Part shown: positions 1-64,000 of the stretch, piece by piece | Layout of the letters: every line of letters starts with the position of its first letter | Position numbering within the stretch: position 1 is the first letter of the stretch | Virus record (IMG/VR): IMGVR_UViG_3300032093_000035 | Span: 48,403 to 112,402 of that record | DNA length: 64,000 bases | Source: a virus | Direction: 5' to 3' (one strand) | Program-made: the position numbers and the translations under genes | Notes under the pieces: generated by a model | The model's database searches: none | The model's input: only the letters and a program-made list of their open reading frames with translations | What the model was told of the DNA's origin: nothing

Positions 1-777
1 GCTAAAAAAATGTTGGATAATAAATCAATCAAATTGATACGTGCTAGTTTTCAAGGTGGTGCAAGTAATTCATGGGGTGGAAAAGCTACTGGGTTTGACT
101 TCGAATTAAATAATACAAAAGCAACGCCAACAGAAACTGTATTATATCAAAAAAATAAAGATCTAGCAGCTCAACGCGCTGAAGCATGTAAAACTGCATT
201 GCTACCATTATTAGAAAAATCCGGAATAAAATTAGGAGCATCTCTACCAAATAACACGGTTATTTCTAGCGCAGTGTATAACACCGGTGGTAAACTAGAT
301 TTAGCTGGGCAAGTTATAACGGTTAGATTAACTTTTAGTTATTTATCAGTGACTGATATAATCACAATAACTGATATTAAACCTACATTTATTGCCCATG
401 GGTCATACTATACAAAAGATGGGAAATCATCAACAGGTAGAATAATTGACCCGACAAGTTTAAAAACTAGTACTAGTGCATTACCACCACAGTTAAAAGC
501 AATGCCAAATCGGTTAGCAGCATTTGAAGTAAAATGGAATCCTGGAGTTTTAAAGGATCCACTAAAAATTCCATGGTATCGTTGGTTATTTGTATATGAC
601 GAACAAGGAAAGATTAAACAAATTATAGGCAAAGTTTATGATACAACATTAAATGCAAATTTACGTAGTATATTTAAAGATAATGATAATATCCCAACAA
701 ATGATCCAACTTTAAAATATATGATGGATTTGGTATCTGCAAATTATTATAATACATACTTCAAACCATTTGTTTAA
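1..777 (+). CDS. Probable virion-associated protein, 5' end outside window
   Basis: The reading frame is open to the window edge; the first ATG in view is at position 10, but the codons before it are also sense, so the true start probably lies upstream. The visible 255 residues have no signal peptide. A stretch around residues 49-72 (NKDLAAQRAEACKTALLPLL) resembles the helix of OmpA-like domains, where NxxLxxxRAxxV precedes a GI-type turn, and it is followed by a beta-rich TVRLTFSYL segment. The C-terminal half is rich in Trp, Pro and Lys with no catalytic motif I recognise. It shares rightward orientation and style with the next two rightward genes, which look like injected or virion proteins. 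A hairpin terminator follows. Function unknown; the OmpA-like resemblance is weak. Confidence 0.6.
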   Translation, partial: AKKMLDNKSIKLIRASFQGGASNSWGGKATGFDFELNNTKATPTETVLYQKNKDLAAQRAEACKTALLPLLEKSGIKLGASLPNNTVISSAVYNTGGKLDLAGQVITVRLTFSYLSVTDIITITDIKPTFIAHGSYYTKDGKSSTGRIIDPTSLKTSTSALPPQLKAMPNRLAAFEVKWNPGVLKDPLKIPWYRWLFVYDEQGKIKQIIGKVYDTTLNANLRSIFKDNDNIPTNDPTLKYMMDLVSANYYNTYFKPFV

Positions 778-795
778 AAATAATAGTAACAAGTT

Positions 796-822
796 AAAAG
801 ACCCCTTCCGGGGTCTTTTTTT
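796..822 (+). terminator. Bidirectional terminator between convergent genes
   Basis: Ten-bp perfect stem (AAAAGACCCC / GGGGTCTTTT) with a TTCC loop, followed by T residues on the plus strand and preceded by A residues, so it can serve both the rightward gene ending at 777 and the leftward gene ending at 840. Confidence 0.9.
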
Positions 823-839
823 ATGTTTATATTTTATGA

Positions 840-1427
840 TTAATTTGAGATATATTCTAATAATACAAACCCAACAGCAAAATAAAATATGTCAGAGGTT
901 GATTTTTTTACGCAACAACTAATCTGACCCGGATGCCCTGAAGCATGCTCGAATTTTGTTTCTATTATTTTTTTATGGCCTGGGGAATCTAACCAAGCTT
1001 GTACTATAGATGTTGCTAAATCTTCGTATGTCGTAGAATATTCAGACGAAGCTATAGCAATAATTTCACCGGATTGTTTTATAAAGAGATTGAATGGCAT
1101 TTCATTGCCACATTCTCCGTTAGTAGATTTGTATAATTCATTATATAATTTTTCTGTCACTATATTATCATAATGATTAAATGTGGTATGAAATGATTTA
1201 TCTTGTTTAGCATTAATACTTGCTGTTACAGAAGAATACGAATCTTTCAAAACTTTAGATGTATACAACTCTTTTAAGCCAATAGTAACGCGATAGTCAT
1301 TAATTTCATCAATGATCATACGCTCTAATAACGAGTAATTAAATTTTGAATAATCAATTGGTGTTTCAGCTTGGCTGAATGCGAAACTACTAACAGCAAC
1401 ACTAAATACTAGGAATAACTTTTTCAT
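840..1427 (-). CDS. Secreted CAP-domain (SCP/PR1-like) protein, copy A
   Basis: The 195-aa product starts with a signal peptide (MKKLFLVFSVAVSSFAFSQA, likely cleavage after the Ala-Phe-Ser-Gln-Ala stretch). The rest has CAP-superfamily landmarks: an N-terminal helix IIDEINDYR with GLKEL, a central FNHYDNIVTE region, and the late AWLDSPGHKKIIE motif around residues 140-155 that matches the W..SpgH..iL signature. CAP proteins are extracellular and their activity varies between families; the usual His/Glu set is only partly conserved here. Copy B (3427-3975) has the same MKKLFLVFS start and the same upstream promoter and leader, so the two are duplicates that have diverged. It is likely a phage-encoded protein exported by the infected cell. 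Confidence 0.65.
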   Translation of the reverse strand: MKKLFLVFSVAVSSFAFSQAETPIDYSKFNYSLLERMIIDEINDYRVTIGLKELYTSKVLKDSYSSVTASINAKQDKSFHTTFNHYDNIVTEKLYNELYKSTNGECGNEMPFNLFIKQSGEIIAIASSEYSTTYEDLATSIVQAWLDSPGHKKIIETKFEHASGHPGQISCCVKKSTSDIFYFAVGFVLLEYISN

Positions 1428-1445
1428 GGGGCTCTCTTTTATATT

Positions 1446-1480
1446 ATAAATATAAGAAGAAATATTCGGATATCCTAATT
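1446..1480 (-). promoter_or_regulatory. Promoter of CAP protein A
   Basis: On the minus strand TTATATTTA (-7 type) lies about 20 nt downstream of TTAGGAT (-33 type), followed by a TATAAAAGAGAG leader and the start at 1427. The same arrangement is found at 3995-4028. Confidence 0.6.
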
Positions 1481-1501
1481 TCTTGATATTTTTTTCTGTA
1501 T

Positions 1502-1517
1502 AATATTTATATTAAAG
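1502..1517 (+). promoter_or_regulatory. Late-type ATATTTATA motif
   Basis: AATATTTATATTAAAG lies 19 nt before the start at 1536. This is the only plus-strand copy of the motif that precedes many leftward late genes, showing that its orientation follows the gene and not the genome. Confidence 0.55.
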
Positions 1518-1535
1518 AAACCTAACAGGAACATA

Positions 1536-1844
1536 ATGAAACATAGTTTACAAGAAAATATGCGTCGTTTTGGCACTAAAAATCTAAAAGAATCAGTCGA
1601 TACTGCAGAATTAGATGCTAAATTAGAAGCAATTAATGATGATGATTTAGAAGGGTTTATCGAAGTAATGACTGCAATTGAAAATGCAGGTCCTATCGAT
1701 GAATGGCTTAAAAAAGTTGCTAAAGCAATTCGTCGTAAATGGTACCGGATGACAAAACGATACAAATATAAATTGGATCAGCGTCGTTTATTAAATGCAT
1801 CTCGTAGATTGTGGGATACAATGAAACATGATATAGGATTATAA
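1536..1844 (+). CDS. Small basic protein with ENMRRFGTKNL motif
   Basis: A 102-aa protein with an acidic centre (residues 20-50) and a very basic C-terminus (KAIRRKWYRMTKRYKYKLDQRR), suggesting nucleic-acid binding. Residues 6-17 (QENMRRFGTKNL) match residues 9-20 of the following gene (AENMLRFGVKNL), so the two share an N-terminal module. Start supported by AGGAA 4-9 nt upstream and by the late-type motif. It forms a two-gene rightward unit with the gene at 1858. In the second protein the shared module is preceded by LLAE, so it may be part of a capsid-targeting signal. Exact function unknown. Confidence 0.7.
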   Translation: MKHSLQENMRRFGTKNLKESVDTAELDAKLEAINDDDLEGFIEVMTAIENAGPIDEWLKKVAKAIRRKWYRMTKRYKYKLDQRRLLNASRRLWDTMKHDIGL

Positions 1845-1857
1845 ATTTAGGAAGATA

Positions 1858-3378
1858 ATGAAATTAGAAAAATTATTAGCAGAAAATATGCTTAGGTTTG
1901 GTGTTAAAAATTTAAATAATACCGATGTGCATCAAATCTTAACCATAATGGAACAAGCTGCAGCTGCAGGTACTGAAAGCTCCGCGGTTACATCGATGCC
2001 AGCATATAAACCAGTACTAGACTGGTGGAATAAAAAATCAAAAAATAATAGTTCAGCAAAAAAATATCTAGAATATTGGTCTGGCGGTGTTGCTAAAGAA
2101 TCTAAAGGTATTAATGTTAATGCAACTAATACATTATTAAAACATTTACAAACTTTAAGTAAAAATAATGTTTATAACTTAGATCAAAATAAATTACAAG
2201 AGTTTACCGACTATTTACAGACAAGTATTTCTGCTAATATTTATTTTGAACCTAGAAGTTTTGATCAGCGACCAGAAACTCGTGCTATACGCATATTAGC
2301 TATGTTAAAACCAGAATCAGATCCTACTAAAACATCATTAGCTACTAATGAAAAATCTGCTATTAGTGCATTCAATAAGGCAGATTTAAATAAAATTAAA
2401 GCATCTCTAGAGAAAACACAATTTGTTTATACTACAATTACCGAACAAGATAAAATTGCATTACTAAAATATTTTGAAGAAAAAGCTACACAAAAAGCCA
2501 CAGTTCATAATAAAGCTAATGCTGATAACCCGTTAGGAAAATTAGTACAATGGAATATGGAAAAGGCTATTAAAGAAGCTTCAAGCATACGAATTGGACC
2601 TGGCAAAGGATCTATCGAACGAGAAGAAGCAGCCGATCCGACGCCACCAGAAATATATACATATACATTTTCATATCCAGATATAACCGCTACTAATCCT
2701 AAATTACAAAATTTTTTCTTAGGAGATGATAATGTTGCAGTGTCTGCTGAGAATGAAACTGCATTTAAAGAAACATTAGAAACTTTACTAAATTCAATAC
2801 CTGCAGATCAAAAAATAATTGAGGTATATATAAAAGCTGGATCGTCAACAAGTAAAGTTCCAACATCATATAAATCTGCTGGAAAATATACAACTGCTGC
2901 AAATGTAACATTAGTTGATGATCGCTTGACAGCAATACAAACATCTTTGTCAAACGTTGTTGATACAACAATACCAAAAGGAGAGTGGAAATTAATTGTC
3001 GACACACCAGAACGTAAACCGAATAACGGCCCTGAATGGACTGACGCTGATCGAGCTGCATATCCATTAGCTAAACGACGTAAAACACTAGAAAATGGAA
3101 CTGCTAATCCACAATATGATCAAAAAATAGTTGATGCATATGAAGCAAAATATGGTAATTACAAAGGAAGTTACGGTCAAATATCTATTAAAACAACATC
3201 GACTATAACTATACCAACTACTACCGCGCCGGCTATTAAAGTATCTGGAGAATGGTATGGATCTATATCATGGCCTTCCCCAGGAAGAGGTAATGGTAAA
3301 CCAAAAACTATACCTGGAAAAAATAAAGGTGAAAAAACATGGACCGGTCAGGGAACGTTAGATTGTCCAATTTGGTAA
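1858..3378 (+). CDS. Probable injected/virion protein with LLAE-ENMLRFG N-terminus
   Basis: The 506-aa product starts MKLEKLLAENMLRFGVKNL. The first nine residues have the short-basic-then-(L/I)xE layout shared by many proteins in this window, and residues 9-20 are shared with the preceding gene. The middle is helical and Lys/Asn-rich; the C-terminal third (from about residue 260) is beta-rich with IIEVYIKAGSSTS and GEWKLIVDTPE, followed by a helix KIVDAYEAKYG, reminiscent of the layout seen in the partial protein at 1-777. The end is Gly/Pro/Trp-rich. AGGAAG precedes the ATG. A strong terminator follows. No enzymatic motif found. Confidence 0.7.
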   Translation: MKLEKLLAENMLRFGVKNLNNTDVHQILTIMEQAAAAGTESSAVTSMPAYKPVLDWWNKKSKNNSSAKKYLEYWSGGVAKESKGINVNATNTLLKHLQTLSKNNVYNLDQNKLQEFTDYLQTSISANIYFEPRSFDQRPETRAIRILAMLKPESDPTKTSLATNEKSAISAFNKADLNKIKASLEKTQFVYTTITEQDKIALLKYFEEKATQKATVHNKANADNPLGKLVQWNMEKAIKEASSIRIGPGKGSIEREEAADPTPPEIYTYTFSYPDITATNPKLQNFFLGDDNVAVSAENETAFKETLETLLNSIPADQKIIEVYIKAGSSTSKVPTSYKSAGKYTTAANVTLVDDRLTAIQTSLSNVVDTTIPKGEWKLIVDTPERKPNNGPEWTDADRAAYPLAKRRKTLENGTANPQYDQKIVDAYEAKYGNYKGSYGQISIKTTSTITIPTTTAPAIKVSGEWYGSISWPSPGRGNGKPKTIPGKNKGEKTWTGQGTLDCPIW

Positions 3379-3395
3379 ATTTAATATATTAAAAT

Positions 3396-3422
3396 AAAAA
3401 GGGGCTCATAGCCCCTTTTTTT
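3396..3422 (+). terminator. Bidirectional terminator between convergent genes
   Basis: Stem AAAAAGGGGC / GCCCCTTTTT with loop TCATA, placed exactly between the rightward gene ending at 3378 and the leftward CAP gene ending at 3427. Confidence 0.9.
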
Positions 3423-3426
3423 ATGT

Positions 3427-3975
3427 TTAATTACAAACGGTTAAACATGCATATAAATATTCTGAATTATTATTTCTAGAAATAGAAACCGCAATCTTTG
3501 TAATATCATTGCGAAGAAGAATATTATTATGTGGTTTACTATTTTTCCATAATTCAAATATTGACTGATCGTGTGGAATATTTTTTATAAAATTTGAATA
3601 TAAAGATGAATTAGTAGAACATTCTGCTATAACTTTTACAGAACGATTCATGAAAAATTCAATACGCTGTGTAATACCACTCATTCCTAGAGTTTCATTA
3701 TAATGTGTTACTTCATTAATATTAGACATATAAACAGATTGATAATCCGCAGCGAGATATAAAGCAGAATCAAAAACTAGAGCTGATAGTCCGTTTTGAA
3801 TTCGATATTCATTTATTCTCGCAATAACGCTAGATTCATACGCCTTACAATCAAATATAGATGTAGATTTTGTTTTTGCATCTACATGTTGTTGATATGT
3901 AATTTGCGTAACATTATTTTGCGAAAATAATACATTAAATGTAAATACACTAAATACTAGGAATAACTTTTTCAT
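3427..3975 (-). CDS. Secreted CAP-domain (SCP/PR1-like) protein, copy B
   Basis: A 182-aa paralogue of the protein at 840-1427. It has the same signal peptide opening (MKKLFLVFSVFTFNVLFSQ) and CAP-type segments: ESSVIARINEYRIQNGLSAL near residue 45, EVTHYNETLG in the middle, and FELWKNSKPHNNILL near residue 140, the position of the CAP W..S..H motif. Sequence identity with copy A outside the signal peptide is low, so the duplication is old or the copies evolve fast. Extracellular or periplasmic location is expected in the infected cell. The two copies flank the rightward gene pair. Function unknown. Confidence 0.6.
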   Translation of the reverse strand: MKKLFLVFSVFTFNVLFSQNNVTQITYQQHVDAKTKSTSIFDCKAYESSVIARINEYRIQNGLSALVFDSALYLAADYQSVYMSNINEVTHYNETLGMSGITQRIEFFMNRSVKVIAECSTNSSLYSNFIKNIPHDQSIFELWKNSKPHNNILLRNDITKIAVSISRNNNSEYLYACLTVCN

Positions 3976-3994
3976 AAGGCTCTCTTTTATATTA

Positions 3995-4028
3995 TAAATA
4001 TAAGAAGAAAACTCCGTAAGTCCTAATC
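3995..4028 (-). promoter_or_regulatory. Promoter of CAP protein B
   Basis: Minus-strand TTATATTTA (-7) and GATTAGGA (-33), followed by TATAAAAGAGAGCC and the start at 3975. Nearly the same as the promoter of copy A. Confidence 0.6.
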
Positions 4029-4586
4029 TTTTTTAACAAATCCGCTCAAAAAGTTTCTTTGTTTTTCAATGGCATTGTCTAACTCTGTGTTAGTATTTTT
4101 TCGTTTTCTTGTATTACTTGCACCATTTCCTGTAGAGCTAGGTGCAACATCATCTGGTTTGCTAGATCTTGTTTTTCTCGTTGATTTAGTTTTTCCACTA
4201 TTCTCGGAAGCATCTCGTCGGCTGCTTTTATCACCATCTCCGCTTTTAGTTTCTGGCCTTGCGGGCTGTGTATAAACTCTTGTATACGTTGTTGGTATAA
4301 TTCGTTTGATGCACTCGTCGTTTCCGATGGATCTAGTATCATCATAGAAGATGTATCCTGTGTTATACTGTGTCTTTTGCCCCTGAATCTGGATGCCACA
4401 CGGGTACTTAACTCCTGAAGCCGATTCCACAGTATACTGAATACCCCACGATGTTTGTTTTGTTTTTTTAACATAGCCATATTGTTTGTTTCCAAGCCAT
4501 ACAAAATAAACAGCATCTCCTAGTTTAAATTGTGGCTTGTTGAATTTATTCTGAATTGCTTCAGAAACTTGTTGTTTTTTTGCCAT
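4023..4586 (-). CDS. Tudor/KOW-like N-terminus with basic Ser-rich tail
   Basis: A 187-aa protein. Residues 15-85 (FKLGDAVYFVWLGNKQYGYV, then WGIQYTVES and TGYIFYDD) look like a small beta-barrel of the KOW or Tudor kind. Residues 100-170 are a low-complexity Lys/Arg/Ser/Thr linker and the end is a short helix (ELDNAIEKQRNFLSGFV). Codon choice (GAT, GGT, GCT, AGT endings) fits phage usage in this frame. A second same-strand frame is open over 4079-4516 and reads like a helical protein; this is described under findings. The start follows the overlapping small-gene group upstream. Function unknown. Confidence 0.7.
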   Translation of the reverse strand: MAKKQQVSEAIQNKFNKPQFKLGDAVYFVWLGNKQYGYVKKTKQTSWGIQYTVESASGVKYPCGIQIQGQKTQYNTGYIFYDDTRSIGNDECIKRIIPTTYTRVYTQPARPETKSGDGDKSSRRDASENSGKTKSTRKTRSSKPDDVAPSSTGNGASNTRKRKNTNTELDNAIEKQRNFLSGFVKKD

Positions 4587-4592
4587 ACCGGA

Positions 4593-5036
4593 TTAATTAA
4601 TACATATACCAGATACTTGGTTTATTATGCGATATACTCGAAGGTACCTAGTAACTTTGTCTTTACGGAACATTTTTTCGGTTTCTTTATCTCGCTGAAG
4701 AATATACCCCGATTCCATGAACTTTGAGGATACGAATCGAAGTGCCTTAAGACTATTAGATTCAATCATGATGTTTTCATCATCGATCATTACATCCACA
4801 CGATCAACATCAGCACCAAATTCTTCGGTTTGTGGTAGGAACTGTTCTTGTTGCTGACTAACCAATGTTTCTTTAACGGCTTCGAAGAACTTGGATAAAT
4901 CGATAGAAGCCGTTCCTTTTAAGTGTTCTGCTTCATATATATCAAACAAATACTGTAACTTTTCGGATTCTTTTAACGTTAAGAAATATTGCCATTCGGC
5001 GTAATTTACTGCAATATATGAGAATATTGTTTTCAT
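4593..5036 (-). CDS. Hypothetical protein
   Basis: A 147-aa protein I do not recognise. It begins MKTIFSYIAVNYAEWQYFLT, has an acidic centre, and ends with a basic beta/helix stretch (VTRYLRVYRIINQV). Its ATG overlaps the TGA of the 54-aa gene upstream (ATGA), so the two are translationally coupled. No membrane segment or catalytic motif was found. Confidence 0.65.
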   Translation of the reverse strand: MKTIFSYIAVNYAEWQYFLTLKESEKLQYLFDIYEAEHLKGTASIDLSKFFEAVKETLVSQQQEQFLPQTEEFGADVDRVDVMIDDENIMIESNSLKALRFVSSKFMESGYILQRDKETEKMFRKDKVTRYLRVYRIINQVSGICIN

Positions 5037-5197
5037 GATTTTACCCTTTCAACATTAAACAATTCCGTAATTTGATGAGCCTGCAGATTTTTAAGTACTG
5101 CAATCATCTTAATAGCCTCATCCAGAGAAGTAGCTGATACGTTACCAACTACTTCCCTTAAGGAATCTGCTTTATAAGAAAATTTATACTTATGCAT
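5033..5197 (-). CDS. Small hypothetical protein (54 aa)
   Basis: A 54-aa frame starting MHKYKFSYKADSLREVVGNV with a helical DEAIKMIAVLKNLQ centre. It overlaps the start of the next gene by four bases (ATGA). A late-type ATATTTATA motif lies just upstream, inside the last codons of the 129-aa gene at 5207-5596. The coupling at both ends supports it as real. Function unknown. Confidence 0.6.
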   Translation of the reverse strand: MHKYKFSYKADSLREVVGNVSATSLDEAIKMIAVLKNLQAHQITELFNVERVKS

Positions 5198-5206
5198 CTT
5201 TGTTTA

Positions 5207-5596
5207 TTATAAATATAAACCAAGTTCATATGCTCGGAGCGCAGCTGAGCTAGCATCCACTAAAGTTTCAGAAAGTTTTCGGAGTTCATGACGGCGCAAT
5301 GTGAATGTTTGTGATTTTACTCGAACATCAAACATATCAGTCTTTGTACCACCAACATAGGCTTCATTCATTAATATATTCATTGACTTTGAATAATTAA
5401 TTAAATCTTTGTATGTCATTTTAATACGTTGATTGTAAATGCAAAGTTCTCCAATCAGCGTGTTCATTGGATCCGTTTTAAATACTTCTTCGGAAATCTT
5501 TTCGGCAACTTCAAAATCTAAATTTGCCCATACTTCACCATAACGTTCGCGATATTTATCTGAAATACCACATGGGTTGTTAATACTGTGTGTCAT
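5207..5596 (-). CDS. Hypothetical helical protein
   Basis: A 129-aa, largely alpha-helical protein (MTHSINNPCGISDKYRERYG start). No motif recognised. It lies 2 bp downstream of the methyltransferase gene and is probably co-transcribed with it. Its last codons contain the promoter-like motif of the downstream small gene. Confidence 0.65.
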   Translation of the reverse strand: MTHSINNPCGISDKYRERYGEVWANLDFEVAEKISEEVFKTDPMNTLIGELCIYNQRIKMTYKDLINYSKSMNILMNEAYVGGTKTDMFDVRVKSQTFTLRRHELRKLSETLVDASSAALRAYELGLYL

Positions 5597-5598
5597 TG

Positions 5599-6267
5599 TT
5601 ATTGAATTTTATAAATTGTTACTGTGTATACGTCATTGGAATAATTATGCCGAACATTGACATAACGATACTTTTCTATCAGCATATCCATAACCAGGCC
5701 TGGGTGCACATAGAAGAACCCTTCGTGGATGGTATTGTTAATTGGTGATAATAAGTTAAATGAAACTGCTTGATTTGCTAATGAGTACATTTTATCAATA
5801 TCAACAAACATCTTTAAAAGATCCGCATCTTCAGTTTCACATTTGCGCTGAGTAAAAAATCCTCCTGCAACAACCCAATCATGGTTATTTAATTGAGCTG
5901 TTTCAAATGCACCTGTTTGTGTTTCTAAACCGTATTTTTGATTTGCTAAATCAGACATTATTGGATTATGGTCAATTCCGGTGTAGCCATATACCTGATC
6001 AGGATACAATTCACGGATAAAACCATATAAATCTCCACGACCGCAACCTATATCTAATATTGTATGACTGCTAGCATCTAATCCAACAATTAAATTCTGA
6101 AACATGAATTGTTGTTCCGATGTAGTATTATAACCAACTACTTGTGGGCTATTTAACATATAATCTGGATCGGTGCCTGGTTTTAATGAATCTCGGCGTG
6201 TATGTTCCGGATCGTTGCCATAAATTAGGCTTTGAATCTTTGTTTGTAGCTGTTTAAACGTACTCAT
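5599..6267 (-). CDS. Class I SAM-dependent methyltransferase
   Basis: The 222-aa protein has the class I methyltransferase core: motif I ILDIGCGRGDLYGF at about residues 71-84, the post-I acidic loop GYTGIDHNP, and a later DWVVAGGFF strand in the motif IV position. The N-terminal 60 residues are variable. The substrate cannot be told from sequence: there is no DPPY or NPPY motif of N6-adenine DNA methylases. It could modify a small molecule, a protein or a nucleic acid. It heads a short unit with 5207-5596. Confidence 0.8.
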   Translation of the reverse strand: MSTFKQLQTKIQSLIYGNDPEHTRRDSLKPGTDPDYMLNSPQVVGYNTTSEQQFMFQNLIVGLDASSHTILDIGCGRGDLYGFIRELYPDQVYGYTGIDHNPIMSDLANQKYGLETQTGAFETAQLNNHDWVVAGGFFTQRKCETEDADLLKMFVDIDKMYSLANQAVSFNLLSPINNTIHEGFFYVHPGLVMDMLIEKYRYVNVRHNYSNDVYTVTIYKIQ

Positions 6268-6331
6268 TTGATAGTTGAAATAAAGATATTATACATGATA
6301 TTTAACCGCATTACATGTTCGTATATAGCAC

Positions 6332-6607
6332 TTATGCTCGTACAATTGGTAATTGATTAGCTTCGAATAGCTCAGCATAGTTCATTGTGGGCACAACGGT
6401 ACCGGTATCACAAAGCTTTTCGGTTAATTCTTTATTGATGTATGTTTGTTTGCTACGCGTTACATTAACCATTGTCATTGCTGAACGATTTTCAAACAAA
6501 ATATCATACATTGTTACTTTGTTAACTACGAATCGATCCAGAATAATAGCTACGCGATTTACGCCTTCCTGTGTTACAATTACAGGTTGTCCTACTTTAT
6601 ATGACAT
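6332..6607 (-). CDS. Small SH3/KOW-like hypothetical protein
   Basis: A 91-aa protein beginning MSYKVGQPVIVTQEGVNRVAI and continuing with alternating strands, like a small KOW/SH3 barrel. It overlaps the upstream gene at 6607 by one base (TAATG), indicating coupling. No catalytic residues seen. Confidence 0.6.
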   Translation of the reverse strand: MSYKVGQPVIVTQEGVNRVAIILDRFVVNKVTMYDILFENRSAMTMVNVTRSKQTYINKELTEKLCDTGTVVPTMNYAELFEANQLPIVRA

Positions 6608-6816
6608 TAGTCTAGGATTTTGATGATTTTACTTGCATTTACCGCTTTAACTTCAAAGTCAAAATTATAACCCTGAAAATCTTTTACTACTTTAGCTTCT
6701 GCTTCAGTAACGGATAATGCTTCTACAAGATAAGTTTCAGTAACTTTCTTTTCTTTTGTACCTTTTGGAGTATCGAACTCCTGTGTAAGTTGCACTTTTG
6801 CTGTGTAATAACTCAT
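6607..6816 (-). CDS. DUF4494-like protein
   Basis: This 69-aa protein contains KEKKVTETYLVEALSVTEAEAKV followed by FEVKAVNASKIIKIL, a pattern I associate with DUF4494, a small family known from Bacteroidetes and their phages. That family has no known function. It is translationally coupled to the 91-aa gene that follows. The match is by eye and should be tested with a profile search. Confidence 0.55.
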   Translation of the reverse strand: MSYYTAKVQLTQEFDTPKGTKEKKVTETYLVEALSVTEAEAKVVKDFQGYNFDFEVKAVNASKIIKILD

Positions 6817-6877
6817 TTGTTTTAATTTTAATAAATGTATAACTTTATAATATAATATGAAAAAATATTCATAAAAC

Positions 6878-7669
6878 CTAAAGTTTTTCCATATACTTTT
6901 GTAAACGTTTTTGTGACTTATGGTATTGAATAGATTGCTGAATTTGCTTTGGAGTTAAATTCATGTTTAATTGTAATACATCTAATATATCTGCAATTAA
7001 ACGTTCTTTAGCATAAGTCGTTTTTGCTCGTTTATTTATTATTTTGATAACATTTTCTAGATGTTTAACAAATTCACGTGGTAGATTTTTTATAACACGT
7101 GTTTTGTCTGCCGGTAGTGTTACGTCGGTTTTTGGTTTTTTAGACTCTAGCATCAATTGTTTAGTAATTTTTGCAGATTCACGTAAAATATCACCATATT
7201 TAACAACCCAAGCAACTTCTGGTGCAGGCGGAGGTGTTGATTCAGCTGCCCCAGCACCGCCACCGGCTGACCCTTTTTCAATTTTTTCTTTATCAGCATC
7301 GCCTAATCCAGCAACATCCTCTAAGCCCAATTGCAATTCGATGGTATAATCATCATTTTTTCCAAACCCAGTGTATGGTACTAATTTGATGATTTTACTT
7401 TTTAACAGGCTTAATAGGATTCCAGGCGTGATATTTAAATCTTTACCAGCTCGACCGATGAATTCGCGAATTCCAATGTCTGAAATTGAATAAATAATAC
7501 CTAAATGCGTTGTACCATATGCATCAAATTTTCCTAAAAACTTTTCTTCTGCTGGAGTAAATGGTGAATCCTTAGCATCTGACGGTGCATTGTCAGTTTC
7601 TTGCTCAGGTGCCTCCACGATCATGGATTTTAGTGTAGATTCGACTATATAGTTAAAGCGCTTTGTCAT
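6878..7669 (-). CDS. Probable virion/core-type protein
   Basis: A 263-aa protein with a head-gene look: the N-terminal 25 residues hold two (I/V)xE sites (YIVES, MIVEAPEQ) that could be cut by a prohead protease. The middle has a Gly/Ala/Pro-rich linker (GGGAGAAESTPPPAPE, about residues 135-150), and the C-terminal 100 residues are basic and helical (KTRVIKNLPREFVKHLENVI and KRLQKYMEKL). Its ATG lies 2 bp from the stop of the histone H1-like gene upstream. No enzymatic motif. Confidence 0.6.
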   Translation of the reverse strand: MTKRFNYIVESTLKSMIVEAPEQETDNAPSDAKDSPFTPAEEKFLGKFDAYGTTHLGIIYSISDIGIREFIGRAGKDLNITPGILLSLLKSKIIKLVPYTGFGKNDDYTIELQLGLEDVAGLGDADKEKIEKGSAGGGAGAAESTPPPAPEVAWVVKYGDILRESAKITKQLMLESKKPKTDVTLPADKTRVIKNLPREFVKHLENVIKIINKRAKTTYAKERLIADILDVLQLNMNLTPKQIQQSIQYHKSQKRLQKYMEKL

Positions 7670-7671
7670 TA

Positions 7672-7857
7672 TTAAAGTTCTTTTGTTTCTGCTAATTGTG
7701 TAGAACGATACTTCGTTGCTAATTTTTTCAATTCGTTGATCGATTTTCTTGCAATCGATGCAGCTTTTTTAATTTTTTTTGCTTGGAAACGGTCATGATT
7801 TTCTTTGAATGTTAACCAATGTGCTTCCATTTCGTCGTAGATTTCTTGTGATGTCAT
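7672..7857 (-). CDS. Histone H1/Hc1-like small basic protein
   Basis: A 61-aa helical protein with FKENHDRFQAKKIKKAASIA followed by RKSINELKKLATKYR. This resembles the small histone H1-like proteins of Bacteroidetes, which have a helix, an AG/AA-R-ARK turn and a second LKKL helix. DNA compaction would be the expected role, possibly inside the head. A late-type ATATTTATA motif lies upstream and an AAAAGGTT leader precedes the ATG. Confidence 0.5.
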   Translation of the reverse strand: MTSQEIYDEMEAHWLTFKENHDRFQAKKIKKAASIARKSINELKKLATKYRSTQLAETKEL

Positions 7858-7886
7858 ATTAACCTTTTTATTTATATATAAATATG

Positions 7887-8081
7887 TTATTGCACAAAAC
7901 GGTCCATAAAAATATGGATGTTTTCGCCATGTAACTGCAATGTAGTGTATTCTGTAAGTTCAATATAAATGATTTTGTTGTTTTCATATACACGAATAAT
8001 ATGTGCAGTATTTATAAACTGTAATTCATCATTTCCAGATGTAGTACGAACTTTTACAGGTATAAATACAGCCGGCTTCAT
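7887..8081 (-). CDS. Small beta-rich hypothetical protein
   Basis: A 64-aa protein of alternating strands (VFIPVKVRTTSGNDELQFIN, then IIYIELTEYTTLQLHG). The shape recalls small FlbD-like or LytTR-like folds but there is no clear match. Its start overlaps the stop of the 187-aa gene upstream by one base. Confidence 0.6.
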   Translation of the reverse strand: MKPAVFIPVKVRTTSGNDELQFINTAHIIRVYENNKIIYIELTEYTTLQLHGENIHIFMDRFVQ

Positions 8082-8644
8082 TAATCACCGGTATATTTAG
8101 CGCCCATATACCCAGTCGATGGACGACCACCTGGCATATCATATGGATTATTCTTACTTGTGCCTGATGCAGGACGAACCGGTTGTGGAGATTTTGCAGC
8201 TCGCAATTTATGAATCGCTAATAACAGCTTTGTAGATTGATCAACAGTTAAAGAAAGTAGATCTTTACGACCAACTGACTTAATAAATGCATCAACTAAT
8301 TTAGTTACGTCTGGATCACTTTTCTTGAAAGAATCGATAGCCCGTAAATTAGATGTTCCAAAATTTATAGAATATTTAGCCAATTGATAATCAGACAAAT
8401 TTATTCCATTTGTTATATCGTCAGGAATTTGATCCCATGACTGATCTGCATATTGATCTGCTAAATCTGGTCCATCATCATCTCTAGTTGCTAAGATTGC
8501 GTTATAACGCTCATCTTCAGACATAGCATCCCAAATTTCCGTTTCAGAATACTTATATCCTTCTGCTAGTATTTTTTTTACTCGTTGTACTTCCTCGCGA
8601 AGGATTTGTACGTGGCTTGGATTTTTAAAGTCAAATATTTTCAT
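8081..8644 (-). CDS. Probable virion protein with KKILAE near N-terminus
   Basis: The 187-aa product begins MKIFDFKNPSHVQILREEVQ and then reads VKKILAEGYKY, placing an (I/L)LxE site at about residue 28. This is a longer version of the tag found at the extreme N-terminus of several neighbours. The middle is acidic and helical, the C-terminus Pro/Gly-rich (DMPGGRPSTGYMGAKYTGD). Its stop is 2 bp from the Dps-like gene upstream. Function unknown. Confidence 0.6.
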   Translation of the reverse strand: MKIFDFKNPSHVQILREEVQRVKKILAEGYKYSETEIWDAMSEDERYNAILATRDDDGPDLADQYADQSWDQIPDDITNGINLSDYQLAKYSINFGTSNLRAIDSFKKSDPDVTKLVDAFIKSVGRKDLLSLTVDQSTKLLLAIHKLRAAKSPQPVRPASGTSKNNPYDMPGGRPSTGYMGAKYTGD

Positions 8645-8646
8645 GA

Positions 8647-9021
8647 TTACTTAAGGTTTTCTAGTTTGTAGATTGTGGAATAGATTAGATCTTTGACGTT
8701 GTCTAATTGATTTAGTATGAATGTATCTTTTGCATCATGCTTGTCATACGAACGTTCTATATACATAGCCAATGCTTTAAAATATTTTAATACAGTATCT
8801 GAATCATATGAATCAAATTTATCTGCAGGAACATATCCGCTAAGTATTCCATGTTTACCTTGATATGATTCTACCAAAGTGTCAACAAGATCTGGAATGG
8901 CATCATAATATGCATTCAGTGCCAAATGCGCGGCAAATGACCCTTCACCAGTTGTTTGCCAATGAAATATATGAGCTTGATCTCTCGAAGCCATTAGCGT
9001 GGATATTAATTTTTCAAACAT
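8647..9021 (-). CDS. DUF5856/Dps-like four-helix protein
   Basis: A 124-aa helical protein with HIFHWQTTGEGSFAAHLALNAYYDAIPDLVDTL. This pattern (HW..T, H.AL..YYD..P...D) is what I recall for DUF5856, a phage family with a ferritin/Dps-like layout. Dps relatives bind or store iron or protect DNA; the metal ligands here are not proven. A late-type motif and an AAAAGGAAC leader precede the start. Confidence 0.6.
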   Translation of the reverse strand: MFEKLISTLMASRDQAHIFHWQTTGEGSFAAHLALNAYYDAIPDLVDTLVESYQGKHGILSGYVPADKFDSYDSDTVLKYFKALAMYIERSYDKHDAKDTFILNQLDNVKDLIYSTIYKLENLK

Positions 9022-9049
9022 TTGTTCCTTTTTTTATATAAATATATTA

Positions 9050-10819
9050 TTATAATTTTTTAACGCCAACGTGTATATGGTTATCATGATCTCCTTCTGG
9101 AGTACGCCAACCAAATTGATATCGATATCCGTCTTTATTAACATTAAACCATTTCCCACCTTTGTATTCCGGATGACCAAACCAATTCATGATGTGTGCT
9201 AGTAGTTCATCACCTTTAGCTAAATTTTCTGGGGTTGGTTTACCGGTAAACAAATCTACTGCGTATTTATTTAAACTACCAACCCAATGGTCTGATGTGG
9301 CACCAGAGCTAGTTTTAACTGTGGTTCGCTTTTGGGATGTAACAATGTTTTTACCAACAAATTTATTTGCAACATTTGCAACTTCTAAAGCTTTTTGCAT
9401 TGAGCCGGCCCAATCACCGTCAATGCCACCTGGGGTAACTTTACCGGAATCAACAGCACCTTGTGGTAATCCAAATGTAGATGCAGCGACGGTAGCTAGC
9501 GTACCAGTGCCTAATATCCCAGACATCACATTGGTTAAATTGGTCCAATCAGTCTCAGCATCTTTTTCATCTTTTGCATCTGCTGGCGCTGTTGTATCAA
9601 AAAATTCCCTTGCATATTTTTTACGCTTATCGTATGTTGCTTGATTTGCTTTTGGACGTTCAAATTTCTTACAAAACATATCCGCAGCTTCTTCTGGATC
9701 TTCTGTGGTTTTCAATGTTTTATACAAAGAGTTATATGTTGGTTTTGATAATTCCCACAACAAGAAATCTAATTGGCCTTCAATTGAATATGGATCTTTA
9801 CCATTTTGCTTAGAATACTGAATTAATCCATTTTTACCGGTCCAACGATCATTATGCCATTGAGCTAATCCAATCGATGTTCCATGGTCACCTTTAATCG
9901 TAGTACTAAACGTCCCAGCTGATTCAACATATAAATTTGCAGTAACGCCTGCTGCGCCTGCATCGGATAATCCTTTTGATTTCAGATAATCTATAATCGT
10001 TTTTGCAGTGCCTCTTTGTTCGGTACCAACTGTAACTTTTGTATTGTCGACAGCTACTATCGGGGCAACTACAGGTGCAACTTTTAGTGCTTCAATTTTA
10101 TCATCAACTTTACCTGCTCGAATTTCATCTTTAGTAGCAACAATACCACGTTTATTTAGTTTTTGCTGTATGTCATCAATATCATATTTTTTACCAGCAA
10201 CAGTTACTGTCTCAGCAGCCGAGTCTTCCGAATCAGTGGATCTGCTAGGTATAGTATCAGATAGTACGGAAATCGCAGCTTTAAAGAGTTTGGAGTTTGC
10301 TTCCTGATTTAAATCGTTTCCAGATTTTGAAAAATATTCTCGTTTATCAGTTAAAAAATTAATATCAATAATATCATCCGCATCAGCATTAGTTGTTAAC
10401 CAATTATTAATCGTGTTAATCTTTTTTTCAAATTTTTCGTCTACCTGATCTTTTTTATTGTCAATATAATCAAAACTAGGTATAGTGCATAAAATACATT
10501 TAACGTCTGCTTTTTGGGCAAATCTAATTATTAATCGAAAATTTTCAATTATGTTTAGCAATGTCTTGTTTTCATTGCGACCACTACAAAAAACAACAAC
10601 AGCATTATAACCGTTATTAATTTCATTGCGCACGGTGTTCATCATTGATTCTGAATCAGCACCTGGTTCAATAAATTTAGCGCCATCGATTGTTTGTAAT
10701 CGAAATAAACGATTCATGAAACTATATTTAGGTTTTGAGAATTGATCACCTACTAATAATACACGAGCCGTTTCTGGAGCCGGTTTGTCTTCGAATAATA
10801 AAGATTTTAATCGTATCAT
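9050..10819 (-). CDS. Tagged SGNH - tail lysozyme - M15 peptidase fusion
   Basis: A 589-aa multidomain protein. Residues 1-10 (MIRLKSLLFE) are the shared capsid-targeting-like tag. Residues 18-195 look like an SGNH/GDSL fold (RVLLVGDQFSKP start, VVVFCSGRNEN strand, ILCTIPSFD). Residues 270-400 match phage tail lysozyme (AAGVTANLYVESAGTFSTTI, SIGLAQWHNDRW). The C-terminus (about 500-589) has the M15/VanY-type zinc pattern SDHWVGSLNKYAVDL ... DHDNHIHVGV. It should cut peptidoglycan in two ways. With the tag it may be delivered from the particle. The unit upstream overlaps its start (ATGA). Confidence 0.8.
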   Translation of the reverse strand: MIRLKSLLFEDKPAPETARVLLVGDQFSKPKYSFMNRLFRLQTIDGAKFIEPGADSESMMNTVRNEINNGYNAVVVFCSGRNENKTLLNIIENFRLIIRFAQKADVKCILCTIPSFDYIDNKKDQVDEKFEKKINTINNWLTTNADADDIIDINFLTDKREYFSKSGNDLNQEANSKLFKAAISVLSDTIPSRSTDSEDSAAETVTVAGKKYDIDDIQQKLNKRGIVATKDEIRAGKVDDKIEALKVAPVVAPIVAVDNTKVTVGTEQRGTAKTIIDYLKSKGLSDAGAAGVTANLYVESAGTFSTTIKGDHGTSIGLAQWHNDRWTGKNGLIQYSKQNGKDPYSIEGQLDFLLWELSKPTYNSLYKTLKTTEDPEEAADMFCKKFERPKANQATYDKRKKYAREFFDTTAPADAKDEKDAETDWTNLTNVMSGILGTGTLATVAASTFGLPQGAVDSGKVTPGGIDGDWAGSMQKALEVANVANKFVGKNIVTSQKRTTVKTSSGATSDHWVGSLNKYAVDLFTGKPTPENLAKGDELLAHIMNWFGHPEYKGGKWFNVNKDGYRYQFGWRTPEGDHDNHIHVGVKKL

Positions 10820-10962
10820 CTGCCTTGAGCTACATATGATTTAACGTAATTTGTGGCATTCTTGCTTGAACTGGTTTTAGTTTTTGCATGAATACCTGGA
10901 CGTTTAACCTTTGGTTTTTTAATGTGTACTTTTACATTACTTGTTTTTACTTTCGCTGCCAT
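10816..10962 (-). CDS. Small basic KRPGIHAKTKTS protein
   Basis: A 48-aa, strongly basic protein (MAAKVKTSNVKVHIKKPKVK, then RPGIHAKTKTSSSKNATNY). I recognise this K-x-KRPG-[IV]-H-[AS]-K style from small unnamed proteins of many phages. Its TGA overlaps the ATG of the next gene (ATGA). Probably nucleic-acid binding, function unknown. Confidence 0.65.
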   Translation of the reverse strand: MAAKVKTSNVKVHIKKPKVKRPGIHAKTKTSSSKNATNYVKSYVAQGR

Positions 10963-11059
10963 AGCTGTTACCTTTACATGTTACTAATTCATAAACTGCA
11001 TATAACCCACCGATAACCATTATGGCACAACCGATAATAAAAGCAAATAACCTATTCAT
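10937..11059 (-). CDS. Small single-pass membrane protein (40 aa)
   Basis: A 40-aa frame, MNRLFAFIIGCAIMVIGGLY, with one membrane segment and a polar tail. It overlaps the next gene by 26 bases. A GATATTTATTAATATG string at the start provides the late-type motif, with almost no leader. Real but of unknown function. Confidence 0.5.
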   Translation of the reverse strand: MNRLFAFIIGCAIMVIGGLYAVYELVTCKGNSYGSESKNK

Positions 11060-11079
11060 ATTAATAAATATCAAACAGT

Positions 11080-11110
11080 AAAAAAACCCGGGCCGCGATA
11101 GCCCGAGTCT
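11080..11110 (-). terminator. Terminator after the tagged 126-aa gene
   Basis: Minus-strand hairpin CTCGGGC ... GCCCGGG followed by seven T residues, located downstream of the gene ending at 11143. Confidence 0.85.
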
Positions 11111-11142
11111 TAACTATATTCGCCTAAGGTAGCAGACGCTCT

Positions 11143-11523
11143 TTATTTCTTGAATGTTTCTCTTAAAATATAATCATTGCCTTTAAGATTGCGAAGGATT
11201 CTTTGTTCTAAAGGAATTTCACGCATTTCTTGCAAACCTGATTTTTTAATTAAAGTAGATTCATTTTTTTCTTCTTTATCAGCAAAAGCTTTTTTCATTG
11301 ATTCTTCTTCATCACCATCATTATCGGCATCGATATAATCTGGTCTTGCTGACTCATCTACATCTGATTCTTCTGATTCATCATTGAATGGCATATTCAA
11401 TTCTGCTTCCTCACGCAGTTTGGCTTCGTATGCTGCGGTTGTATCTGCGAGGGTAGGAAGGGGCTTACCTTCTTCGCGTTCCCAGGCATACCCTTCGTTT
11501 AATATTGATTTTAGTTTGATCAT
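11143..11523 (-). CDS. Tagged acidic virion/injected protein
   Basis: The 126-aa product begins MIKLKSILNEGYAWE, carrying the recurrent tag with an ILNE/G junction. The remainder is very acidic (NDESEESDVDESARPDYIDA) with a basic helical end (EQRILRNLKGNDYILRETF). The start at 11523 was chosen over an upstream in-frame ATG because the tag, the AAAGGAAC leader and the late-type motif all point to it. The acidic body recalls scaffold or internal head proteins, without a specific match. Confidence 0.7.
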   Translation of the reverse strand: MIKLKSILNEGYAWEREEGKPLPTLADTTAAYEAKLREEAELNMPFNDESEESDVDESARPDYIDADNDGDEEESMKKAFADKEEKNESTLIKKSGLQEMREIPLEQRILRNLKGNDYILRETFKK

Positions 11524-11537
11524 TTTAGTTCCTTTAT

Positions 11538-11546
11538 TATAAATAT
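11538..11546 (-). promoter_or_regulatory. Late-type ATATTTATA motif
   Basis: Minus-strand ATATTTATAATAAAGGAAC ends a few bases before the start at 11523; typical example of the late class. Confidence 0.5.
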
Positions 11547-11576
11547 GTAGTACGTTGTAAACCAATTACAAAATAA

Positions 11577-11598
11577 GTGCGCCCTTCCAGGGCCGCAC
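11577..11598 (-). terminator. Probable terminator
   Basis: Minus-strand hairpin GTGCGGCCCT GGA AGGGCGCAC with one unpaired base, followed by TTATTTT, just after the gene ending at 11603. Confidence 0.65.
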
Positions 11599-11602
11599 AA
11601 AG

Positions 11603-12172
11603 TTACATGCTTGGATCGGCCGGAGTATCAATGCCAGATGCATCGGGTCGGGCTTGACCCTGTTTGCGCACCAAGTACAATTTTGTTGATCCATGCTCTA
11701 CACGGAAATCGCTCAGATCCGGATTGGTTTGTAGGAAGCGGGCATATATGCGTGATTTTTGTTGCTCCTTGTCCGGGTTGTTGTCTCCTCCAGTTATATC
11801 AATCACATCTACCGCCGCATGCGTATCCGCAAAATCGCGAATTGCAAGCCCAATAGTTTTGAAAAACCGCAGCGTGTTCGTCTCACCAGCAGCTGCGCTA
11901 CTACGAGCCGATGTAGTCCAATTGGCCCGGGCGTCTCGAACAGCAGCCATTTGACGATCTTGGGTAAAGAAAGCAAATTGCCATTCTCCCGTGTCCCCGA
12001 ATTGAGAACGATAGTAGTGGTCGAACTTGATCAGGATGGGGTGGGCATCGGCTTGGATCTGCGTTTCGAAACTTTTGGCATCGCCCCAACGATCACGCCA
12101 CGTGAACTGCGTTGTGTATGGTTGAACCCCAGCTAACGAGATTTCCGCAAGTAAGTTGCTTAATCGTATCAT
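11603..12172 (-). CDS. Tagged hypothetical protein, probably injected
   Basis: A 189-aa protein beginning MIRLSNLLAEISLAG, so the tag is followed by E/I. The body is mixed alpha/beta (FTWRDRWGDAKSF, HPILIKFDHYYRSQ, VDVIDITGGDN) and ends with a Pro/Asp-rich tail. An in-frame ATG 28 codons upstream was rejected because the tag and the spacing to the preceding gene favour 12172. Codon usage is more GC-rich than in its neighbours, which may indicate recent acquisition. Function unknown. Confidence 0.7.
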   Translation of the reverse strand: MIRLSNLLAEISLAGVQPYTTQFTWRDRWGDAKSFETQIQADAHPILIKFDHYYRSQFGDTGEWQFAFFTQDRQMAAVRDARANWTTSARSSAAAGETNTLRFFKTIGLAIRDFADTHAAVDVIDITGGDNNPDKEQQKSRIYARFLQTNPDLSDFRVEHGSTKLYLVRKQGQARPDASGIDTPADPSM

Positions 12173-12173
12173 G

Positions 12174-12560
12174 TCATGATAATAGTTTTTTGCGTTGCAT
12201 GTCCCGAATGCTTTGTTTGTGCCATTTAGTTGCAAGATCCATTCTACTAGCAACAAATTGAAGCAATGATTGACCTTTGCTGTTTTTTGGCGATTTCATC
12301 CACAAGTTGTTAACGCGTGTGTAAAGACCTTTTTTTCGTGACATTGCAATGAACGCTGCTTCCACAGCAGCTTCTTGCGTACCTAACAAGTTGTCAGTGA
12401 AACGCAGAATTATGCGCAGAATGTCCGCAGGATTAACTAGACCCTCAATAGTGCGATATGGAATTCCAAGATCGATTCCAGCACGTGGATCAGACCCAAT
12501 AGCTCCAATGATTTTATCTAGCATTGATTGTTCTGTTAATATGTGTTTTAAACGTATCAT
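12174..12560 (-). CDS. Tagged hypothetical protein, probably injected
   Basis: A 128-aa protein starting MIRLKHILTEQSML. The tag equals that of the next gene upstream at eight residues but uses different synonymous codons. The body has a GIDLGIPYRTIEGLVNPAD segment and a basic helical end (RDMQRKKLL). A late-type motif and AAAGGAAAC leader precede 12560, which rules out the longer in-frame start. Function unknown. Confidence 0.7.
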   Translation of the reverse strand: MIRLKHILTEQSMLDKIIGAIGSDPRAGIDLGIPYRTIEGLVNPADILRIILRFTDNLLGTQEAAVEAAFIAMSRKKGLYTRVNNLWMKSPKNSKGQSLLQFVASRMDLATKWHKQSIRDMQRKKLLS

Positions 12561-12573
12561 TGTTTCCTTTATA

Positions 12574-12582
12574 TATAAATAT
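12574..12582 (-). promoter_or_regulatory. Late-type ATATTTATA motif
   Basis: Minus-strand AATATTTATATATAAAGGAAAC before the start at 12560. Confidence 0.5.
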
Positions 12583-12620
12583 TGTTTCCGCATAAATGCT
12601 GGAAACGATTCACAGCCACG

Positions 12621-13082
12621 CTATTTGTCTTTTATTCCCGTCCAATCATAACTAGTACTCGACCCACCATCACGTTCCAATTCCATGTACGATGCAGTTT
12701 CCTGTGATATAGAATACCCACGCAAAGCGCGCAGCACATAAGCCCGGTATAAACGCATTCTGCGTGGATCAGATTTGGCTACTCCGAACACCACTGTTTC
12801 AGGACGCCACTTCTCCACTGCCTTGCGGGCAATCTCAACTATGGTGCTCATTACACGGTACACATCCGATTCCGCGGTCTCCACATCATGATCCCATCCG
12901 CCTTGTGGGTTCTTCGTAGCAAACGCAATTTCCATGACCTCATCAGATCCATATGGAAATGACACTTGATACATGGTACCACGCTCTGTTTCGAAATAGG
13001 CTTCTCCGTTGTACATGTTGTATGGGTATGGTGTCGCCGTGCCTTCCCCTATCTCTGCTAGTATGTGTTTAAGACGTATCAT
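12621..13082 (-). CDS. Tagged hypothetical protein, probably injected
   Basis: A 153-aa protein starting MIRLKHILAEIGEG. After the tag comes a beta-rich region (EAYFETERGTMYQVSFPYGS), then a helical segment and VVFGVAKSDPRRMRLYRAYV near residue 100, a pattern reminiscent of acetyltransferase-like or RNA-processing folds but not diagnostic. Its ATG lies 3 bp from the gene upstream. Function unknown; association with the particle is inferred from the tag. Confidence 0.7.
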   Translation of the reverse strand: MIRLKHILAEIGEGTATPYPYNMYNGEAYFETERGTMYQVSFPYGSDEVMEIAFATKNPQGGWDHDVETAESDVYRVMSTIVEIARKAVEKWRPETVVFGVAKSDPRRMRLYRAYVLRALRGYSISQETASYMELERDGGSSTSYDWTGIKDK

Positions 13083-13085
13083 GTA

Positions 13086-13385
13086 TTACATGTTGTTTGC
13101 ATTTATAAACATGAACAATGGATTTTGTTCAACATATACATCAAATACATTGGCTGCAAAGTCAGGACGTTGTGCGATTGGATACTTTGTTTTGATTGCT
13201 TCGAGATCTGTTTTTAAATACGAATCTAGATTTTGAAGTTTTCCTTCATTGTATAATTGCAATGCCATACCAACAATTTTAACTTTTTCTTGTGAAGTTA
13301 AAGCTTTTGGCATTTTAATATCTGCTTCATTAAGTGATGTATTATTTAAATAACGTTTCCAATTGTTTAAATATGGTTTATTCAT
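13086..13385 (-). CDS. Small virion-type protein with SLNE site
   Basis: A 99-aa protein, MNKPYLNNWKRYLNNTSLNE then ADIKMP. The W-K-R-Y-L start with SLNE/A at residues 17-21 looks like a longer relative of the capsid-targeting tag. The rest is helical. An AAAAAAGGAAC leader and a late-type motif lie upstream. It is the first gene of the late block next to the G/C-run hairpins. Confidence 0.65.
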   Translation of the reverse strand: MNKPYLNNWKRYLNNTSLNEADIKMPKALTSQEKVKIVGMALQLYNEGKLQNLDSYLKTDLEAIKTKYPIAQRPDFAANVFDVYVEQNPLFMFINANNM

Positions 13386-13549
13386 GTTGTTCCTTTTTTA
13401 ATAATAAATATAGAGCATACCGAGTATATGGGCGTGTACAAGGTGTATAGGGAGGTAGAATACTTATATGCACCGCATATCCTAATAAAGAGCACCTATA
13501 TAGCAAAAAAATTAACCGTGCTAGAAAAATATATATAACCACCCACCGT

Positions 13550-13690
13550 ATCAAGGGGGTGTTCTACCCCTTAACTAAACCCACCCCTACCCCCCTGTTT
13601 TGGGGGGGCTTACCGGGGGCTAAACCAGGGGGGCTGCCCCAGTAAAATAGGGGGGCTATTACACCCCCCTTCAAACCCCTAAGGGCCTCT
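13550..13690. repeat. Cluster of G/C-run hairpins in a non-coding gap
   Basis: No gene fits 13386-13722. The last 140 bases hold G and C runs that pair as hairpins: AAGGGG/CCCCTT at 13553-13572, CCCCCC TGTTTT GGGGGG at 13590-13607, GGGG..CCCC near 13630, and GGGGGG CTATTACA CCCCCC at 13650-13669. It lies between the end of the leftward early block and the start of the late block. Possible roles are tandem terminators or a recognition site; none is proven. Confidence 0.6.
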
Positions 13691-13722
13691 CCTTTATATA
13701 TAAGGTCTATGTCGGCTGCTGC

Positions 13723-13965
13723 TTACACGGGACAAGCTATCTGCTGTGGGAACAGGTTCAATGCATGCATCTGCGCTGGCGGCATGCTCGGTATGCCTAA
13801 CGCCTCGCGGAGGTCATACAATGTGGCCCACTGCGTACGGCTGCGGGTTACCTGGTCCATTGTGATGCTGCTGTCGCGGCCTGCTGCTGCATCCAAGTCG
13901 CGGTAGTGTTTCCATGCGCGGGCTTCTGCTAACTGGATGTCTTTAATCATTTGTGCTTTTGTCAT
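13723..13965 (-). CDS. Small early hypothetical protein
   Basis: An 80-aa helical protein (MTKAQMIKDIQLAEARAWKH) with an AAAAGAGAGACAATG start, the early leader. Last gene of the early block. No recognisable domain. Confidence 0.6.
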   Translation of the reverse strand: MTKAQMIKDIQLAEARAWKHYRDLDAAAGRDSSITMDQVTRSRTQWATLYDLREALGIPSMPPAQMHALNLFPQQIACPV

Positions 13966-14016
13966 TGTCTCTCTTTTTATATTAGGTTAATTGGGTTACT
14001 TGGGTTGCTGTGTTAA

Positions 14017-14223
14017 TTAGTCTAGCATATCTGCTGCTGCGCCACCTGCCATGATGCCGGCAAACAATGTTGCTGCTGCTCCTACCGGTACTACCAATGC
14101 TGCTACTGCTAAGCCGGCTACTGGAAGAATTGCTAGGAAGGTTAATGCGGTTGCTGCTGCGATGCTTAATACGACTGCTGCGACTGCTACTACTGCTGCG
14201 ATAACTTTGATTTCGTTTTTCAT
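14017..14223 (-). CDS. Small early membrane protein
   Basis: A 68-aa Ala/Val-rich protein with two membrane segments (VIAAVVAVAAVVLSIAAATA and VAGLAVAALVVPVGAAATLF) and a short acidic tail. It has its own early promoter at 14245-14278 and the AGAGAGATATG leader. Possibly acts on the host membrane early in infection; that is inference only. Confidence 0.65.
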   Translation of the reverse strand: MKNEIKVIAAVVAVAAVVLSIAAATALTFLAILPVAGLAVAALVVPVGAAATLFAGIMAGGAAADMLD

Positions 14224-14244
14224 ATCTCTCTCTTTTAATTTTAA

Positions 14245-14278
14245 TAAAGATAAGGTTTATTCTGATAGGATCCTAATC
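14245..14278 (-). promoter_or_regulatory. Early promoter, GGATCC class
   Basis: Minus-strand TTATCTTTA (-7) with GATTAGGATCC at -33, for the gene starting at 14223. Confidence 0.7.
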
Positions 14279-14305
14279 TTTTGTTACTTTTTTTACTGCA
14301 GAAAT

Positions 14306-14327
14306 CCGACGCCATTTCTGACGCCGG
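14306..14327 (-). ncRNA. GAAA-tetraloop hairpin in leader/intergenic RNA
   Basis: Read on the minus strand as RNA, nine base pairs including two G-U pairs close on a GAAA tetraloop. The same architecture with different bases occurs at 16528-16549. It follows the stop of the ATPase gene and an AUAUCUCUCAA string. Confidence 0.5.
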
Positions 14328-14352
14328 TTCCTTATTTGAGAGATATGTTTTC

Positions 14353-15300
14353 CTATTCTGCTGCGATGATTTGCTCTGCTACCATCATTGTGGGATCCTC
14401 AAAGCCCATTGCACATATGCGGGCTGCTTTAATAAAGCTTCTGAGGTTGATGTCAATACCCGCATATTTTTTATCCAGGTCCTTCATAATGCTGAGTGCC
14501 TGCTGCTTCGCTGCCAATGGGATGCTAGGCTCCATTGTCGACATCAATTGCTCCATGCGGGTAAACATCTGCGTGGTGTTCATTGAGATGTCTGACACAA
14601 AGCTGCGTGAGCGAATTGCTGCATCCAATTTTGATTGGTGGATGTTGCTGATGAAGATAACACGGCCGGTGAACTCAAAGTGTGCCGGGATAGGCTCGCC
14701 AAACTCATCCTTAAGCGGCTTGCTTGAGATATAAGAGATCTTGCGTGTGTCATAGCTATCCAACGCCGCCTTCAAAAGGTTCACTGCATCCTCGTCTTTG
14801 AATACCGAGTCACAGTCATCAAAGATAACAATCTTGTCGGAGTTCTGGTAAAGGGTAATAAACAACCCGGCTGCTGTGGTGCGCCCTTTAAAGTGAACAA
14901 ACTCATATGACTCTCGCAAGCCCATTCCCTTAAGCGTCTCCTTAACCAGGTGCGTCTTACCAACACCCGCCATACCTGTGATTACCAATGACGGTTGGAT
15001 TCCGCGACCCACCATCTTTGTCAGACGAGTAAGGTTGTCAAACATTACCTCAGGATCTCTGCTCTCCACCACTGACAGGAAAGACATCTTAGCCGGTGCT
15101 GCCGGTGCTACCGATACTCCTGCCGTTGCTGCTGCTACTCTAACAACACGCCCATTTGCTCCAACCATCAACACTTCGCGGTTGGCTTCTGCACTGCGCA
15201 ATTGCACGTCGCGGATTAAACCCTTTGGCGCGAACTCACCTGTGTTAACATTCTTCGCCATTAACTTCCCTTTTACTCTTACTGCTTCAAATACGTTCAT
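14353..15300 (-). CDS. AAA-family ATPase
   Basis: The 315-aa protein has Walker A GMAGVGKTH at about residue 110, Walker B KIVIFDDCDSVF at about 155, and a sensor-like VIFISNIHQSKLDAAIRSR with arginines near residue 225-235. The first 100 residues are a separate beta-rich and Ala-rich region. This fits a single-domain AAA+ protein of the sort phages use in replication or helicase loading, but there is no helicase-specific motif. It has its own early promoter of the GGATCC class and an unusually long leader of about 50 nt. Confidence 0.8.
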   Translation of the reverse strand: MNVFEAVRVKGKLMAKNVNTGEFAPKGLIRDVQLRSAEANREVLMVGANGRVVRVAAATAGVSVAPAAPAKMSFLSVVESRDPEVMFDNLTRLTKMVGRGIQPSLVITGMAGVGKTHLVKETLKGMGLRESYEFVHFKGRTTAAGLFITLYQNSDKIVIFDDCDSVFKDEDAVNLLKAALDSYDTRKISYISSKPLKDEFGEPIPAHFEFTGRVIFISNIHQSKLDAAIRSRSFVSDISMNTTQMFTRMEQLMSTMEPSIPLAAKQQALSIMKDLDKKYAGIDINLRSFIKAARICAMGFEDPTMMVAEQIIAAE

Positions 15301-15356
15301 CTCTCTTATATGGTATTTAATTAAATGCTCTTAAGGCCTTTCCCTAATTGCTTACA

Positions 15357-15391
15357 TAAAAATAAGGCAAATTCTGATAGGATCCTAATCT
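15357..15391 (-). promoter_or_regulatory. Early promoter, GGATCC class
   Basis: Minus-strand TTATTTTTA (-7) and AGGATCC (-33), upstream of the ATPase gene. The -7 box is a near match to the 9-bp repeat array at 23.4-24.3 kb. Confidence 0.55.
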
Positions 15392-15434
15392 TTTGCAAAC
15401 TTTTTTTAACTTTTTTTCCTGGTAGGATCCAGGC

Positions 15435-15977
15435 CTATTCGACCCGGAAGATTGCTAAGGCTTTGCGCTGATCTCTACCCTTTGTCAGGAACAATGCATC
15501 CAATTGGTCAGCGTTGTCATATATCTTTCCGTCTCGGATTGCTAGGGCATGCTTTGCCACTATCACAATAAAGGATCCTTTCGGATGCTGAGCTAAGAAC
15601 TTGCCTACGGTGAATCCTGAGAAGGTGCCTCCTCCCTTCGGGTACTTCAGGTTAAGCAACACTCCACGCTCCTTTGCCTTAGCCGGTGTGATTGGAGTGC
15701 GGCTAAAGGTTCCTAATGGACGGATCTCTTTGCCGGCCAACTTCTCTCCAGCGGTTGCCATTGTCTTAAGCTTCATCGGTGCACCCAATGTGCCTTTACC
15801 TCTTTGGCGGCCGAATCGGCTAGCAACCAACTCGTGTGCTTCGTCATAGCTAACCTGGCATGCATTCATCACTGCTCGAACGAAGCAGTCATTGTTCTCG
15901 CCTTTAGCCTTCTTGTCTGTGTCCTGGATAGCTGCGCTTCCTACTACGAACTTCATTTTGAAATCAACCTTTTTCAT
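15435..15977 (-). CDS. Papain-like cysteine hydrolase-like early protein
   Basis: A 180-aa protein. ENNDCFVRAVMNA places a Cys at the N-terminus of a helix near residue 31, and FIVIVAKHALAIRDGKIYDNAD near residue 140 supplies His in a strand followed by an Asp/Asn turn. Cys-His-Asp/Asn in this order and spacing is the papain/C39-like layout. Peptidase or amidase activity on a host protein would fit an early gene but is inference. The leader is AAAAGAGAGATATATG. Confidence 0.6.
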   Translation of the reverse strand: MKKVDFKMKFVVGSAAIQDTDKKAKGENNDCFVRAVMNACQVSYDEAHELVASRFGRQRGKGTLGAPMKLKTMATAGEKLAGKEIRPLGTFSRTPITPAKAKERGVLLNLKYPKGGGTFSGFTVGKFLAQHPKGSFIVIVAKHALAIRDGKIYDNADQLDALFLTKGRDQRKALAIFRVE

Positions 15978-16024
15978 ATATCTCTCTTTTATTTGATTAC
16001 GTGGGTTACTCAGTTAGTGGATTC

Positions 16025-16213
16025 TTATGCCATATCATCCGACACATCCAACACTGTCCATTTTACATTCTGCTGGATGTATTCCGTTACATCTTCCGGA
16101 TCGAATCCATCTGCTACCAATGCACGTGTAATGCTAGCCGTTGCCATTTGCAATTGCGTCATTGCCTCTGTGCTAACCAATCCATCCATTCTGTCAAACA
16201 TTTCTTTTGTCAT
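16025..16213 (-). CDS. Small early hypothetical protein
   Basis: A 62-aa protein (MTKEMFDRMDGLVSTEAMTQ), helical then beta (VKWTVLDVSDD). The start at 16213 was preferred over an upstream ATG because the early AGAGAGATATG leader and promoter lie directly in front of it. Confidence 0.65.
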   Translation of the reverse strand: MTKEMFDRMDGLVSTEAMTQLQMATASITRALVADGFDPEDVTEYIQQNVKWTVLDVSDDMA

Positions 16214-16234
16214 ATCTCTCTCTTTTAATTTTAA

Positions 16235-16268
16235 TAAAGATAAGAAAAAAAAGAACACGTGTCAAGCA
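16235..16268 (-). promoter_or_regulatory. Early promoter, TTGACA class
   Basis: Minus-strand TTATCTTTA (-7) and TTGACAC (-33) for the gene at 16213. Confidence 0.7.
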
Positions 16269-16293
16269 TTTCGGTAACTTTTTTTAAACTTTT

Positions 16294-16500
16294 TTATAGG
16301 CCGGAAAACTCCCCATCTACGAACAATAAGGCTTCTCCAGGCTCTAGTCCGGCAACTGTGATATTGAGGTAACCGTCATTGGGATCCGAGATGTTGTCCA
16401 TATCGAGGACCATATAGTCGACTCTTTGTTGATCCAATATTGTCAGGAACCCTTTTGCCTGGAAGGCTTCTGCTGTTGCGATGATGTCTTGTCTTGTCAT
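16294..16500 (-). CDS. Small early hypothetical protein
   Basis: A 68-aa protein (MTRQDIIATAEAFQAKGFLT), a helix followed by a beta-rich acidic part (GYLNITVAGLEPGEALLFVD). Its leader has the GAAA hairpin at 16528-16549 about 30 nt upstream and there is no promoter in the gap, so it is probably read through from the gene at 16574-17026. Confidence 0.6.
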   Translation of the reverse strand: MTRQDIIATAEAFQAKGFLTILDQQRVDYMVLDMDNISDPNDGYLNITVAGLEPGEALLFVDGEFSGL

Positions 16501-16527
16501 GTCTCTGTGTGTTTCTCACGTCCGCAA

Positions 16528-16549
16528 GGGCCGACATTTCTGCCGACCC
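16528..16549 (-). ncRNA. GAAA-tetraloop hairpin in intergenic RNA
   Basis: Minus-strand RNA GGGUCGGCA GAAA UGUCGGCCC: nine pairs with two G-U wobbles and a GAAA loop. Same length, loop and wobble positions as 14306-14327 but with compensating base changes in the outer stem. It may act in RNA stability or in translation of the next gene. Confidence 0.5.
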
Positions 16550-16573
16550 GGGACTCATATTGAGAGACATGAT

Positions 16574-17026
16574 TTACTCTTCTTCGTCGGTCGGTGTAAA
16601 CTCCGTAAACCCGATGGTTAATGTGTGGCCCATTGACCCGTCCCAACCCGGTGCTGGTTGATCGTCGTCAGCTTCCTCCTCGTCAGCTTCCTCGTCCTCC
16701 TCAAGCACAAACTCTGCTACTACTGCTTCCACGTGACTCATTATTTCATAGATGTCAATGTTAACCTCAGTGAGCTCGATGCGGTTGTCATAGTTAATCT
16801 CAAAGCACGCGCTGTCTTTGTCGATGATCGAGTCGCTATTGTAATCCAACGCTCTTTGGATCTTGTCGCCGATGGTTGCTGCGAGGTCCTCAGTGATCCC
16901 AAACACTTTGACTGTCTTTTGCTCCGCCTCCAACTGCTGGATAAGCTCGATCACTTTGTCAATGTCAACTTGTGAAGACAACGCCTTTGCTCCTTCTAAC
17001 TGTGCAATTAAATTTTCTTTTTTCAT
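16574..17026 (-). CDS. Early acidic protein
   Basis: A 150-aa protein: N-terminal helix (MKKENLIAQLEGAKAL), central mixed region (VKVFGITEDLAATIGDKIQR), and a long acidic stretch (LEEDEEADEEEADDDQPAP) near residue 115, ending DEEE. Such acidic tails occur in DNA-mimic or protein-binding early phage proteins, but no family is recognised. Confidence 0.65.
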   Translation of the reverse strand: MKKENLIAQLEGAKALSSQVDIDKVIELIQQLEAEQKTVKVFGITEDLAATIGDKIQRALDYNSDSIIDKDSACFEINYDNRIELTEVNIDIYEIMSHVEAVVAEFVLEEDEEADEEEADDDQPAPGWDGSMGHTLTIGFTEFTPTDEEE

Positions 17027-17048
17027 ATCTCTTATTTTTTAATTTATA

Positions 17049-17083
17049 TAAATTTAAGGTTAATTTTGATAGGATCCTAATCT
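17049..17083 (-). promoter_or_regulatory. Early promoter, GGATCC class
   Basis: Minus-strand TTAAATTTA (-7) with AGGATCC (-33) for the gene at 17026. Confidence 0.65.
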
Positions 17084-17107
17084 TTTAGAAACTTTTTTGA
17101 AACTTTT

Positions 17108-17359
17108 TTAATTGAGGTTTATGCCGCGCTTAAGGTCCTCAGTTGCATTGTTTCGGTCAATCTTAGCGCTTAGCACTAGTGCTATTGCGTCTCCTAAATC
17201 ATCCAAGTCACCGTCCTTTGTCTTTGCCACCAACAAGGTGATCATCAACAGACCCAACTTTTTGAACCCTTCGTCACCTGTGGTGATTGCTAGGGTGTTA
17301 CACAATTCAACTGCGCTTTCGATGTTGTCTACTAACTGCTTTGCCATTTTTTCATTCAT
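17108..17359 (-). CDS. Small early helical protein
   Basis: An 83-aa helical protein, MNEKMAKQLVDNIESAVELC, with a hydrophobic central helix (LGLLMITLLVA). The start at 17359 was preferred to an ATG three codons upstream because GAGAGAGATGA then lies in the leader position as in neighbours. Function unknown. Confidence 0.65.
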   Translation of the reverse strand: MNEKMAKQLVDNIESAVELCNTLAITTGDEGFKKLGLLMITLLVAKTKDGDLDDLGDAIALVLSAKIDRNNATEDLKRGINLN

Positions 17360-17390
17360 CTCTCTCATTTGTCTTATTTTTTAATTTATA

Positions 17391-17424
17391 TAAAGATAAG
17401 CATTTTTTTGTTCGGTGTCAACCT
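17391..17424 (-). promoter_or_regulatory. Early promoter, TTGACA class
   Basis: Minus-strand TTATCTTTA and TTGACAC for the gene at 17359. Confidence 0.7.
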
Positions 17425-17441
17425 TTTTGTTAACTTTTTTT

Positions 17442-17672
17442 TTACTTGCTTTTGCACGGGCAAGACTCCGAGTGCACTACTCCACTGTCATGATTGACGC
17501 CATCAAATGCTAGGTACTCATGCCCGTCGAATTTAATTACTCGGATATCAATTCCTTGTATCTTGATAGGTTGTGATGGCGCTTCACAGCTTGTCAATAA
17601 TGCTACTACGCTGCCAAACAATACTAATCCCGTTCCGGCTACTACTAAGAATGTTTTCAATCGGTTTTTCAT
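17442..17672 (-). CDS. Small early lipoprotein
   Basis: A 76-aa protein with a basic N-terminus, a hydrophobic segment (FLVVAGTGLVLFGSVVALL) and a lipobox LLTSC at about residue 29, so it should be exported and lipid-anchored. The mature part is about 48 residues and ends in Cys-rich HSESCPCKSK. Possible superinfection-exclusion or envelope role is inference. Confidence 0.65.
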   Translation of the reverse strand: MKNRLKTFLVVAGTGLVLFGSVVALLTSCEAPSQPIKIQGIDIRVIKFDGHEYLAFDGVNHDSGVVHSESCPCKSK

Positions 17673-17694
17673 ATATCTCTCTTTTTAATTTTAA

Positions 17695-17728
17695 TAAAGA
17701 TAAGCAAAATAATGCTCGGATCCTAATC
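17695..17728 (-). promoter_or_regulatory. Early promoter, GGATCC class
   Basis: Minus-strand TTATCTTTA and TTAGGATCC for the lipoprotein gene. Confidence 0.7.
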
Positions 17729-17743
17729 TTTTTGAAACTTTTT

Positions 17744-17908
17744 TTATCCGAAGAATCCTCCGCTTATAAGGATCCATATAAGGATCCCGGCGTTTATCAA
17801 TGCTCCGAATATATTGAATTTGCCGGTTCTGGGCTTGCCATGCAAGTAAGCGGATGCTAATAGATTAAGTCCCATTATTACTAATAAAATGATTTGTGGT
17901 GCTCCCAT
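17744..17908 (-). CDS. Small membrane protein (54 aa)
   Basis: A 54-aa frame, MGAPQIILLVIMGLNLLASA then YLHGKPRTGKFNIFGALINA, with two membrane segments joined by a basic HGKPRTGK loop. This style is common in unnamed small membrane proteins. Start preceded by AAAAGAGAGAAAC. Function unknown. Confidence 0.6.
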   Translation of the reverse strand: MGAPQIILLVIMGLNLLASAYLHGKPRTGKFNIFGALINAGILIWILISGGFFG

Positions 17909-17933
17909 GTTTCTCTCTTTTTTTTAAGGTTTA

Positions 17934-18074
17934 TTATTTTCTGCTATCAACTAAAAACATCCAAAATTTCGTGTCAGGATACTTTGCTTTGTATATCATG
18001 TAATCCACTCGGATCGCCACTGCCGCAATTGCTACTACGGCTCCGATCAATAATGCTAACTTCAACTTTCTCAT
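17934..18074 (-). CDS. Small single-pass membrane protein
   Basis: A 46-aa protein, MRKLKLALLIGAVVAIAAVA then basic/aromatic tail (MIYKAKYPDTKFWMF). The start at 18074 fits the early leader; an upstream in-frame ATG lies inside the promoter and was rejected. Confidence 0.55.
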   Translation of the reverse strand: MRKLKLALLIGAVVAIAAVAIRVDYMIYKAKYPDTKFWMFLVDSRK

Positions 18075-18094
18075 ATCTCTCTTTTTATAATACT

Positions 18095-18128
18095 TAAAGA
18101 TAAGAATAATATCAATGCGAGTCAACCT
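18095..18128 (-). promoter_or_regulatory. Early promoter, TTGACT class
   Basis: Minus-strand TTATCTTTA and TTGACTC for the gene at 18074. Confidence 0.7.
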
Positions 18129-18153
18129 TTTTCCAAGAAAAGTTTCAACAAAG

Positions 18154-18894
18154 TTACAGGTACTGTTCTAGCAGTTGGATCCCCGGTAGCTTGGCCATTT
18201 CGGTCTCTGCCTGGCGAACCAGCTGTCGTGCTCGTTCTCCTGTCACTCCCATTTCCTCAGCAATCTGATCCATACACTGTGCATACTCACGCCCAATGCC
18301 ATAGAAGCGAGTCAATGCCTCTCGTTGCTTGGGTTTAAGCTGTGTCATCGCTCTTTGTAGGTCGTATTGGAGATCTGCTGTCTCACGTGCGGATTTCACA
18401 GCATCTGCAGCCAAGTATCGATCCGCATAGGTTTCTTTGTTCTCATCATCGCCTACCGGAGTGCTGATGCTTTTGATATGTTGCTCCTCAGTTGCTGTCT
18501 TGTGGCTAGGGATCCTTACTACTCTGGATAAGTCATTCAGAGCCTTTTGGATCTCTGCTCTGACATACCATACCGCAAAGGTAATGAACTTCACACCCTT
18601 ATCCGGATTGAATCGTTCTGCGGCTTCGAAGAGTCCAATGTTACCAAACGCAATGATGTCTTCCAACAAGAGTCCCATTCCTTGATACTGCCGGGCTACC
18701 TGCATCACAAACCGAAGGTTGCTTTCAACCAGGATGTTAATGGCTTTGCGGTTACCTGCCTGAGCGGCTCTGCCTAACTCTTTCTCTTGTTCGCGGTCCA
18801 GGTATCCAAACTTCTTAATCTCCTGCATATATTTCTGCGTGCTAGCAACATCCGTTACTATTGCTCCATTACTTACGTGAATCTTTTTTCCCAT
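18154..18894 (-). CDS. RNA polymerase sigma-70 family factor
   Basis: A 246-aa sigma factor. Region 2 runs from ILVESNLRFVMQVARQYQGM (about residue 54) through LLEDIIAFGNIGLFEAAERF to FITFAVWYVRAEIQKAL (about 115); region 4 lies at about residues 178-235 (QLKPKQREALTRFYGI, then IAEEMGVTGERARQLVRQAE with its helix-turn-helix). It resembles RpoD-type more than ECF factors, with a short N-terminus. It presumably redirects host RNA polymerase to a later phage promoter class such as the ATATTTATA motif; that link is inferred. No clean early promoter was found directly upstream. Confidence 0.9.
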   Translation of the reverse strand: MGKKIHVSNGAIVTDVASTQKYMQEIKKFGYLDREQEKELGRAAQAGNRKAINILVESNLRFVMQVARQYQGMGLLLEDIIAFGNIGLFEAAERFNPDKGVKFITFAVWYVRAEIQKALNDLSRVVRIPSHKTATEEQHIKSISTPVGDDENKETYADRYLAADAVKSARETADLQYDLQRAMTQLKPKQREALTRFYGIGREYAQCMDQIAEEMGVTGERARQLVRQAETEMAKLPGIQLLEQYL

Positions 18895-19003
18895 AACCTC
18901 TTTGTCTATCTCTTGTTAATTCGTTTGCTTCTTGCCACATTATCTTGATACAAGCGACGCACACTAACCCGAATGTCGTCGCCACTAAAACACCGGATAT
19001 CAT
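18869..19003 (-). CDS. Small single-pass membrane protein (44 aa)
   Basis: A 44-aa frame, MISGVLVATTFGLVCVACIK with a basic tail. Its start overlaps the stop of the gene upstream (ATGA at 19000-19003) and its end overlaps the sigma-factor start by 26 bases, suggesting coupling. Function unknown. Confidence 0.5.
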   Translation of the reverse strand: MISGVLVATTFGLVCVACIKIMWQEANELTRDRQRGYGKKDSRK

Positions 19004-19197
19004 TTCCCGGTGCTTAAGAATTTGAAACTTACTCGGATCGGCTTCTCAACCTTTGCGCGGTACTCTGCGTTGCGCTCTCCTTGCTTCTTTGCTTGTGCTA
19101 CAGTGGTAGTGTTACCTCCTGCCTTTGCATCTCTCTGGAACTGACCCATTACCGCTCCTTGTCTTTCGAATCCTGAATTTCTGTCTTTCTTTGCCAT
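19000..19197 (-). CDS. Small basic early protein
   Basis: A 65-aa basic protein (MAKKDRNSGFERQGAVMGQF) with Gln/Lys-rich AQAKKQGERNAEYRAK. It heads the group with the 44-aa protein and the sigma factor, so it is likely co-transcribed with sigma from the promoter at 19224-19257. Confidence 0.6.
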   Translation of the reverse strand: MAKKDRNSGFERQGAVMGQFQRDAKAGGNTTTVAQAKKQGERNAEYRAKVEKPIRVSFKFLSTGK

Positions 19198-19223
19198 CTC
19201 TCTTATTATTTAATTTCTATACT

Positions 19224-19257
19224 TAAAGATAATGAATTAAACCATGCGTGTCAACCT
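19224..19257 (-). promoter_or_regulatory. Early promoter, TTGACA class
   Basis: Minus-strand TTATCTTTA and TTGACACGC; probably drives 19000-19197, the 44-aa gene and the sigma factor. Confidence 0.7.
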
Positions 19258-19262
19258 TTTTG

Positions 19263-19502
19263 TTAACTTTTTTTAAACTTTTCTAAAACTTTTTTTGCAG
19301 TGGGAGGCGCTATGCTGTTAGTGAGTGCTTTGTATTGCACTATATCTAATCTAGCTTCCACATTTGCTAATGCAACTCCCACTTCGTCATCCTGCTGAAA
19401 TAAATCAAATGATTCCATAGCCTTCCTCAATTCCGTAACGGTTGTTCTTAAGCTTCTAATTTCATTTCGCAAATCGTTGATTTCTTTAACTTCTTTTTTC
19501 AT
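19263..19502 (-). CDS. Small coiled-coil early protein
   Basis: A 79-aa protein with a leading coiled coil (EINDLRNEIRSLRTTVTELR) and a Lys-rich end (VLEKFKKS). The A-tract codons at its end directly precede the next -33 element. No family recognised. Confidence 0.6.
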   Translation of the reverse strand: MKKEVKEINDLRNEIRSLRTTVTELRKAMESFDLFQQDDEVGVALANVEARLDIVQYKALTNSIAPPTAKKVLEKFKKS

Positions 19503-19524
19503 ATCTCTCTTTTAAATTAATACT

Positions 19525-19558
19525 TAAATATAAGGAATAAATCAATGCGTGTCAACCT
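19525..19558 (-). promoter_or_regulatory. Early promoter, TTGACA class
   Basis: Minus-strand TTATATTTA and TTGACACGC for the gene at 19502. Confidence 0.7.
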
Positions 19559-19584
19559 TTTTCCAAGAAAAGTTTAAACTTTTT

Positions 19585-19959
19585 TTACTCGAATACTCGC
19601 ACTCGGCCGGATTGGAATCCATTACCAGCCTTTGTTGTTTTAAACTGACACCATATTGAAAACTCATTTCCGTCTTCCACCCACTCCACGATAGCATCCA
19701 ATCTGTCAATGATGCGCTGCAGCTTAGCTTCGGTTAGCAATCCACTTTCCAATAAAGGTCGGCAACCAAACGATGCACAACCTCTAGCTTCATTCGCCGC
19801 AATCCGGATCTTTTGTGGGACTAGCTCTTCAATCGCAGCATCTAGTGCCTCATCATCAACCTGGAATGTATCATATCCGGTTAATAGTTTCGTGTACTGT
19901 GCTACTGCATACTCTGCCATTGCTTCAACGGCTCCTGGAATAAATTGTGTCTTTTTCAT
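19585..19959 (-). CDS. Early hypothetical protein
   Basis: A 124-aa protein: helical N-terminus (AMAEYAVAQYTKLLTGYD), a central RGCASFGCRPLLESGLLTEA segment with two Cys, and a beta-rich end (FSIWCQFKTTKAG). No known domain recognised. Confidence 0.65.
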   Translation of the reverse strand: MKKTQFIPGAVEAMAEYAVAQYTKLLTGYDTFQVDDEALDAAIEELVPQKIRIAANEARGCASFGCRPLLESGLLTEAKLQRIIDRLDAIVEWVEDGNEFSIWCQFKTTKAGNGFQSGRVRVFE

Positions 19960-19977
19960 ATCTCTTATTTTAATACT

Positions 19978-20011
19978 TAAAGATAAGCAAAATAATGTTC
20001 GGTGTCAACCT
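19978..20011 (-). promoter_or_regulatory. Early promoter, TTGACA class
   Basis: Minus-strand TTATCTTTA and TTGACACCG for the gene at 19959. Confidence 0.7.
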
Positions 20012-20020
20012 TTTTGCAAA

Positions 20021-20209
20021 CTATTTTTCAGGAATCTCATCTGAGTCATACATCTCGAATTCTCCCGGACCACCTTCTTCGACAAATGATTCCTGGAACC
20101 CGTGCCCGTTTTGCACCAATGCCAATGCTTCCTCTTCGGTCTCAGCAAAGATCTCATAATACTGGATTACCGTTGTTTTGATGCGCTCTTCGAATCTAAA
20201 TACTTTCAT
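20021..20209 (-). CDS. Small early hypothetical protein
   Basis: A 62-aa acidic protein (MKVFRFEERIKTTVIQYYEI) with a strand-helix layout containing AETEEEALALVQNG, a common small-domain pattern in phages. The start at 20209 was chosen over an upstream ATG inside the preceding small frame. No promoter of its own is obvious. Confidence 0.6.
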   Translation of the reverse strand: MKVFRFEERIKTTVIQYYEIFAETEEEALALVQNGHGFQESFVEEGGPGEFEMYDSDEIPEK

Positions 20210-20213
20210 TGGT

Positions 20214-20294
20214 TTATTTTTTAAAGTCCTGATTATAAATGTTGCTGATGCTAACAATCAGCGCTAAAACTAAAACTATTCCTACTACCTCCAT
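20214..20294 (-). CDS. Possible 26-aa membrane peptide
   Basis: A very short frame, MEVVGIVLVLALIVSISNIY, forming one membrane segment. Its ATG lies within the final codons of the gene upstream (overlap of 10 bases) and it stops 4 bases before the next start. Coupling makes it plausible; its size makes it uncertain. Confidence 0.4.
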   Translation of the reverse strand: MEVVGIVLVLALIVSISNIYNQDFKK

Positions 20295-20449
20295 GACTCG
20301 TCGTTTGGTGGCCAAAATGATATTTGCCACCACCCACCTGCGATTCGAGTAAGCGGTCCTGCTGTGTACCCACCCGATGGGTATTTGTTCATTTCGCGGG
20401 TAAGATCCCGGAACAACTCGGCTCTGTCATTTGATTGTAATACTATCAT
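20285..20449 (-). CDS. Small early hypothetical protein (54 aa)
   Basis: A 54-aa frame, MIVLQSNDRAELFRDLTREM, then GGYTAGPLTRIAGGWWQISF, ending PPNDESWR. A helix followed by a Trp/Gly-rich strand. Preceded by AATAAGAGACAATG. No match known. Confidence 0.55.
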   Translation of the reverse strand: MIVLQSNDRAELFRDLTREMNKYPSGGYTAGPLTRIAGGWWQISFWPPNDESWR

Positions 20450-20461
20450 TGTCTCTTATTT

Positions 20462-20710
20462 TTAGTTTATTACCTCAGCCCAACTGCGTGTGAATCCACC
20501 CTCAATCTCATTGTATGACTTGTTTAAAGCCGTTACCAATGCTGTGATGCTTTTCGGCTTCCGATTGATTTTATGATTCCAACTGTTGCCACATTCCAGG
20601 GTGTATCCAAACACATTGCCTACTAGGTACTCAACAGTACCCTCATAAATCGTTTCCCGGGATCCTGACATCCCTGACTTCGTAATCTTAACTTTAAATG
20701 ATTTTGCCAT
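20462..20710 (-). CDS. Small early hypothetical protein
   Basis: An 82-aa protein beginning MAKSFKVKITKSGMSGSRET, beta-rich, then basic NHKINRKPKSITALVTALNK. Its own promoter lies at 20733-20767. Function unknown. Confidence 0.65.
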   Translation of the reverse strand: MAKSFKVKITKSGMSGSRETIYEGTVEYLVGNVFGYTLECGNSWNHKINRKPKSITALVTALNKSYNEIEGGFTRSWAEVIN

Positions 20711-20732
20711 ATTTCTCTCTTTTTAATTTTAT

Positions 20733-20767
20733 TAAAGATAAGCATTTTTAGATTAGGATCCTAATCT
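20733..20767 (-). promoter_or_regulatory. Early promoter, GGATCC class with perfect palindrome
   Basis: Minus-strand TTATCTTTA with GATTAGGATCCTAATC at -33, a perfect 16-bp palindrome and therefore a possible dimer operator. Confidence 0.7.
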
Positions 20768-20770
20768 TTT

Positions 20771-20980
20771 TTAAACTTTTTTTACAATTCCTGCTGCTAA
20801 AAGTGCCTGGATAAGCTCCTCATTCGGCACAAAGCCATTCGGCATAAATTGATCCAGGTAAGTGTCGGTTACTGGTGCCTCCGCATCCAATTCCTCATTA
20901 AACTCGGCTTCCAGGATCCCTTCCAGGAACTGCGCTAGCTCTGCGGCTAGGGTAATGTCAATCTTAAATTCTCTTTCCAT
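20771..20980 (-). CDS. Small acidic early protein
   Basis: A 69-aa acidic helical protein (MEREFKIDITLAAELAQFLE) ending in a short basic KKV. No family recognised. Confidence 0.65.
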   Translation of the reverse strand: MEREFKIDITLAAELAQFLEGILEAEFNEELDAEAPVTDTYLDQFMPNGFVPNEELIQALLAAGIVKKV

Positions 20981-21000
20981 TTCTCTCTTTTAATTTATAT

Positions 21001-21034
21001 AAAGATAAGCAAAATAACCATGCGTGTCAACCGT
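21001..21034 (-). promoter_or_regulatory. Early promoter, TTGACA class
   Basis: Minus-strand TTATCTTTA and TTGACACGC for the gene at 20980. Confidence 0.7.
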
Positions 21035-21244
21035 TTAGGCAACTTTTTTCAAAAAATATTTCAACTCATATTGAGCTGAGATCGGATCCTCATCATATGC
21101 TCCTCCGGCCCACTCGGCTACAAATGCACGAAACCCATTGGAATTCTTTGTGTTGATGTCAGATGCTTTAGCTGCTGCTAATTCTTCCGCGGAAAAAGTA
21201 ACCCATGTACTCAATTCCAAAAACATGTCATTCAATGTTGTCAT
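21035..21244 (-). CDS. Small early hypothetical protein
   Basis: A 69-aa protein (MTTLNDMFLELSTWVTFSAE) with a Trp-containing helix FRAFVAEWAGGAYDED and a basic end. Its stop lies 1 bp from the adjacent -33 element. Function unknown. Confidence 0.65.
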   Translation of the reverse strand: MTTLNDMFLELSTWVTFSAEELAAAKASDINTKNSNGFRAFVAEWAGGAYDEDPISAQYELKYFLKKVA

Positions 21245-21267
21245 ATATCTCTCTTTTTAATGATACT

Positions 21268-21302
21268 TAAATATAAGAATAATTCTGATAGGATCCTAAT
21301 TT
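21268..21302 (-). promoter_or_regulatory. Early promoter, GGATCC class
   Basis: Minus-strand TTATATTTA and TTAGGATCC for the gene at 21244; it overlaps the last codons of the gene at 21296. Confidence 0.7.
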
Positions 21303-21490
21303 TTAGGCAACTTTTTTAATAAAGTTCTTCGCTTTGCTTTTAGCTTGCGGATCTCTAAACGGCGCAGGTATGGTCCGTGGTTATAGGTGCTTCCTGCCCA
21401 AGCCATCGTCCAAACCGTGTTGTCGCGCTGAAGGCATTCAATGTGATGATCGATGCGGTCTATTGCATCCTGGATCTCTTTTGGTGTCAT
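21296..21490 (-). CDS. Small basic early protein
   Basis: A 64-aa protein: acidic helix (IQDAIDRIDHHIECLQRDN), a central WAGSTYNHGPYLRR, then a very basic helix (KLKAKRRTLLKKL). Probably nucleic-acid or protein binding; unproven. Confidence 0.65.
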   Translation of the reverse strand: MTPKEIQDAIDRIDHHIECLQRDNTVWTMAWAGSTYNHGPYLRRLEIRKLKAKRRTLLKKLPKN

Positions 21491-21512
21491 ATCTCTTATT
21501 TTTTATAATACT

Positions 21513-21546
21513 TAAAGATAAGCAAAATAACCATGCGAGTCAAGCA
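21513..21546 (-). promoter_or_regulatory. Early promoter, TTGACT class
   Basis: Minus-strand TTATCTTTA and TTGACTCGC for the gene at 21490. Confidence 0.7.
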
Positions 21547-21571
21547 TTTTGCAAGAAAAGTTTAAACTTTT

Positions 21572-21877
21572 TTAATAATCATTTTCCAACAAAAATGCCT
21601 TGACGGATCCGGATTTATTTGCAATTAAATTTTCCATTTCTGCAACACTGCCGCGGAAATAAAATATTCTCGACTTCAAGCCCGGCACTCGGATTTCAAT
21701 GCGCTGATATAATTTCTTCCACCACCCGCGTCTCAGCATATCCGCATATTTTTTATTTGGATCCTTTGATGTGTTTCGGTCATACCCAAAAACTTCGCGC
21801 TGGATCCTGGTCTCGGATGCTAACACGGTTAGGTCCAAAAAATCAACAATCTGGTTCACTGAATTTCTTTTTGTCAT
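21572..21877 (-). CDS. Early hypothetical protein, basic centre
   Basis: A 101-aa protein (MTKRNSVNQIVDFLDLTVLA) with a basic middle (YADMLRRGWWKKLYQRIEIR) and a beta-hairpin (RIFYFRGS). It could be a small DNA-binding protein of winged-helix type, since a helix pair precedes the basic strand pair, but no clear helix-turn-helix motif is visible. Confidence 0.6.
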   Translation of the reverse strand: MTKRNSVNQIVDFLDLTVLASETRIQREVFGYDRNTSKDPNKKYADMLRRGWWKKLYQRIEIRVPGLKSRIFYFRGSVAEMENLIANKSGSVKAFLLENDY

Positions 21878-21899
21878 ATATCTCTCTTTTTAATTTTAT

Positions 21900-21934
21900 T
21901 AAAGATAAGCAAAATAATATTAGGATCCTAATCT
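21900..21934 (-). promoter_or_regulatory. Early promoter, GGATCC class
   Basis: Minus-strand TTATCTTTA and TTAGGATCCTAAT for the gene at 21877. Confidence 0.7.
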
Positions 21935-21955
21935 TTTAGCAAAAAAGTTTGCTGG

Positions 21956-22354
21956 CTAATTAAAGCCAACAAACCCTTTCTCTAACACAATATCTAATTC
22001 CTCTGCAATCTCTTTGAGGCGGTAATAAGCAGCCTCCTCAATCTCATCCTCAACCGTTTCTGCCACTTGGCCAATTGAATAGCCAAATCCAAATCCATAA
22101 CAGGTAACAGCTTTCTGGATGCGGATCATTTCCTCAGATGCAGCGTTCTCCCAATCCATTACTAAAAAGTCTGCTTCATAAAAGTCATCCTCATCCGTTT
22201 CTTGTGAGCGCTCACATTCATCAAATGCTGTGGCCCACAATGTGTGCACTTTAGCCTTTACTACCTCAGCCACCTCATCATTGTGGTCATACATTTCGCG
22301 GCTCCATGGTTTTGTGATTTGGATCCCGTACTCTACTTTTGCTGCTTTTTTCAT
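21956..22354 (-). CDS. Early acidic hypothetical protein
   Basis: A 132-aa acidic protein (MKKAAKVEYGIQITKPWSRE) with aromatic centre YEADFLVMDWENAASEEM and a C-terminal acidic helix. No motif recognised; charge suggests possible DNA mimicry or protein binding. Confidence 0.65.
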   Translation of the reverse strand: MKKAAKVEYGIQITKPWSREMYDHNDEVAEVVKAKVHTLWATAFDECERSQETDEDDFYEADFLVMDWENAASEEMIRIQKAVTCYGFGFGYSIGQVAETVEDEIEEAAYYRLKEIAEELDIVLEKGFVGFN

Positions 22355-22375
22355 ATTCTCCCTTTTTAATTTATA

Positions 22376-22409
22376 TAAAGATAAGGTTTATTTCCGTGCG
22401 TGTCAACCT
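22376..22409 (-). promoter_or_regulatory. Early promoter, TTGACA class
   Basis: Minus-strand TTATCTTTA and TTGACACGC for the gene at 22354. Confidence 0.7.
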
Positions 22410-22434
22410 TTTTGGTAACTTTGTTTGAACTTTT

Positions 22435-22677
22435 TTAATCCTCATCCTCATATTCGCCAAACTCAAATTCACATTCATCAATTACTTCTTCGAAGCACTG
22501 TGCTAGCCGATCGGCTTCAGCATCACTTAATTCTGCCTCATCCAAAAAACGATCAAACACTCCTATTAATCCTTCGCTTTCAATAAAGGAATCCATTAAT
22601 TCTAATGCCGAGTCTCCAGCTACATCTGTAAAGTTGTAAATTCTCCCGTACAAGTCTTGCAATTCTTCTCTTTTCAT
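22435..22677 (-). CDS. Small acidic early protein
   Basis: An 80-aa acidic helical protein (MKREELQDLYGRIYNFTDVA) ending EYEDED. No family recognised. Confidence 0.65.
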   Translation of the reverse strand: MKREELQDLYGRIYNFTDVAGDSALELMDSFIESEGLIGVFDRFLDEAELSDAEADRLAQCFEEVIDECEFEFGEYEDED

Positions 22678-22702
22678 ATTTCTCTCTTTTTTTTAATTTT
22701 AA

Positions 22703-22736
22703 TAAAGATAAGGAAAAGATCAACGCGAGTCAACCT
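22703..22736 (-). promoter_or_regulatory. Early promoter, TTGACT class
   Basis: Minus-strand TTATCTTTA and TTGACTCGC for the gene at 22677. Confidence 0.7.
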
Positions 22737-22751
22737 TTTCCCAAAGTTTTT

Positions 22752-22880
22752 TTACATATTTTTTAAATGCTTCAAAAACAATTTTTTAACTTCGGCGTCT
22801 GACATTGCGCTAAGCGTGTCAAAACTAATTCCGCATACATAGTGCAACATGTGCTCGTGCTTTTCTCTTGGTGTTTGCAT
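22752..22880 (-). CDS. Small early protein (42 aa)
   Basis: A 42-aa frame, MQTPREKHEHMLHYVCGISF with a Lys-rich end (AEVKKLFLKHLKNM). It has a complete early promoter and AAGAGATATG leader, so it is very probably expressed despite its size. Confidence 0.65.
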   Translation of the reverse strand: MQTPREKHEHMLHYVCGISFDTLSAMSDAEVKKLFLKHLKNM

Positions 22881-22902
22881 ATCTCTTATTTTTTAATTTA
22901 TA

Positions 22903-22936
22903 TAAAGATAAGAATAAAAACCATGCGTGTCAACCT
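22903..22936 (-). promoter_or_regulatory. Early promoter, TTGACA class
   Basis: Minus-strand TTATCTTTA and TTGACACGC for the gene at 22880; rightmost of the uniform early promoters. Confidence 0.7.
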
Positions 22937-22982
22937 TTTTGCAAGAAAAGTTTAAAAAAAGTTTCTGAGGAATATTATAAAG

Positions 22983-23022
22983 AAAAAGGATCCCAGGAAT
23001 AAGAGAGAGAAACCCGGGATCC
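22983..23022 (-). terminator. Terminator of the 23-kb non-coding RNA
   Basis: Minus-strand stem GGATCCC / GGGATCC (7 bp, perfect) followed by TTTTTCTTT. It lies upstream of the last early gene, so it ends a transcript coming from the right that contains no gene. Confidence 0.75.
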
Positions 23023-23348
23023 ATTCTAACACAGAGACTAGCTCTGCCTTACCTAATGCGGCCGATCCGCCGGGAGTGTCTTTCGAGCACTAGGATCCCG
23101 GACCCTGTCAGCCTTTGAGAGATATGTTGTTGGCACGTCTGATTTGTATTGCTACATCACAACCAGATTAAGATGCTACTTGATCACGTGCCTAAGTTGA
23201 TTCTAAATAAAGAGCCGGAGGTGTTAGCTTAGTGCTGTCCCTGAGGAGTGCGAAGCTTGTGGTTACCGGCTCTTAATATTATGTCGTGATCCTTGCGGTC
23301 GCCTCTCTTACGGCATTTGGTTGGATCAACCTTCCTTCTTATTTACTT
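22983..23348 (-). ncRNA. Candidate non-coding RNA of about 360 nt
   Basis: No reading frame of useful length covers this span on either strand. The minus strand has a promoter-like pair upstream (GGTTGG and TTCATATAATATA, 23350-23384) and a strong terminator at the end. In between are GGTTG ATC CAACC near the 5' end, a long-range stem GAGCCGG / CCGGCTC enclosing about 50 nt (23212-23275), and an AGTG..CACT hairpin near 23085. It does not resemble tmRNA, RNase P RNA or 6S RNA that I can identify. Its place between the early block and the repeat array suggests a regulatory or replication role, by inference. Confidence 0.5.
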
Positions 23349-23349
23349 T

Positions 23350-23384
23350 TATATTATATGAAATCTAAATCTAGATTCCAACCT
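23350..23384 (-). promoter_or_regulatory. Promoter of the candidate RNA
   Basis: Minus-strand TTCATATAATATA preceded by GGTTGGAATC. The same -7 variant occurs before the genes at 27601 and 50202. Confidence 0.5.
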
Positions 23385-23789
23385 CGATCTAAATATTATT
23401 CTAAAAATCAATCTAAATATACATGTATATCGGTCTAAAAATAGACTAGGTGGTTACTCTGTATAAGTACAGAACCGAACTAAAACCCGTCTAAAAGCAC
23501 TTTTCTTCTAAAAATAGGACTAAAAATAGAACCGGATTCGATCTAAAAATAACCTAGAATTGGACTAAAAATAGCGGGGAGGAGCTGGATCCTTCTAAAA
23601 ATAAGAGGTATTGGTCTAAAAATAGAACCGGTTCCTTCTAAAAATAAACGCCCCTAATACGCGTGATCGAACATATACACACTATATGCACGGATCCTTC
23701 TAAAAATAAGGTACTCCGTATAGCTAGTGATCTGAACGATCGATCTAAAAATAGCGGGGAGGAGAAGCGGATATCGATCTAAAAATAGC

Positions 23790-23972
23790 CTATTCGTCCT
23801 CAGTCTCTTGCACATCAACTTCCATGTCCCCATGGGACTGTTCTAATTCCAATTCGCCCGAGCTAAGCTGTTCCCAGGCTATATCCTCAGCCGCTTCTTC
23901 CGACTCTGCCTCAATCTCAGTCTCTGCATACGCATATGAAACGCTCGACACTCTAATTATATACTTTGCCAT
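23790..23972 (-). CDS. Small acidic protein inside the repeat array
   Basis: A 60-aa acidic protein (MAKYIIRVSSVSYAYAETEI) with a strand followed by an acidic helix (EAESEEAAEDIAWEQL) and an acidic tail. It has a TTATATTTA box upstream. Its position between repeat copies 13 and 14 makes it a candidate partner of the array, but no DNA-binding motif is visible and the charge is wrong for direct DNA contact. Confidence 0.65.
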   Translation of the reverse strand: MAKYIIRVSSVSYAYAETEIEAESEEAAEDIAWEQLSSGELELEQSHGDMEVDVQETEDE

Positions 23973-24067
23973 ATTCTAATTATATACTCTAAATATAAGA
24001 ATAATAATTCATATATCCTAGCATTTTGTTCTAAAAATAACACGATATTGGTCTAAAAATAAACCGG

Positions 24068-24096
24068 AAAAGGTTGGATATTCGAATAACCTTTTT
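24068..24096. terminator. Perfect hairpin flanked by A and T runs
   Basis: AAAAGGTT / AACCTTTT stem with GGATATTCGAAT between, T run on the plus strand. The rest of 24100-24350 holds repeat copies at 24242 and 24276 and no credible gene. Confidence 0.55.
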
Positions 24097-24350
24097 ACGC
24101 ACTTCTAACGAGGTCTGCGTCGTTACTGGTAACTGTATATGCCTGGTGCCGCGATATAGAGCCTATGCCCCCCGTACTTGTTGTATTGGGAGGGAGATAT
24201 ATATAACCATCTTCCTTTCTGGATACTAGACACCATTTCGTCTAAAAATAAACGGGTGCGTCTGCGTATTTTAATCTAAAAATAACAAGGGGATGCTGAG
24301 GAAGCTGTAGTGCTAGACACTGGGCTCACACTCTGACAGGCTACTACTAA

Positions 24351-24578
24351 TTACTGCATATAGCTTGTGATCACTTCTCCTACCATGTATGCTGCTACTC
24401 CTATCATGCCTATCACGCATATAGCTATATAGCCTAAGAATCCTGCTAACATGTACAGTTCCCAGCTAGTTGGTTCACGTCGCGTGTCTGGATCTATTAA
24501 GGGCATCATTACTCTGCCTACCAGGTACGTGATGCTTAATATTAAAGCTATCGTTGTTATTCCTAGTATTGTCTTCAT
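24351..24578 (-). CDS. Small two-pass membrane protein
   Basis: A 75-aa protein from MKTILGITTIALILSITYLV, with a second membrane segment (LAGFLGYIAICVIGMIGVAA). Several in-frame ATGs lie upstream within five codons; 24578 gives the cleanest membrane-protein start. Function unknown. Confidence 0.6.
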   Translation of the reverse strand: MKTILGITTIALILSITYLVGRVMMPLIDPDTRREPTSWELYMLAGFLGYIAICVIGMIGVAAYMVGEVITSYMQ

Positions 24579-24661
24579 TATTATCATTTGCATTATTTTT
24601 CGTTAGAAGCTTATCCGTAACCGTACTGCTTTACTAATTAGTTTGACAACCGGTTATCATT

Positions 24662-25750
24662 TTATTCATAGTTCCTGATTGCCGTTACCTTCGGGAAGCG
24701 TGGCTTTCCATCCGGTGTGATTTGAAAATACTTAACCGTTGCTTGCTGACCAACCAACGTGTCTCGCTCTGCCCACAATTCTTTGAGATACTCCCAACCG
24801 CCATTAACCGATGCTGTGAAGCGATCTCCGATGGCTGTTTCAAATACTAAGGCACCTACCATTCCTGACAGGTTGCCGTTGCCTTCTTCATATCCGACAA
24901 TAGTATACTCTTCGTCTGTGAATGATTTGTGTTTCATCAGTGACTTGGATCTTTTGTTTTCATAAGGTGCATCTAACCGTACCATTTGTCCTTCATATCC
25001 TGCAGACATATACTCATTGTATAATTCCATTAACTCAGTTTCAGATTCAACAAAGTCTGTAAACACAACCACACAACACGCCGGCAATGACATTTTATTC
25101 AATGCTCCGTTCCTAACGGAAAATGGTGTATGGTGTGATGGTAGATCATATACATGATATTGGATAACCGCGGCGCTGTCAATAAGATCCTGAGCCGTTG
25201 GTTTTGTCTTTTTAACTAGGGACACAATGGCATTAAAATCATTTGCATACTTATCCGCATACAACTCTCCGTCTAGGATCAACTCCGGATCGGCTTCAAA
25301 CAATGGCTTTAGGCCTTCGAAGATGTGTGGTGCTGAAATGATAGGTTTACCTGCTCTGGTCCACATACCATCGGCACGAACAATGCAACGAATGCCATCC
25401 AGCTTAGGTTGTGAATACACAGGGTATTGTACTTTGTCTGCGAAGTCTTCCCATTTGTGGGCAAGCATTGGCTTGAACATTGTGCCGCTATCTACTGCTG
25501 CAGCATCGGCAAAGTAGCCACGCTCGGTGCGCTTCTTCCATTCTGCTTTGGCTTCTGTTAAGGCTTGTTCCTCCGGTGAGGACTCATTCACTTTGCCAAT
25601 GTTCTTGGCTTGGCAGAAGGTCCATTCGGTTGTGGTGATTGCTCCGTCAACATATCCGGAGTGAGTGCGGTAAGCATCGCCCATTACTTCGATGGTGTGC
25701 TCGAGTAATTTACCTGTGGTTGCTCTTTTGTACAAGGTCTGTAATTTCAT
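24662..25750 (-). CDS. ATP-dependent DNA ligase
   Basis: The 362-aa product has the nucleotidyltransferase active site KLDGIRC with the adenylated lysine at about residue 116, motif III-type LILDGELYADKYANDFNAIV, motif IV EGQMVRLDAPYENKRSKSLM and motif V MKHKSF, followed by an OB-fold end (TVKYFQITPDGKPRFPKVTA). The N-terminal 75 residues resemble a WGR-like module (LYKRATTGKLLEHTIEV). It seals nicks in phage DNA. It has a promoter with TTATATTTA and the AATAAGAGACATG leader, so it belongs to the early or middle class. Confidence 0.92.
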   Translation of the reverse strand: MKLQTLYKRATTGKLLEHTIEVMGDAYRTHSGYVDGAITTTEWTFCQAKNIGKVNESSPEEQALTEAKAEWKKRTERGYFADAAAVDSGTMFKPMLAHKWEDFADKVQYPVYSQPKLDGIRCIVRADGMWTRAGKPIISAPHIFEGLKPLFEADPELILDGELYADKYANDFNAIVSLVKKTKPTAQDLIDSAAVIQYHVYDLPSHHTPFSVRNGALNKMSLPACCVVVFTDFVESETELMELYNEYMSAGYEGQMVRLDAPYENKRSKSLMKHKSFTDEEYTIVGYEEGNGNLSGMVGALVFETAIGDRFTASVNGGWEYLKELWAERDTLVGQQATVKYFQITPDGKPRFPKVTAIRNYE

Positions 25751-25813
25751 GTCTCTTATTTTTATACTTTAAATATAAGAATTATTTTTCATATATCCTA
25801 GTATTATTCTAAT

Positions 25814-26467
25814 TTAAATCCACATAGCATGTTCTGTATATAACCGTAGTTGATGTTGATTAATGTATGGAGCTAATACGTGTTGCGATGTCGGCGTAAG
25901 CCTAAAAGTCCATGTTCTCCATACACGTTCATAATGAAAATGAATATCAACAGGAATGTGGGTTCGTTGTGGTTTATATTCTAATTCAACCGGATAGTAT
26001 GTATCAGGTGTTGCATTACTAGGAAACAAAGTAAACCATCGATACGTGCACGGAACTCCTGCAGTAATACCCATCAAACCTTTTGATATCTTCAAGCAAA
26101 TTAATCGTTTCTGATCGAACGATTCCATTGGTATATCAATATTCCTATCCGCAATATTTAATCGACCATGTTTTTCAAACTGCGTAACATCTAATACCAT
26201 TGAATCTCGCGCCGGCTTGGATACACTTAAAAAATGTGAAATGATTCGATGGTTTGGTAATATGTCATCGAATAAAATCTGTTGCACCTTAGGGTACGTC
26301 GACGTTTGCATCGATTGTTCAACCTTTGAATACAGATCCGGATAGAATGCAGAAATAAACCGTTCAGCACCCTCGAACACAACTGGTTCTAACATCTCAA
26401 TTTCTTTATGCTTTGCATCAAATGTCGCCGGATCATATACCGGTACTCTGAATTTCATTGAACTCAT
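25814..26467 (-). CDS. Hypothetical protein
   Basis: A 217-aa mixed protein with no recognised domain. It has a Phe/Tyr-rich centre (CTYRWFTLFPSNATPDTYYP) and a beta-rich C-terminal part. Its start immediately follows the stop of the 64-aa gene upstream, so both are in one unit. Confidence 0.6.
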   Translation of the reverse strand: MSSMKFRVPVYDPATFDAKHKEIEMLEPVVFEGAERFISAFYPDLYSKVEQSMQTSTYPKVQQILFDDILPNHRIISHFLSVSKPARDSMVLDVTQFEKHGRLNIADRNIDIPMESFDQKRLICLKISKGLMGITAGVPCTYRWFTLFPSNATPDTYYPVELEYKPQRTHIPVDIHFHYERVWRTWTFRLTPTSQHVLAPYINQHQLRLYTEHAMWI

Positions 26468-26662
26468 CTATTTGCTATTAAACCATTTTTTATAAACCTT
26501 GTTGTCTTTAATTGCAGGTGGTCGGTGACGGAGGTTAGGATCCGCCTTCATTATGCGATTGTATGCATCTTGCATATTCAGCGCCGCTTTGTTCTGATAT
26601 GGCACATGTTCTTGCCGCTCATTATCAAAATTCTTATTTGGCTGAATTGCACTCATACTCAA
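26468..26662 (-). CDS. Small hypothetical protein
   Basis: A 64-aa polar protein (MSMSAIQPNKNFDNERQEHV) with a basic end (VYKKWFNSK). Its start lies inside the 3' end of the gene upstream (29-base overlap). Function unknown. Confidence 0.55.
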   Translation of the reverse strand: MSMSAIQPNKNFDNERQEHVPYQNKAALNMQDAYNRIMKADPNLRHRPPAIKDNKVYKKWFNSK

Positions 26663-27113
26663 CTCCTAATGCATCGATCAATGCTTTAATTGCTTCAAAT
26701 TCAGTGAAGTGCAGTGATATCATTTTGCTATCTGAAATTGCAATATCCCATCCTTCGCCGTTAGTCCATTCAGTAACCTCGACATAGTCATGTTTCTTGT
26801 GCCATGCATCATGCAGATTCACAAAGGCTGATGCTCGTTTACTTAGTTCAATTTTCTTGCTATCGATCCATTCTTCGGCAGCTTCTAATCCTTCTTCTAC
26901 CTTACGTTGTTTCTCAATATGCGCTCGGATATCACCAATAGTATGAATACCTTGTGCTGAGTTATCAGTTGGATACACTTCAGTAGCATCGGGTAATAGT
27001 TCTGCTATCAAATCCGTAAACCACATTTCGGCTCCCAATACACCGCCTCCTACTCTGCGCGCGATGTCGCGGGACTCGCCATCTTTTAGTAATACTGCAA
27101 ATGTTGTGCTCAT
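26634..27113 (-). CDS. Hypothetical protein
   Basis: A 159-aa protein starting MSTTFAVLLKDGESRDIARR with a central acidic helix (KVEEGLEAAEEWIDSKKIEL). The upstream in-frame ATG at 27143 lies in the gene before it and is less likely. No family recognised. Confidence 0.65.
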   Translation of the reverse strand: MSTTFAVLLKDGESRDIARRVGGGVLGAEMWFTDLIAELLPDATEVYPTDNSAQGIHTIGDIRAHIEKQRKVEEGLEAAEEWIDSKKIELSKRASAFVNLHDAWHKKHDYVEVTEWTNGEGWDIAISDSKMISLHFTEFEAIKALIDALGVEYECNSAK

Positions 27114-27117
27114 AGTC

Positions 27118-27354
27118 TTATTTTTTATCTTCAAATATATCATCGACGCCTAACAGGTTGTTGTAGGTTTCTCTCCAATTGGTAATTACTGGTTGCAACA
27201 CAAAAAAAGAAACGGCACCTGCAGGAGCCCAAACCCACCACAAATGCAATGGAGCTACTACTACGATGATAGTTGCTAATAGTCCGGTTGCTAATGTCAT
27301 CACCGTAAACAAAGTTACTAGGAATCTTTTAAACATTGTCTTCATTGTTTTCAT
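27118..27354 (-). CDS. Two-pass membrane protein
   Basis: About 78 aa, with membrane segments FLVTLFTVMTLATGLLATII and LWWVWAPAGAVSFFVLQPVI. Several ATGs are clustered (27354, 27345, 27336); all overlap the end of the gene upstream. Function unknown. Confidence 0.6.
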   Translation of the reverse strand: MKTMKTMFKRFLVTLFTVMTLATGLLATIIVVVAPLHLWWVWAPAGAVSFFVLQPVITNWRETYNNLLGVDDIFEDKK

Positions 27355-27601
27355 TTTCTTGTTGTTTTTGTTGTTCATATTCATAACGACTAACGATCAA
27401 TTCTCTTTGCATTCTGCCTCGATTGCTTTCTCTGGCTTGCACCTGCTGATAGGCTTCTTCTAATTCTTCAGTGGTCATGTATGCAATCTCTCTTTGAGTT
27501 GGTGTCATGAAATCACGTGGATCAATAGACTGCTGTAATTGTTTTAACAATGCATCAAACTGCTCTTGTTCTGACATTTCTGTGTTTTGTTCTTCAGACA
27601 T
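27329..27601 (-). CDS. Small helical Gln/Glu-rich protein
   Basis: A 90-aa protein (MSEEQNTEMSEQEQFDALLK) with FMTPTQREIAYMTTEELEEA and a coiled-coil-like end. No family recognised. Promoter variant with TTCATATAATA upstream. Confidence 0.6.
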   Translation of the reverse strand: MSEEQNTEMSEQEQFDALLKQLQQSIDPRDFMTPTQREIAYMTTEELEEAYQQVQARESNRGRMQRELIVSRYEYEQQKQQENENNEDNV

Positions 27602-27631
27602 ATTTTTATTTTATTATATGAAATTATTAGT

Positions 27632-28153
27632 TTATTTCCAATTGATTCGGTGTGCATATACACGATTAGCATATCCGTTAACACACGGTCTTCCTGTGTT
27701 ATAACAGCCAAACACTGTCTTCCAATCTCCGTATTTGTTATACAACTTGCGAAGCACTTTCATTGATGTCATAACATTGTATTCAATATCATTGCGTAAT
27801 CTTTCACGCGAAACATTGTCATGATTATTGCTACGAGCAGTTGGTAACATGATTTGCATAGGTCCTAAGGCTCCTGCTGATGATCCTTGTGCGTGATTAT
27901 AGTTCCAATGAAAAGGACCATTGTAGCCTGTTTCTGCTGCAGCAATGCCATATGCATAACGCTTTGGAATGTTAAACGAATCTGCATATCGTTCAATATG
28001 AAAATACATTTGCATACACGGAGGATCCTGTGTGGTAACTGCTTTATATTCTCGAATTGTTTCTGTTTGAATTGGTACCGACTCGGTGTTATCAAATGAA
28101 ACGATAGCAGCCGCACCTCCGGCTACTATCATTAGAATCTTAAATCTAATCAT
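27632..28153 (-). CDS. Lytic transglycosylase-like protein
   Basis: A 173-aa protein with an N-terminal membrane anchor or signal (MIRFKILMIVAGGAAAIVSF) and an SLT-type core: YAYGIAAAETGYNGP (helix with catalytic Glu near residue 85), AGALGPMQIMLPTAR (the G.MQ motif near 115) and a downstream YGDWKTVFGCYNTG repeat motif. It would cleave peptidoglycan glycan strands. The start at 28153 was preferred to one four codons upstream. It overlaps the next upstream membrane gene by 8 bases. Confidence 0.8.
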   Translation of the reverse strand: MIRFKILMIVAGGAAAIVSFDNTESVPIQTETIREYKAVTTQDPPCMQMYFHIERYADSFNIPKRYAYGIAAAETGYNGPFHWNYNHAQGSSAGALGPMQIMLPTARSNNHDNVSRERLRNDIEYNVMTSMKVLRKLYNKYGDWKTVFGCYNTGRPCVNGYANRVYAHRINWK

Positions 28154-28469
28154 TTGACTTAGCATTTTGATAAATACGATTCGTATACATACGGAAGATG
28201 GTCATACCAATCTCATCCGAGTATACAACATACTTACCAGTTTTTCTTTCAATCAGCATAAGCTCATTTGCTTCATTAACTGCAATTGAAATTTCATCCG
28301 GTGCAAATGCTTTTGCATATGGATTCGATACAAGTTCTTTCTTTGGAGGAAAGTTTTGCGTGTATCGCCCAATGGAAAATCCTAGAGCCAATGCGCCAAC
28401 AATTGTTGCATAACTTAATACTCGTTTCGCAACTGTTACGAACTGTTCTTTACTTACTGGCATTTTCAT
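28146..28469 (-). CDS. Single-pass membrane protein
   Basis: A 107-aa protein from MKMPVSKEQFVTVAKRVLSY with one membrane segment (YATIVGALALGFSIG) and a soluble C-terminal domain (ISIAVNEANELMLIERKTGK). It is coupled to the transglycosylase gene and might anchor or control it; that is inference. Confidence 0.6.
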   Translation of the reverse strand: MKMPVSKEQFVTVAKRVLSYATIVGALALGFSIGRYTQNFPPKKELVSNPYAKAFAPDEISIAVNEANELMLIERKTGKYVVYSDEIGMTIFRMYTNRIYQNAKSND

Positions 28470-28486
28470 ATATATTTGTTTTTGGA

Positions 28487-28765
28487 TTACTTGTTTGTGT
28501 TGCAACTAGCTGCAAACTGTTCAATTGTCTTAACTCCACAGGCACATGTGCGAGTGATGCTATCAAATTGACAATGCGGGCGTGCTTTGAGTTTGTTCTG
28601 AATCCATACATGTTGCTCAGATTCAATTGGAGAAACTCGGCTGTCTGGATACGTTGTACGAGCTATTCTCAACCTTCTAGGTTCTTCTCGTTTGGGTTTA
28701 CATAACATTCCTAAGTGTCGAAGCATCAATAGGAAACTTGTGGTAAGATTTCTTTTTCGTGTCAT
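28487..28765 (-). CDS. Small basic Cys/His-containing protein
   Basis: A 92-aa basic protein (MTRKRNLTTSFLLMLRHLGM) with Cys and His in the second half (RPHCQFDSITRTCACGVKTI), possibly a metal site. The promoter at 28793-28816 is of the GGTTGG class. Confidence 0.55.
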   Translation of the reverse strand: MTRKRNLTTSFLLMLRHLGMLCKPKREEPRRLRIARTTYPDSRVSPIESEQHVWIQNKLKARPHCQFDSITRTCACGVKTIEQFAASCNTNK

Positions 28766-28792
28766 AACTCTTTCTCTTTTTTATAATATAAG

Positions 28793-28816
28793 AAATATTT
28801 AGCAATTATCCAACCG
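28793..28816 (-). promoter_or_regulatory. Middle-type promoter, GGTTGG class
   Basis: Minus-strand GGTTGGATAATTGC followed by TTATATTAT and an AAAAGAGAAAG leader. The same pair occurs at 44675-44708 and 45978-46010. Confidence 0.55.
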
Positions 28817-28831
28817 ATATCGGTAGAGTTT

Positions 28832-28993
28832 TTAATCTAAATAGATGTCATGAAACACAATGCAATATGCATTTAGTGTAGCTGCTTGATCAAACAACAT
28901 GGTTCTCTTAAACGGATCTGTAGCTACTTTATATTGTGCTACAATAATATTAGCGTACGCTTGTGCTAACTTTCTAATAACTCTCTTTTTCAT
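28832..28993 (-). CDS. Small hypothetical protein (53 aa)
   Basis: A 53-aa helical frame, MKKRVIRKLAQAYANIIVAQ then YKVATDPFKRTMLFDQAATL. It has TTCTTATATTATAG upstream and a GGTTGGG -33 element. Function unknown. Confidence 0.6.
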   Translation of the reverse strand: MKKRVIRKLAQAYANIIVAQYKVATDPFKRTMLFDQAATLNAYCIVFHDIYLD

Positions 28994-29053
28994 AATTCTT
29001 TTTCTATAATATAAGAAATAAAAAGAAAAGACCCAACCTGCCCAGGCGATTAA

Positions 29054-29392
29054 TTAATCTTTAAGTAAATCTTTCTTTGTGTTCTTTTTCACTTCAAAAT
29101 ACGTATCAATTAGTTTGTCAATACGTTTGTCAGTGTATGCTTTGCTTTCGCGATGCATTTCATCCATCACACGATGCATACTTTCATCATTGCGATTAAT
29201 TTGGTTTCTCAGAGTTTGTTCCACCATGTTGATGTCTCTGAAGATTTCGCGTTCGGTATCTTCCTGGCGCTTTTTTAATGGTAGCAATTCTTTTGCTAAC
29301 GCTGTTACCTTAAGCACACCTATAACGATTGCAACTACAATTGCAAACACAATCATCGTAAGTATACCTATAGCAAATGATCCTATACTCAT
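29054..29392 (-). CDS. Membrane-anchored coiled-coil protein
   Basis: A 112-aa protein: one membrane segment (SIGSFAIGILTMIVFAIVVA) then a long coiled coil (LPLKKRQEDTEREIFRDINM) with a Lys-rich end. AAGGAG lies 8 nt before the start at 29392, an unusually good Shine-Dalgarno site here. It resembles spanin-like or tethering proteins in layout only. Confidence 0.6.
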   Translation of the reverse strand: MSIGSFAIGILTMIVFAIVVAIVIGVLKVTALAKELLPLKKRQEDTEREIFRDINMVEQTLRNQINRNDESMHRVMDEMHRESKAYTDKRIDKLIDTYFEVKKNTKKDLLKD

Positions 29393-29434
29393 AATAGTTC
29401 TCCTTGGTTGATGCCCGGGCAGGTGGATCATTAA

Positions 29435-29836
29435 TTATTTTGTAATTTTAAATAATTCGTAGTTGCTGTTCTTAGTTTCAAATTTGATATAATCTTCACG
29501 TTGCTCAACAATTCGAGTTACGCCTGTTGTCTGCCAAGTAAAGAACTGATTGAACGGAGACATTAGCAACGATCTACCTTCTGCAGGTTCGTCGTGTCTT
29601 GCTTTGTAGTAACCGGTTTCATTCCATTCGAGCCATGTAATCCTTGCACTGGTACACGTTAAACCATCACGTTCTCGTACTAGCTTCCAATTCTTTTCGC
29701 CATCGACTACTCCTTGATCTACGGCAGCTTTAATCAAGTCATCTTCAACCACAACCGGTATCTTTATTTGATTTAATTTACTCTTCGGCTGTGGCATATC
29801 GCCATCCGACAGTTGTGGGTCGTTCCAATCTTTCAT
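29435..29836 (-). CDS. Hypothetical protein
   Basis: A 133-aa protein with a polar start (MKDWNDPQLSDGDMPQPKSK) and a beta-rich, Trp-containing body (RITWLEWNETGYYKARHDEP). Its ATG lies 2 bp after the stop of the gene upstream. No family recognised. Confidence 0.6.
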   Translation of the reverse strand: MKDWNDPQLSDGDMPQPKSKLNQIKIPVVVEDDLIKAAVDQGVVDGEKNWKLVRERDGLTCTSARITWLEWNETGYYKARHDEPAEGRSLLMSPFNQFFTWQTTGVTRIVEQREDYIKFETKNSNYELFKITK

Positions 29837-29837
29837 A

Positions 29838-30062
29838 TTAATCTAATTTTAATCCAGCTTCTGATTTTAATTCATGCAATGTTTCTCGGATCTTTTCCAC
29901 TGCTTCATAAGCCTCACCGGTTAGTTTATCATTGTATTTTAACTCGCTTCGTAAGTGTTGGTCCAAGTCCCACACTATCATTTTCCATTTCCATCCATTG
30001 ATGGCTGACTCCATTTCTTCACGATCTTCGTCGAAGTCAAATTCTAAAGTTACCTTTGCCAT
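29838..30062 (-). CDS. Conserved phage protein of unknown function
   Basis: A 74-aa protein, MAKVTLEFDFDEDREEMESA, with WDLDQHLRSELKY in the middle and AYEAVEKIRETLHEL after it. This strand-helix pattern with the WDLDQ.LR motif is familiar from many phage genomes, always without a function. It overlaps the metallophosphoesterase gene upstream by 13 bases. Confidence 0.7.
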   Translation of the reverse strand: MAKVTLEFDFDEDREEMESAINGWKWKMIVWDLDQHLRSELKYNDKLTGEAYEAVEKIRETLHELKSEAGLKLD

Positions 30063-30775
30063 ATTATTTCATTTGTTATGTTATCCCATTCAAAGTGCCA
30101 TGGTTCCTGTGCATAATTGTATCGTTCATTCAACACTGCTGCATTGAAGTAGTGAGTGTGACCATCGAAGTAGTGTCCGTATCCTGAATGAATATGCCCA
30201 CATACATGTATCTTGGGACGTATAGTTTCAATACGCTTTGCCAATAACTCACAACCTAAATGCTGACCTCTTCGGCCTTCTACATCATCCAAGAAACCCC
30301 AAGCAGGCCCATGTGTCACTAGTATATCAATGTTGTCAGGAATATCATTCCACTTTTGTTCCAACTCCCAACCATCGCGTGGCAAGTTGAATGCCCAATC
30401 ATAAAACCAAGGTTGCCATGGCGAACCATATATGCGAACATTTTCTTCTGGCATATCGCCATTTGCACCATCATTGTATACTCCTAACCAATCATCTTCT
30501 AGGTACTCGATAGTCTTGTAACCTGTTAGTATGCCTTTTGCCTCTTCAGGCGCATCTTGCATCCATCGGTCATGATTGCCGGCAATGAACACTTTGGTGT
30601 CATAGCTGTTAAGTTGATCCAACCACTTGAAGAACATCATCGCTTCAGTTGGACTATATCCTGATGTCATGAAGTCTCCGGCATGGATCAGAATATCGCC
30701 ACCTGGAAGATCTTTACTTAACAAGTCATGCTTTGCGTGGGTATCTGATATTAATGTTATTTTATATTTTGCCAT
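30050..30775 (-). CDS. Metallophosphoesterase (MPPED-like)
   Basis: A 241-aa calcineurin-type phosphoesterase: LISDTHAKHD (motif I, residues 8-17), ILIHAGDFMTSGY (motif II), VFIAGNHDRW (motif III), LVTHGPAWGFLDD (motif IV) and IHVCGHIHSGYG (motif V). All metal ligands are present. The ordering and the THGP-type motif recall MPPED1/2-like enzymes. Nucleotide or nucleic-acid phosphodiesterase activity is likely; the substrate is unknown. It is paired with a second, shorter enzyme 4 bp upstream. Confidence 0.85.
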   Translation of the reverse strand: MAKYKITLISDTHAKHDLLSKDLPGGDILIHAGDFMTSGYSPTEAMMFFKWLDQLNSYDTKVFIAGNHDRWMQDAPEEAKGILTGYKTIEYLEDDWLGVYNDGANGDMPEENVRIYGSPWQPWFYDWAFNLPRDGWELEQKWNDIPDNIDILVTHGPAWGFLDDVEGRRGQHLGCELLAKRIETIRPKIHVCGHIHSGYGHYFDGHTHYFNAAVLNERYNYAQEPWHFEWDNITNEIIWQR

Positions 30776-30779
30776 ATTC

Positions 30780-31298
30780 TTATCGTGTTATACCTAGGTC
30801 TTTAAGACTCTTTGGCGTGTAATTAACTTGTTCACAGGATACACAAATATATCGTCGGTCTACTCGGTTGAAAATAGTTCGACCAAATAGTTTAACTGGT
30901 ACCTCAACCACCTTTTCGTGTATGTGACCGTGTATGTTGTATTTAATACGATAATCCATTTCCATTGGGTGAACTGGGCAGTGTGTCAGGAAGATGCCTT
31001 TATACTGCACCATACCGGCAAGGTAGTCAACATGCTCTAACATTTTACGGGAGTGGTTGGGCTTGTCGTGGTTTCCTCCCACTACTATCTTGCGACCGTT
31101 AAGACGATCCAATATATCATAGTTCGCCTTTTCCATTGTTACATCCCCTAAAATATAGGTAATATCGCGTTTGTGTACCGTTTTGTTCCATTGCTGCGCG
31201 ATAAACTCGTCTTGTTCGCCTGCTGAGGCGAATCCTCGATGCTTTGCCATGTTCTCATGACCAAAGTGCAAGTCTGCTATGAATCGTACTGTACTCAT
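30780..31298 (-). CDS. Metallophosphoesterase (short form)
   Basis: A 172-aa phosphoesterase with FIADLHFGHENM (motif I), TYILGDVTM (II), KIVVGGNHDKP (III), FLTHCPVHP (IV) and YNIHGHIHEK (V). The short length and motif style match the small phage and bacterial enzymes of this superfamily. It lies in one transcript with 30050-30775 from a promoter carrying TTATATTAA and TTAGGATG. Substrate unknown. Confidence 0.85.
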   Translation of the reverse strand: MSTVRFIADLHFGHENMAKHRGFASAGEQDEFIAQQWNKTVHKRDITYILGDVTMEKANYDILDRLNGRKIVVGGNHDKPNHSRKMLEHVDYLAGMVQYKGIFLTHCPVHPMEMDYRIKYNIHGHIHEKVVEVPVKLFGRTIFNRVDRRYICVSCEQVNYTPKSLKDLGITR

Positions 31299-31343
31299 TT
31301 TCTTTTTCTTTAATATAAGAATAAAAAATGAAACATCCTAATA

Positions 31344-33326
31344 TTATCTGAACAATGTTACATGCCCGTGCAACATGGACTTTCCATCTGTGTCAGGATC
31401 GCCATACGTAACCATGTAGAAATAAACTCCATCTTGGCACATCCTGCCTTGATATGTTCCATCCCATCCTGCATTTGCATCATACGACTGCCAAATGAGT
31501 TGTCCCCAACGATTATAGATAGTGAGCTCGAACTCATACGGATCGAAGCCAGAAGTAAAAACGGGTTGCCACATGTTGTTATATTCATCGCCATCCGGTG
31601 TAAACGTGTTAGGAATGAATATCAAAGTCTCTGGACATTGTGATACAGTTACCGATGCAGTCTGAGTATTAGATATGCACCCATTTGCATAATATGTTAC
31701 AGATACCGTATTCACGCCTTCCATGCTCCACGTTATGGTTTCATTCAATGTGTTTTGCTGGATTGTGTCACCCATCCATATCCATTCATAGTAACCACCA
31801 GGCGGCGTGCTTTGTGCACTCCAAGTTATGTTTGTTATATCTAACTCACATAATTCATAGAATGCATTATATGGCGTTATAGAATCTAATACTGGTGTCG
31901 GATACACTGTAATTTGTATGACCGTATCAAACACACAACCGCTTTGCTGATATTCATATGTTATCGAGTTGGTGCCAACTGCTATGCTAGGATCAAACTG
32001 TACTCCGGTTACTCCGATTCCTGTGAATTGTCCTCCTATAGGTACTGCTGATAAATTAACAACATCATCATACTCACACAAAGGCGCCTGTGGTTGTATG
32101 ACAGGATCGATATTAAATATGAATAAATCAACTGCTTCAGTTAAACCGACGCACCCATTAAGCTCCGGCGTTACTTGCACTGCTCCTGGAATGAATCCTG
32201 GTGGTAATGCACTCCAATCCACCGTAATGCTATCTGTACCTTGTCCTGATGTGATAACACCAACCGCATCCCAAACAAATATAACTCCTGGTTGTGATGT
32301 TGTAACATAACTAGCTAGGTTTGATTGCCAACAAATTGTGTCTGATGACTGTATTGGAGTGACAACGGGAATTGCAGTTCCAGGTAACACAAACACAGTG
32401 TCTGGTCCAGGTCCGACTGCGCCATTACATGTAGACCAACCTGCATTGCAAATTGGATAAACAAATCGACAAGTATACTGTGCTCCAGCGGCTGGTGGTG
32501 TTACTGTGATTGAAGCTCCAGTTCCTATAGGTGCTGCTACTCCTACTTGGTACCAAGTTAATGTAGGTGTAACCGTAGGTCCGTCAGGAGTCCAACGCCA
32601 CGAATCATTGGTTGCGGTCCACGCAGTTGAGTTTCGTCCTGGCACGGCTACTGCTGCAGTACCTGTTGCATTGTGTATGGCTTCAACGGCAGTACCACCC
32701 GACCATTGCAGACAGGCAGGCTTGTTTTGTATATGGTTTTCAATCACATTGGTTGATTCGTATATTACTATGTGAAATGTTCCAAAGTTATTTGTGCATG
32801 AAAACATTGGTACTCCGATCCAACTCACTGTAAGTTTTCTACAAGGTGCAACTCCTGATACTTGATATCTTATTTGTCCACCTAGGCCAGGATGCCAATC
32901 CTGCCACGGTCCCATGATACAATTTCTAGGGACTAATGCATTTACCGTTGGTACTGTTTGGGATGTAAACGTAGTAGGTTGTGCTGGGCTAAATGATATC
33001 CATCCATTGGATCCTACGTAGAACTGAGTATAGGTTTGACCATAGAAACAAAACGTGAATCCTATATTAAAAGGACCTTGCTGTGAATCATCAGTCATTA
33101 CCAAATTAGTTCCTGTGTTAGTTTGTGCTGCATATGGAATGCTAGTAACTGCGTATGCTGTGGTTTGTTTTGGATTTGTCCCTGCTGCACATTGTGATAA
33201 ATCTGCGGTCAATGTTGTTGATGCAACGCCACACGGTAATGTCTGATCAGGACCTAATGCCGGACAATACTGAGAATTAACTGTGCTAGCAGCTAGCAGT
33301 ATTAAAAATGTAAATAAGTGTTTCAT
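31344..33326 (-). CDS. Secreted protein with T9SS type B sorting domain
   Basis: A 660-aa secreted protein. Signal peptide MKHLFTFLILLAASTVNSQ. Residues 20-240 are Cys-rich and form a beta domain (FTFCFYGQTYTQFYVGSNGW, LVPRNCIMGPWQDWHPG). Residues 240-560 are PKD/Ig-like repeats. The last 90 residues are a clear gliding-motility-type C-terminal domain: IFIPNTFTPDGDEYNNMWQP, FELTIYNRWGQLIWQ, WDGTYQGRMCQDGVYFYMVT. This signal sends Bacteroidota proteins through the type IX secretion system to the cell surface. No phage-structural motif is present. It could alter adsorption or gliding of infected cells, or be a captured host gene. Confidence 0.85.
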   Translation of the reverse strand: MKHLFTFLILLAASTVNSQYCPALGPDQTLPCGVASTTLTADLSQCAAGTNPKQTTAYAVTSIPYAAQTNTGTNLVMTDDSQQGPFNIGFTFCFYGQTYTQFYVGSNGWISFSPAQPTTFTSQTVPTVNALVPRNCIMGPWQDWHPGLGGQIRYQVSGVAPCRKLTVSWIGVPMFSCTNNFGTFHIVIYESTNVIENHIQNKPACLQWSGGTAVEAIHNATGTAAVAVPGRNSTAWTATNDSWRWTPDGPTVTPTLTWYQVGVAAPIGTGASITVTPPAAGAQYTCRFVYPICNAGWSTCNGAVGPGPDTVFVLPGTAIPVVTPIQSSDTICWQSNLASYVTTSQPGVIFVWDAVGVITSGQGTDSITVDWSALPPGFIPGAVQVTPELNGCVGLTEAVDLFIFNIDPVIQPQAPLCEYDDVVNLSAVPIGGQFTGIGVTGVQFDPSIAVGTNSITYEYQQSGCVFDTVIQITVYPTPVLDSITPYNAFYELCELDITNITWSAQSTPPGGYYEWIWMGDTIQQNTLNETITWSMEGVNTVSVTYYANGCISNTQTASVTVSQCPETLIFIPNTFTPDGDEYNNMWQPVFTSGFDPYEFELTIYNRWGQLIWQSYDANAGWDGTYQGRMCQDGVYFYMVTYGDPDTDGKSMLHGHVTLFR

Positions 33327-33354
33327 GGTAACCTTTTAAATAAATATGTAAAGT

Positions 33355-33389
33355 AAAAAAGCCCCGGAGTATTACACTGCGAGGCTTTA
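33355..33389 (-). terminator. Leftward terminator of the 33.4-kb RNA
   Basis: Minus-strand hairpin AAAGCCTCG ... CGGGGCTTT followed by T residues. It lies between the secreted-protein promoter and the structured RNA, so it ends the RNA. Confidence 0.75.
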
Positions 33390-33600
33390 AATGTGTCAAG
33401 TTATCTGAGTGATAAGGAGTATAGACAATGTCAACGACTACGTCACTGTCAAAGACCTTCCTTGCAGCAAAGGCAAAGTCAAAAACTAAGTCTCGGTTTG
33501 TTAGCCAATTATCTTCTCGAGTAACCTGTCTAACGGTTGAGTTCTATCTCAGTTTTAAGTTTGCAAGGAAGCGGTAGTTTCTGAAGCGTAATCAACGCGA
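33390..33600 (-). ncRNA. Candidate structured non-coding RNA
   Basis: There is no credible leftward gene between the terminators at 33355 and 33661. On the minus strand CTTCCTTGCA (ending near 33567) pairs perfectly with TGCAAGGAAG (near 33461-33470), and inside it AAAACTGAG pairs with CTTAGTTTT over nine positions with one G-U. Further small hairpins (AACC..GGTT, CTCG..CGAG, TTATC..GATAA) follow. Nested long-range stems plus a strong terminator suggest a stable RNA. It neighbours the tRNA cluster. A rightward 49-aa frame with a good ribosome-binding site overlaps (see findings). Confidence 0.5.
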
Positions 33601-33660
33601 ATTAATGTAGTTTATACAATATCTTGCTATATCTATATGAAAACCCTACCACCCTGATAC

Positions 33661-33695
33661 AAAAAGAAAGGGCTTTGGCTTGTGCTTCCGCCCTA
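33661..33695 (-). terminator. Terminator after the 306-aa gene
   Basis: Minus-strand AGGGC ... GCCCT hairpin followed by TTCTTTTT, just downstream of the gene ending at 33707. Confidence 0.65.
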
Positions 33696-33706
33696 ACTTA
33701 CCTTGA

Positions 33707-34627
33707 TTATTTTGATTCTTTTGCGATGAACATATCAATTACTGGCTGGAATCTTTCCGGCACTGATATACGCCATGATGCGATATCATTGATTTGTTTT
33801 TCCAATTGTTCTTGGAACTCAAATTTAGCTTTCTTTTCAGCCGCATACCATTGTTCTTTAAGAGTTTCAAACTCTGCCCAAACTGTATTGTTATGTGCCG
33901 TAGCCGTAGCCATTTCATCTGCATTCGCTCGGGCGATACGAGCATTCTCAGCCGTAACTAGGTTTTTAACCTTGGCTTTGAAATAATTAACTCGCTGTTC
34001 GAATTCACGGTGCATTGCTGCCAATTCTTCATGAATTTGAGCCAATGATGCCGGAGTGTGATGACAATGAACTTCTACTGGAGTCTTTTCTCCTTCTTTT
34101 ACAGTAATCCATTCTAGAGATTTCATGTTAGGCAATTCTATGCGTAACGCGTCTAATTCTCCACCTCGGTGAATAAATTGACCTATATGACTTGCATACG
34201 CCTCAGCTTCTAGGTATTCATTGTATTCAGCAACTGAAAGTTGATCCCATCCCCAAGACTCATCAACTTGATCAATTTGATTATTATATTTTAATTCCGC
34301 GCGCTCTGGGAATGCAACTTGGTTTGTATAATCAAACTCCATGTTGCGTGTTACTTTAAGCATGGCATCCTTTGCACGGATATTCTCCATAAGGAATGCC
34401 TGAGTTGCGCTTAAGCGAGCTTTCTCTTGAAGCAATGCAACGATATCGGTTGGAATCGGATTAGCTGGTTGCTGAGTATACGTCTTGCCGTTAACAGTCA
34501 CCGTCTTAGATGCATTGTTAATAATAGACAACCGATCCTTGATGTCACGCACTCTTTGGTTGCAAAGGTTGCTTACTGATTGAGCTTGTGATAGAGATAA
34601 TCCGGTTGTTGCTAATGAATGTTTCAT
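33707..34627 (-). CDS. Long helical hypothetical protein
   Basis: A 306-aa, mainly alpha-helical protein. It starts MKHSLATTGLSLSQAQSVSN, has helical blocks with LQEKARLSATQAFLMENIRA, a His-containing turn (VEVHCHHTP) near residue 185, and a C-terminal coiled coil (EFETLKEQWYAAEKKAKFEF). I recognise the style from phage proteins of unknown role but not a named family. It lies directly downstream of the tRNA cluster and is followed by a terminator. Confidence 0.7.
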   Translation of the reverse strand: MKHSLATTGLSLSQAQSVSNLCNQRVRDIKDRLSIINNASKTVTVNGKTYTQQPANPIPTDIVALLQEKARLSATQAFLMENIRAKDAMLKVTRNMEFDYTNQVAFPERAELKYNNQIDQVDESWGWDQLSVAEYNEYLEAEAYASHIGQFIHRGGELDALRIELPNMKSLEWITVKEGEKTPVEVHCHHTPASLAQIHEELAAMHREFEQRVNYFKAKVKNLVTAENARIARANADEMATATAHNNTVWAEFETLKEQWYAAEKKAKFEFQEQLEKQINDIASWRISVPERFQPVIDMFIAKESK

Positions 34628-34706
34628 GTTTTCCTTGTTTAATTGTTTAACTTAATTAATAATAAGATACTTAATTCTAATTTCCAAATGTTTTTTAAAC
34701 TTTTTG

Positions 34707-34780
34707 CACGCCTGGATGGATTCGAACCACCAACACTCGGATTTGGAATCCGATGCTCTACCAATTGGAGCTACAGACGC
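34707..34780 (-). tRNA. tRNA-Trp (CCA)
   Basis: Cloverleaf complete: acceptor GCGTCTG/CAGGCGT, D-arm GCTC..GAGC, anticodon stem CGGAT-TCCG with loop TTCCAAA, T-arm GGTGG TTCGAAT CCATC. Discriminator G; CCA not encoded. Confidence 0.9.
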
Positions 34781-34786
34781 ATTTTG

Positions 34787-34924
34787 TAGTCAGGACAGGA
34801 TTCGAACCTGTGTCTTTTGTTTCGGCCATGCGAGCTCATCTGCATGCTTAGGCTTTTTGTCTTCTCGGCTCCGGAACCTTACGACTGTAGCGTCACCTGA
34901 TTGGCTACCAATTGCCACCTGACT
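34787..34924 (-). tRNA. tRNA-like RNA with oversized central region
   Basis: Acceptor stem AGTCAGG/CCTGACT is a perfect 7 bp, T-arm ACAGG TTCGAAT CCTGT is perfect, and a D-arm GGC AATTGGTA GCC is present, but 138 nt lie between the ends and about 89 nt separate the D- and T-arms. A possible anticodon arm TGACG CTACAGT CGTAA has one mismatch and would read ACA. A hairpin GGTT CCGG AGCC and a CATGC/GCATG stem fill the rest. It may be an intron-containing, extended or decayed tRNA; I cannot fix an anticodon. Confidence 0.55.
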
Positions 34925-34935
34925 AACCGTTAAAA

Positions 34936-35142
34936 TTAATACTCTCGGCCCTCGAACAACTTAATCAATCGGTAATGCCATTCTGCAGGAAAATCTGCGA
35001 GTCTGGAACTACTCTTTGCTTGTTGATGTGCCTCTTTTCTTGTCGTCGCCTCTACTATACGGTAGGGCGCTTGGTATCCATTTCTGTGACACCATTCCAC
35101 TCTCCAAAGTGGATACTGTGCTTGCGCTTTCATAATGATCAA
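34936..35142 (-). CDS. Small hypothetical protein in the tRNA cluster
   Basis: A 68-aa protein (MIIMKAQAQYPLWRVEWCHR) with a strand-helix pattern containing RIVEATTRKEAHQQAK, a layout common among small phage proteins. It is the only gene between the tRNAs. The start may be at the second ATG, three codons in. Function unknown. Confidence 0.6.
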   Translation of the reverse strand: MIIMKAQAQYPLWRVEWCHRNGYQAPYRIVEATTRKEAHQQAKSSSRLADFPAEWHYRLIKLFEGREY

Positions 35143-35195
35143 TGATCATTGTCAGCCATAAGAATTGAGCATGTTACCCTTGTTTATTAATTTAG

Positions 35196-35278
35196 TACTC
35201 GGAGCGGGACTTGAACCCGCACGACCAATTGGCCAACAGATTTTAAGTCTGTCGTGTCTACCATTCCACCACCCAAGC
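35196..35278 (-). tRNA. tRNA-Leu (UAA)
   Basis: Acceptor GCTTGGG/TCCGAGT with wobbles, class II D-arm (TGGTGGAATGGTAGACAC), anticodon stem ACAGA/TCTGT with loop CTTAAAA, long variable arm of about 15 nt, T-arm GCGGG TTCAAGT CCCGC. Discriminator A. Confidence 0.9.
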
Positions 35279-35350
35279 AAGTGCCTGTCTTTCCAGGCTG
35301 TACAACAAGGATATTCTTTGCGCATTAAGGACTCTCTTGTGCTTCCTTTG

Positions 35351-35424
35351 TACTCCTAGCAGGACTCGAACCTGCAACGCCTAGATCCTAAATCTAGTGT
35401 GTCTACCAATTCCACCATAGAAGC
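35351..35424 (-). tRNA. tRNA-Leu (UAG) with short variable loop
   Basis: Acceptor GCTTCTA/TAGGAGT, Leu-type D-arm (TGGTGGAATTGGTAGACAC), anticodon stem CTAGA/TCTAG with loop TTTAGGA, then only GCGTT before the T-arm GCAGG TTCGAGT CCTGC. The total is 74 nt where class II tRNA-Leu is usually over 80. Confidence 0.85.
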
Positions 35425-35480
35425 TTGAGCGTAGTGGGACTGCAGATCCCTGAGGCTCCTACGCAAGTTGTTCCTCTTTA

Positions 35481-35560
35481 TGCCGGCGCCGCTCCCTGCA
35501 CGGGACTTGTACTTTGTCCTATTAAGCGTTTATGCAAAAGACACATCCTGGTACGCCGAC
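35481..35560 (-). other. tRNA-sized stem structure, not a canonical tRNA
   Basis: GTCGGCG and CGCCGGC form a perfect 7-bp closing stem over 80 nt, followed by an unpaired A, as in a tRNA acceptor. Inside, TCCC GTGCA GGGA makes a hairpin in the T-arm position, but the T-loop and D-loop consensus bases are missing. Confidence 0.35.
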
Positions 35561-35598
35561 CTGGGTAACCCAAATCCAATGCGTGATGTGTACTTTAG

Positions 35599-35670
35599 TA
35601 GTCCCACGGAGAATCGAACTCCGATTTCTAGGATGAAAACCTAACGTCCTAACCGTTAGACGATGGGACC
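35599..35670 (-). tRNA. tRNA-Glu (UUC)
   Basis: Acceptor GGTCCCA/TGGGACT, anticodon stem TTAGG/CCTAG with loop TTTTCAT, T-arm CGGAG TTCGATT CTCCG. Discriminator A; CCA not encoded. Confidence 0.9.
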
Positions 35671-35715
35671 ATAAATAAGAATGGCGTTTAAACCTTGCGT
35701 ACCAGCTACCATTCT

Positions 35716-35874
35716 TTATTCTTTACTTCCTGAGTGTATCAAAAAGTCTCGATACTCGTCATTCTCCAATTCACATAACCGATCCAAGCAAGCATCATAC
35801 GAGCCGGTTTTCAATATGCGGCCGGTGTAATCAACCAATAGCCAAACATCAGGACCAAATTTGATAATTTCCAT
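35716..35874 (-). CDS. Small hypothetical protein (52 aa)
   Basis: A 52-aa acidic frame, MEIIKFGPDVWLLVDYTGRI then ACLDRLCELENDEYRDFLIH. It has a middle-type promoter (TTATATTTATAT and GATTAGGAC) and an AAAGAGATGG leader. An AAGAATGG/CCATTCTT hairpin follows it, before tRNA-Glu. Function unknown. Confidence 0.6.
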   Translation of the reverse strand: MEIIKFGPDVWLLVDYTGRILKTGSYDACLDRLCELENDEYRDFLIHSGSKE

Positions 35875-35920
35875 CTCTTTATTTTTATAATATAAATATA
35901 AGAAATAAAAACCAAAAGTC

Positions 35921-36322
35921 CTAATCTTTCTGCAACATTTTTTCTACTCGATTGCGAGCCTTCTCACCTAATGGTATTGGATGACCTTCTTCATCGATAT
36001 GCACGAACTTGATGTGTGTGCGAAGCACTATAACCTGATTGCCCGTGTATACATTGTGTGCTCTGGCTTCCATGTACAGGTTGATGGATGAGTTACCTAT
36101 TGCTTGTGGCTGACCATATATCTTAAGTAGTTGGCCTTCCCGGGCTGGCTTCTCAAAATTGCATTTGTCAATGCTAACCGTAACCATACGGGGTGTATCA
36201 CAAAGTTGCATTGAGTAGCCGGCTGCAGCTGCATCGATCCAAGCCAACAGCTTTCCTCCGAACAGGTTGCCATGAAACCCTAGGTCGGATTTCTTGATTG
36301 GGTGTGTGTTTAGTAATTCCAT
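35921..36322 (-). CDS. Acyl-CoA thioesterase-like hotdog protein
   Basis: A 133-aa protein starting MELLNTHPIKKSDLGFHGNL. It has the YciA/Acot hotdog signature: GFHGNLFGGKLLAWIDAAAA (the N..GG..L..D motif, residues 15-35), RMVTVSIDKCNFEKPAREG (substrate strand) and YMEARAH. It would hydrolyse acyl-CoA thioesters in the cytoplasm. Its ATG shares a base with the stop of the acetyltransferase gene upstream (TAATG), so the two are coupled. A host-derived metabolic gene is likely. Confidence 0.8.
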   Translation of the reverse strand: MELLNTHPIKKSDLGFHGNLFGGKLLAWIDAAAAGYSMQLCDTPRMVTVSIDKCNFEKPAREGQLLKIYGQPQAIGNSSINLYMEARAHNVYTGNQVIVLRTHIKFVHIDEEGHPIPLGEKARNRVEKMLQKD

Positions 36323-36651
36323 TATTCCACTGTTTTCTCTACGTATGTGCAAGTCTCACCTGCATCAAATCCTTTTTCTAATAGCAAGGGCAGGGAAGCT
36401 GGCTTGCACCAAGCATACACCAAGTACCCTTTGAATCTTTGCTGCACATACTCCCAACGGGCGTCCCACAGCATTCGAAAGATTCCTTTGCGACGATGGT
36501 CTTCATGTACCCAAGCATCTAGGAACTTGATGCGTTGTGTTTCTTCTCGTTCCATGTAGATGTGTCCTACAATGTCTCCGTTTACCATGGCGATCCAGGT
36601 TTCAAGTCGTTGAGCATTGCTTTTAAGATGTACTATTTTAATGTCTTCCAT
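36322..36651 (-). CDS. GNAT-family acetyltransferase
   Basis: A 109-aa GNAT-like protein: strand IAMVNGDIVGHIYMERE, then FLDAWVHEDHRRKGIFRMLW with the R-R-K-G-I acetyl-CoA loop near residue 55, and a final GFDAGETCTYVEK strand. The family acetylates amines on proteins, small molecules or antibiotics; the substrate is unknown. It lies 3 bp downstream of the ABC membrane gene and is coupled to the thioesterase. Confidence 0.75.
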   Translation of the reverse strand: MEDIKIVHLKSNAQRLETWIAMVNGDIVGHIYMEREETQRIKFLDAWVHEDHRRKGIFRMLWDARWEYVQQRFKGYLVYAWCKPASLPLLLEKGFDAGETCTYVEKTVE

Positions 36652-36654
36652 AAG

Positions 36655-37479
36655 TTAATGTATTCGTTTTAATATGTCACTTAATCGGCTATACATTTCT
36701 ACTGCTATCGGTACTGACATCAGTGCAATAAGAAAATTGTTTACATACGAGTATACTGTAATCACACTACCAATTGTAACATGTTGGGTTGTAAGTACCA
36801 ACACTATGATCGACGCAAACAAAAATATGTTTTTAATCATCATGATGAGAAACCAATTCTTTCCTTGCAGAGTTGATTGGAATATCTCTAGTTGGCGCCG
36901 GCGATTAAAAAACAGCACTGAGGCATCATATCCAGCTTGTATAGCGTCTCCTTTGCGTTCATAATGTGTGTTCCTCAGTTTGATTGCCTGCTTTATTTTG
37001 CTGTATAGTAAGGTTACAGCAGCAAGTATCATCACGAATGCAATACTAACCAACACACCAACCTGCCAATTTTCTGAGTAAATAAACCCGATGGATCCTA
37101 CGATTGTAACAATGGTTGCGATATAGTAATGCACATATCCTTCCAATACATTAACAATATCATGGGCCATATCTGTTCTAGCAATTTTGGTTGATGCATC
37201 ATGATGCGGTTGCCGCAGAAATCGAAACACGATGCTGTTGTATATTCGAGTGTACACTTTGGTATCATACACCATTCGTTTATAATTAAAAAATGCAGAT
37301 AAGAAATATGAGGTTCCTAACAGCACCAACCAATGCCATGTGCCACTCATCAGGCCGTCAATGCTTTTACCAAGCAGAAATGGTGTTGCTAGATTAGACA
37401 GCTCGGTGACGAGCATGAACAAGTAAATGAATGATAGCTGGCGTCGATGCTGTTTGAATATCTCATAAATTTTATTCAT
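36655..37479 (-). CDS. ABC-exporter transmembrane domain without ATPase
   Basis: A 274-aa protein with about six membrane segments arranged like a type 1 ABC exporter membrane domain: QLSFIYLFMLVTELSNLATP with FLLGKSIDGLM at the first/second segment, FNYKRMVYDTKVYTRIYNSI in the first cytoplasmic loop, VGVLVSIAFVMILAAVTLLY, and a final ITVYSYVNNFLIALMSVPIA. It stops where the ATPase domain normally begins, and no separate ATPase was found in the window. Its start overlaps the tagged gene upstream by 8 bases. It may be a truncated host gene or an inhibitor. Confidence 0.75.
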   Translation of the reverse strand: MNKIYEIFKQHRRQLSFIYLFMLVTELSNLATPFLLGKSIDGLMSGTWHWLVLLGTSYFLSAFFNYKRMVYDTKVYTRIYNSIVFRFLRQPHHDASTKIARTDMAHDIVNVLEGYVHYYIATIVTIVGSIGFIYSENWQVGVLVSIAFVMILAAVTLLYSKIKQAIKLRNTHYERKGDAIQAGYDASVLFFNRRRQLEIFQSTLQGKNWFLIMMIKNIFLFASIIVLVLTTQHVTIGSVITVYSYVNNFLIALMSVPIAVEMYSRLSDILKRIH

Positions 37480-37975
37480 AGTTTAATTGATTAACGTCAC
37501 TTTGATCGTCGGGTATGCCGGTGAGTGAATATCTATCTTTATTTAGATCCGCAGCTAGTTTAGTCTTAATAAACTGCTCCTCGCCTACCGGATCATATAT
37601 GTTCCCTTGCGAATCTCGTACCCAGTAATGCGGAATAAACTTCCATTGATCAGCATATTCGCTAGTCTCAATCCACTGTTTTCTATCGTTAGCATCATTC
37701 CAATTCCCACCATCCGAAATAAACTCGCGTTTCATTTCTTCAGTGAAGTCAGCTTTATCGTATACGACTGAATCCGCCTTAAAATATCCTTCTACGCGAT
37801 TCAATTCTTGCGCCCCATGTTTTGTCAAAAACTGCATAAAACTCAACGCAGCAGGACCACAATTATCTCTTTTGCAGAAGTACTTCAGTTCCTTAGGACT
37901 TACGGTTTGTTTCCACTGAGCAATAAGACTCTCTGGCGATGCTGTCTCTTTCAATAAATCTTTTAATCGTATCAT
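37472..37975 (-). CDS. Tagged papain-like cysteine hydrolase
   Basis: A 167-aa protein beginning with the tag MIRLKDLLKETASP. The core has DNCGPAALSFMQFL (Cys at about residue 39, at the start of a helix), FIPHYWVRDSQGNIYDP (His near 115 and Asp near 127). C-G-x-A plus HxWV and YDP is the papain-fold pattern found in C39-like peptidases and some toxins. With the tag, it is a candidate enzyme carried in the head and injected at infection. Targets unknown. GATATTTATACGTATG precedes the start. Confidence 0.65.
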   Translation of the reverse strand: MIRLKDLLKETASPESLIAQWKQTVSPKELKYFCKRDNCGPAALSFMQFLTKHGAQELNRVEGYFKADSVVYDKADFTEEMKREFISDGGNWNDANDRKQWIETSEYADQWKFIPHYWVRDSQGNIYDPVGEEQFIKTKLAADLNKDRYSLTGIPDDQSDVNQLNYE

Positions 37976-37990
37976 ACGTATAAATATCGA

Positions 37991-38029
37991 TTAATTTGAT
38001 AACGGTGCTTTAATTGTTGGGTGTGATTG
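37991..38029. repeat. Copy of the thyA 3' end (repeat unit 1)
   Basis: 39 bases match 38260-38298 at 36 positions. In the thyA reading frame both would encode SHP-IKAPLSN and a stop. The two copies bracket the 78-aa gene at 38010. Confidence 0.75.
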
Positions 38030-38246
38030 TTACTTTATACTTCATTGTTTTGTCATTCATATCCATAATACCAAATACAACAGAATCCGTATCATCAGGA
38101 TTAATTAATGTAGGTGTTACGAGATAACCTTGCAGAATTTCTAAGTCTCTACGTATTTGTTTTACTAAATCAATAGGGATTTTAGTTTCAATTTCTGATT
38201 TTTCAAATGTTTCTGGATTGTAATAATCCGCTTTGTAATTTTCCAT
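38010..38246 (-). CDS. Small hypothetical protein inserted next to thyA
   Basis: A 78-aa protein (MENYKADYYNPETFEKSEIE) with a C-terminal strand pair ending KYKVTITPNN. Its last codons use, in a different frame, the duplicated thyA 3' end. This shows that the gene joined this place by recombination or duplication. Function unknown. Confidence 0.6.
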   Translation of the reverse strand: MENYKADYYNPETFEKSEIETKIPIDLVKQIRRDLEILQGYLVTPTLINPDDTDSVVFGIMDMNDKTMKYKVTITPNN

Positions 38247-38259
38247 GATTTTTATTTTT

Positions 38260-38298
38260 TTAATTTGATAACGGTGCTTTAATGTGTGGGTGTGATTG
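38260..38298. repeat. thyA 3' end (repeat unit 2)
   Basis: The genuine end of thyA; direct repeat with 37991-38029, differing at three adjacent positions. Confidence 0.75.
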
Positions 38299-39402
38299 GT
38301 AGTTGCCTAGTTGAAGATCCTCCTCCAACAGACACTTGCAGAAGTTATCGTTGCTGAAACCTTCTACCACTGCTACGGCATCTATAGGTCCTACTCCACA
38401 TTCTCCAGATTCAGTTGGCCACCACTCTGTGTTAATGTTTAAGGTTGGTAATGGATATGGTTCTCTTGTTAGTTGTTCCTTTGCTTGTTCAATATGATTA
38501 GAATACAAATGCGTATCACCCAAGTTACCAATCAATTCATCTGGAACCATGTTCACTGCCTTTGCAATGATTTCAAGTAGTAAACCATAAGAAGCAATAT
38601 TGAATGGTAAACCTAAGAATGTATCTACTGAACGTTGGTTCCACATTAAAGAGATTGCTCTGGTTGGTATGTTATTTCTATCCCAAGATTCAACCGTCAT
38701 AGGTGATACAAACTCAGAATCATACTTAGCTAATTTTCTTCTTTCTTCCAAACTCAACTCTCTTGTATAAACTTGAAATCCATAATGACAAGGTGGAAGT
38801 GTCATTTGGTCTAATTCACCTACATTCCAAGCTGAAACCATTAGGCGTCTTGAGTCTGGGTTTGTTTTAAGTTGGTATATGAGCACTCCTATTTGATCGT
38901 GCCATAAAGATCCTTTAGCTAAAGGGTGAACATCAGGAATACTCAACCATCCTTGCCACTTTCTCCATTGTTTACCGTACACGGGACCTAAATCACCATA
39001 TAGTTCTGAAAACTTATCGTTATTTTTAACCCAGTTAATAAATTCTTCTTTTGAAAAAGGTCTATTTTGGGTTTCATCGTTTTCATAAATAACACCATGA
39101 AGTTTATCCTTTTCATATTTTTTTAAGTACGCTTTATACGCATCACCATCCCATATATGACAATCATTATCAACAAGGTATTTGATGTTCGTATCACCAC
39201 GCAAGAACCACATTAGCTCTGTTGCTATAAGTCTGAATGGCATCTTTTTAGTTGTGAGCAAAGGAAACCCTTCTGACATCTTATGACGTATCTGCCTACC
39301 GAATACAGATAGTGTTCCTGTACCTGTTCGGTCTTGTTTAGTTACTCCATTCTCTAAGATATCTTGGAGCAATGCTGTGTATTGTTTATCTAGCGTATTC
39401 AA
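38260..39402 (-). CDS. thyA: Thymidylate synthase
   Basis: A 380-aa ThyA-type enzyme that converts dUMP to dTMP using methylene-tetrahydrofolate. Key segments: TKQDRTGTGTLSVFGRQIRH (phosphate Arg), GDLGPVYGKQWRKW, MTLPPCHYGFQ with the catalytic Cys near residue 210, LMWNQRSVDTFLGLPFNIAS and LGDTHLYSNHIEQAKEQLTR. It is longer than the bacterial enzyme of about 264 residues, with insertions near residues 85-140 and 215-245. Its ATG overlaps the stop of the upstream gene. It supports phage DNA synthesis. Confidence 0.95.
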   Translation of the reverse strand: MNTLDKQYTALLQDILENGVTKQDRTGTGTLSVFGRQIRHKMSEGFPLLTTKKMPFRLIATELMWFLRGDTNIKYLVDNDCHIWDGDAYKAYLKKYEKDKLHGVIYENDETQNRPFSKEEFINWVKNNDKFSELYGDLGPVYGKQWRKWQGWLSIPDVHPLAKGSLWHDQIGVLIYQLKTNPDSRRLMVSAWNVGELDQMTLPPCHYGFQVYTRELSLEERRKLAKYDSEFVSPMTVESWDRNNIPTRAISLMWNQRSVDTFLGLPFNIASYGLLLEIIAKAVNMVPDELIGNLGDTHLYSNHIEQAKEQLTREPYPLPTLNINTEWWPTESGECGVGPIDAVAVVEGFSNDNFCKCLLEEDLQLGNYQSHPHIKAPLSN

Positions 39403-39746
39403 AAGTATAAGTCTTGTAATCGTTTAATTTCTGCAATTATATCTTTTAGTCGGTTGATCTCTGCAATCACATCGTCACCTAACTCAATCTTTGACATCAT
39501 TGAGATATCAACAAGCTGTGTTTCCAACAAGTGAATTAGTTGTTCTTCTGCAGATGCCGTAATCAGCTCTACTGGCTCCAATTGTCCCTCATTGAAAATA
39601 TGCAATAGACCATAGTCATCCATTTCTCCAACTACTCGAATGTCGCCACCCAATGTTTCAAACACACCTACGATTGTGCAAGGAAAATCATATCCTTTTG
39701 GTTTGTAGGCTTTGTCCCCTACCTGGAATTTTGTTTGTTTATTCAT
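39399..39746 (-). CDS. Small KOW/SH3-like protein with coiled-coil end
   Basis: A 115-aa protein: beta-barrel-like start (FQVGDKAYKPKGYDFPCTIV) and a helical C-terminus with IAEINRLKDIIAEIKRLQDL. It overlaps genes on both sides by a few bases (ATGA type), so it is in the thyA transcript. Function unknown. Confidence 0.65.
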   Translation of the reverse strand: MNKQTKFQVGDKAYKPKGYDFPCTIVGVFETLGGDIRVVGEMDDYGLLHIFNEGQLEPVELITASAEEQLIHLLETQLVDISMMSKIELGDDVIAEINRLKDIIAEIKRLQDLYF

Positions 39747-40011
39747 AACCTTCTACTAGTTTCATTATGTTTCGTGCTAACTCTCCTGCGGTGCGAGTGC
39801 CATCCAGGCTCCATTCAATAATCATATGCTCAACCTCAGCTGAGGTATCATACAAGCCATCAGCCTCAGCATCTGACACTAAGTCCTGTAATGCAACTTC
39901 CTGCCGTTGCTTTTTTGTCATTGTTGGTATCTCAACAGTAACATACTGTGGTGTCAATTGATCCGGTCCGATCCCAACGCACACTTCGATTGTTTTATTT
40001 CGTTTCGCCAT
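39739..40011 (-). CDS. Small acidic hypothetical protein
   Basis: A 90-aa protein (MAKRNKTIEVCVGIGPDQLT) with a short beta start and an acidic helical body. Overlaps both neighbours. No family recognised. Confidence 0.6.
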   Translation of the reverse strand: MAKRNKTIEVCVGIGPDQLTPQYVTVEIPTMTKKQRQEVALQDLVSDAEADGLYDTSAEVEHMIIEWSLDGTRTAGELARNIMKLVEGYE

Positions 40012-40111
40012 ATTTTTTTCTTAGGAATTCTGCGTATGCTACTCGTCGCTTAGGTTTAATGAAAACCCAACCATAAGTCATTTCAAACCATTTAATGAAT
40101 CTATATTTCAT
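39995..40111 (-). CDS. Small basic protein (38 aa)
   Basis: A 38-aa frame, MKYRFIKWFEMTYGWVFIKP then KRRVAYAEFLRKKYG. It overlaps the upstream stop (ATGA at 40108-40111) and the downstream start by 17 bases, the same coupling pattern as its neighbours. Confidence 0.5.
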   Translation of the reverse strand: MKYRFIKWFEMTYGWVFIKPKRRVAYAEFLRKKYGETK

Positions 40112-40383
40112 ACTCGATGTGCTTCTAACAAGTTAATTAATGCTTGTGTTTTTGCAAAATCATAAAAACGAATAGCTGGGTCTGTTTCGAAAAATTCGGC
40201 AAACCATTCACCATCTACAGTTTCATCTGATGCATTTGTTATGAGTTCGAATCCTCGAGCAATTGTATACGTATAATAATAAAATTCATCTTCCGTCCAT
40301 GTATTGCCAAGATCGTCTTCACATTCTACACCTTCTTCGTGTTGTCGCTCAAAACCTAGTAATTGTATTTCTTTTTCTGTCAT
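40108..40383 (-). CDS. Small acidic hypothetical protein
   Basis: A 91-aa acidic protein (MTEKEIQLLGFERQHEEGVE) with WTEDEFYYYTYTI in the centre. No family recognised. First gene of the chain leading to thyA. Confidence 0.6.
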   Translation of the reverse strand: MTEKEIQLLGFERQHEEGVECEDDLGNTWTEDEFYYYTYTIARGFELITNASDETVDGEWFAEFFETDPAIRFYDFAKTQALINLLEAHRV

Positions 40384-40399
40384 AACTTATAATATAAAT

Positions 40400-40612
40400 T
40401 TATTCTATAATTTCAAAGTCTATATCGGGTATTGTTTCACAAAACATGAAATGAGTCTGTGTTCTCAGAGCATGGTCTGCCCCGACTGCTAACATGTACT
40501 GTTGCACTATTTCCATGTTAGGTGGTTCATCTAATTTAGCAGCAAAACAGCTTACTGGCTTCTGCGTTATAATAATGTAAGCTACATCATTGTGCTTGTA
40601 TACCTTCTGCAT
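40400..40612 (-). CDS. Small hypothetical protein
   Basis: A 70-aa protein from MQKVYKHNDVAYIIITQKPV. The start at 40612 has GAGG 6 nt upstream; a longer form would overlap the neighbouring gene. A strand-helix-strand layout; function unknown. Confidence 0.55.
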   Translation of the reverse strand: MQKVYKHNDVAYIIITQKPVSCFAAKLDEPPNMEIVQQYMLAVGADHALRTQTHFMFCETIPDIDFEIIE

Positions 40613-40632
40613 ATTAACCTCATTAAAAGTGC

Positions 40633-42527
<1,895 letters not shown>

Positions 42528-42562
42528 TTATTTCCTTTTATAACTTTATTTAATATAAATAT

Positions 42563-44653
42563 TTACTGAGCCATTTCCAAGAATTTTTTGTTAATTGTTT
42601 TGGAAACCTCGGTCATATTTTCTGGACGAATGAATTGAGCATCCTGACCATACATAGTTTTGAAACATCGCACATCAGTTTCATATGACCCGTGTGAGAT
42701 GAAGTAACTAATAACATTGATACCTATCTCGCGCATTCCATCCACGCAACGCTTTGTGAACTGCACAGGATCAAACCAATAATCTGCTCCGCTAATTGCG
42801 GTAGGTGCTCCATCTGAGTAGTTAATGAAAATCAATTCATCGCCTTTAGCATCCGCTTTAATGTCATTCTCAATACTTTTGAATGCTACACCTTCCGGAG
42901 TACAACCAAATGTGCTAAGATATTTGAACATGTTTCGGATCTTGCTAATCTTGTCGTGAGCTGAGTCATATGCATACACAGTCACACAACGCTCACTGCT
43001 TCCTGCAATATTGGATGTTCCTCGCAAAGATATTTGCACTCGGATTCCTGTGGTCATTGCTGCAGCTTGTGCGATTGCTACTGCTGAGGTAATTGCTTGT
43101 TCCAACTTGTCGCCAGACATCGATCCGGATGCATCAATTGAAATATGAATAAAATAGTTCTTGTAACGGTCAGTTACGATGCGGTGGAACACATTAGCAT
43201 TGTTATATCCTAATTGTGATACCAATCGACGGTCAATCTTACCAGCTGTCAATCTAGTAGTTTTAAGTGTGCGGTCTGCACTACGTAGTTGCAATTTGTT
43301 TCCTAACTGCTTGCCTAAAACAATACCTCGATTAACTGCTTCATTCATACGGACCATGTCTCGTACACCATACCCATTATCAGTGAGTTGTCGTTTTCCG
43401 TTAATAACATCAGCCGCATTGCTAGAAAACAACTGAGGCAAACTGCATACAATAGATTGAGTTAGCTTCTTAATAACAACCGTTGTCACCGGACAGCCAT
43501 CGCCTGCTTTGTTAGTATACACATCGCGGGTTTCGGTTCCTGACTCGCGAAGAGCATTAACAACTGCTGCATCACTTTTGCTAAGACGTCCTTGTTTCTT
43601 TTGCTCGCCGGACAAGAATTCTCGTTGAGCTTGGATAGCCTTTGCCAGTTTATCCAACTCTTTCATTGACATCTTAGGATGCGTTTCTTCTGATTGGTCG
43701 TCATCAGATCCATCGCCACCATCGCCAGGTTCTCCTTCGCCTTCGCTGTCAGACGGTTCGCCTTCTGAATCTGCATCTCCTGGTATTCCTGCTTGTGGAG
43801 TTCCTCCTGCTTGTGGTGTCGGCTGAGTTGTCCCGGGATTTGGTACTGATGGCAATGTGCCTACTGCGGATCTTACTATGCGGAACATATCAATAGCCAA
43901 CATCAAAGCATCCTCGGTAGTCTTTAAGCGATCAATGTTGCGAAGATCTACTAGGTTCCATATATCTCGCAAAGCCTTAAGCGAATCTAATTGTCGGTTT
44001 GGATTAGTGAAGTTGATGATGTGGAACATGTACGTGTCCCAATCTTCATCGGTCTTCTCGTTTCCAATCAACGCTTTGTCAATAATTTTGTCGTTGAAGT
44101 ATTTGTCATACATTGCTTCATAATACATACGGTATCCCGGAGCATTAGTATAGATTTTATAATCGATGCGACGGTCTTCAACCCAATTCAATAAGTCTTT
44201 GATTACTGCAAAGTCGCGGTTGGTCATTGTCATTTCTGGATCCAAGCCTTGCATCTGAACAATCTTTCCCATCCTAGTACCAGATAATGAATGAGAACCT
44301 TTAAACATGGTAAAGTCAGTGTATGCAATATGGGAACCTTCATGCAATGCTAATCCTACAGCTGGGTCAAAGTTCTTGTCCTCCAACTTGGTACCAATCA
44401 CAACTTTCTCGCCATCGGTGTAACTTTGGTCGTTGCTTTGGAATACTACTGGGATCTGCTTGCCTGTAACGATATTAACAAAGTTACCGATAGCTCGTTG
44501 AGCTGCAGCCAATTTGGTAAAGTCGGTGCTTTTGCCTCGGCCAAAGTCGGTATCAAAATCTTCGTTTAACCAAAAGCTTGATGCTGCGCGTTGGTATCCG
44601 CGGAAGCCAGTGCCGGCTTGAATTGCATTGGGAAATTTAATGTCTCTTTTCAT
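42563..44653 (-). CDS. CobT-like vWA-domain protein with HEGSH site
   Basis: A 696-aa protein. Near residue 104 it has LALHEGSHIAYTDF, a zinc-binding HExxH pattern. Residues 280-330 are an acidic Gly/Ser linker. The C-terminal third is a von Willebrand A domain with MIDAS motif IHISIDASGSMSGDKLEQAI, then SLRGTS and a later NYSDGAP. This plan matches the CobT-type partner of MoxR/CobS ATPases, which remodels target complexes. The matching ATPase is the next gene upstream. The pair acts probably as a chaperone rather than in cobalamin synthesis, as no other cobalamin gene is present. Confidence 0.75.
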   Translation of the reverse strand: MKRDIKFPNAIQAGTGFRGYQRAASSFWLNEDFDTDFGRGKSTDFTKLAAAQRAIGNFVNIVTGKQIPVVFQSNDQSYTDGEKVVIGTKLEDKNFDPAVGLALHEGSHIAYTDFTMFKGSHSLSGTRMGKIVQMQGLDPEMTMTNRDFAVIKDLLNWVEDRRIDYKIYTNAPGYRMYYEAMYDKYFNDKIIDKALIGNEKTDEDWDTYMFHIINFTNPNRQLDSLKALRDIWNLVDLRNIDRLKTTEDALMLAIDMFRIVRSAVGTLPSVPNPGTTQPTPQAGGTPQAGIPGDADSEGEPSDSEGEGEPGDGGDGSDDDQSEETHPKMSMKELDKLAKAIQAQREFLSGEQKKQGRLSKSDAAVVNALRESGTETRDVYTNKAGDGCPVTTVVIKKLTQSIVCSLPQLFSSNAADVINGKRQLTDNGYGVRDMVRMNEAVNRGIVLGKQLGNKLQLRSADRTLKTTRLTAGKIDRRLVSQLGYNNANVFHRIVTDRYKNYFIHISIDASGSMSGDKLEQAITSAVAIAQAAAMTTGIRVQISLRGTSNIAGSSERCVTVYAYDSAHDKISKIRNMFKYLSTFGCTPEGVAFKSIENDIKADAKGDELIFINYSDGAPTAISGADYWFDPVQFTKRCVDGMREIGINVISYFISHGSYETDVRCFKTMYGQDAQFIRPENMTEVSKTINKKFLEMAQ

Positions 44654-44674
44654 ATCAACTCTTTTTATATATTA

Positions 44675-44708
44675 TAAATATAAGAAATTATTTGGTATTA
44701 TCCAACCA
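44675..44708 (-). promoter_or_regulatory. Middle-type promoter of the vWA gene
   Basis: Minus-strand GGTTGGATAATACC and TTCTTATATTTATAATATA before the start at 44653. Confidence 0.6.
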
Positions 44709-44715
44709 AAAAGAT

Positions 44716-44783
44716 TAAAAAAATGGAGCTGTTTACACACTAACCGTTATGCCTATCAGGTTAAACGGGTCACTCCATTTTCT
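44716..44783 (-). terminator. Terminator after the CobS-like gene
   Basis: Minus-strand AAAATGGAG / CTCCATTTT stem with an inner CCGTT/AACGG stem, followed by T residues. It separates the ATPase and vWA transcripts. Confidence 0.8.
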
Positions 44784-44801
44784 TGAGCTATGAAAAAGAT
44801 C

Positions 44802-45953
44802 TTAGAATGGGATATTGTTTAAGTTATCTGTATCGGCTCCTACATTGAAAATGTCTTTCTCTGCAGTTGCCATATGTTTCTGAATAATTTGTTTCACAAA
44901 GGTTCTTTCAGAATCTGCACCTCCTGATGCATCAAAGAAAGGAAGGATTGCTACCTCAGCAGCTTCAATCAAAGTGAATCCATCTGCTAACAAGTCGCAA
45001 ATACGAACCGTCATACGAGTGGATACCATGGTGCTGAGTTTACCGTCTTCAGATCTCCATTCTTTGCGAGTAGAGTCTGCAATGTCAGCCACTGCATGAA
45101 TAAGCTCTGGTGTCACCTTGTTACCAAACTTATAAGTCAATAGTGCTGCTTCACGCTCCATGGAAAGGATATCAACCTCAATGATTTCGAAACGATCCAT
45201 CAAGGCACGGTCAAGCACGCGTGTCGATGTATACTCGGTACCAATGTTTGCCGTAGCAATAAATGATACACCCTCAGCAACCTTAATAGTCGGAGCATCA
45301 ACATCTTCGTCTAGGCGAAGGTAACGCTGACCCTCATCCAACACTGTCATAAGGATGTTCCATGCCTCAGGATGCGCACGAGACAACTCGTCAAGCAAGA
45401 TTACAGCATTCTCAGTTTGGATAGCCTTCACAAACGCTGACTCGTCAAATGTGGTCTCGCCAGCTTTGAAATGCGTGTTACCAATCAGAGTAGCACGCGG
45501 ATCCTGTGTAGCTCCTAAGTTAAAATAAAAGAATGCTCGGCCGGTTGCTTGTGGCAAAGCCTTTGCTGCTTGTGTCTTACCACAACCTGCAGGTCCTACC
45601 ATCATGATGTTCTTGCCACGAACTGCTGAACGAACCAAGTACTTCCATTTGATGTCAGACATTTCTAGGTCAGCCGGCTTGATGTTCTTAGCATTGTTAA
45701 TGAATGCCATCACCGGATCCATCTCTGTAGCTTCTGCTACTTGTGGGGTGCGTGGCTCTGCAGGAATATCTGCCATTGGCACTCGCTTACCGCGACACGT
45801 GTCAAAATTATACTTTAGCCCTTCCATGTTGGTTGCAGCCAAATTGATCATGTCCGCGCGGAACAAGTGCGTAATGTTTGCGCCGGTGTTTACCTCAATT
45901 ACACGTACGCCTTTTGCATCGATTTCAACGATACCATAAGTTTCTTTTTTCAT
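44802..45953 (-). CDS. CobS/MoxR-type AAA+ ATPase
   Basis: A 383-aa ATPase: Walker A MMVGPAGCGKTQAAKAL near residue 120, Walker B NAVILLDELSRAHPE near 180, sensor 1 FIATANIGTEY, and the arginine finger region LDRALMDRFEIIEVDIL near 230. This is the AAA_5/MoxR clade, close to CobS and CbbQ. CobS-like genes are frequent in T4-like phages. The N-terminal 90 residues carry a beta domain. It should act with the vWA protein 42563-44653, though a terminator and separate promoter lie between them. Confidence 0.85.
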   Translation of the reverse strand: MKKETYGIVEIDAKGVRVIEVNTGANITHLFRADMINLAATNMEGLKYNFDTCRGKRVPMADIPAEPRTPQVAEATEMDPVMAFINNAKNIKPADLEMSDIKWKYLVRSAVRGKNIMMVGPAGCGKTQAAKALPQATGRAFFYFNLGATQDPRATLIGNTHFKAGETTFDESAFVKAIQTENAVILLDELSRAHPEAWNILMTVLDEGQRYLRLDEDVDAPTIKVAEGVSFIATANIGTEYTSTRVLDRALMDRFEIIEVDILSMEREAALLTYKFGNKVTPELIHAVADIADSTRKEWRSEDGKLSTMVSTRMTVRICDLLADGFTLIEAAEVAILPFFDASGGADSERTFVKQIIQKHMATAEKDIFNVGADTDNLNNIPF

Positions 45954-45977
45954 AACTCTTTTGATTTTTATATATTA

Positions 45978-46010
45978 TAAATATAAGAAATCTTTTGATA
46001 GAAACCAACC
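45978..46010 (-). promoter_or_regulatory. Middle-type promoter of the CobS-like gene
   Basis: Minus-strand GGTTGGTTTC and TTCTTATATTTATAATATA before the start at 45953. It overlaps the end of the secreted-protein gene. Confidence 0.6.
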
Positions 46011-47089
46011 TATTTGTAAACTTTTTTCATAGTTCCGTCATTATATACTTCGAAATATATTCCGTGCATGGTGTTAAGACTGCCCGCGGATACTTCTTGA
46101 CCCATCATGTTAATTAGTTTAACAACATATTTGTCAGCTGTGTTATCAACTAGTATTGGTCCGTATATTTTAAATTTTCCGTCTTTGTCTACTTGAACTA
46201 AACGATAATAATTCATGGTTGGCTCAAAGTCGTTGTCAATAAATGTATATGATGAAACCATAGTACTGTTTCCTACTGCTGGTTCCAGACCGATAACTGA
46301 TTTTTCTGTAAACTCACTGGTCGTTGTTCGTTCAATCCAATAGTAATCTGAATTATGTTCTGAGGCTGTTTTCCATGCCAATAAGTTTCCAGATTGCGTT
46401 GGTAGTCCTTCGAAGGACATCATTTCTACCGGTAGCGGATCAATTTGAATTAGTTCAATATTATCTAACCACCATTCTTCCCCGGCTGAATTAACTCGAC
46501 AATAAAAATCTACAGCAACTGATGTTAAGTTTGATGCTAACATCAATGTGTATGTTGCTGGAGTTGCGGTTGATGCTCCTGCTGCTGCTTGGTAAACATC
46601 GCCGGTTGGTGCTGCTGAATTTGTAAATGTTCCGTTTGCTGTATGTATAACTACACCGGTGTTGGTATAAGGCCATGTTGCATTTGAATTGCCTGTAATT
46701 CTCATTTCATTTACATATGTGCCACCGTTTGCTGATACTTGCACACTTAAATAATCAGCAGCATCTAAACCGCGTGTTGCAGAAGCTGATGAGTATGTAT
46801 AGGATGCTACTCGGAATCTAAGTTCATACATTTTGGTTGGATCCAAAGTTACAGTTGGTAGTGAATACCAATCTTGTTCTATTCCAGATGAACCATTACC
46901 TACGCCAAGAATTGCTGCAGATGTGGATGGAGATACAGATGCATTAGTAAACCAACCTGATGTTGCACCAAACAACCAACCTGCTGACAGATAAGTTGTT
47001 GAAGAAGTTTCCATGTTATCGAATTCAATAACGGTTTGTGTTCTAGCAAATCCTGCTAAAAATACAAATGCTAATAATAGTTTATTCAT
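46010..47089 (-). CDS. Secreted protein with T9SS type A sorting domain
   Basis: A 359-aa protein starting at MNKLLLAFVFLAGFARTQ, a signal peptide; an upstream in-frame extension of 38 residues was rejected because it would hide that signal. Residues 20-230 form a beta-sandwich rich in Ser/Thr. The C-terminal 75 residues resemble a type IX secretion sorting domain of type A (KYVVKLINMMGQEVSAGSLN, then GIYFEVYNDGTMKKVYK). It would be exported to the surface by the host T9SS. Together with 31344-33326 this makes two phage proteins using two T9SS signal types. Confidence 0.75.
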   Translation of the reverse strand: MNKLLLAFVFLAGFARTQTVIEFDNMETSSTTYLSAGWLFGATSGWFTNASVSPSTSAAILGVGNGSSGIEQDWYSLPTVTLDPTKMYELRFRVASYTYSSASATRGLDAADYLSVQVSANGGTYVNEMRITGNSNATWPYTNTGVVIHTANGTFTNSAAPTGDVYQAAAGASTATPATYTLMLASNLTSVAVDFYCRVNSAGEEWWLDNIELIQIDPLPVEMMSFEGLPTQSGNLLAWKTASEHNSDYYWIERTTTSEFTEKSVIGLEPAVGNSTMVSSYTFIDNDFEPTMNYYRLVQVDKDGKFKIYGPILVDNTADKYVVKLINMMGQEVSAGSLNTMHGIYFEVYNDGTMKKVYK

Positions 47090-47208
47090 GTGATTTGTTT
47101 TTGTGTTTTGTTTTACGGGTATATGTTTTTTTAGATTGTTCCGTTCTAGAAACAAATCGTCCATCAAAGAAGCCTTGTTGTTTTTGTGATTCTCGGGAAG
47201 CACCTAAA

Positions 47209-47385
47209 TTAATTTTTAGTATCTGGTTGTTCATAACGTGACATTGTTTGTTCGAATGCTACTTCGTAGGCTCGAGCTAAATCAAATCGATGGTCATATT
47301 TTAGTTTGTCTACTAGTTCAAATACTTGTTCGTGCACACCTTGTTTGTATGCCTTCATCATTATCTCTTCAATTCGATCTGCCAT
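47209..47385 (-). CDS. Small hypothetical protein (58 aa)
   Basis: A 58-aa helical frame, MADRIEEIMMKAYKQGVHEQ then VFELVDKLKYDHRFDLARAY. It lies between the secreted protein and the 155-aa conserved gene. No family recognised. Confidence 0.6.
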   Translation of the reverse strand: MADRIEEIMMKAYKQGVHEQVFELVDKLKYDHRFDLARAYEVAFEQTMSRYEQPDTKN

Positions 47386-47419
47386 TACTACACTCCAAAT
47401 ATAATAAATAAAACTTTAA

Positions 47420-47887
47420 TTACCAAGCTCGGCAAGACCAATATCTTGCTTTTGTGCGAGGGCCTGGATTTTCACAATTATGTCTAGCTCTGAATGATTT
47501 TCTACGAGCTGGATTAGATTTCTTTATGCGCATTGTTTTTTGACCAGCACGTTTTGCTGAGGTACCTCCGTGACCAAAGTTAACTTTAACTACATTGCCT
47601 TCTGCATTGCGTACATACACTTTGAACTTCTTGACATCGCCACGCATTGGTTTGCCCAATTTAACTTTGCGTCCTTGGTACTCAGCTTCATTAAGACCAG
47701 GTTCAATCAGATTAATATGTTCTGATTCATTAACACTGCGTTCAATGTATTCTACAAGACATTGAGCACAATATCCTTCTGCTTCTTTAATTGGAACACA
47801 GTTCGGAACTTTGCGTCCTCCTTTTTTCTTCATTCCAATCATTTCATATCCGGACCAGCATGGTGCAGATTCATCAATATAATTCAT
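47420..47887 (-). CDS. Conserved phage protein, KKSNPARRKSFRARHNC family
   Basis: A 155-aa basic protein with PCWSGYEMIGMKKKGGRKVP near the start, CAQCLVEY, then AEYQGRKVKLGKPMRGDVKK and KKSNPARRKSFRARHNCENP with a WSCRAW end. I recognise this C-terminal pattern from many large marine and freshwater phages, near head genes, without an agreed function. Cys residues suggest metal binding. Start overlaps nothing and follows 47888 directly. Confidence 0.75.
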   Translation of the reverse strand: MNYIDESAPCWSGYEMIGMKKKGGRKVPNCVPIKEAEGYCAQCLVEYIERSVNESEHINLIEPGLNEAEYQGRKVKLGKPMRGDVKKFKVYVRNAEGNVVKVNFGHGGTSAKRAGQKTMRIKKSNPARRKSFRARHNCENPGPRTKARYWSCRAW

Positions 47888-48634
47888 TTACAACTCCTGT
47901 CGTATTGCTAATTTAGGTAAATATGATTTCCAAGTTGCCAACACCTTTTGCATTTCTGCATCAGTGATAGCACCACTTTCCACAAAGCCTTGCAAGAATG
48001 TTGTTACTGCTTCGCGGAATGGTGTACGAGTCTTTTTTGCTTTAAGATATAGTCCATGTATCATTGCCGGAATTTCTTTTGGCAACATGAAGTATTTGAA
48101 TGGTGGCACTTGTCCAGCCTCAATCTTCTTTCGCAGTGGCATATCCGATGCAATGTATTTGCCATCAATAGTATTCCATCCTGATTGAGTGATATGTTCG
48201 ATTTCATGTCGTAGCACATCTCGCAATTGCATTGCAACCTCACTTAAAACCTTAGGATACTCTGCAGGATCAATTTCGAATCGTACTTCAATTAATGGTG
48301 GTTCATCAGAATCTCGTTTAGTGCTATTATAAGCATCGCCTCCATAATTAAAATTATTTAGGCCATCGATCCATTGCACTTTAAGTGAAAGATAAAACTC
48401 TAATGGAATAGTTTCGTTTGAAACCTCTTCAAAATATATCTCTTCAAGCTCATCACTAGTAATCTGTGGTGCAGTGGCTGCATCTGTAAAATATATCTTC
48501 TTGCCAGCAAACTCACCATTAGGATCCTTAGTTGATGCAAAACTATCTTTAACAACTGATAACAATGTACGCGATAAACTAGTAACTAACGCGTCATAGC
48601 GTCCTTCTGTAATAAGTGTTTTCATTGATATCAT
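47888..48634 (-). CDS. Tagged metalloprotease-like protein
   Basis: A 248-aa protein starting MISMKTLITEGRYDALV, where the tag ends ITE/G. The core has LRDVLRHEIEHITQSGWNTI, a zinc-binding HExxH with a following helix, near residue 150, and a helical end. The N-terminal half is beta-rich. A tagged, particle-bound peptidase is the simplest reading; a role in head maturation is also possible. GATATTTATTAATATG immediately precedes the start. Confidence 0.7.
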   Translation of the reverse strand: MISMKTLITEGRYDALVTSLSRTLLSVVKDSFASTKDPNGEFAGKKIYFTDAATAPQITSDELEEIYFEEVSNETIPLEFYLSLKVQWIDGLNNFNYGGDAYNSTKRDSDEPPLIEVRFEIDPAEYPKVLSEVAMQLRDVLRHEIEHITQSGWNTIDGKYIASDMPLRKKIEAGQVPPFKYFMLPKEIPAMIHGLYLKAKKTRTPFREAVTTFLQGFVESGAITDAEMQKVLATWKSYLPKLAIRQEL

Positions 48635-48645
48635 ATTAATAAATA

Positions 48646-49197
48646 TCAGCCTAATAAATTATAGTTCCAGAATGTTTCTTTGTCTTTGTTGAATGGATTA
48701 CCGGTTTGTTGATAGTAACAGTTCAAGCAAAGCATCTGCAAATTTTCTATGCGATGATTGGTTTCATCCCCATCCATATGATCTAATAACAACGGCACTG
48801 TGTCGTCTGTTACCCTGCGTTCAGCATATCCACAACATGCACATTGCTCCGGCATAATGTTCAAGGCGAAGAGTCTGTTGCGAAGTTTCCAACCCGGATA
48901 ATTTGGATAATGTCCTTCTAGTATTTTATCAATTGAATATATACCTGCTGTGGCTCGTTGTGAGTCTTTGGTAATGCCTAAGCCGGCTTGGTTGGTATGC
49001 AGATCATAAAGTGTCTTACCTGTTTCCCGATCCACATACATTTTTGCATATTTCTTCCAGGTAGTGAAAGACACTTTGAGAAAGCGTGCCGCTTCTGCAT
49101 TTGATTTGGTGTTGGACATAGCATAACGAATATCTGACTCTGGCAGGTTAAAAGATTCCCTGCCTCGTCCATATACATATTTATACTGCTTGTCCAT
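48646..49197 (-). CDS. HNH endonuclease
   Basis: A 183-aa protein from MDKQYKYVYGRGRESFNLPE. The N-terminal half has helix-turn-helix-like SNAEAARFLKVSFTTWKKYA. The C-terminal half is an HNH module with a Cys4 zinc site: ECACCGY at the first knuckle, LLLDHMDGDETNHRIENLQM carrying His and Asn, and LCLNCYYQQTGN at the second knuckle. It cuts DNA; it may be a homing enzyme or a packaging accessory. Its start lies just after the stop of the gene upstream. Confidence 0.85.
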   Translation of the reverse strand: MDKQYKYVYGRGRESFNLPESDIRYAMSNTKSNAEAARFLKVSFTTWKKYAKMYVDRETGKTLYDLHTNQAGLGITKDSQRATAGIYSIDKILEGHYPNYPGWKLRNRLFALNIMPEQCACCGYAERRVTDDTVPLLLDHMDGDETNHRIENLQMLCLNCYYQQTGNPFNKDKETFWNYNLLG

Positions 49198-49199
49198 AA

Positions 49200-49586
49200 T
49201 CAATAAACACCCTTTTTACGAAGCTCTAATACCGCGGTTTTAGGCAGTGTCTTGCGTTCCCACATTTCACGCATCTCAGGCTTTAAGTTTCTGGTAAAGT
49301 CGAGGAACGTGGCCGGATATACCCCACTACGACGCTTTACTTCATCATACCAAGTAGAATAGGTTGAATACAATTCATCAAAGCGTTCTGCATCTGACAT
49401 TGTATCTTGATGTTCGAGTTGATCCTTAAGTGGCCACAAATCAATTGGCACATTTGGATCTTTGCGACGTGCTGGTAGGCGTGGTTGATTCTTTTCTCGA
49501 TTTATATTTCGTGTGATGAATTTATCCATCATATTAATACTACGATCTTTCGGGGACATCCCGGAGTGTGCAGATTTTTTACCCAT
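49200..49586 (-). CDS. Hypothetical protein
   Basis: A 128-aa protein (MGKKSAHSGMSPKDRSINMM), basic start, Pro/Lys-rich middle (LPARRKDPNVPIDLWPLKDQ), and helical end. No family recognised. It overlaps the HNH gene closely. Confidence 0.6.
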   Translation of the reverse strand: MGKKSAHSGMSPKDRSINMMDKFITRNINREKNQPRLPARRKDPNVPIDLWPLKDQLEHQDTMSDAERFDELYSTYSTWYDEVKRRSGVYPATFLDFTRNLKPEMREMWERKTLPKTAVLELRKKGVY

Positions 49587-49590
49587 AACC

Positions 49591-49767
49591 TTATTTCATT
49601 TTTTCTGTTAATACAACTATTCGTCTCCAAACATCTTCTGCTTGGTATATATACTTTTTGAACTCAACTACATTTTGTATAGTTCGTGCCTGATCTGCTT
49701 TGCGCAGGATTCGATGATATCGGGCGTGTAAAAACCCAATGCGAATTTTTCTTATCCAATTAATCAT
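49591..49767 (-). CDS. Small basic protein (58 aa)
   Basis: A 58-aa basic helical frame, MINWIRKIRIGFLHARYHRI then LRKADQARTIQNVVEFKKYI. It is coupled to clpS by an ATGA overlap at 49764-49767. Confidence 0.55.
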   Translation of the reverse strand: MINWIRKIRIGFLHARYHRILRKADQARTIQNVVEFKKYIYQAEDVWRRIVVLTEKMK

Positions 49768-50027
49768 TTTGATTGTTTTATAACTGTTACGTTTAACCCT
49801 TGATCTCGCAAGTCATCACATATATCAAGACATAAATCATATGCATCTACAAATACCGAACATTGCTTGTTGTTATGTGTAATTGTAGCACACTGAACTG
49901 CTTGATAATAATTGTGGCCGCAGATTTCAATTAGGCAATCGACTACATGCTCGACTGTATTTACGGCATCATCCATCAATACTACTTGATACTGGCCCCG
50001 TCTCTTTGTTAATTTTTTCTGTGACAT
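49764..50027 (-). CDS. clpS: ClpS-like adaptor
   Basis: An 87-aa protein from MSQKKLTKRRGQYQVVLMDD. The body follows ClpS closely: QYQVVLMDDAVNTVEHVVDC, LIEICGHNYYQAVQCATITH and CDDLRDQGLNVTVI. The family binds N-degron substrates through an acidic loop and a hydrophobic pocket and hands them to ClpAP or ClpCP. Here the loop is MDDAVNT, keeping both Asp. The longer form starting at 50072 is possible, but a start at 50027 leaves less overlap with the UVR-motif gene. A phage adaptor could steer host Clp protease or protect phage proteins. Confidence 0.85.
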   Translation of the reverse strand: MSQKKLTKRRGQYQVVLMDDAVNTVEHVVDCLIEICGHNYYQAVQCATITHNNKQCSVFVDAYDLCLDICDDLRDQGLNVTVIKQSK

Positions 50028-50202
50028 CTCTGATGATTGCTGCTTGTTCCCAAAACTCATTTTCTTTTGCATAATTTAAAGAATCGTTTAAAAATCTTAG
50101 TTTCCGATCCATGTTCCATTGGCCTGGCCATTCCCACTTGTTTGTGGACATGACGTTAATAGATTTAATGAATACTGTGTCTATAAAATTCTTTGTTTCC
50201 AT
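49969..50202 (-). CDS. UVR-motif protein overlapping clpS
   Basis: A 77-aa protein (alternative start at 50151, MSTNKWEW). Residues 32-65 (DRKLRFLNDSLNYAKENEFW, EQAAIIRDVTEKI) match the UVR motif shared by UvrB, UvrC and McsA-like proteins, a helical hairpin that binds partners such as Clp ATPases. It overlaps clpS by about 60 bases in another frame. The pairing suggests a phage Clp-control module. Confidence 0.65.
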   Translation of the reverse strand: METKNFIDTVFIKSINVMSTNKWEWPGQWNMDRKLRFLNDSLNYAKENEFWEQAAIIRDVTEKINKETGPVSSSIDG

Positions 50203-50253
50203 ACTATATTATATGAAATTATTTTGTGGTATCCAAATTGATAACTAATCAGA

Positions 50254-50580
50254 TTATTTGCTGTTCCGAATGATCAACTCACCTAAAACTTCTAATCGAC
50301 CTACTTCTCGTTGAAACTCGATTTGAGTCATGGAAGTAGATATTTTCTTGTAGGTAGCATCATATTCTTTTTTTGCGGCTTCTAAATCAAATTTACCTTC
50401 TGCAGCCCGTTTGTAGTATGGCAGTTTTACTTTGAAATGGTGCCATGTTAGTAGAGCTAACCCGCCTTTCTTTTTTGCATTGTCAGAAATCTTTTCTGCA
50501 CCAGACTCGCGGGTGTCAGCAAATGATTCAAAAGTATCTGGTTTGTCTTTTGCTTCAAAAAGTAAATTACGTAGTTTCAT
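50254..50580 (-). CDS. Tagged small hypothetical protein
   Basis: A 108-aa protein starting MKLRNLLFEAKDKPD, a nine-residue form of the tag with an LLFE/A junction. The body is basic and helical (KKKGGLALLTWHHFKVKLPY) with a C-terminal REVGRLEVLGELIIR. Probably carried in the particle. Function unknown. Confidence 0.65.
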   Translation of the reverse strand: MKLRNLLFEAKDKPDTFESFADTRESGAEKISDNAKKKGGLALLTWHHFKVKLPYYKRAAEGKFDLEAAKKEYDATYKKISTSMTQIEFQREVGRLEVLGELIIRNSK

Positions 50581-50592
50581 ATTAATAAATAT

Positions 50593-51231
50593 TTACTTGT
50601 TTGGTTTCTCCGGTTTGAATTCAGTTATATATGAATAATCTGTTTCATATCCAGATTTACCTTCAACTGAATAAACTGTCATATCAATTTTATATCCTGG
50701 ATTTTTGTCAATTCGTTTATACGTCCAAGCAGTATCGATCCATATGATGCGGTTGTTAGGATATATAAAGTAGTTGCCATTATCCATTTTGAATACATGT
50801 CCACATTTGTGTTCTGGAGTTTCAGAGAAGTTTGTGTCTAACACGTTTCGATTTTCATGTGACCAATCCAGAGTGAATAAATATACACCCTGGCGTTTTA
50901 CACCTGTTATGGAAATTAAATCTGCTCGTAACCCGGATAATCGCTCTCGTACTTGCACATCAATGTATGATGAAAAACAGTCCCAATAAACATGTTCTGT
51001 TAGTGGTAATCGTTCTGCATCTTTTCGCCATGCAAATGCATTAATGGGCCTTCTAGTCCAATTGACTCCATTTTCTAAGAATGCCTCAAATAATGGAGTT
51101 CTTTTTTGAATAGATGCAACACTGTGCACATCTGCGGCTGTGAATTCACCATGACCTTTTTCATGGTTAAATAAAAACTCATTTCGTATATAACATGTTA
51201 GAGTTGGAACATTTGCGTTTAAATACGCCAT
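50593..51231 (-). CDS. Conserved phage protein of unknown function
   Basis: A 212-aa protein starting MAYLNANVPTLTCYIRNEFL. Its pattern - EKGHGEF near residue 24, a central LYWDCFS-like VYWDCFSSYI, LFTLDWSHE, CGHVFKMDNGNYFIYPNNRI - is one I recognise from many cyanophage- and marine-type phages, always as an unnamed protein. No catalytic motif is known. Next to tagged and UVR/ClpS genes. Confidence 0.7.
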   Translation of the reverse strand: MAYLNANVPTLTCYIRNEFLFNHEKGHGEFTAADVHSVASIQKRTPLFEAFLENGVNWTRRPINAFAWRKDAERLPLTEHVYWDCFSSYIDVQVRERLSGLRADLISITGVKRQGVYLFTLDWSHENRNVLDTNFSETPEHKCGHVFKMDNGNYFIYPNNRIIWIDTAWTYKRIDKNPGYKIDMTVYSVEGKSGYETDYSYITEFKPEKPNK

Positions 51232-51236
51232 ATAAC

Positions 51237-51716
51237 TTATTTTTTATGTTTAAAATATTGAACTTCCCGTTCATGTTCCTCCGCGGCTGATTTAGAATCA
51301 AATGTTCCTAAGTTTTTACCTGCGTGGCTGTATAAGCGATATCCGGATTTTACTTTGCGAATAATCTCACGAATAAAGTTTTTCATTTCAGCTTGATTGT
51401 TAAGCGTAACTGGTACGAATTGTGGTTGCTGTGAATTGTATGCATCATCATTGCTATGTTGCATTCCCTTAGGACTTGTTTGCAACGAATTCATGATGAA
51501 TCCACCAACTTCTTCTACATCGTCTTTGGATGTTGCAATATGATCTACTGCCCACCCATGTCCATTAGAAAGAATTCGATCTACCTGAGCCGGATCCATT
51601 TGCAACAATGCATCTACCGATTTTTTGATAGTCTTTAAGTTTTCAAAAAACATGTAATTGCTAGTGTTGGTATAATCCATTTCAGAGTTACAACCACATT
51701 CGTTCAGTCGTTTCAT
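51237..51716 (-). CDS. Conserved phage protein with LYSxxGKNLGTFDS end
   Basis: A 159-aa protein starting MKRLNECGCNSEMDYTNTSN. It has GHGWAVDHIATSKDDVEEVG in the middle and YRLYSHAGKNLGTFDSKSAA near the end, followed by EEHEREVQYFKHKK. Both blocks are familiar from unnamed proteins of large phages. The start LNE is a weak form of the tag. An in-frame ATG 12 codons upstream was rejected because the 56-aa gene ends there. Confidence 0.65.
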   Translation of the reverse strand: MKRLNECGCNSEMDYTNTSNYMFFENLKTIKKSVDALLQMDPAQVDRILSNGHGWAVDHIATSKDDVEEVGGFIMNSLQTSPKGMQHSNDDAYNSQQPQFVPVTLNNQAEMKNFIREIIRKVKSGYRLYSHAGKNLGTFDSKSAAEEHEREVQYFKHKK

Positions 51717-51717
51717 G

Positions 51718-51888
51718 TTATGCCTTTTTAGCAACGATAGACCAAATTGCACCCGTAAGTGTCATTGCTCCACCAACAATCTCAGTTACTACAGTTTCGT
51801 CAACTAAACCTTTCATCACGAAGATACCTCCGACAAAAGTTAATGCGTGACGAACAATTCCTAGAATTTGTTCTTTTGTAAGTTTCAT
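51718..51888 (-). CDS. Small holin-like membrane protein
   Basis: A 56-aa frame, MKLTKEQILGIVRHALTFVG then GIFVMKGLVDETVVTEIVGG, with two hydrophobic segments and a GAIWSIVAKK end. This resembles the small Pam3 gp28-type putative holins. It is far from the lysis operon and could be structural. The late-type motif at 51902-51910 and AAAGGAAC precede it. Confidence 0.65.
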   Translation of the reverse strand: MKLTKEQILGIVRHALTFVGGIFVMKGLVDETVVTEIVGGAMTLTGAIWSIVAKKA

Positions 51889-51901
51889 ATTGTTCCTTTA
51901 T

Positions 51902-51910
51902 TATAAATAT
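51902..51910 (-). promoter_or_regulatory. Late-type ATATTTATA motif
   Basis: Minus-strand ATATTTATAATAAAGGAAC before the start at 51888. Confidence 0.5.
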
Positions 51911-51912
51911 CA

Positions 51913-52512
51913 TTATGATTTCTTTAGCTGCAATACAACGTTAATACCATATACTGCAGACGTAGTTGCACTTTCTCGAAGTTGAATATTAATTAAATCA
52001 CCGAGTAATACATCTATTGCCGAATTGCTTACAGCTTTATCGACAAATGAGGTAAGATCTAAACCAGCAGCAACTTGACCTACAACAGTACCATTTTTTG
52101 CTATACTAACTTTGACATCTGCAGCGCCTTGAGTCGTAGTATATGATGTAGCGCTACCCGACACAATAACACCAGTAAATGGTGCAAATATTCCTATTCG
52201 GTTAGCAGTTGGATATGGCGCTGTTGGAACGCCTCCTATATAGTTAATGCTACCAGAAGTAGTATTTGTTTTCATTGAATGAAAAAATGTAAGAGTCATA
52301 TACTCTGCAGCCCCAGCTGCATTCACTGCATATGATGCAGTTGTTGCAAATGATGCTGTGCCTAACAATGTCCCGGTAAATGATCCTGTAAATGATCCGC
52401 TAGCTATAACGGTATCAGTGCTACCTCCACTTAATGCATCAATCGATCTAGTTACATGTGCTGCTTGTATAGTACCACCGTCGGTAATACCTGTTTTATT
52501 TATTATCGCCAT
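51913..52512 (-). CDS. Virion structural protein, fibre- or decoration-like
   Basis: A 199-aa protein starting MAIINKTGITDGGTIQAAHV. It contains GSFTGSFTGTLLGTASFATT-type repeats near residue 40, a pattern typical of phage tail fibres and head fibres, and a beta-rich C-terminal domain (TANRIGIFAPFTGVIVSGSA, DLINIQLRESATTSAVYGIN). Expected to be exposed on the particle. AAAAAAAGGAAC leader. Confidence 0.7.
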   Translation of the reverse strand: MAIINKTGITDGGTIQAAHVTRSIDALSGGSTDTVIASGSFTGSFTGTLLGTASFATTASYAVNAAGAAEYMTLTFFHSMKTNTTSGSINYIGGVPTAPYPTANRIGIFAPFTGVIVSGSATSYTTTQGAADVKVSIAKNGTVVGQVAAGLDLTSFVDKAVSNSAIDVLLGDLINIQLRESATTSAVYGINVVLQLKKS

Positions 52513-52702
52513 TGTCTATGTTCCTTTTTTTATATATCGGCCAATTTTTTGTTTGTTCGTTTAACCAGGCCTGTCGATCATCACACCCACAATCTTCATC
52601 TAGTATCTGTGCAATTCGTTTTGCTAGCTGATCTAATCCTGTTGCAACAGTTATTTTTTTAATATCGTCGCCTAAGCCTTTACTTTGCATCAATTCCTCC
52701 AT
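52496..52702 (-). CDS. Conserved small phage protein with CGCDxRxxxLN motif
   Basis: A 68-aa protein with LGDDIKKITVATGLDQLAKR and EDCGCDDRQAWLNEQ. The G-L-G-D-x-I...ATG-L...DCGC-x-x-R-x-x-x-L-N pattern recurs in many large phages without a known role. It overlaps both neighbours (17 and 23 bases). Confidence 0.65.
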   Translation of the reverse strand: MEELMQSKGLGDDIKKITVATGLDQLAKRIAQILDEDCGCDDRQAWLNEQTKNWPIYKKRNIDNGDNK

Positions 52703-54038
52703 TGTTCATTGAGTTTCTAAGTTGCATGATCATTGTTTGATACTGAGCCGTTTGTGGTATTTCAAACACAGTTCGTCCTGGAAACTGATAATCATGTTCT
52801 GGATGCATCATTAGCATATGACCCGTTTCATCAATTCCTAACACAGGATGTGCTACTTCACGCATTGTGATCGCCCCGGTTGGAGTTGGTATCATGGTGC
52901 AGAAGCCTGGATGTTTCCATTGTCCTTCTGGATCAATTACTCCGCCTGTTTTTCGTATAACATTGGCCCAACCTTTAAGGTCTAATGGTCGTTTGCGCGT
53001 AACATGCAAAACCAATGATTCTGTTATTTCTTTTTCATCGTCTGATTTTAGGAAGGCAGATGGCATAATATGTTTATCCATTTTGAGTGCCTTTGCTAGT
53101 ATTGCTACTAAACTACCACCTGGCATAATTGCTACTGTAGTTAGTCCTAACAGTTTCACCACATCTTTCATTTGGTTACGAACCCATGCCCATTCTTCCG
53201 AAGTTAGTTTCTCACCGTTAATATGACGAAGCAGCATCACCATGGCTTGTTTGGTTTCATCTTTCTCAGTACGCATTGCCGAAATAAAGTGTTTTACTTT
53301 ATCCTTTGCTTTGTTAACTGTGTCAGCCATATTGATTTCATTTAAAGAACTTTCTAACGCAAGTTGACCCATTGTAATCTTTTTTTCAAGGTTCTTTAAA
53401 CGTTCGATATATCCTTTATTACGTAGATGTTTGAATGCCATGTTTTCCACCGAATACTCGCCTTCTGCTTCTAAACCAGTTTGGCGAAGATGCTGGAGTC
53501 GTTGTGTGATGTTTTTAATTTTTTGTTCTATGTGTGGATCCGTCTCTTTGAGTGAATCAATATCGTATTCGTATGGTTCTGCTTTTTGTTGAATGGCTCC
53601 ATCATCTACAGTAACAGTGTCGGAGGCTGGTTTGCGTATCCATTTATCACGTAGCACGGAATATATTCCTACTGATGAATGCAAGTCCTCATTTGAATCT
53701 TGGGCATACAACTCAATGTTCATGCCTTTATATGTTAAAGGGTGTGTAGTGTTCCATATGCTTTTCTTTGCATGCATATAATTTTTAACTATGTGTAGAT
53801 TGTCTCCAATTTCTAAATAGTTAATAACAACATGCAAATCAATATCACTATGTTCCGTCCAATTGTAATTAGCACTACTACCGATGATTATAACATCATG
53901 GATATCACAACGTACTTCTAAGAAATTGTAAAATGCTTTTGCAATTTTCATGAACCCAACACGAAGCTTGGGATGAAGTTTGTCTCCATCCCAAAGCTTT
54001 GGATTAAGTGTGCTATGTGTTTGATATTCGGTTATCAT
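52680..54038 (-). CDS. Nucleotidyltransferase fused to LETM1-like domain
   Basis: A 452-aa protein. Residues 25-110 form a minimal nucleotidyltransferase: IIIGSSANYNWTEHSDIDLH with GS and the DxD metal pair. A coiled linker follows. Residues 255-330 (MVMLLRHINGEKLTSEEWAW, VRNQMKDVVKLLGLTTVAIM, PGGSLVAILAKALK..IMPSAF) resemble the LETM1-type ribosome-binding domain. Residues 340-450 are beta-rich. It could modify RNA or protein at the ribosome, by inference. Starts 3 bp from the 837-aa gene. Confidence 0.7.
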   Translation of the reverse strand: MITEYQTHSTLNPKLWDGDKLHPKLRVGFMKIAKAFYNFLEVRCDIHDVIIIGSSANYNWTEHSDIDLHVVINYLEIGDNLHIVKNYMHAKKSIWNTTHPLTYKGMNIELYAQDSNEDLHSSVGIYSVLRDKWIRKPASDTVTVDDGAIQQKAEPYEYDIDSLKETDPHIEQKIKNITQRLQHLRQTGLEAEGEYSVENMAFKHLRNKGYIERLKNLEKKITMGQLALESSLNEINMADTVNKAKDKVKHFISAMRTEKDETKQAMVMLLRHINGEKLTSEEWAWVRNQMKDVVKLLGLTTVAIMPGGSLVAILAKALKMDKHIMPSAFLKSDDEKEITESLVLHVTRKRPLDLKGWANVIRKTGGVIDPEGQWKHPGFCTMIPTPTGAITMREVAHPVLGIDETGHMLMMHPEHDYQFPGRTVFEIPQTAQYQTMIMQLRNSMNNGGIDAK

Positions 54039-54040
54039 TG

Positions 54041-56554
54041 TTATTTCGTATTAGTAGCAGTCGGTGTAGCAAACTTAACTTTTTCAACATTACCTTTTTC
54101 ATCTCGTGTTACAAAATCATAATCGCCTGGATCAGATTTATATACTGGTAATGTTTTTGATGCTATTTTATCCGTTCCTTCTACGGCGCCTTTTATTACT
54201 GGTTTAACATATGAGTTATACATGTTTCGTACCGCATTAAATGATCCAAATGCCCATGCTAATAATGATACAATGAATCCTTGTCGCTGGTCTCGGTTTT
54301 CGGTATACACGCCAGTTTTTTCTAGTAAATCTTGAAATTCATTGTAAATTACATCTAATGCTTTTGGTCTAGCAAACAATCGTTTTATAACATACAACAT
54401 CATCTCAATTGCTTTAAAGAGCCAACTCAGCCACGCACCGCCATTCGTACTTAGCCATTTCATTGGTGATTCAAACAGTGGATCTAAAATCCCGGAAGAT
54501 CTCCAATCATACTTGAATGTTCCAAGTACGCGGCCGGCATCATATGTACGGTGAATTGCGTTTGGTAACAGTGCACAGAATCTAGCCCAAAACGTTTTTG
54601 TATATTCGACAAAAATTAAATTACCTGTATTAATTGTTTCTTTAATAAATTGGTTGGTCCAAAGTCGTTGTGCTTCTTTACCTACTACGCTACCGCCTAC
54701 TGTTTTTGTAGCCATGAACAATGGAACGATTATTTTCTTGTAAATTTCATCACCTTTACCAGAGTTGATAGTTTTTGCAATTGCACCCCAAATCTCAGCA
54801 TCGATATTTTTAGTAGTAGTATTCAATAAATCTGCAGGTAGTCCCAATGTTCGAAGCATGTTTATATTTACAGCACCGCCTGGTAATCTAAATGCTGCCG
54901 TTTTAATCCATGTTGTTATAGAATCTCTGTTTTTATTTAAAATATTAAACAATATCGTTCTACCGCCAGGCGTATTTAACACTGATGCTAAGAATACATC
55001 CGGACGTTTTCTACATAAAACCGTAAATGAGTTTACCATGTTCGAGGCTACCGAATCCCATACTTTTTTTGGAAGCATTGCAACAACATTTCCCCATACT
55101 TTTCCTAACATGGTTGGGGCAGTGTTTTTGAAGAATTTAGATGTAGCAAGTAAAATTTCTTTTTTATTTTTTTTGCTATATGTTTTAACCGCAGTAGCTA
55201 AAAATACTTCATCCGCACCTTCTTCTGCAATTTTTAATAATCGTTCTGATTTAGCTGCGTTAATAAGAGCCCAGTTTTGGAATGCATCGCCATACCGTAA
55301 TACCAACTGTTCTCCAATTCTCGATAACGCAGCATTTGTTGCCCGAAAACCTTTTACAAAATTTAATAATAATTGTTTTAAGTTTTTTATTTTAGCTAGT
55401 TTGCTAAACTTTTTAATAAATTCTTTTACATTTTTACGTTGGCGTGCATTTGTTCTCCACATTTCTAGGAATGCTTCTTCTGATTTCATTGCTGCTTGTA
55501 TCGCTTCTGGTCCAACTTTACCACCAAATTTTACCGCTGCTATAAGTCGTTTACTACCTAACTTAATGATACTACCAGCAAATGGAATAACCGCAATCAT
55601 TGATAAGCATCCTTCTAATTTGCGGCCGCGAATGAAATAAGCAATTCCATTAAGTAAATCAATTATATCACCATATCCTGGAATTAATCCTGCCCAATCC
55701 AATATAGACTGTATGGTATCTTTTACTTGTTCTAATGGTTTATCGGATATATCTTCAAATCCACGTGCTGAACGCTTATATAAATTTGGATCTTTAAGTC
55801 CATGTCCTGCTATTAAAAAGAATCTTTTAATCCACCCGGATTCCTTATACACATCAAATTCACCAGATTTTACATCATCGGTTAAGTTAAATATTAAATT
55901 TTTACCTTTTTTATAAATGTATCCGAATACTTGTCCGCCTGGATTACTTATTTGAATTTTATTTCCAGTTAGCTTCCATTTGAATTTAGTACTAGTACTT
56001 AAATCTGGTCGCATATAAACATATCCGTCAGATTGGAAATGAAACAATGTTCCTGATTTTAAATCTGCGGCATACACCGGGACTTGCCAGTTATACGAGT
56101 TTACCGCAGCATTCGTTAAACGTCCTGCATTGTTTGGAGATAATTTATCTGTACGGAATACTTGGGTTTTAAACAATTGCTCTGCTGGGGCTAAATTCTC
56201 TGGCCATGGTTTTAACTTTTTACTCGCAATTATCTTATCCATTTCTTTTTCGTTTTTCGTTAAGAATGAATTAGGCCCCATTTGTGTAGGGAATACTCGT
56301 AAATTTGGATCTGGCTTTAACGGATCAAATGTTGTTTTTTGTGTTACAAGTTTTGTTAGTGAATCTTCTTCCCGGGCAGTTAATAATTGTTCACTTAAAA
56401 CTGCATCTTTTTGAAAAGCTTCGCGGAGCACTGCTTCTATAGTTAACTCATTCTGAAGAGCTGATGTATTAGTGTCTGTCGGTGTAGGTTTGATATCACG
56501 AAGTATCGCTTCTCGCAATACAACATCTAACGTAATGTTTGTAGATTGATTCAT
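54041..56554 (-). CDS. Large particle-type protein with pretoxin-like segment
   Basis: An 837-aa protein. The first 75 residues have two VLREA-type sites (VVLREAILRD and AVLREAFQKD) and AVLSEQ, consistent with head-protease sites. Residues 140-260 are beta-rich. Around 270-330, ILDWAGLIPGYGDIIDLLNG then AYFIRGRKLEGCLSMIAVIP, FAGSIIKLGS resembles the PT-domain that precedes polymorphic toxins. The rest is long helical (about 340-770) without a toxin domain I know. It is probably carried in or on the particle. A late-type motif lies upstream. Confidence 0.65.
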   Translation of the reverse strand: MNQSTNITLDVVLREAILRDIKPTPTDTNTSALQNELTIEAVLREAFQKDAVLSEQLLTAREEDSLTKLVTQKTTFDPLKPDPNLRVFPTQMGPNSFLTKNEKEMDKIIASKKLKPWPENLAPAEQLFKTQVFRTDKLSPNNAGRLTNAAVNSYNWQVPVYAADLKSGTLFHFQSDGYVYMRPDLSTSTKFKWKLTGNKIQISNPGGQVFGYIYKKGKNLIFNLTDDVKSGEFDVYKESGWIKRFFLIAGHGLKDPNLYKRSARGFEDISDKPLEQVKDTIQSILDWAGLIPGYGDIIDLLNGIAYFIRGRKLEGCLSMIAVIPFAGSIIKLGSKRLIAAVKFGGKVGPEAIQAAMKSEEAFLEMWRTNARQRKNVKEFIKKFSKLAKIKNLKQLLLNFVKGFRATNAALSRIGEQLVLRYGDAFQNWALINAAKSERLLKIAEEGADEVFLATAVKTYSKKNKKEILLATSKFFKNTAPTMLGKVWGNVVAMLPKKVWDSVASNMVNSFTVLCRKRPDVFLASVLNTPGGRTILFNILNKNRDSITTWIKTAAFRLPGGAVNINMLRTLGLPADLLNTTTKNIDAEIWGAIAKTINSGKGDEIYKKIIVPLFMATKTVGGSVVGKEAQRLWTNQFIKETINTGNLIFVEYTKTFWARFCALLPNAIHRTYDAGRVLGTFKYDWRSSGILDPLFESPMKWLSTNGGAWLSWLFKAIEMMLYVIKRLFARPKALDVIYNEFQDLLEKTGVYTENRDQRQGFIVSLLAWAFGSFNAVRNMYNSYVKPVIKGAVEGTDKIASKTLPVYKSDPGDYDFVTRDEKGNVEKVKFATPTATNTK

Positions 56555-56573
56555 ATTATAATTTCCTATTTAT

Positions 56574-56582
56574 TATAAATAT
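56574..56582 (-). promoter_or_regulatory. Late-type ATATTTATA motif
   Basis: Minus-strand GATATTTATAATAAATAGG before the start at 56554. Confidence 0.5.
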
Positions 56583-56584
56583 CA

Positions 56585-56932
56585 TCATTTCCAAAAGAGC
56601 TGTATTAAAATCAATGCAAATGCTAATCCGAGAGACACTGCTGTTTTTAAATTGATGGCTTCATCCCGGAATACCCAGGTCATGATGGCAAACATAGTAA
56701 TACCAGTAACAAATGAAACAAATCGACCCGGCCAAAATGCACCGTCAAACCCGGTAACTGCAAATCGTGTTGCTTCCATAAACAACCAAGTGATTGGAAC
56801 ACCCATTAGCATAAGTGCCCATCGGTATGTTTTAGCCCATGGCCATATTAATGGTCCATTTGTTTGTATCCAAACGAAGCTTTGTCCTACTAAAAAAATT
56901 AATATGGAAAATATAATGTATTTATAGTTCAT
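56585..56932 (-). CDS. Four-pass membrane protein
   Basis: A 115-aa protein from MNYKYIIFSILIFLVGQSFV with four hydrophobic segments and a PWAK / FWPGRFVSF pattern. The layout matches a small integral membrane family I have seen in phages. It closes the lysis/two-component transcript. The start at 56932 is preferred because the longer frame would add a polar stretch before the first membrane segment. Function unknown. Confidence 0.65.
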   Translation of the reverse strand: MNYKYIIFSILIFLVGQSFVWIQTNGPLIWPWAKTYRWALMLMGVPITWLFMEATRFAVTGFDGAFWPGRFVSFVTGITMFAIMTWVFRDEAINLKTAVSLGLAFALILIQLFWK

Positions 56933-56970
56933 ATCATATAATATGAAATTTACTACAGAATTCAAAGTAA

Positions 56971-57543
56971 TTATTTATTAGAGTCAGATGCGTATTTAAC
57001 ACCCATGATAGTGCCGATGATACTAAAAGCATTTGTTAGCAATATACCAAACATATTACTCCACGTGCTACCAATGATCTGAGTATCTTTATTAACAAAC
57101 AATGCAACCATATATATAACGGTAGTTGTGACACCTACTCCGATTATGATAATAAGTGATATACGAACAATTAGATTGATTAACTCGAACTGAGTTCGTT
57201 TTTGTATCATGTCTAAACTGTCCATGGCGGCATCGCGGGCTGTTTCAGCATCACATTTGGATTGTTCTGCATCCGTTGCTGCTTGTTGAAGTTCTATCAT
57301 CAACTGTTGATTTTGTTCGTTTGATTCAACTAGTTGTTTGTTTTGATCTTGTATTTGTTTGGTTATTTCTAATCGTTTTCGTCGATTTTCTTTATCGCGG
57401 GTTGTGCATGTTTTTATATATGCATCAAACTCAATATCATCGGTTGAATCAATTAACTTTAGAATGTTGCCTTCTAGAGCTATATTTTTACGGGCATATA
57501 ACTCAATTAATTTTTGTTTAGTATTATCATCTAATACTATCAT
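56971..57543 (-). CDS. Coiled-coil membrane protein after the response regulator
   Basis: A 190-aa protein: helical polar start, a long coiled coil (residues 58-110, EITKQIQDQNKQLVESNEQN then QQLMIELQQAATDAEQS) and two C-terminal membrane segments (LIIIIGVGVTTTVIYMVALF and WSNMFGILLTNAFSIIGTIM). Its start overlaps the response-regulator stop (ATGA at 57540-57543). As the next gene in this transcript it may be the output or the sensor partner of the regulator, or a spanin-like protein. Confidence 0.7.
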   Translation of the reverse strand: MIVLDDNTKQKLIELYARKNIALEGNILKLIDSTDDIEFDAYIKTCTTRDKENRRKRLEITKQIQDQNKQLVESNEQNQQLMIELQQAATDAEQSKCDAETARDAAMDSLDMIQKRTQFELINLIVRISLIIIIGVGVTTTVIYMVALFVNKDTQIIGSTWSNMFGILLTNAFSIIGTIMGVKYASDSNK

Positions 57544-57977
57544 CGATACACTTTAAATGGGGCAGTGCGTGCTTTATACCCGTCATAGTCTGCGCGGAAT
57601 TGTTCTAAACGAGGTTCGATATCATCTGACTTAATTATCCAAAACTGTGCGCCGGCTTGAATTGCCTTTGCTTGTTCTTCTGGTTCATTTGATGATGAGA
57701 TGATTCCAATAACCACGTTATTACCATACTCAAAATTAATTTTTCTGATAAGTTCGATACCATCAAACGAACTACCAATAATATTCAAGTCAACAAATAC
57801 ACATTCGGGTTTATCGTTAGCATCGCCACTTTGAAACCATTTTTGAAACAGTTTTGCTGCTTCGTCGGAACTATTTAATGAGTTTAAAGACAAACTTATA
57901 TCGAGCAATGAACATGCATCTTCAAATACTAAGTGGAATAAATCTTCATCATCTACCAATAAAATTGAATCAATCAT
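57540..57977 (-). CDS. Stand-alone response regulator
   Basis: A 145-aa receiver domain with SILLVDDEDLFH (acidic pocket, residues 4-15), CVFVDLNIIGSSFDG (phospho-acceptor Asp near residue 63), GIISSSNEPEE (Ser/Thr position) and FWIIKSDD (Lys position). There is no DNA-binding or enzymatic output domain, so it must act by protein contact. Its start overlaps the kinase stop by 8 bases, a strong sign that the two work together. Confidence 0.88.
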   Translation of the reverse strand: MIDSILLVDDEDLFHLVFEDACSLLDISLSLNSLNSSDEAAKLFQKWFQSGDANDKPECVFVDLNIIGSSFDGIELIRKINFEYGNNVVIGIISSSNEPEEQAKAIQAGAQFWIIKSDDIEPRLEQFRADYDGYKARTAPFKVYR

Positions 57978-59583
57978 TTTTGCTTTCCTTTATTTTTATT
58001 TTCATTTTTGTGCCTGTTTCATTTTTTTCACAGGTAATATTAAATCCATGTTCTTCTAAAATAGCAACACAAATATTTAAACCCAAACCAGTTCCAGCTT
58101 CAGTTTGGCCTTCTTTCCGAGTATATGGTTTTGATAAATGATCAAAATCTTTTTGTGTAATACCTCTACCATTATCTTGAACGTAAATGGTATCATCATC
58201 GGAATATATTTTAACAAACTTAGTGTCAGAATCATTATACTTTAAACCGTTTCTAATCAAGTTATCCAATGCTGTACAGAACAATGCTTCGTTTACTTCG
58301 ATGGTTGGTAACTGGTCGATAATAACTTGACTACTGTATGCAGTTGATGACAAGTAATCGGATAATATCATTTTCAAATCACATTCAGCTTTATTTAGTA
58401 CAACATCTTTTTTTACGAGATTGGTAAATTCATATACACCTTTATACACTTTTTGTGAATGTTTCAATCCTTCTTTAATCATGCGGATTGGGGCTTCAAT
58501 TTTTAATGAACTAATATCATCAGAACTTAATCTTCTTTCTAACGAACTAAGTCCCCTAGGCATATACGTATTAATACCTGAATGCATATCGTGTCTTAAT
58601 ATCTTAGCTGCGTGTTCTAGATACGTATTTTTCTTTTCAATCTCTTTCTTTTGTTCATATGAATCGGTAATATTAGTAGCAATTTTCAATATGCGATATA
58701 TCTTGCCGTCCATTCCGATAATTGGATTATAAGTTGATTGTAAATACACTAAAGAGCCATCTTTTTTAACTCTTGTAATTTCACCGGTAAATAATATACC
58801 GTCATTTAGTTTTTTCCAAAAAAGAGCATATTCTTCACTGTTAAAATGTGTGTCGTCTATAAATATTCTGTGGTGTTTTCCGACTAGTTCATCAGCTGAA
58901 TCATATCCCATGGTTGTTAAAAACAAGTCATTAGCAAAAATAATGTTACCTTCTAAATCAAATTCAATAACTGCGTTAGATTTATTTATGGCATTCATTC
59001 TATTACGAATTTCTACTTCTTTTTTCTTAAGCTCCGTAACGTCTTGTCGTATTGATGAAAACCCTTCTAAATTGCCATGTTTATCAAATCGGGCTCTAAT
59101 GTATGTGTCGACATAATATAGGTCACCTGTTTTTGTTTTGTTGGTGACAATTGCATTCCATATCTCACCTTTCATCACTGTTTCATACATCTTACCCCAG
59201 TACCCATCGGGTTGTAGACCAGAGTTTACGATGATATGATCTTTACCGATAACCTCATCTAAAGACCATCCTGATACTTCTTCAAATTTTTTATTAACGT
59301 ATGTTATTTTACCAGTTTTATCAGCAATTGAAATAATTGCAGCTGTGTCAATAAACTCATCAGTATCTTTTATTTTTTTTAATAAAGTACTTGTTATATC
59401 AGCTGCGTGTGATTTCATTAAAAAATAAAATAGTGGTAAGAACACTAAAAAACACACAATTTCAATTCCGCGTGTAATGTAACTAGAATCTAATACTGAA
59501 AAGAATACTAAACCTTTTGTTATAGCAAAAACTACTAATGTTACTATGGTAATACCTTTAAGTATTTTATGTAAACTAATCAT
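57970..59583 (-). CDS. Membrane PAS-domain histidine kinase
   Basis: A 537-aa kinase. Two membrane segments at residues 8-65 (GITIVTLVVFAITKGLVFFS and IEIVCFLVFLPLFYFL), two PAS domains (about 80-190 and 200-320; WSLDEVIGKDHIIVNSG, TYNPIIGMDGKIYRIL), then dimerisation with LRHDMHSGINTYMP holding the phospho-acceptor His near residue 345, and a HATPase domain with LIRNGLKYND (N box), VQDNGRGIT (G1) and AGTGLGLNIC (G2). A complete, apparently functional kinase. Its start is 1 bp from the holin stop. The PAS pair suggests a redox, light or small-molecule signal. Confidence 0.92.
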   Translation of the reverse strand: MISLHKILKGITIVTLVVFAITKGLVFFSVLDSSYITRGIEIVCFLVFLPLFYFLMKSHAADITSTLLKKIKDTDEFIDTAAIISIADKTGKITYVNKKFEEVSGWSLDEVIGKDHIIVNSGLQPDGYWGKMYETVMKGEIWNAIVTNKTKTGDLYYVDTYIRARFDKHGNLEGFSSIRQDVTELKKKEVEIRNRMNAINKSNAVIEFDLEGNIIFANDLFLTTMGYDSADELVGKHHRIFIDDTHFNSEEYALFWKKLNDGILFTGEITRVKKDGSLVYLQSTYNPIIGMDGKIYRILKIATNITDSYEQKKEIEKKNTYLEHAAKILRHDMHSGINTYMPRGLSSLERRLSSDDISSLKIEAPIRMIKEGLKHSQKVYKGVYEFTNLVKKDVVLNKAECDLKMILSDYLSSTAYSSQVIIDQLPTIEVNEALFCTALDNLIRNGLKYNDSDTKFVKIYSDDDTIYVQDNGRGITQKDFDHLSKPYTRKEGQTEAGTGLGLNICVAILEEHGFNITCEKNETGTKMKIKIKESKND

Positions 59584-60000
59584 TTATCGTATACCTTTAT
59601 GCTTATCTAATGCATCTAGAATTTGATTAAGAACTGGTGCTTTTATAAACCCTGCCATCGATGCATTTTTAAGTGTACTGATAATTTGTAATATAATGAA
59701 TGGAATTAAAATTGTTTCACTTAACCAAGAAGTTCCTGGATATCCTTTTTCTACAGACAGCAACACCGTTAAAATTATAATCCATGTTGCGGCTGTTCGA
59801 AGTACTTTGATTGCTTTACATGTTTGAAAACCTTCTCGCTTTATTCCAGCAATTACACCAAAAAACCCATCGACAAACACTACTGCAATTAATGCTAGAT
59901 ATTGCTCGTAATAGTCGATAGATAGATTAAAAAAATACGAACATATAAATGATATCATGGTCGTTGTGGATAATATTATTGCTAGAGCGGTTGTTTTCAT
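59584..60000 (-). CDS. Holin-like membrane protein
   Basis: A 138-aa protein with three to four hydrophobic segments (ALAIILSTTTMISFICSYFF, YLALIAVVFVDGFFGVIAGI with an aromatic-Asp-Gly-Phe motif, and ILIPFIILQIISTL). The FVDGFFGVIAGIKREG pattern is like the phage holin family 4. It would form membrane lesions that release lysozyme. Its start overlaps the stop of the L,D-transpeptidase-like gene (ATGA). Confidence 0.75.
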   Translation of the reverse strand: MKTTALAIILSTTTMISFICSYFFNLSIDYYEQYLALIAVVFVDGFFGVIAGIKREGFQTCKAIKVLRTAATWIIILTVLLSVEKGYPGTSWLSETILIPFIILQIISTLKNASMAGFIKAPVLNQILDALDKHKGIR

Positions 60001-60791
60001 TTTATATCTGAAGATTCAATTAAAGTATATGAAAATTTATTACCATTTGCTGTTTTAGCTTTGCGACAAATTGACATAAACTCTTCAAAATCAGCAGAAC
60101 GTTTAAATACCTGGCAGCCTTCCGACCAATTTTCTACATATGTTGAATCAGCGCCGGCTTTATGAATGTTGATTCCAAATACACCTTCTTGAATTGATTT
60201 TTCATCATATACCATATCTTTGTTTGGATCGCGGAACACTTTAACTGGTTTGTTTTGTCCTAATGCTTCATACTTCCCGGCATGCAAACGCATTATGTGT
60301 GAATCGATATATTGTCCTTCTACTAAACGAGCAACACCAGCTTTGTTTCCATACTGCATTACGCCTTTTGTTCCTGGATCGGTTGTTGCTGACCAACAAT
60401 GGAATTTTTCTTCTCCGTTTACGGTGTAAGATACTGTAATGTGATCATCGAATAGATTGGTTACTTTCTGTCCAGTTGCTGAATTACGAACTCCGATTAT
60501 ATTTAAAACATAATCGTTGCCATCAAACCATTTATATCCTTTTGCTTTTACTGCTGACTCAATTTGGTCTTTTGTGTATTTTGAAACCGATGCTGGTTTT
60601 GCTTCTACAACGATTCCCATCTTAGCTAATGTTGCTGGGCCGACTACTCCATCTGCAGTTAATCCATTTTTAGTTTGCCACGCTTTAACTGCTTCTTCTG
60701 TTTTAGGTCCAAAATTTCCTACTGGATCTACACCTAATACTACTTGAATTTTTTTAACCGTCTCGTTGTTATCACCTTTTTTTAGTATCAT
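59997..60791 (-). CDS. Peptidoglycan-binding protein with L,D-transpeptidase-like domain
   Basis: A 264-aa protein. Residues 1-62 are a PG_binding_1 module (LKKGDNNETVKKIQVVLGVD, then FGPKTEEAVKAWQTKNGLTA). Residues 90-264 have VSYTVNGEEKFHCW early and FGINIHKAGADSTYVENWSE followed by GCQVF, which matches the YkuD catalytic H..G..S.GC arrangement. It should bind the cell wall and cut or exchange peptide cross-links. It sits between lysozyme and holin. Confidence 0.8.
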   Translation of the reverse strand: MILKKGDNNETVKKIQVVLGVDPVGNFGPKTEEAVKAWQTKNGLTADGVVGPATLAKMGIVVEAKPASVSKYTKDQIESAVKAKGYKWFDGNDYVLNIIGVRNSATGQKVTNLFDDHITVSYTVNGEEKFHCWSATTDPGTKGVMQYGNKAGVARLVEGQYIDSHIMRLHAGKYEALGQNKPVKVFRDPNKDMVYDEKSIQEGVFGINIHKAGADSTYVENWSEGCQVFKRSADFEEFMSICRKAKTANGNKFSYTLIESSDIK

Positions 60792-60818
60792 AAAACTATC
60801 CTTATTCGTAATTGTTGT

Positions 60819-61280
60819 TTAATCTTTCTTAAAATATAAATTTGCTTCTGCTTCGCGGCGACGAACTAGACCCCTTAACACGCGGCCTCCTGCCTTTGTC
60901 CATTTCATGAACTCAGCTCGGATAGTTTCGTCTGACGGATCAGCATTAACTTTTTTTAATAATGTTGATGATTTTAGGTTTGCTGGACCTAGATTGTAGG
61001 CAAATGATACTAATGCATCGAATTGATTCTGATTGATGTCATCTCGACAATATGAATCTACATACTGCTCAAAACTTGCTAACATGCTTTTCAATAAGTC
61101 TGTGCCATGGACTTCCGTGATTGGAGTATCGGACATTGTTACTTTTTTACCACCTGGATAAAAAGTTGCGCCGTAACCAATAGTAGGAATTCCTGCAGGG
61201 CACTTATAAGGTGCTGCGCGGAACCCTTCCATTGTTTTGATTATTTCAATTCCGGCCGTTCCTGTTTTTGTAATTTTCAT
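60819..61280 (-). CDS. Endolysin, GH24 lysozyme
   Basis: A 153-aa phage lysozyme. TMEGFRAAPYKCPAGIPTIG carries the catalytic Glu and, nine and fifteen residues on, Cys and Thr in place of the T4 Asp and Thr (E-8-C-5-T form). FDALVSFAYNLGPANLKSST and GRVLRGLVRRREAEANLYF complete the family pattern. It hydrolyses the glycan chain. No signal peptide, so it needs the holin for release. Confidence 0.92.
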   Translation of the reverse strand: MKITKTGTAGIEIIKTMEGFRAAPYKCPAGIPTIGYGATFYPGGKKVTMSDTPITEVHGTDLLKSMLASFEQYVDSYCRDDINQNQFDALVSFAYNLGPANLKSSTLLKKVNADPSDETIRAEFMKWTKAGGRVLRGLVRRREAEANLYFKKD

Positions 61281-61298
61281 GACTGTTTAAACCTTTAT

Positions 61299-61517
61299 TT
61301 ATTTTTTCATTAAAAACTTTTCAGCTACATTACCAGCAATACAGATAATTACAATAGTTTTAACTGCGTCTACTAGGTCTGTAGATGGTTTAATTGATTC
61401 ATGTGAATATGAATTTAACACCATGGTAACAGAAATAAATAGGAATCCTAAAAATGCAATAACTCGTTTCATTGAGGTGTCTCCACCGGTAAACATTTCT
61501 TTGATAAAATTTTTCAT
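61299..61517 (-). CDS. Small two-pass membrane protein in the lysis region
   Basis: A 72-aa protein (MKNFIKEMFTGGDTSMKRVI) with segments VIAFLGFLFISVTMVLNSYS and TIVIICIAGNVAEKFLMKK. It lies directly upstream of the lysozyme and may be a second holin or antiholin. A late-type motif precedes its start. Confidence 0.6.
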   Translation of the reverse strand: MKNFIKEMFTGGDTSMKRVIAFLGFLFISVTMVLNSYSHESIKPSTDLVDAVKTIVIICIAGNVAEKFLMKK

Positions 61518-61575
61518 GTAGTTACCTTCTTATACTTCAAGTATAAATATCAGTAACTCAAATTTAATTGCAGTA

Positions 61576-62430
61576 TTATTCTTCAGAAACTGCTCGACCT
61601 ATTTGTCTAGTCCAATCTAGGTCTGTGCGCACTATAACATTTTTAGTCATTGCGGCTACTAACATTGTTCTGTCGACACCTAGTTGGTTTGCAAGATATG
61701 CTAACGCAGCTATGTCTTTAGGAAAACAATGCCCCCCAAAACCAAAATCGCCATCATGGCCAGGAACTGACCAATGTGAATTGCCCAATCGATCATCATA
61801 ACGGGCATATTCGATTACTTTATCATAATCAATGTTTAAACCTTGGCAGATCTGATACATTTCGTTTGCAAATGAAATTTTTGTGGCTAAGAATGTATTA
61901 GTTACATACTTGATCATTTCAGCAATGGTACTGCTTGTTTTAATGATTGGCACTTTAGGAAATGCCTTTTCAAAATATCGTTTAACAATTGTAGTAGCAG
62001 AGTTAGGTCCTCCGAGTATGATTCGATTTTGATTTTTATAATCATCAACTGCGTTAGACTCTGTTAAGAACTCTGGATTAAACACAATATCCAATTCAGT
62101 GTATAATTTATTTAATCGATCTGTTGTTCCTGGTGGAATAGTAGACTTAACAACTACAATATAATTTTTCTTATTGTATGCAATTACGTTGTTTTGAATT
62201 TCTGTTAGTGCAACATTTAAAATTTTTAAATCACATTCACCAGATTTCATCATCGGAGTAGGAACACATACAAATGCAATATCAGTGTTTAAAACTACAT
62301 CTTCGATGCCGTTAACATTGCGAAATTTGTTTCCATCTTTATCATATGCTTTAATATCAAATACATGTTGCATTCCTAATCGCACAGCATTTCCTACAAA
62401 CCCCTGGCCAATAATTCCTAATGTATTCAT
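61576..62430 (-). CDS. UDP-sugar 6-dehydrogenase-like, shortened
   Basis: A 284-aa protein with an N-terminal Rossmann fold (LGIIGQGFVGNAVRLGM), PTPMMKSGECDL, VVKSTIPPGTT, EMIKYVTNTFLATKISFANE and the catalytic GFGGHCFPKD near residue 237 with its Cys. The family normally continues for about 150 more residues with a C-terminal domain, missing here. It may make or modify a sugar acid or form part of a short phage version. It is coupled to the epimerase gene upstream. Confidence 0.85.
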   Translation of the reverse strand: MNTLGIIGQGFVGNAVRLGMQHVFDIKAYDKDGNKFRNVNGIEDVVLNTDIAFVCVPTPMMKSGECDLKILNVALTEIQNNVIAYNKKNYIVVVKSTIPPGTTDRLNKLYTELDIVFNPEFLTESNAVDDYKNQNRIILGGPNSATTIVKRYFEKAFPKVPIIKTSSTIAEMIKYVTNTFLATKISFANEMYQICQGLNIDYDKVIEYARYDDRLGNSHWSVPGHDGDFGFGGHCFPKDIAALAYLANQLGVDRTMLVAAMTKNVIVRTDLDWTRQIGRAVSEE

Positions 62431-62431
62431 A

Positions 62432-63289
62432 TTACAATCCGTTAATATATTGCTTTAATTTATCTGTCGGTGTCCAATTTAATAATTCTAACGCTACATC
62501 TCGTTCACGTAATGTTATACGATAGTTTCCTTTTTGATCTGGTAAATATGTTGTTGTGCAATTGAACTTCTCTATAAACATGGCTGCTACTTCATTCATT
62601 GAATAATTTACTCCAGTACCCAATTCCCACGCATCCTCGATATAATGTTCAGTTTCCATGATTCGAATCAATCCATCAACAATGTGGTCTACATGTGTGA
62701 AATCTCTGCGCTGTTCGCCATCACCAATAATAGTAATTGGTTGTCCGTCTCGTACTTGTTTTCTCCAAATTCCAATCACAGCTGCATAGTCGCCATCCAC
62801 AATTTCATTTGGTCCATACACATTGTAAAATCTTGCAATCTGCACTTTAAGTCCATAACACTCTTCATACATCTTACAAATTTCTTCTCCTAAGAACTTG
62901 CTTAAAGCATATGGTGAAATCCTAGGATTATGCCAACGGGATGATGATCCTGCATACACAACCTTTGCATCCGTATGTCTAGCATATTCTAAAACTTTGA
63001 AAGTTCCTGTTGTGTTTGCGTCATATGTTTCTAATGGTAGTTTAAATGATATTTGAATACGTGCAACTGCAGCAATATGGAATATAACATCAAATTTATC
63101 AACTGCTGGATTAAATATATTATCAATGTTATTAACATCATCTATAATGTATTTAACATTCTCTATTTTATTGTCCAATGTGCCGCAAGATAAATTGTCA
63201 ATACATGTTACGCCATGTCCTAATGCAACCAATTGTTTACATAAGTTTGAGCCAATAAAGCCTAGCCCACCTGTTACTAAAATTTTCAT
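62432..63289 (-). CDS. NAD-dependent sugar epimerase/dehydratase
   Basis: A 285-aa extended SDR enzyme: ILVTGGLGFIGSNLCKQL (GxxGxxG), IFHIAAVARIQISF, AGSSSRWHNPRISPYALSKF with the catalytic YxxxK, and RFYNVYGPNEIVDGDYAAVI. It is nearly full length. Together with the dehydrogenase and glycosyltransferase it makes a sugar-nucleotide pathway, perhaps for capsid, fibre or host-surface glycans, or for modified DNA bases. Confidence 0.88.
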   Translation of the reverse strand: MKILVTGGLGFIGSNLCKQLVALGHGVTCIDNLSCGTLDNKIENVKYIIDDVNNIDNIFNPAVDKFDVIFHIAAVARIQISFKLPLETYDANTTGTFKVLEYARHTDAKVVYAGSSSRWHNPRISPYALSKFLGEEICKMYEECYGLKVQIARFYNVYGPNEIVDGDYAAVIGIWRKQVRDGQPITIIGDGEQRRDFTHVDHIVDGLIRIMETEHYIEDAWELGTGVNYSMNEVAAMFIEKFNCTTTYLPDQKGNYRITLRERDVALELLNWTPTDKLKQYINGL

Positions 63290-63299
63290 ATTCTAATTT

Positions 63300-64000
63300 C
63301 TATTTGTTTGTTATAAATTTTTTGTTTGTTAATGGATCGTGTCCTATGTATCCACCCCATTTGTATCGGGCATATTCATGGCCGGCTTGTTCTGCCAAGT
63401 TACGTTTCTCTCCATTTGCAGAAACTGCCGCAAAGTGATAAAAATGACAGTTCCATGTTCTTAGCATACGTAGTCCTGATAGTTGACATTTTAAAAAAAA
63501 GTCCCAATCGGCTACCATACCCATTTCATAATTTTCATCCCATCCGCCAACTCGAAGATAATCAAGCTTTGACATAAAGATAGGAAGTGTGGATCCACAT
63601 TCCTCAGTTTTATCCCCAGATGCATAATGATAATCAAACAACCAAAATGCTTCAAGATCGAATGATGCAATGTCAGTTCCTAAATTTTCTATAATAAACT
63701 GAGGAAACATACTAGGAAACGGTTCTACTTGATTAGGTGTTATTACAGCACCTTCTTGCCATTCTTCTTCCAATGTAGAATCCCAAAATCTTGGAAACAC
63801 GTTATCGTCATTAACAATAAGTATTTTATCATATCGCGAATTGTATACACCTAGATTAGTTCCCCGACATTGACCTGCATTTTGTTCTAAGTTCAATATA
63901 TCAATTGAATCTTTCCAACGGTCTAAGACCTCTTTATTCAAGTCATAGTACCCGTCTACAACAACGATAATCTGATTTTTATTGCATTGTCCTTCAATTG
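63300..64000 (-). CDS. GT2-type glycosyltransferase, N-terminus outside window
   Basis: The frame is open to the right edge of the window, reading IIVVVDGYYDLNKEVLDRWK before the first ATG-like codon, so the gene is cut by the edge. The visible region has the GT2 pattern: VVVDGYYD near the edge, CRGTNLGVYNSRYDKILIVN then DDNVFP (DxD-like), and GWDENYEMGMVADWDFFLKC. It transfers a sugar from a nucleotide donor. Part of the sugar operon. The rest is not visible. Confidence 0.8.
   Translation of the reverse strand, partial: IEGQCNKNQIIVVVDGYYDLNKEVLDRWKDSIDILNLEQNAGQCRGTNLGVYNSRYDKILIVNDDNVFPRFWDSTLEEEWQEGAVITPNQVEPFPSMFPQFIIENLGTDIASFDLEAFWLFDYHYASGDKTEECGSTLPIFMSKLDYLRVGGWDENYEMGMVADWDFFLKCQLSGLRMLRTWNCHFYHFAAVSANGEKRNLAEQAGHEYARYKWGGYIGHDPLTNKKFITNK

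Follow-up and report, generated by a model that had tools for sequence, protein, structure and literature searches.

A conserved N-terminal tag resembling the T4 capsid-targeting sequence on dissimilar proteins of an uncultured T4-like phage

Why should proteins with otherwise dissimilar sequences, encoded in one stretch of viral DNA, begin with nearly the same ten or so residues? The stretch analysed here (the window; 64,000 nucleotides) spans positions 48403-112402 of a virus record 112,402 bases long, which we class as a T4-like phage on profile matches to portal (phrog_213, E 1e-60), major capsid protein (phrog_138, E 1.5e-69) and prohead protease genes (PF03420/phrog_207, E 3e-33 and 1e-54). 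The virus infects marine bacteria; since its closest cultured relatives by capsid protein are the Flavobacterium phages immuto (55% identical), we infer that its host is probably a flavobacterium, and the tag-bearing phages as a group probably infect Bacteroidota. A 169-kb record (G001), whose protease is 100% identical and whose tagged proteins match over the first 50 residues, appears from these matches to represent the same species.

The tag and its LxE end

The original prediction, which read the common N-terminus as a T4-like capsid-targeting sequence (CTS), listed nine tags; all were found at the starts given, with the consensus M-I-R-L-K-x-L/I-L-x-E (Table 1). Scoring of ATG starts with the core motif ^M[IKL]x?[LM]xx[LIV][LIV]xE retrieved 10 in the 112-kb record, compared with 0.056 expected from 500 shuffles of residues 2-20 (shuffle maximum 2). 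A similar excess was observed in G001 (13 versus 0.12 expected) and in the relatives G002 (12 versus 0.17), G011 (7 versus 0.15) and G015 (8 versus 0.13). To the 10 core-motif open reading frames, a longer leader, LAENMxRFGxKNL, adds 2 genes. The (L/I)xE ending, proposed as a general rule, holds within the whole tag but not on its own: a bare (L/I)xE close to the N-terminus occurs 38 times versus 33 expected, which is no enrichment, so that the tag as a whole constitutes the signal. Likewise, the claim that the tagged proteins are unrelated stands in that their bodies display no significant BLAST matches to each other beyond the common leader; the proteins at 11603 and 12621 nevertheless probably form one divergent family, because G002 and G005 relatives of the latter resemble the former. 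MKLEKLLAE at 1858 is present but is part of a longer leader, LLAENMLRFGVKNL, common to the genes at 1536 and record 48175-49179. One tagged gene missed by the first reading, encoding a kinase-like protein (MIRLKQLLKE), lies beyond the window at record 29890-30426.

Table 1. Tagged and leader-bearing gene products of the window (window positions unless marked as record).
Product	Position	Strand	N-terminal leader	Family or feature	Basis
589-aa protein	9050..10819	-	MIRLKSLLFE	Phage_lysozyme2 at 271-408	PF18013 E 2.8e-33
126-aa acidic protein	11143..11523	-	MIKLKSILNE	YAWER..LPTL family	core motif
189-aa protein	11603..12172	-	MIRLSNLLAE	xPYxTQFxW family	core motif
128-aa protein	12174..12560	-	MIRLKHILTE		core motif
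153-aa protein	12621..13082	-	MIRLKHILAE	DUF6934	PF22028 E 1.8e-7
167-aa protein	37472..37975	-	MIRLKDLLKE	CGPAA...H	core motif
248-aa protein	47888..48634	-	MISMKTLITE	HExxH metalloprotease-like	core motif
108-aa protein	50254..50580	-	MKLRNLLFE		core motif
506-aa protein	1858..3378	+	composite, MKLEKLLAENMLRFGVKNL		leader comparison
102-aa protein	1536..1844	+	MKHSLQENMRRFGTKNLKE		leader comparison
334-aa protein	1..777 (record 48175-49179; start outside window)	+	MKNTLAENLLRFGAKNL		leader comparison
99-aa protein	13086..13385	-	MNKPYLNNWKRYLNNTSLNE, then A	different N-terminus	candidate only

IMG/VR was searched with a DNA pattern in which residues 1-8 alone are fixed (ATGATACGNYTAAAANNNYTNYT) and residues 9-11 are left unspecified. 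Among the matches listed, residue 10 is Glu in 69 of 78 open frames. Counting each distinct body once leaves 63: residue 10 is Glu in 54 of them, and a one-residue shift of the motif accounts for the other nine (LLE at 7-9, LTE at 9-11). LxE thus falls within residues 7-11 in 63/63. The reversed pattern yielded 31 stretches in the entire collection versus at least 119 for the tag. Across 35 distinct genes for the tagged kinase, tag columns 2, 3, 4, 7, 8 and 10 are conserved, and 6 and 9 are free. Mutants of the T4 IPIII CTS revealed that residues 4 and 7 govern targeting and residues 8 and 10 processing (PMC9026906), and all four coincide with conserved columns of the tag.

Prohead protease and core locus

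The gp21-like protease that the original prediction proposed to seek in the rest of the genome, and whose absence would have spoken against it, is encoded at record 11475-12101 (S77/gp21 family, E 3e-33). An S77 protease is present in 12/12 tag-bearing records of at least 74 kb that were searched; the base rate among contigs of that length (1/3 controls versus 4/4 tag-found) comes from too few contigs to weigh heavily. In 12 sister loci, the prohead-core-locus gene that neighbours the protease (in loci truncated at the protease, a gene of the protease-core-capsid cluster) starts with MIRLK(D/N)LLKE, and the tag thus sits on a prohead-core-locus protein. The capsid proteins of these loci are about 50-57% identical to that of the record over most of their length where present, and the proteases mostly 55-72%. 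The tagged gene is homologous to p11096 of the record, which starts with MKTPNLKYILE (BLASTP against that family, E 1e-17 to 1e-19). As far as sequence can tell, the tag on this gene decisively supports the head-targeting reading.

Further genes of the record's core cluster carry short conserved LxE leaders (MNKLKKLYRDFFGLTE, MKSFLREMEE), and its acidic core protein contains ALQE followed by A. The capsid protein displays LVKE close to the position at which the T4 capsid protein is cut. As this likely cleavage site is LVKE and not (L/I)xE, the specificity of the protease may be slightly broader than that of T4.

Putative cargo, leader exchange and a possible late promoter

The most widespread tagged protein is the minimal, 178-aa kinase. 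An earlier structural model was poor; the second, computed with AlphaFold from 40 sequences, was good (pLDDT 88) and shows a confidently predicted domain that follows unstructured residues 1-8. In Foldseek comparisons with the PDB, nearly all matches listed are kinases (APH(2''), Lpg2603, OspG, RIO), at modest TM-scores (0.31-0.46 on the query), and the viral matches include many phage kinases. OspG and Lpg2603 are bacterial effector kinases, and APH(2'') is an aminoglycoside phosphotransferase. K50, D160, N165 and D177 are invariant, and the modelled protein combines a predicted kinase-like fold with catalytic motif spacing. A PDB sequence search with the kinase profile found no protein kinase, and the genome contigs searched held no bacterial relatives.

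A Pfam/PHROGs profile search of the tagged proteins returned few matches. For the CGPAA protein, a papain/C39-like nature is possible by eye. The 589-aa protein was seen by eye to have an SGNH-like N-terminal part and a peptidase-like C-terminus. A DRAT identity for the 128-aa protein was a match under the curated cut-off and was not used. Homologues of the 108-aa protein adjoin tagged lysozymes in several relatives, and its immuto homologue is also tagged (MRLLELLRE). Tagged peptidoglycan hydrolases of relatives comprise LysM-lysozyme, LysM-Phage_lysozyme2, M23-Phage_lysozyme2 and cell-wall hydrolase-LysM proteins, and Zeta_toxin (zeta-toxin-like kinase) and DUF5872 proteins are tagged as well. 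The loci fetched encode 238 tagged proteins, whose bodies group into 54 families; manual curation eliminated false positives such as starts inside GroEL, and a few could still be present. The cargo set is strongly variable between relatives.

Some bodies occur behind other leaders or in fusions. The HExxH protein corresponds to the C-terminal part of immuto gp088, and a 1198-aa protein of the relative G012 contains both the HExxH and the CGPAA domains, together with a 5'-nucleotidase domain and one more HExxH-like segment. Such fused forms of window cargo occur only in the relatives G012/G013 and in immuto gp088; in the window, the domains are separate genes. At the HExxH junction, tagged forms read ITE, IIE, IVE, ILE or FLE and fused forms ILNE, IVNE or VMAE, always followed by G(R/K)YD. 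Among relatives of the YAWER protein the leaders differ but LxE occupies an unchanged boundary position; in G011, another leader replaces the tag and RLNE is kept there. These junctions and leader swaps fit a cut site that persists while the part preceding it changes.

A second leader, (L/I)xENMxRFGTKNLxE, is found on three consecutive plus-strand genes (record 48175-51780), the first and second of which are separated by one minus-strand gene, and on many genes of relatives. It sometimes stands after a normal tag (MKKLENILAENMRRFGTKNLHE), and often a third LxE follows (LILTEQ), which suggests a longer leader with redundant cut sites.

Within 60 nt upstream, a sense-strand ATATTTAT motif precedes 7/12 tagged genes and 12/42 other genes of the structural block but 0/29 early-like genes, which are short and form a block (record 62-79 kb); Fisher p is 3.5e-5 for tagged and 1e-3 for structural genes against the early-like set. 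For the 128-aa protein, it lies between an in-frame upstream ATG (12593) and the tagged ATG. We infer that ATATTTAT is a putative late promoter.

Proposed head import and delivery

We propose, with a probability of roughly 0.8, that the tag serves as a signal for both capsid targeting and processing, in the manner of T4 internal proteins. This proposal draws on features read from sequence: the tag and its constancy on bodies that vary, the LxE rule, the S77 protease and the tagged core-locus gene. The protease, this gene and the matching conserved columns support the original prediction. The tagged proteins would be made late, and the hydrophobic residues L4, L/I7 and L8 would bind the assembling prohead core. 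The S77 prohead protease would then cut after the Glu of (L/I)xE, and the freed proteins would stay in the head beside the DNA. Judged from the sequences and by analogy, cleavage and packing are very likely. On infection, the cargo (kinase, proteases, peptidoglycan hydrolases and others) may be delivered to the host, which by the same analogy we regard as rather probable, and there may help entry, early takeover or counter-defence.

The strongest alternative, though improbable, is that the tagged proteins are core or scaffold components consumed in maturation and not delivered to the host. The tag on the core-locus protein of sister phages would suit this, as would the fact that gp21 also cuts T4 core proteins (PMC9026906). 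However, many of the cargo proteins are compact and either enzymes or similar to enzymes (kinase, lysozymes, M23 peptidase, zeta-toxin-like), and the set varies strongly between relatives, unlike scaffold genes. Moreover, internal LxE occurs at 0.90 of expectation in tagged bodies, versus 0.72 in early-like genes and 1.38 in the structural block; this density is ordinary, whereas p12103 and p12792 hold 2-3 times the expected number. A depletion within tagged bodies as a sign of survival inside the prohead is not clear from the value of 0.90.

Less likely still, the tag might direct proteins to the tail, baseplate or host envelope, with LxE incidental. In favour of this, peptidoglycan hydrolases typically belong to tails or lysis, and several carry the tag; several lysozyme-type cargoes might act in the tail or at lysis and not from the head. 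Yet the strict LxE rule, the co-occurrence of the tag with S77 and its presence on a gene adjoining the prohead protease argue against another destination for the tag.

Finally, the residues are kept while the DNA varies. The synonymous differences reported between the tags starting at 12560 and 13082 were found at codons 4 (TTA/CTT), 8 (TTA/CTA) and 10 (GAA/GAG). The seven MI[RK]L-type tags have an identity of 0.71 for codon positions 1+2 and of 0.55 for position 3; this drops to 0.31 over 30 nt upstream and to 0.25 over 60 nt downstream, so DNA on either side is not conserved between tagged genes. Despite the frequent ATA CGN TTA AAA codons and the clustering of tagged genes, it is scarcely credible that a recent 5' gene-end duplication or a conserved DNA or mRNA element, with no functional peptide, explains the likeness, given these conserved residues, the unconserved flanks and the codon use across the 35 kinase orthologues (4 codons for R3 and 5 for each of columns 7 and 8).

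As a capsid-targeting sequence, the tag shares with those of T4 IPI/IPII/IPIII and Alt an N-terminal position, a length of about 10 residues, the (L/I)xE end and an S77 protease, together with hydrophobic or aromatic residues at 4, 7 and 8 and Glu at 10; head-gene order and non-homologous cargo varying between relatives are also alike. It differs in sequence (MIRLKxLLxE, not MKTYQEFIAE), the pattern being common; T4's own IPI also departs from MKTYQEFIAE, and sequence likeness is not required. Unlike in T4, there are 12-15 tagged genes per genome, many of which encode enzymes or proteins resembling them; the hosts are probably Bacteroidota, and LxE recurs in a second, composite leader. That internal proteins can be found from a common N-terminal signal is already known for T-even phages, with at least 10 such proteins (Repoila 1994, as cited in PMC12373910). 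The T-even Ip1-3 inhibit GmrSD type IV restriction enzymes. The present proteins resemble the additional T-even internal proteins in having been found from a common signal, but belong to a different clade with different cargo.

In polyvalent proteins of phages and conjugative elements, a zincin-like protease, lysozyme and other effectors are thought to be delivered with DNA (PMC5512222). The long fused forms, such as the G012 protein with two window cargo bodies, are alike; unlike polyvalent proteins, the domains here are separate genes, each with its own tag, and a polypeptide with several effector domains including a zincin-like protease was not found in the window. Phage P1 DarB is targeted to the head by its N-terminus (PMC9024508), and a distant gp21 homologue cleaves the phiKZ/SPN3US ejection proteins behind Glu as the head matures (PMC9026906); their descriptions set both apart by different signals and a different head type. 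With respect to the open-licence literature, novelty lies in the sequence of the tag, in a cargo that is larger and often enzyme-like, in the composite leader and in the uncultured phage clade with one cultured relative, Flavobacterium phage vB_FspM_immuto_2-6A (immuto), for which no virion proteomics paper was found in that literature.

More broadly, we lean towards the view that in a large uncultured T4-like clade one portable head-import tag arms particles with varying injected enzymes, that domains move between long multidomain proteins and singly tagged genes, and that the second leader (LAENMxRFGTKNLxE) serves a separate cargo cluster. Injected phage proteins usually become known only after virion proteomics; with a tag readable from DNA, probable injected proteins could be listed for hundreds of uncultured phages. 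The tag would predict new early effectors or counter-defence factors, and may provide a short address for loading proteins into Flavobacterium phage heads.

Probable tagged genes in a cultured phage, and tagged proteins at other loci

The Flavobacterium phage immuto (NC_055915; L123, L125), the nearest cultured relative by capsid protein, probably carries genes with the N-terminal tag that ends in (L/I)xE (MISIYNILKE, MIKLIDLLTE, MRLLELLRE, MQKLAGIITE and MQFLAGIITE). The MISIYNILKE gene encodes a kinase-like Gly loop, and the MRLLELLRE gene is annotated as tRNA(Ile2) agmatinyltransferase. By eye, tagged proteins starting YHAT/YHFT look like ADP-ribosyltransferase-type folds, a reading left unsupported by a Pfam scan of those from L338 and L230.

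Further genes and proteins

The gene for the 155-aa protein adjoins that of the tagged HExxH metalloprotease. The 831-aa protein opens with a nucleotidyltransferase-like PGGFKPLTGAH and contains a KTDGQN motif recalling RNA ligases; its LxE sites ALQE, IIAE and ILTE fall at apparent linkers, and the 1198-aa protein of the relative G012 is distantly related to it. Within the head-gene cluster sits an S21-like gene, which is kept in the relatives G002-G006, G011 and G015.

Coordinates of the features
Feature	Position	Strand	Detail
155-aa protein	window 47420-47887	minus	CWSGYEMIGMKKKGGRKVPNCVP motif close to N-terminus
Signal-peptide genes	window 840-1427, 3427-3975	minus	common MKKLFLVFS...FSQ
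831-aa protein	record 19400-21895 (L003), outside window		
YHAT/YHFT tagged proteins	L338:8794-9168, L269:8717-9133, L230:16273-16716		
Ribosomal protein S21-like gene	record 10282-10527 (L002), outside window		phrog_21469, E 7e-4

Upstream sequences

The two signal-peptide genes have much the same 5′ stretch, TTTTCTTCTTATATTTATAATATAAAAGAGAGCC, and their signal peptide is flavobacterial-looking. Window-wide, the sense-strand motif ATATTTAT lies 5′ of structural, chaperonin and tagged genes, and no copy precedes the short genes found between 13.6 and 30.9 kb of the window; the motif is a candidate late promoter.

Follow-up and report, generated by a model that had tools for sequence, protein, structure and literature searches.

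What is a dense, one-directional cluster of a single short word, CTAAAAATA, doing in an almost entirely noncoding stretch of viral DNA? The original prediction offered replication-origin iterons, a partition or centromere site, and binding of RNA polymerase or sigma factor as candidates. We analyzed a 64-kb window (bases 48403 to 112402 of a 112,402-bp virus record, G000), and a recount confirmed 15 exact same-direction copies plus one degenerate copy, CTAAAAATC, in less than 900 bp. The exact copies start on the plus strand at 23435, 23508, 23520, 23543, 23565, 23595, 23616, 23638, 23700, 23745, 23779, 24031, 24053, 24242, and 24276, and the degenerate copy lies to their left, at 23401 to 23409. 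In order, the spacings are 73, 12, 23, 22, 30, 21, 22, 62, 45, 34, 252, 22, 189, and 34; the spacings of 21, 22, 22, 22, and 23 bp that were said to dominate are all present, but at 5 out of 14 the verb is slightly strong. The claim of a density above chance held: with both strands summed, the window contains 19 copies, compared to a mean of 1.78 in dinucleotide shuffles (at least 19 in 0 of 100). The word is also infrequent elsewhere in the record: a genome-wide count gave 20 copies, and the array accounts for all but 5. When the record was scanned for any 6- to 9-mer clustered on a single strand within 700 bp, the array ranked first (log10 p of −31.3), with the second-best region at −11.6 and Markov controls (n = 8) at −5.7 to −7.9. 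The array and the elements inside it are as follows.

23435 to 24284, plus strand: array of 15 exact CTAAAAATA copies in one orientation (word count of the window; top strand-specific k-mer cluster in the 112-kb record)
23454 to 23479, plus strand: second recurrent motif, TTACTCTGTATA..CAGAACCGAA, present in most array relatives (read from the sequence)
23712 to 23737, plus strand: second copy of the recurrent motif, TACTCCGTATAGCTAGTGATCTGAAC (read from the sequence)
23790 to 23972, minus strand: acidic 60-aa open reading frame (ORF) within the array, with a promoter of its own (ORF list and promoter match)
24163 to 24233, plus strand: box of the form CTATGCCCC...AACC...ACTAGACAC, exactly 71 bp in 16 of 16 pattern-scan matches

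The core logo, built from 163 distinct copies in 18 loci (with locus L033 left out), has weak flanks, roughly ATTCGT on the 5' side and GAAC on the 3' side. The two commonest one-mismatch variants of the core alter the last base and nothing else, and no reverse-strand copy with exactly one mismatch was present in 9,968 bp of arrays. Together with its usual following base, the core (CTAAAAATAG) forms a 3-bp inverted repeat flanking an A-tract. Spacings below 100 bp had a preferred period near 10.8 (98 spacings from 14 arrays, L033 included; jitter null, 0 of 20,000), which was weaker once the class of 18 to 26 was removed (55 spacings; jitter null, 235 of 20,000); the 14 arrays are mutually related, and these numbers are not independent. 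On the 210-bp scale, the maximum predicted curvature of the whole 112 kb falls in the array under two models. We rejected curvature as proof of phasing, as random-spacing controls did nearly as well, matching the array (105-bp value) in 153 of 2,000 trials, and the exact spacing contributes little.

Between the array copies, the second motif recurs as CTCTGTATAGCTAGTGA..GAAC and variants. The 71-bp box sits within or beside the array, and its length was constant in the 16 matches even though the search pattern permitted gaps of variable length. We discarded the box as a small protein gene: by eye, its minus-strand frame is open in several loci and broken by stops in others. The 60-aa acidic gene mentioned in the original prediction does exist as an ORF. 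Among the loci that we fetched, it is strongly matched only in a twin contig of the same virus, and it is probably a passenger private to this virus within that set.

The parent virus encodes a T4-like capsid, portal, and terminase, and matches to annotated phages agree; the matched PHROG families are presumably the T4 ones. Nearly all of its larger ORFs lie on the minus strand. By capsid protein, the nearest annotated phage is Flavobacterium phage vB_FspM_immuto (55% identical). A host in the Bacteroidota is indicated by a 660-aa phage protein (31344 to 33326) whose C-terminal CHU_C domain is a type IX secretion signal; this protein may be exported by the host. To our knowledge, the type IX secretion system is confined to Bacteroidota.

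A pattern of three spaced copies matched 17 stretches in viral contigs. One was the same virus (a 169-kb contig, IMGVR_UViG_3300031857_000018), one (L031) was a plain 21-bp tandem repeat that we dropped from the counts, and the rest were arrays with variable linkers. The conserved-box pattern matched 16 stretches, of which 7 were new; among these, L037, L039, and L041 have one array in common. Most related arrays contain 5 to 15 exact copies with varied linkers, and L038 contains just 3. Nonredundant counts exclude L010 and L018 (the same virus as the window), L026 (equal to L023), L032 (array equal to that of L028), and L039 and L041 (equal to L037). One main CTAAAAATA-type cluster per genome was found in 8 of 8 related records; in G008, the record of L033, the cluster is divided into two groups about 3 kb apart. 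The same pattern matched 12 stretches among bacteria and archaea (one genome per species), and all 12 were rejected as carriers: they were sequences of another kind, for the most part simple tandem repeats, and lacked both the box and the promoter. The array was absent from the partial fragments examined of G009 to G012, which are related by ligase only. Neither the array region of the window nor the arrays of two relatives had DNA similarity to annotated phages. Among the text-search matches listed for CTAAAAATA, there was no phage paper by title, and among those listed for iterons with Bacteroidetes or Flavobacterium phages, there was nothing on this element.

In the relatives, too, the array occupies this position and directly precedes a cluster of small early genes whose promoters are strong. 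The original prediction had looked to related phages for conservation, and the array is indeed kept in related viral contigs. We are nearly certain that it is a real conserved cis-element; it is an evolutionarily kept control site just before the early genes in a virus of Bacteroidota bacteria.

Immuto (MW353175; 160 kb) carries a counterpart with another motif. Across its genome, the k-mer that clusters most strongly on one strand is ACCCGT, at 66317 to 66889, with a score of −31.4 compared to −5.5 to −8.2 in Markov nulls. This cluster holds 13 of the 18 copies in the genome, on the plus strand only, in units of about 12 bp that form two blocks, and it occupies a noncoding stretch just upstream of the small-gene (early) cluster. 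The flanking gene order agrees with that of the window: ORFs of the window have homologues ahead of the array at 61.4 kb and, beyond it, at 73.0 kb (E = 3e-8; 30% identity), at 77.2 kb, and from there into the baseplate genes. Like the array in the window, that of immuto has one orientation, is noncoding, matches in gene-order position, and is the top k-mer cluster of its genome; unlike it, the immuto array is built on ACCCGT at a pitch of 12 bp, and the genome is without a CTAAAAATA array. From position and form, not from sequence, we infer that the two arrays are orthologous. Rhodothermus phage RM378 and Mel-JY01 were rejected as further carriers, as the former had no comparable array and the latter no clear one.

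We next describe the left flank of the array, where the early genes begin.

23353 to 23383, minus strand: promoter GGTTGG-N17-CATATAAT at the edge of the array, pointing left, away from the repeats (13 of 16 loci)
23340 to 23440, no strand: AT-rich segment (GC content of 0.21) at the junction of promoter and array, among the lowest 0.8% of the 100-bp windows of the record
23058 to 23327, minus strand: structured noncoding modules, three hairpins with conserved internal loops, between promoter and terminator
22988 to 23022, minus strand: hairpin with a GC-rich stem and a T run on the minus strand (fold and sequence; loop sequence recurs in relatives)
14253 to 22911, minus strand: early gene cluster, in which small genes have strong promoters and are read away from the array
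18154 to 18894, minus strand: sigma factor gene within the early gene cluster

The adjacent promoter and the position at the edge of the early cluster, like the 71-bp box, go beyond the original prediction. Promoters of the cluster consist of GGTTGACA or GATTAGGATCC, about 20 bp, and then TTATCTTTA; we call them early from their strength, the small genes, and their place. At the array edge, the promoter-like sequence GGTTGG-N17-CATATTAT has an identical 31-bp geometry in 13 of the 16 loci having a left flank and no match in L021, L033, and L038. It overlaps the AT-rich segment, itself a candidate unwinding element. Summed over 18 loci, matches to a promoter matrix trained on sites of the window numbered 173 to the left of the array (about 113 kb), 0 inside it, and 10 to its right (about 111 kb), with some overlap between loci (L039 was retained here despite its redundancy with L037). 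In 11 loci, a member of the sigma factor gene family lies to the left of the array, at a distance of 2.7 to 4.8 kb. Near the sigma gene, 9 loci keep a gene for an AAA+ ATPase of 315 aa (14353 to 15300; phrog_1250, unknown function). We tried this protein as a DnaA-like initiator and dropped it, as nothing convincing was found among solved structures.

The minus strand of each copy, TATTTTTAG, resembles the −7 element of the phage (TTATCTTTA or TTATATTTA), and the array might therefore be a decoy of tandem sites for sigma factor or RNA polymerase. The −7-like core is common to the copies. They have no −33 element, however, and a weight matrix from 17 early promoters of this phage gave them scores of −17.6 to −50.6, compared to a mean of 44.9 for its training sites; they are not promoters. 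ACCCGT in immuto likewise has no likeness to a −7 element, and we find the decoy explanation very improbable.

The main rival of a replication origin is an upstream activating array, in which a phage or host activator would bind the repeats and drive the adjacent leftward promoter or open the early region without taking part in replication. The copies share one orientation and near-helical spacings and lie directly upstream of the fixed 31-bp promoter in 13 of 16 loci, and in immuto the first early promoter-like −7 element follows the second block after about 80 bp. However, the early genes carry complete promoters of their own, and the adjacent promoter serves a small ORF in some loci and noncoding modules in others. 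As many as 15 sites in 850 bp is also far beyond what an activator usually needs. We consider this explanation unlikely.

Tentatively, and with somewhat less than even confidence, we read the array as a directional iteron-type site of protein assembly whose most probable role is that of a replication origin, the motif itself changing fast. Compared to the alternatives, an origin served by its own initiator would better account for where the array lies, for its single orientation and near-helical spacing, for there being one locus per genome, for the AT-rich junction, and for the change of motif from genus to genus. As in iteron origins, a short motif is repeated in tandem and always in the same direction, and a candidate AT-rich unwinding element (23340 to 23440) adjoins the repeats. 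Among the candidates of the original prediction, iterons are the best fit (direct repeats, near-helical spacing, one locus, conserved position, and a differing motif in a cultured relative). In the mechanism that we propose, directional A-tract-centered iterons (CTA-AAAA-TAG) would be a platform for sequence-specific protein assembly, and an initiator would load onto them in the T4-like Bacteroidota phage. The bent array and the AT-rich junction (23340 to 23440) would then open, and a transcript from the leftward promoter (23383 toward 23353) may give a primer or aid opening, as in T4 origins. Protein binding, a replication start at the array, and involvement of the transcript would all follow from this model.

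A wider form of the origin reading is possible but more doubtful. A clade of T4-like Bacteroidota phages may rely on a single dedicated iteron origin, placed at the border upstream of the early genes, with the motif, and with it an unknown initiator, exchanged between genera while the position stays fixed (CTAAAAATA in the group of the window, ACCCGT in immuto). If true, T4-like phages would have a noncoding, initiator-driven origin, unlike the R-loop origins studied in T4. One conserved array per genome and a counterpart in a cultured Flavobacterium phage make the idea directly testable by sequencing depth, and the array is a sequence handle for locating its putative binding protein.

Several observations speak against an origin. 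The pitch of 12 bp in immuto is not a multiple of 10.5, and T4-like phages can use several origins. Rep_3 was found in 0 of 7 related records, 3 of 16 loci are without a promoter match, and there is no comparable array in RM378, no clear one in Mel-JY01, and none in the partial fragments of G009 to G012. DnaA gave matches below the cutoff only, in 3 of 7 related records. The original prediction proposed GC skew as a check; there was no GC3-skew reversal at the array, and we discarded skew as origin evidence.

Known origins resemble the array in part. According to PMC3016281, T4 oriF and oriG each join an AT-rich unwinding element to a promoter; the overlap of promoter-like sequence and AT-rich segment at the array edge would be comparable to this R-loop type. 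The same paper describes oriE as having evenly spaced direct-repeat iterons of unproven role, said to persist in syntenic regions of close relatives; as described there, oriE is like the array in its evenly spaced direct repeats in a T4-like phage with a promoter nearby. In contrast, the T4 24-nucleotide repeats sit inside the gene 5 coding sequence, whereas the array, with its unrelated motif, is nearly all noncoding and borders the early genes. In the T4 record (NC_000866; locus L057, 3903 to 4070), the repeats beside oriE fall within gene 5. They may simply encode repeated protein segments of gene 5, which would weaken them as iterons.

According to PMC4980987, iteron binding in plasmid origins is cooperative and depends on helical phase, and the RK2, F, P1, and R6K origins share with the array direct repeats in one orientation and an AT-rich neighbor, the plasmid repeats being 17 to 22 bp. 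The array differs in that Rep_3 was found in 0 of 7 related records, in its greater number of copies and variable linkers, and in its second motif and 71-bp box. PMC7145576 describes RepA_N iterons that converge on a poly-A tract and, in the PLE satellite origin, semipalindromic direct repeats around such a tract in noncoding DNA of a phage-linked replicon, which are also like the array. Unlike PLE, the replicon here is a T4-like phage and not a satellite, and RepA_N was detected in 0 of 7 related records, with the positive control equally silent.

Rich in repeats, noncoding, and confined to one locus that borders the early region, the array could also be a site of genome handling, i.e., a packaging start, a DNA-entry pause as in T5, or a segregation site. 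The partition or centromere site of the original prediction found no visible partner: a parS- or tubC-type site goes with an NTPase (ParA or TubZ), and ParA-type (PF13614) and tubulin-type (PF00091) proteins were detected in 0 of 7 related records, and the positive controls gave signals in 14 of 14 and 13 of 14, respectively. The terminase lies more than 50 kb from the array. T4-like genomes are usually packaged by headful with permuted ends and so have no fixed entry border. A role in genome handling is improbable. Literature searches on T5-type injection stop repeats yielded nothing useful.

Slightly less probable still is a long noncoding RNA encoded by the array, whose repeats would bind an RNA-binding protein. 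Structured noncoding modules adjoin the array, and a period near 11 also fits A-form RNA. Shared linker modules had suggested a large structured RNA across the array, which we rejected: the consensus fold of eight array regions was weak (−11.9 and −16.5 kcal/mol on the two strands; 986 to 990 columns), with almost no covariation on either strand (−0.3 and −2.1). The fold z-scores were unremarkable, scattered around −1 with a lowest value of −3.5, and there was no Rfam match. The array thus has no conserved fold with covariation.

The interval between the array-edge promoter and the hairpin at 22988 to 23022 holds structured noncoding modules in some loci and a small ORF in others. This hairpin is likely a terminator that separates the array-edge transcript from the early genes, and similar hairpins are present in L020, L022, L023, L025, and L036 to L038. 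Its loop (GGTTTCTCTCTTATTCC on the minus strand) shows complementarity to AATAAGAGA, the leader found ahead of many early genes, which could be antisense-type translation control or a coincidence of A/G-rich leaders. The hairpin at 23211 to 23274 had no Rfam match in the loci searched. It shares a conserved internal loop (AACCACAAGC / GCTAACACC) with L019, L030, L037, and L038; its stem is kept in 5 of 5 aligned loci through compensating changes, and the outer stem varies on both sides. It is probably an undescribed small structured RNA. A second module, at 23058 to 23107, has a GNRA-like loop (GAAA or GCAA) on the minus strand and also occurs in L019, L023, L024, L028, L037, L038, and L040.
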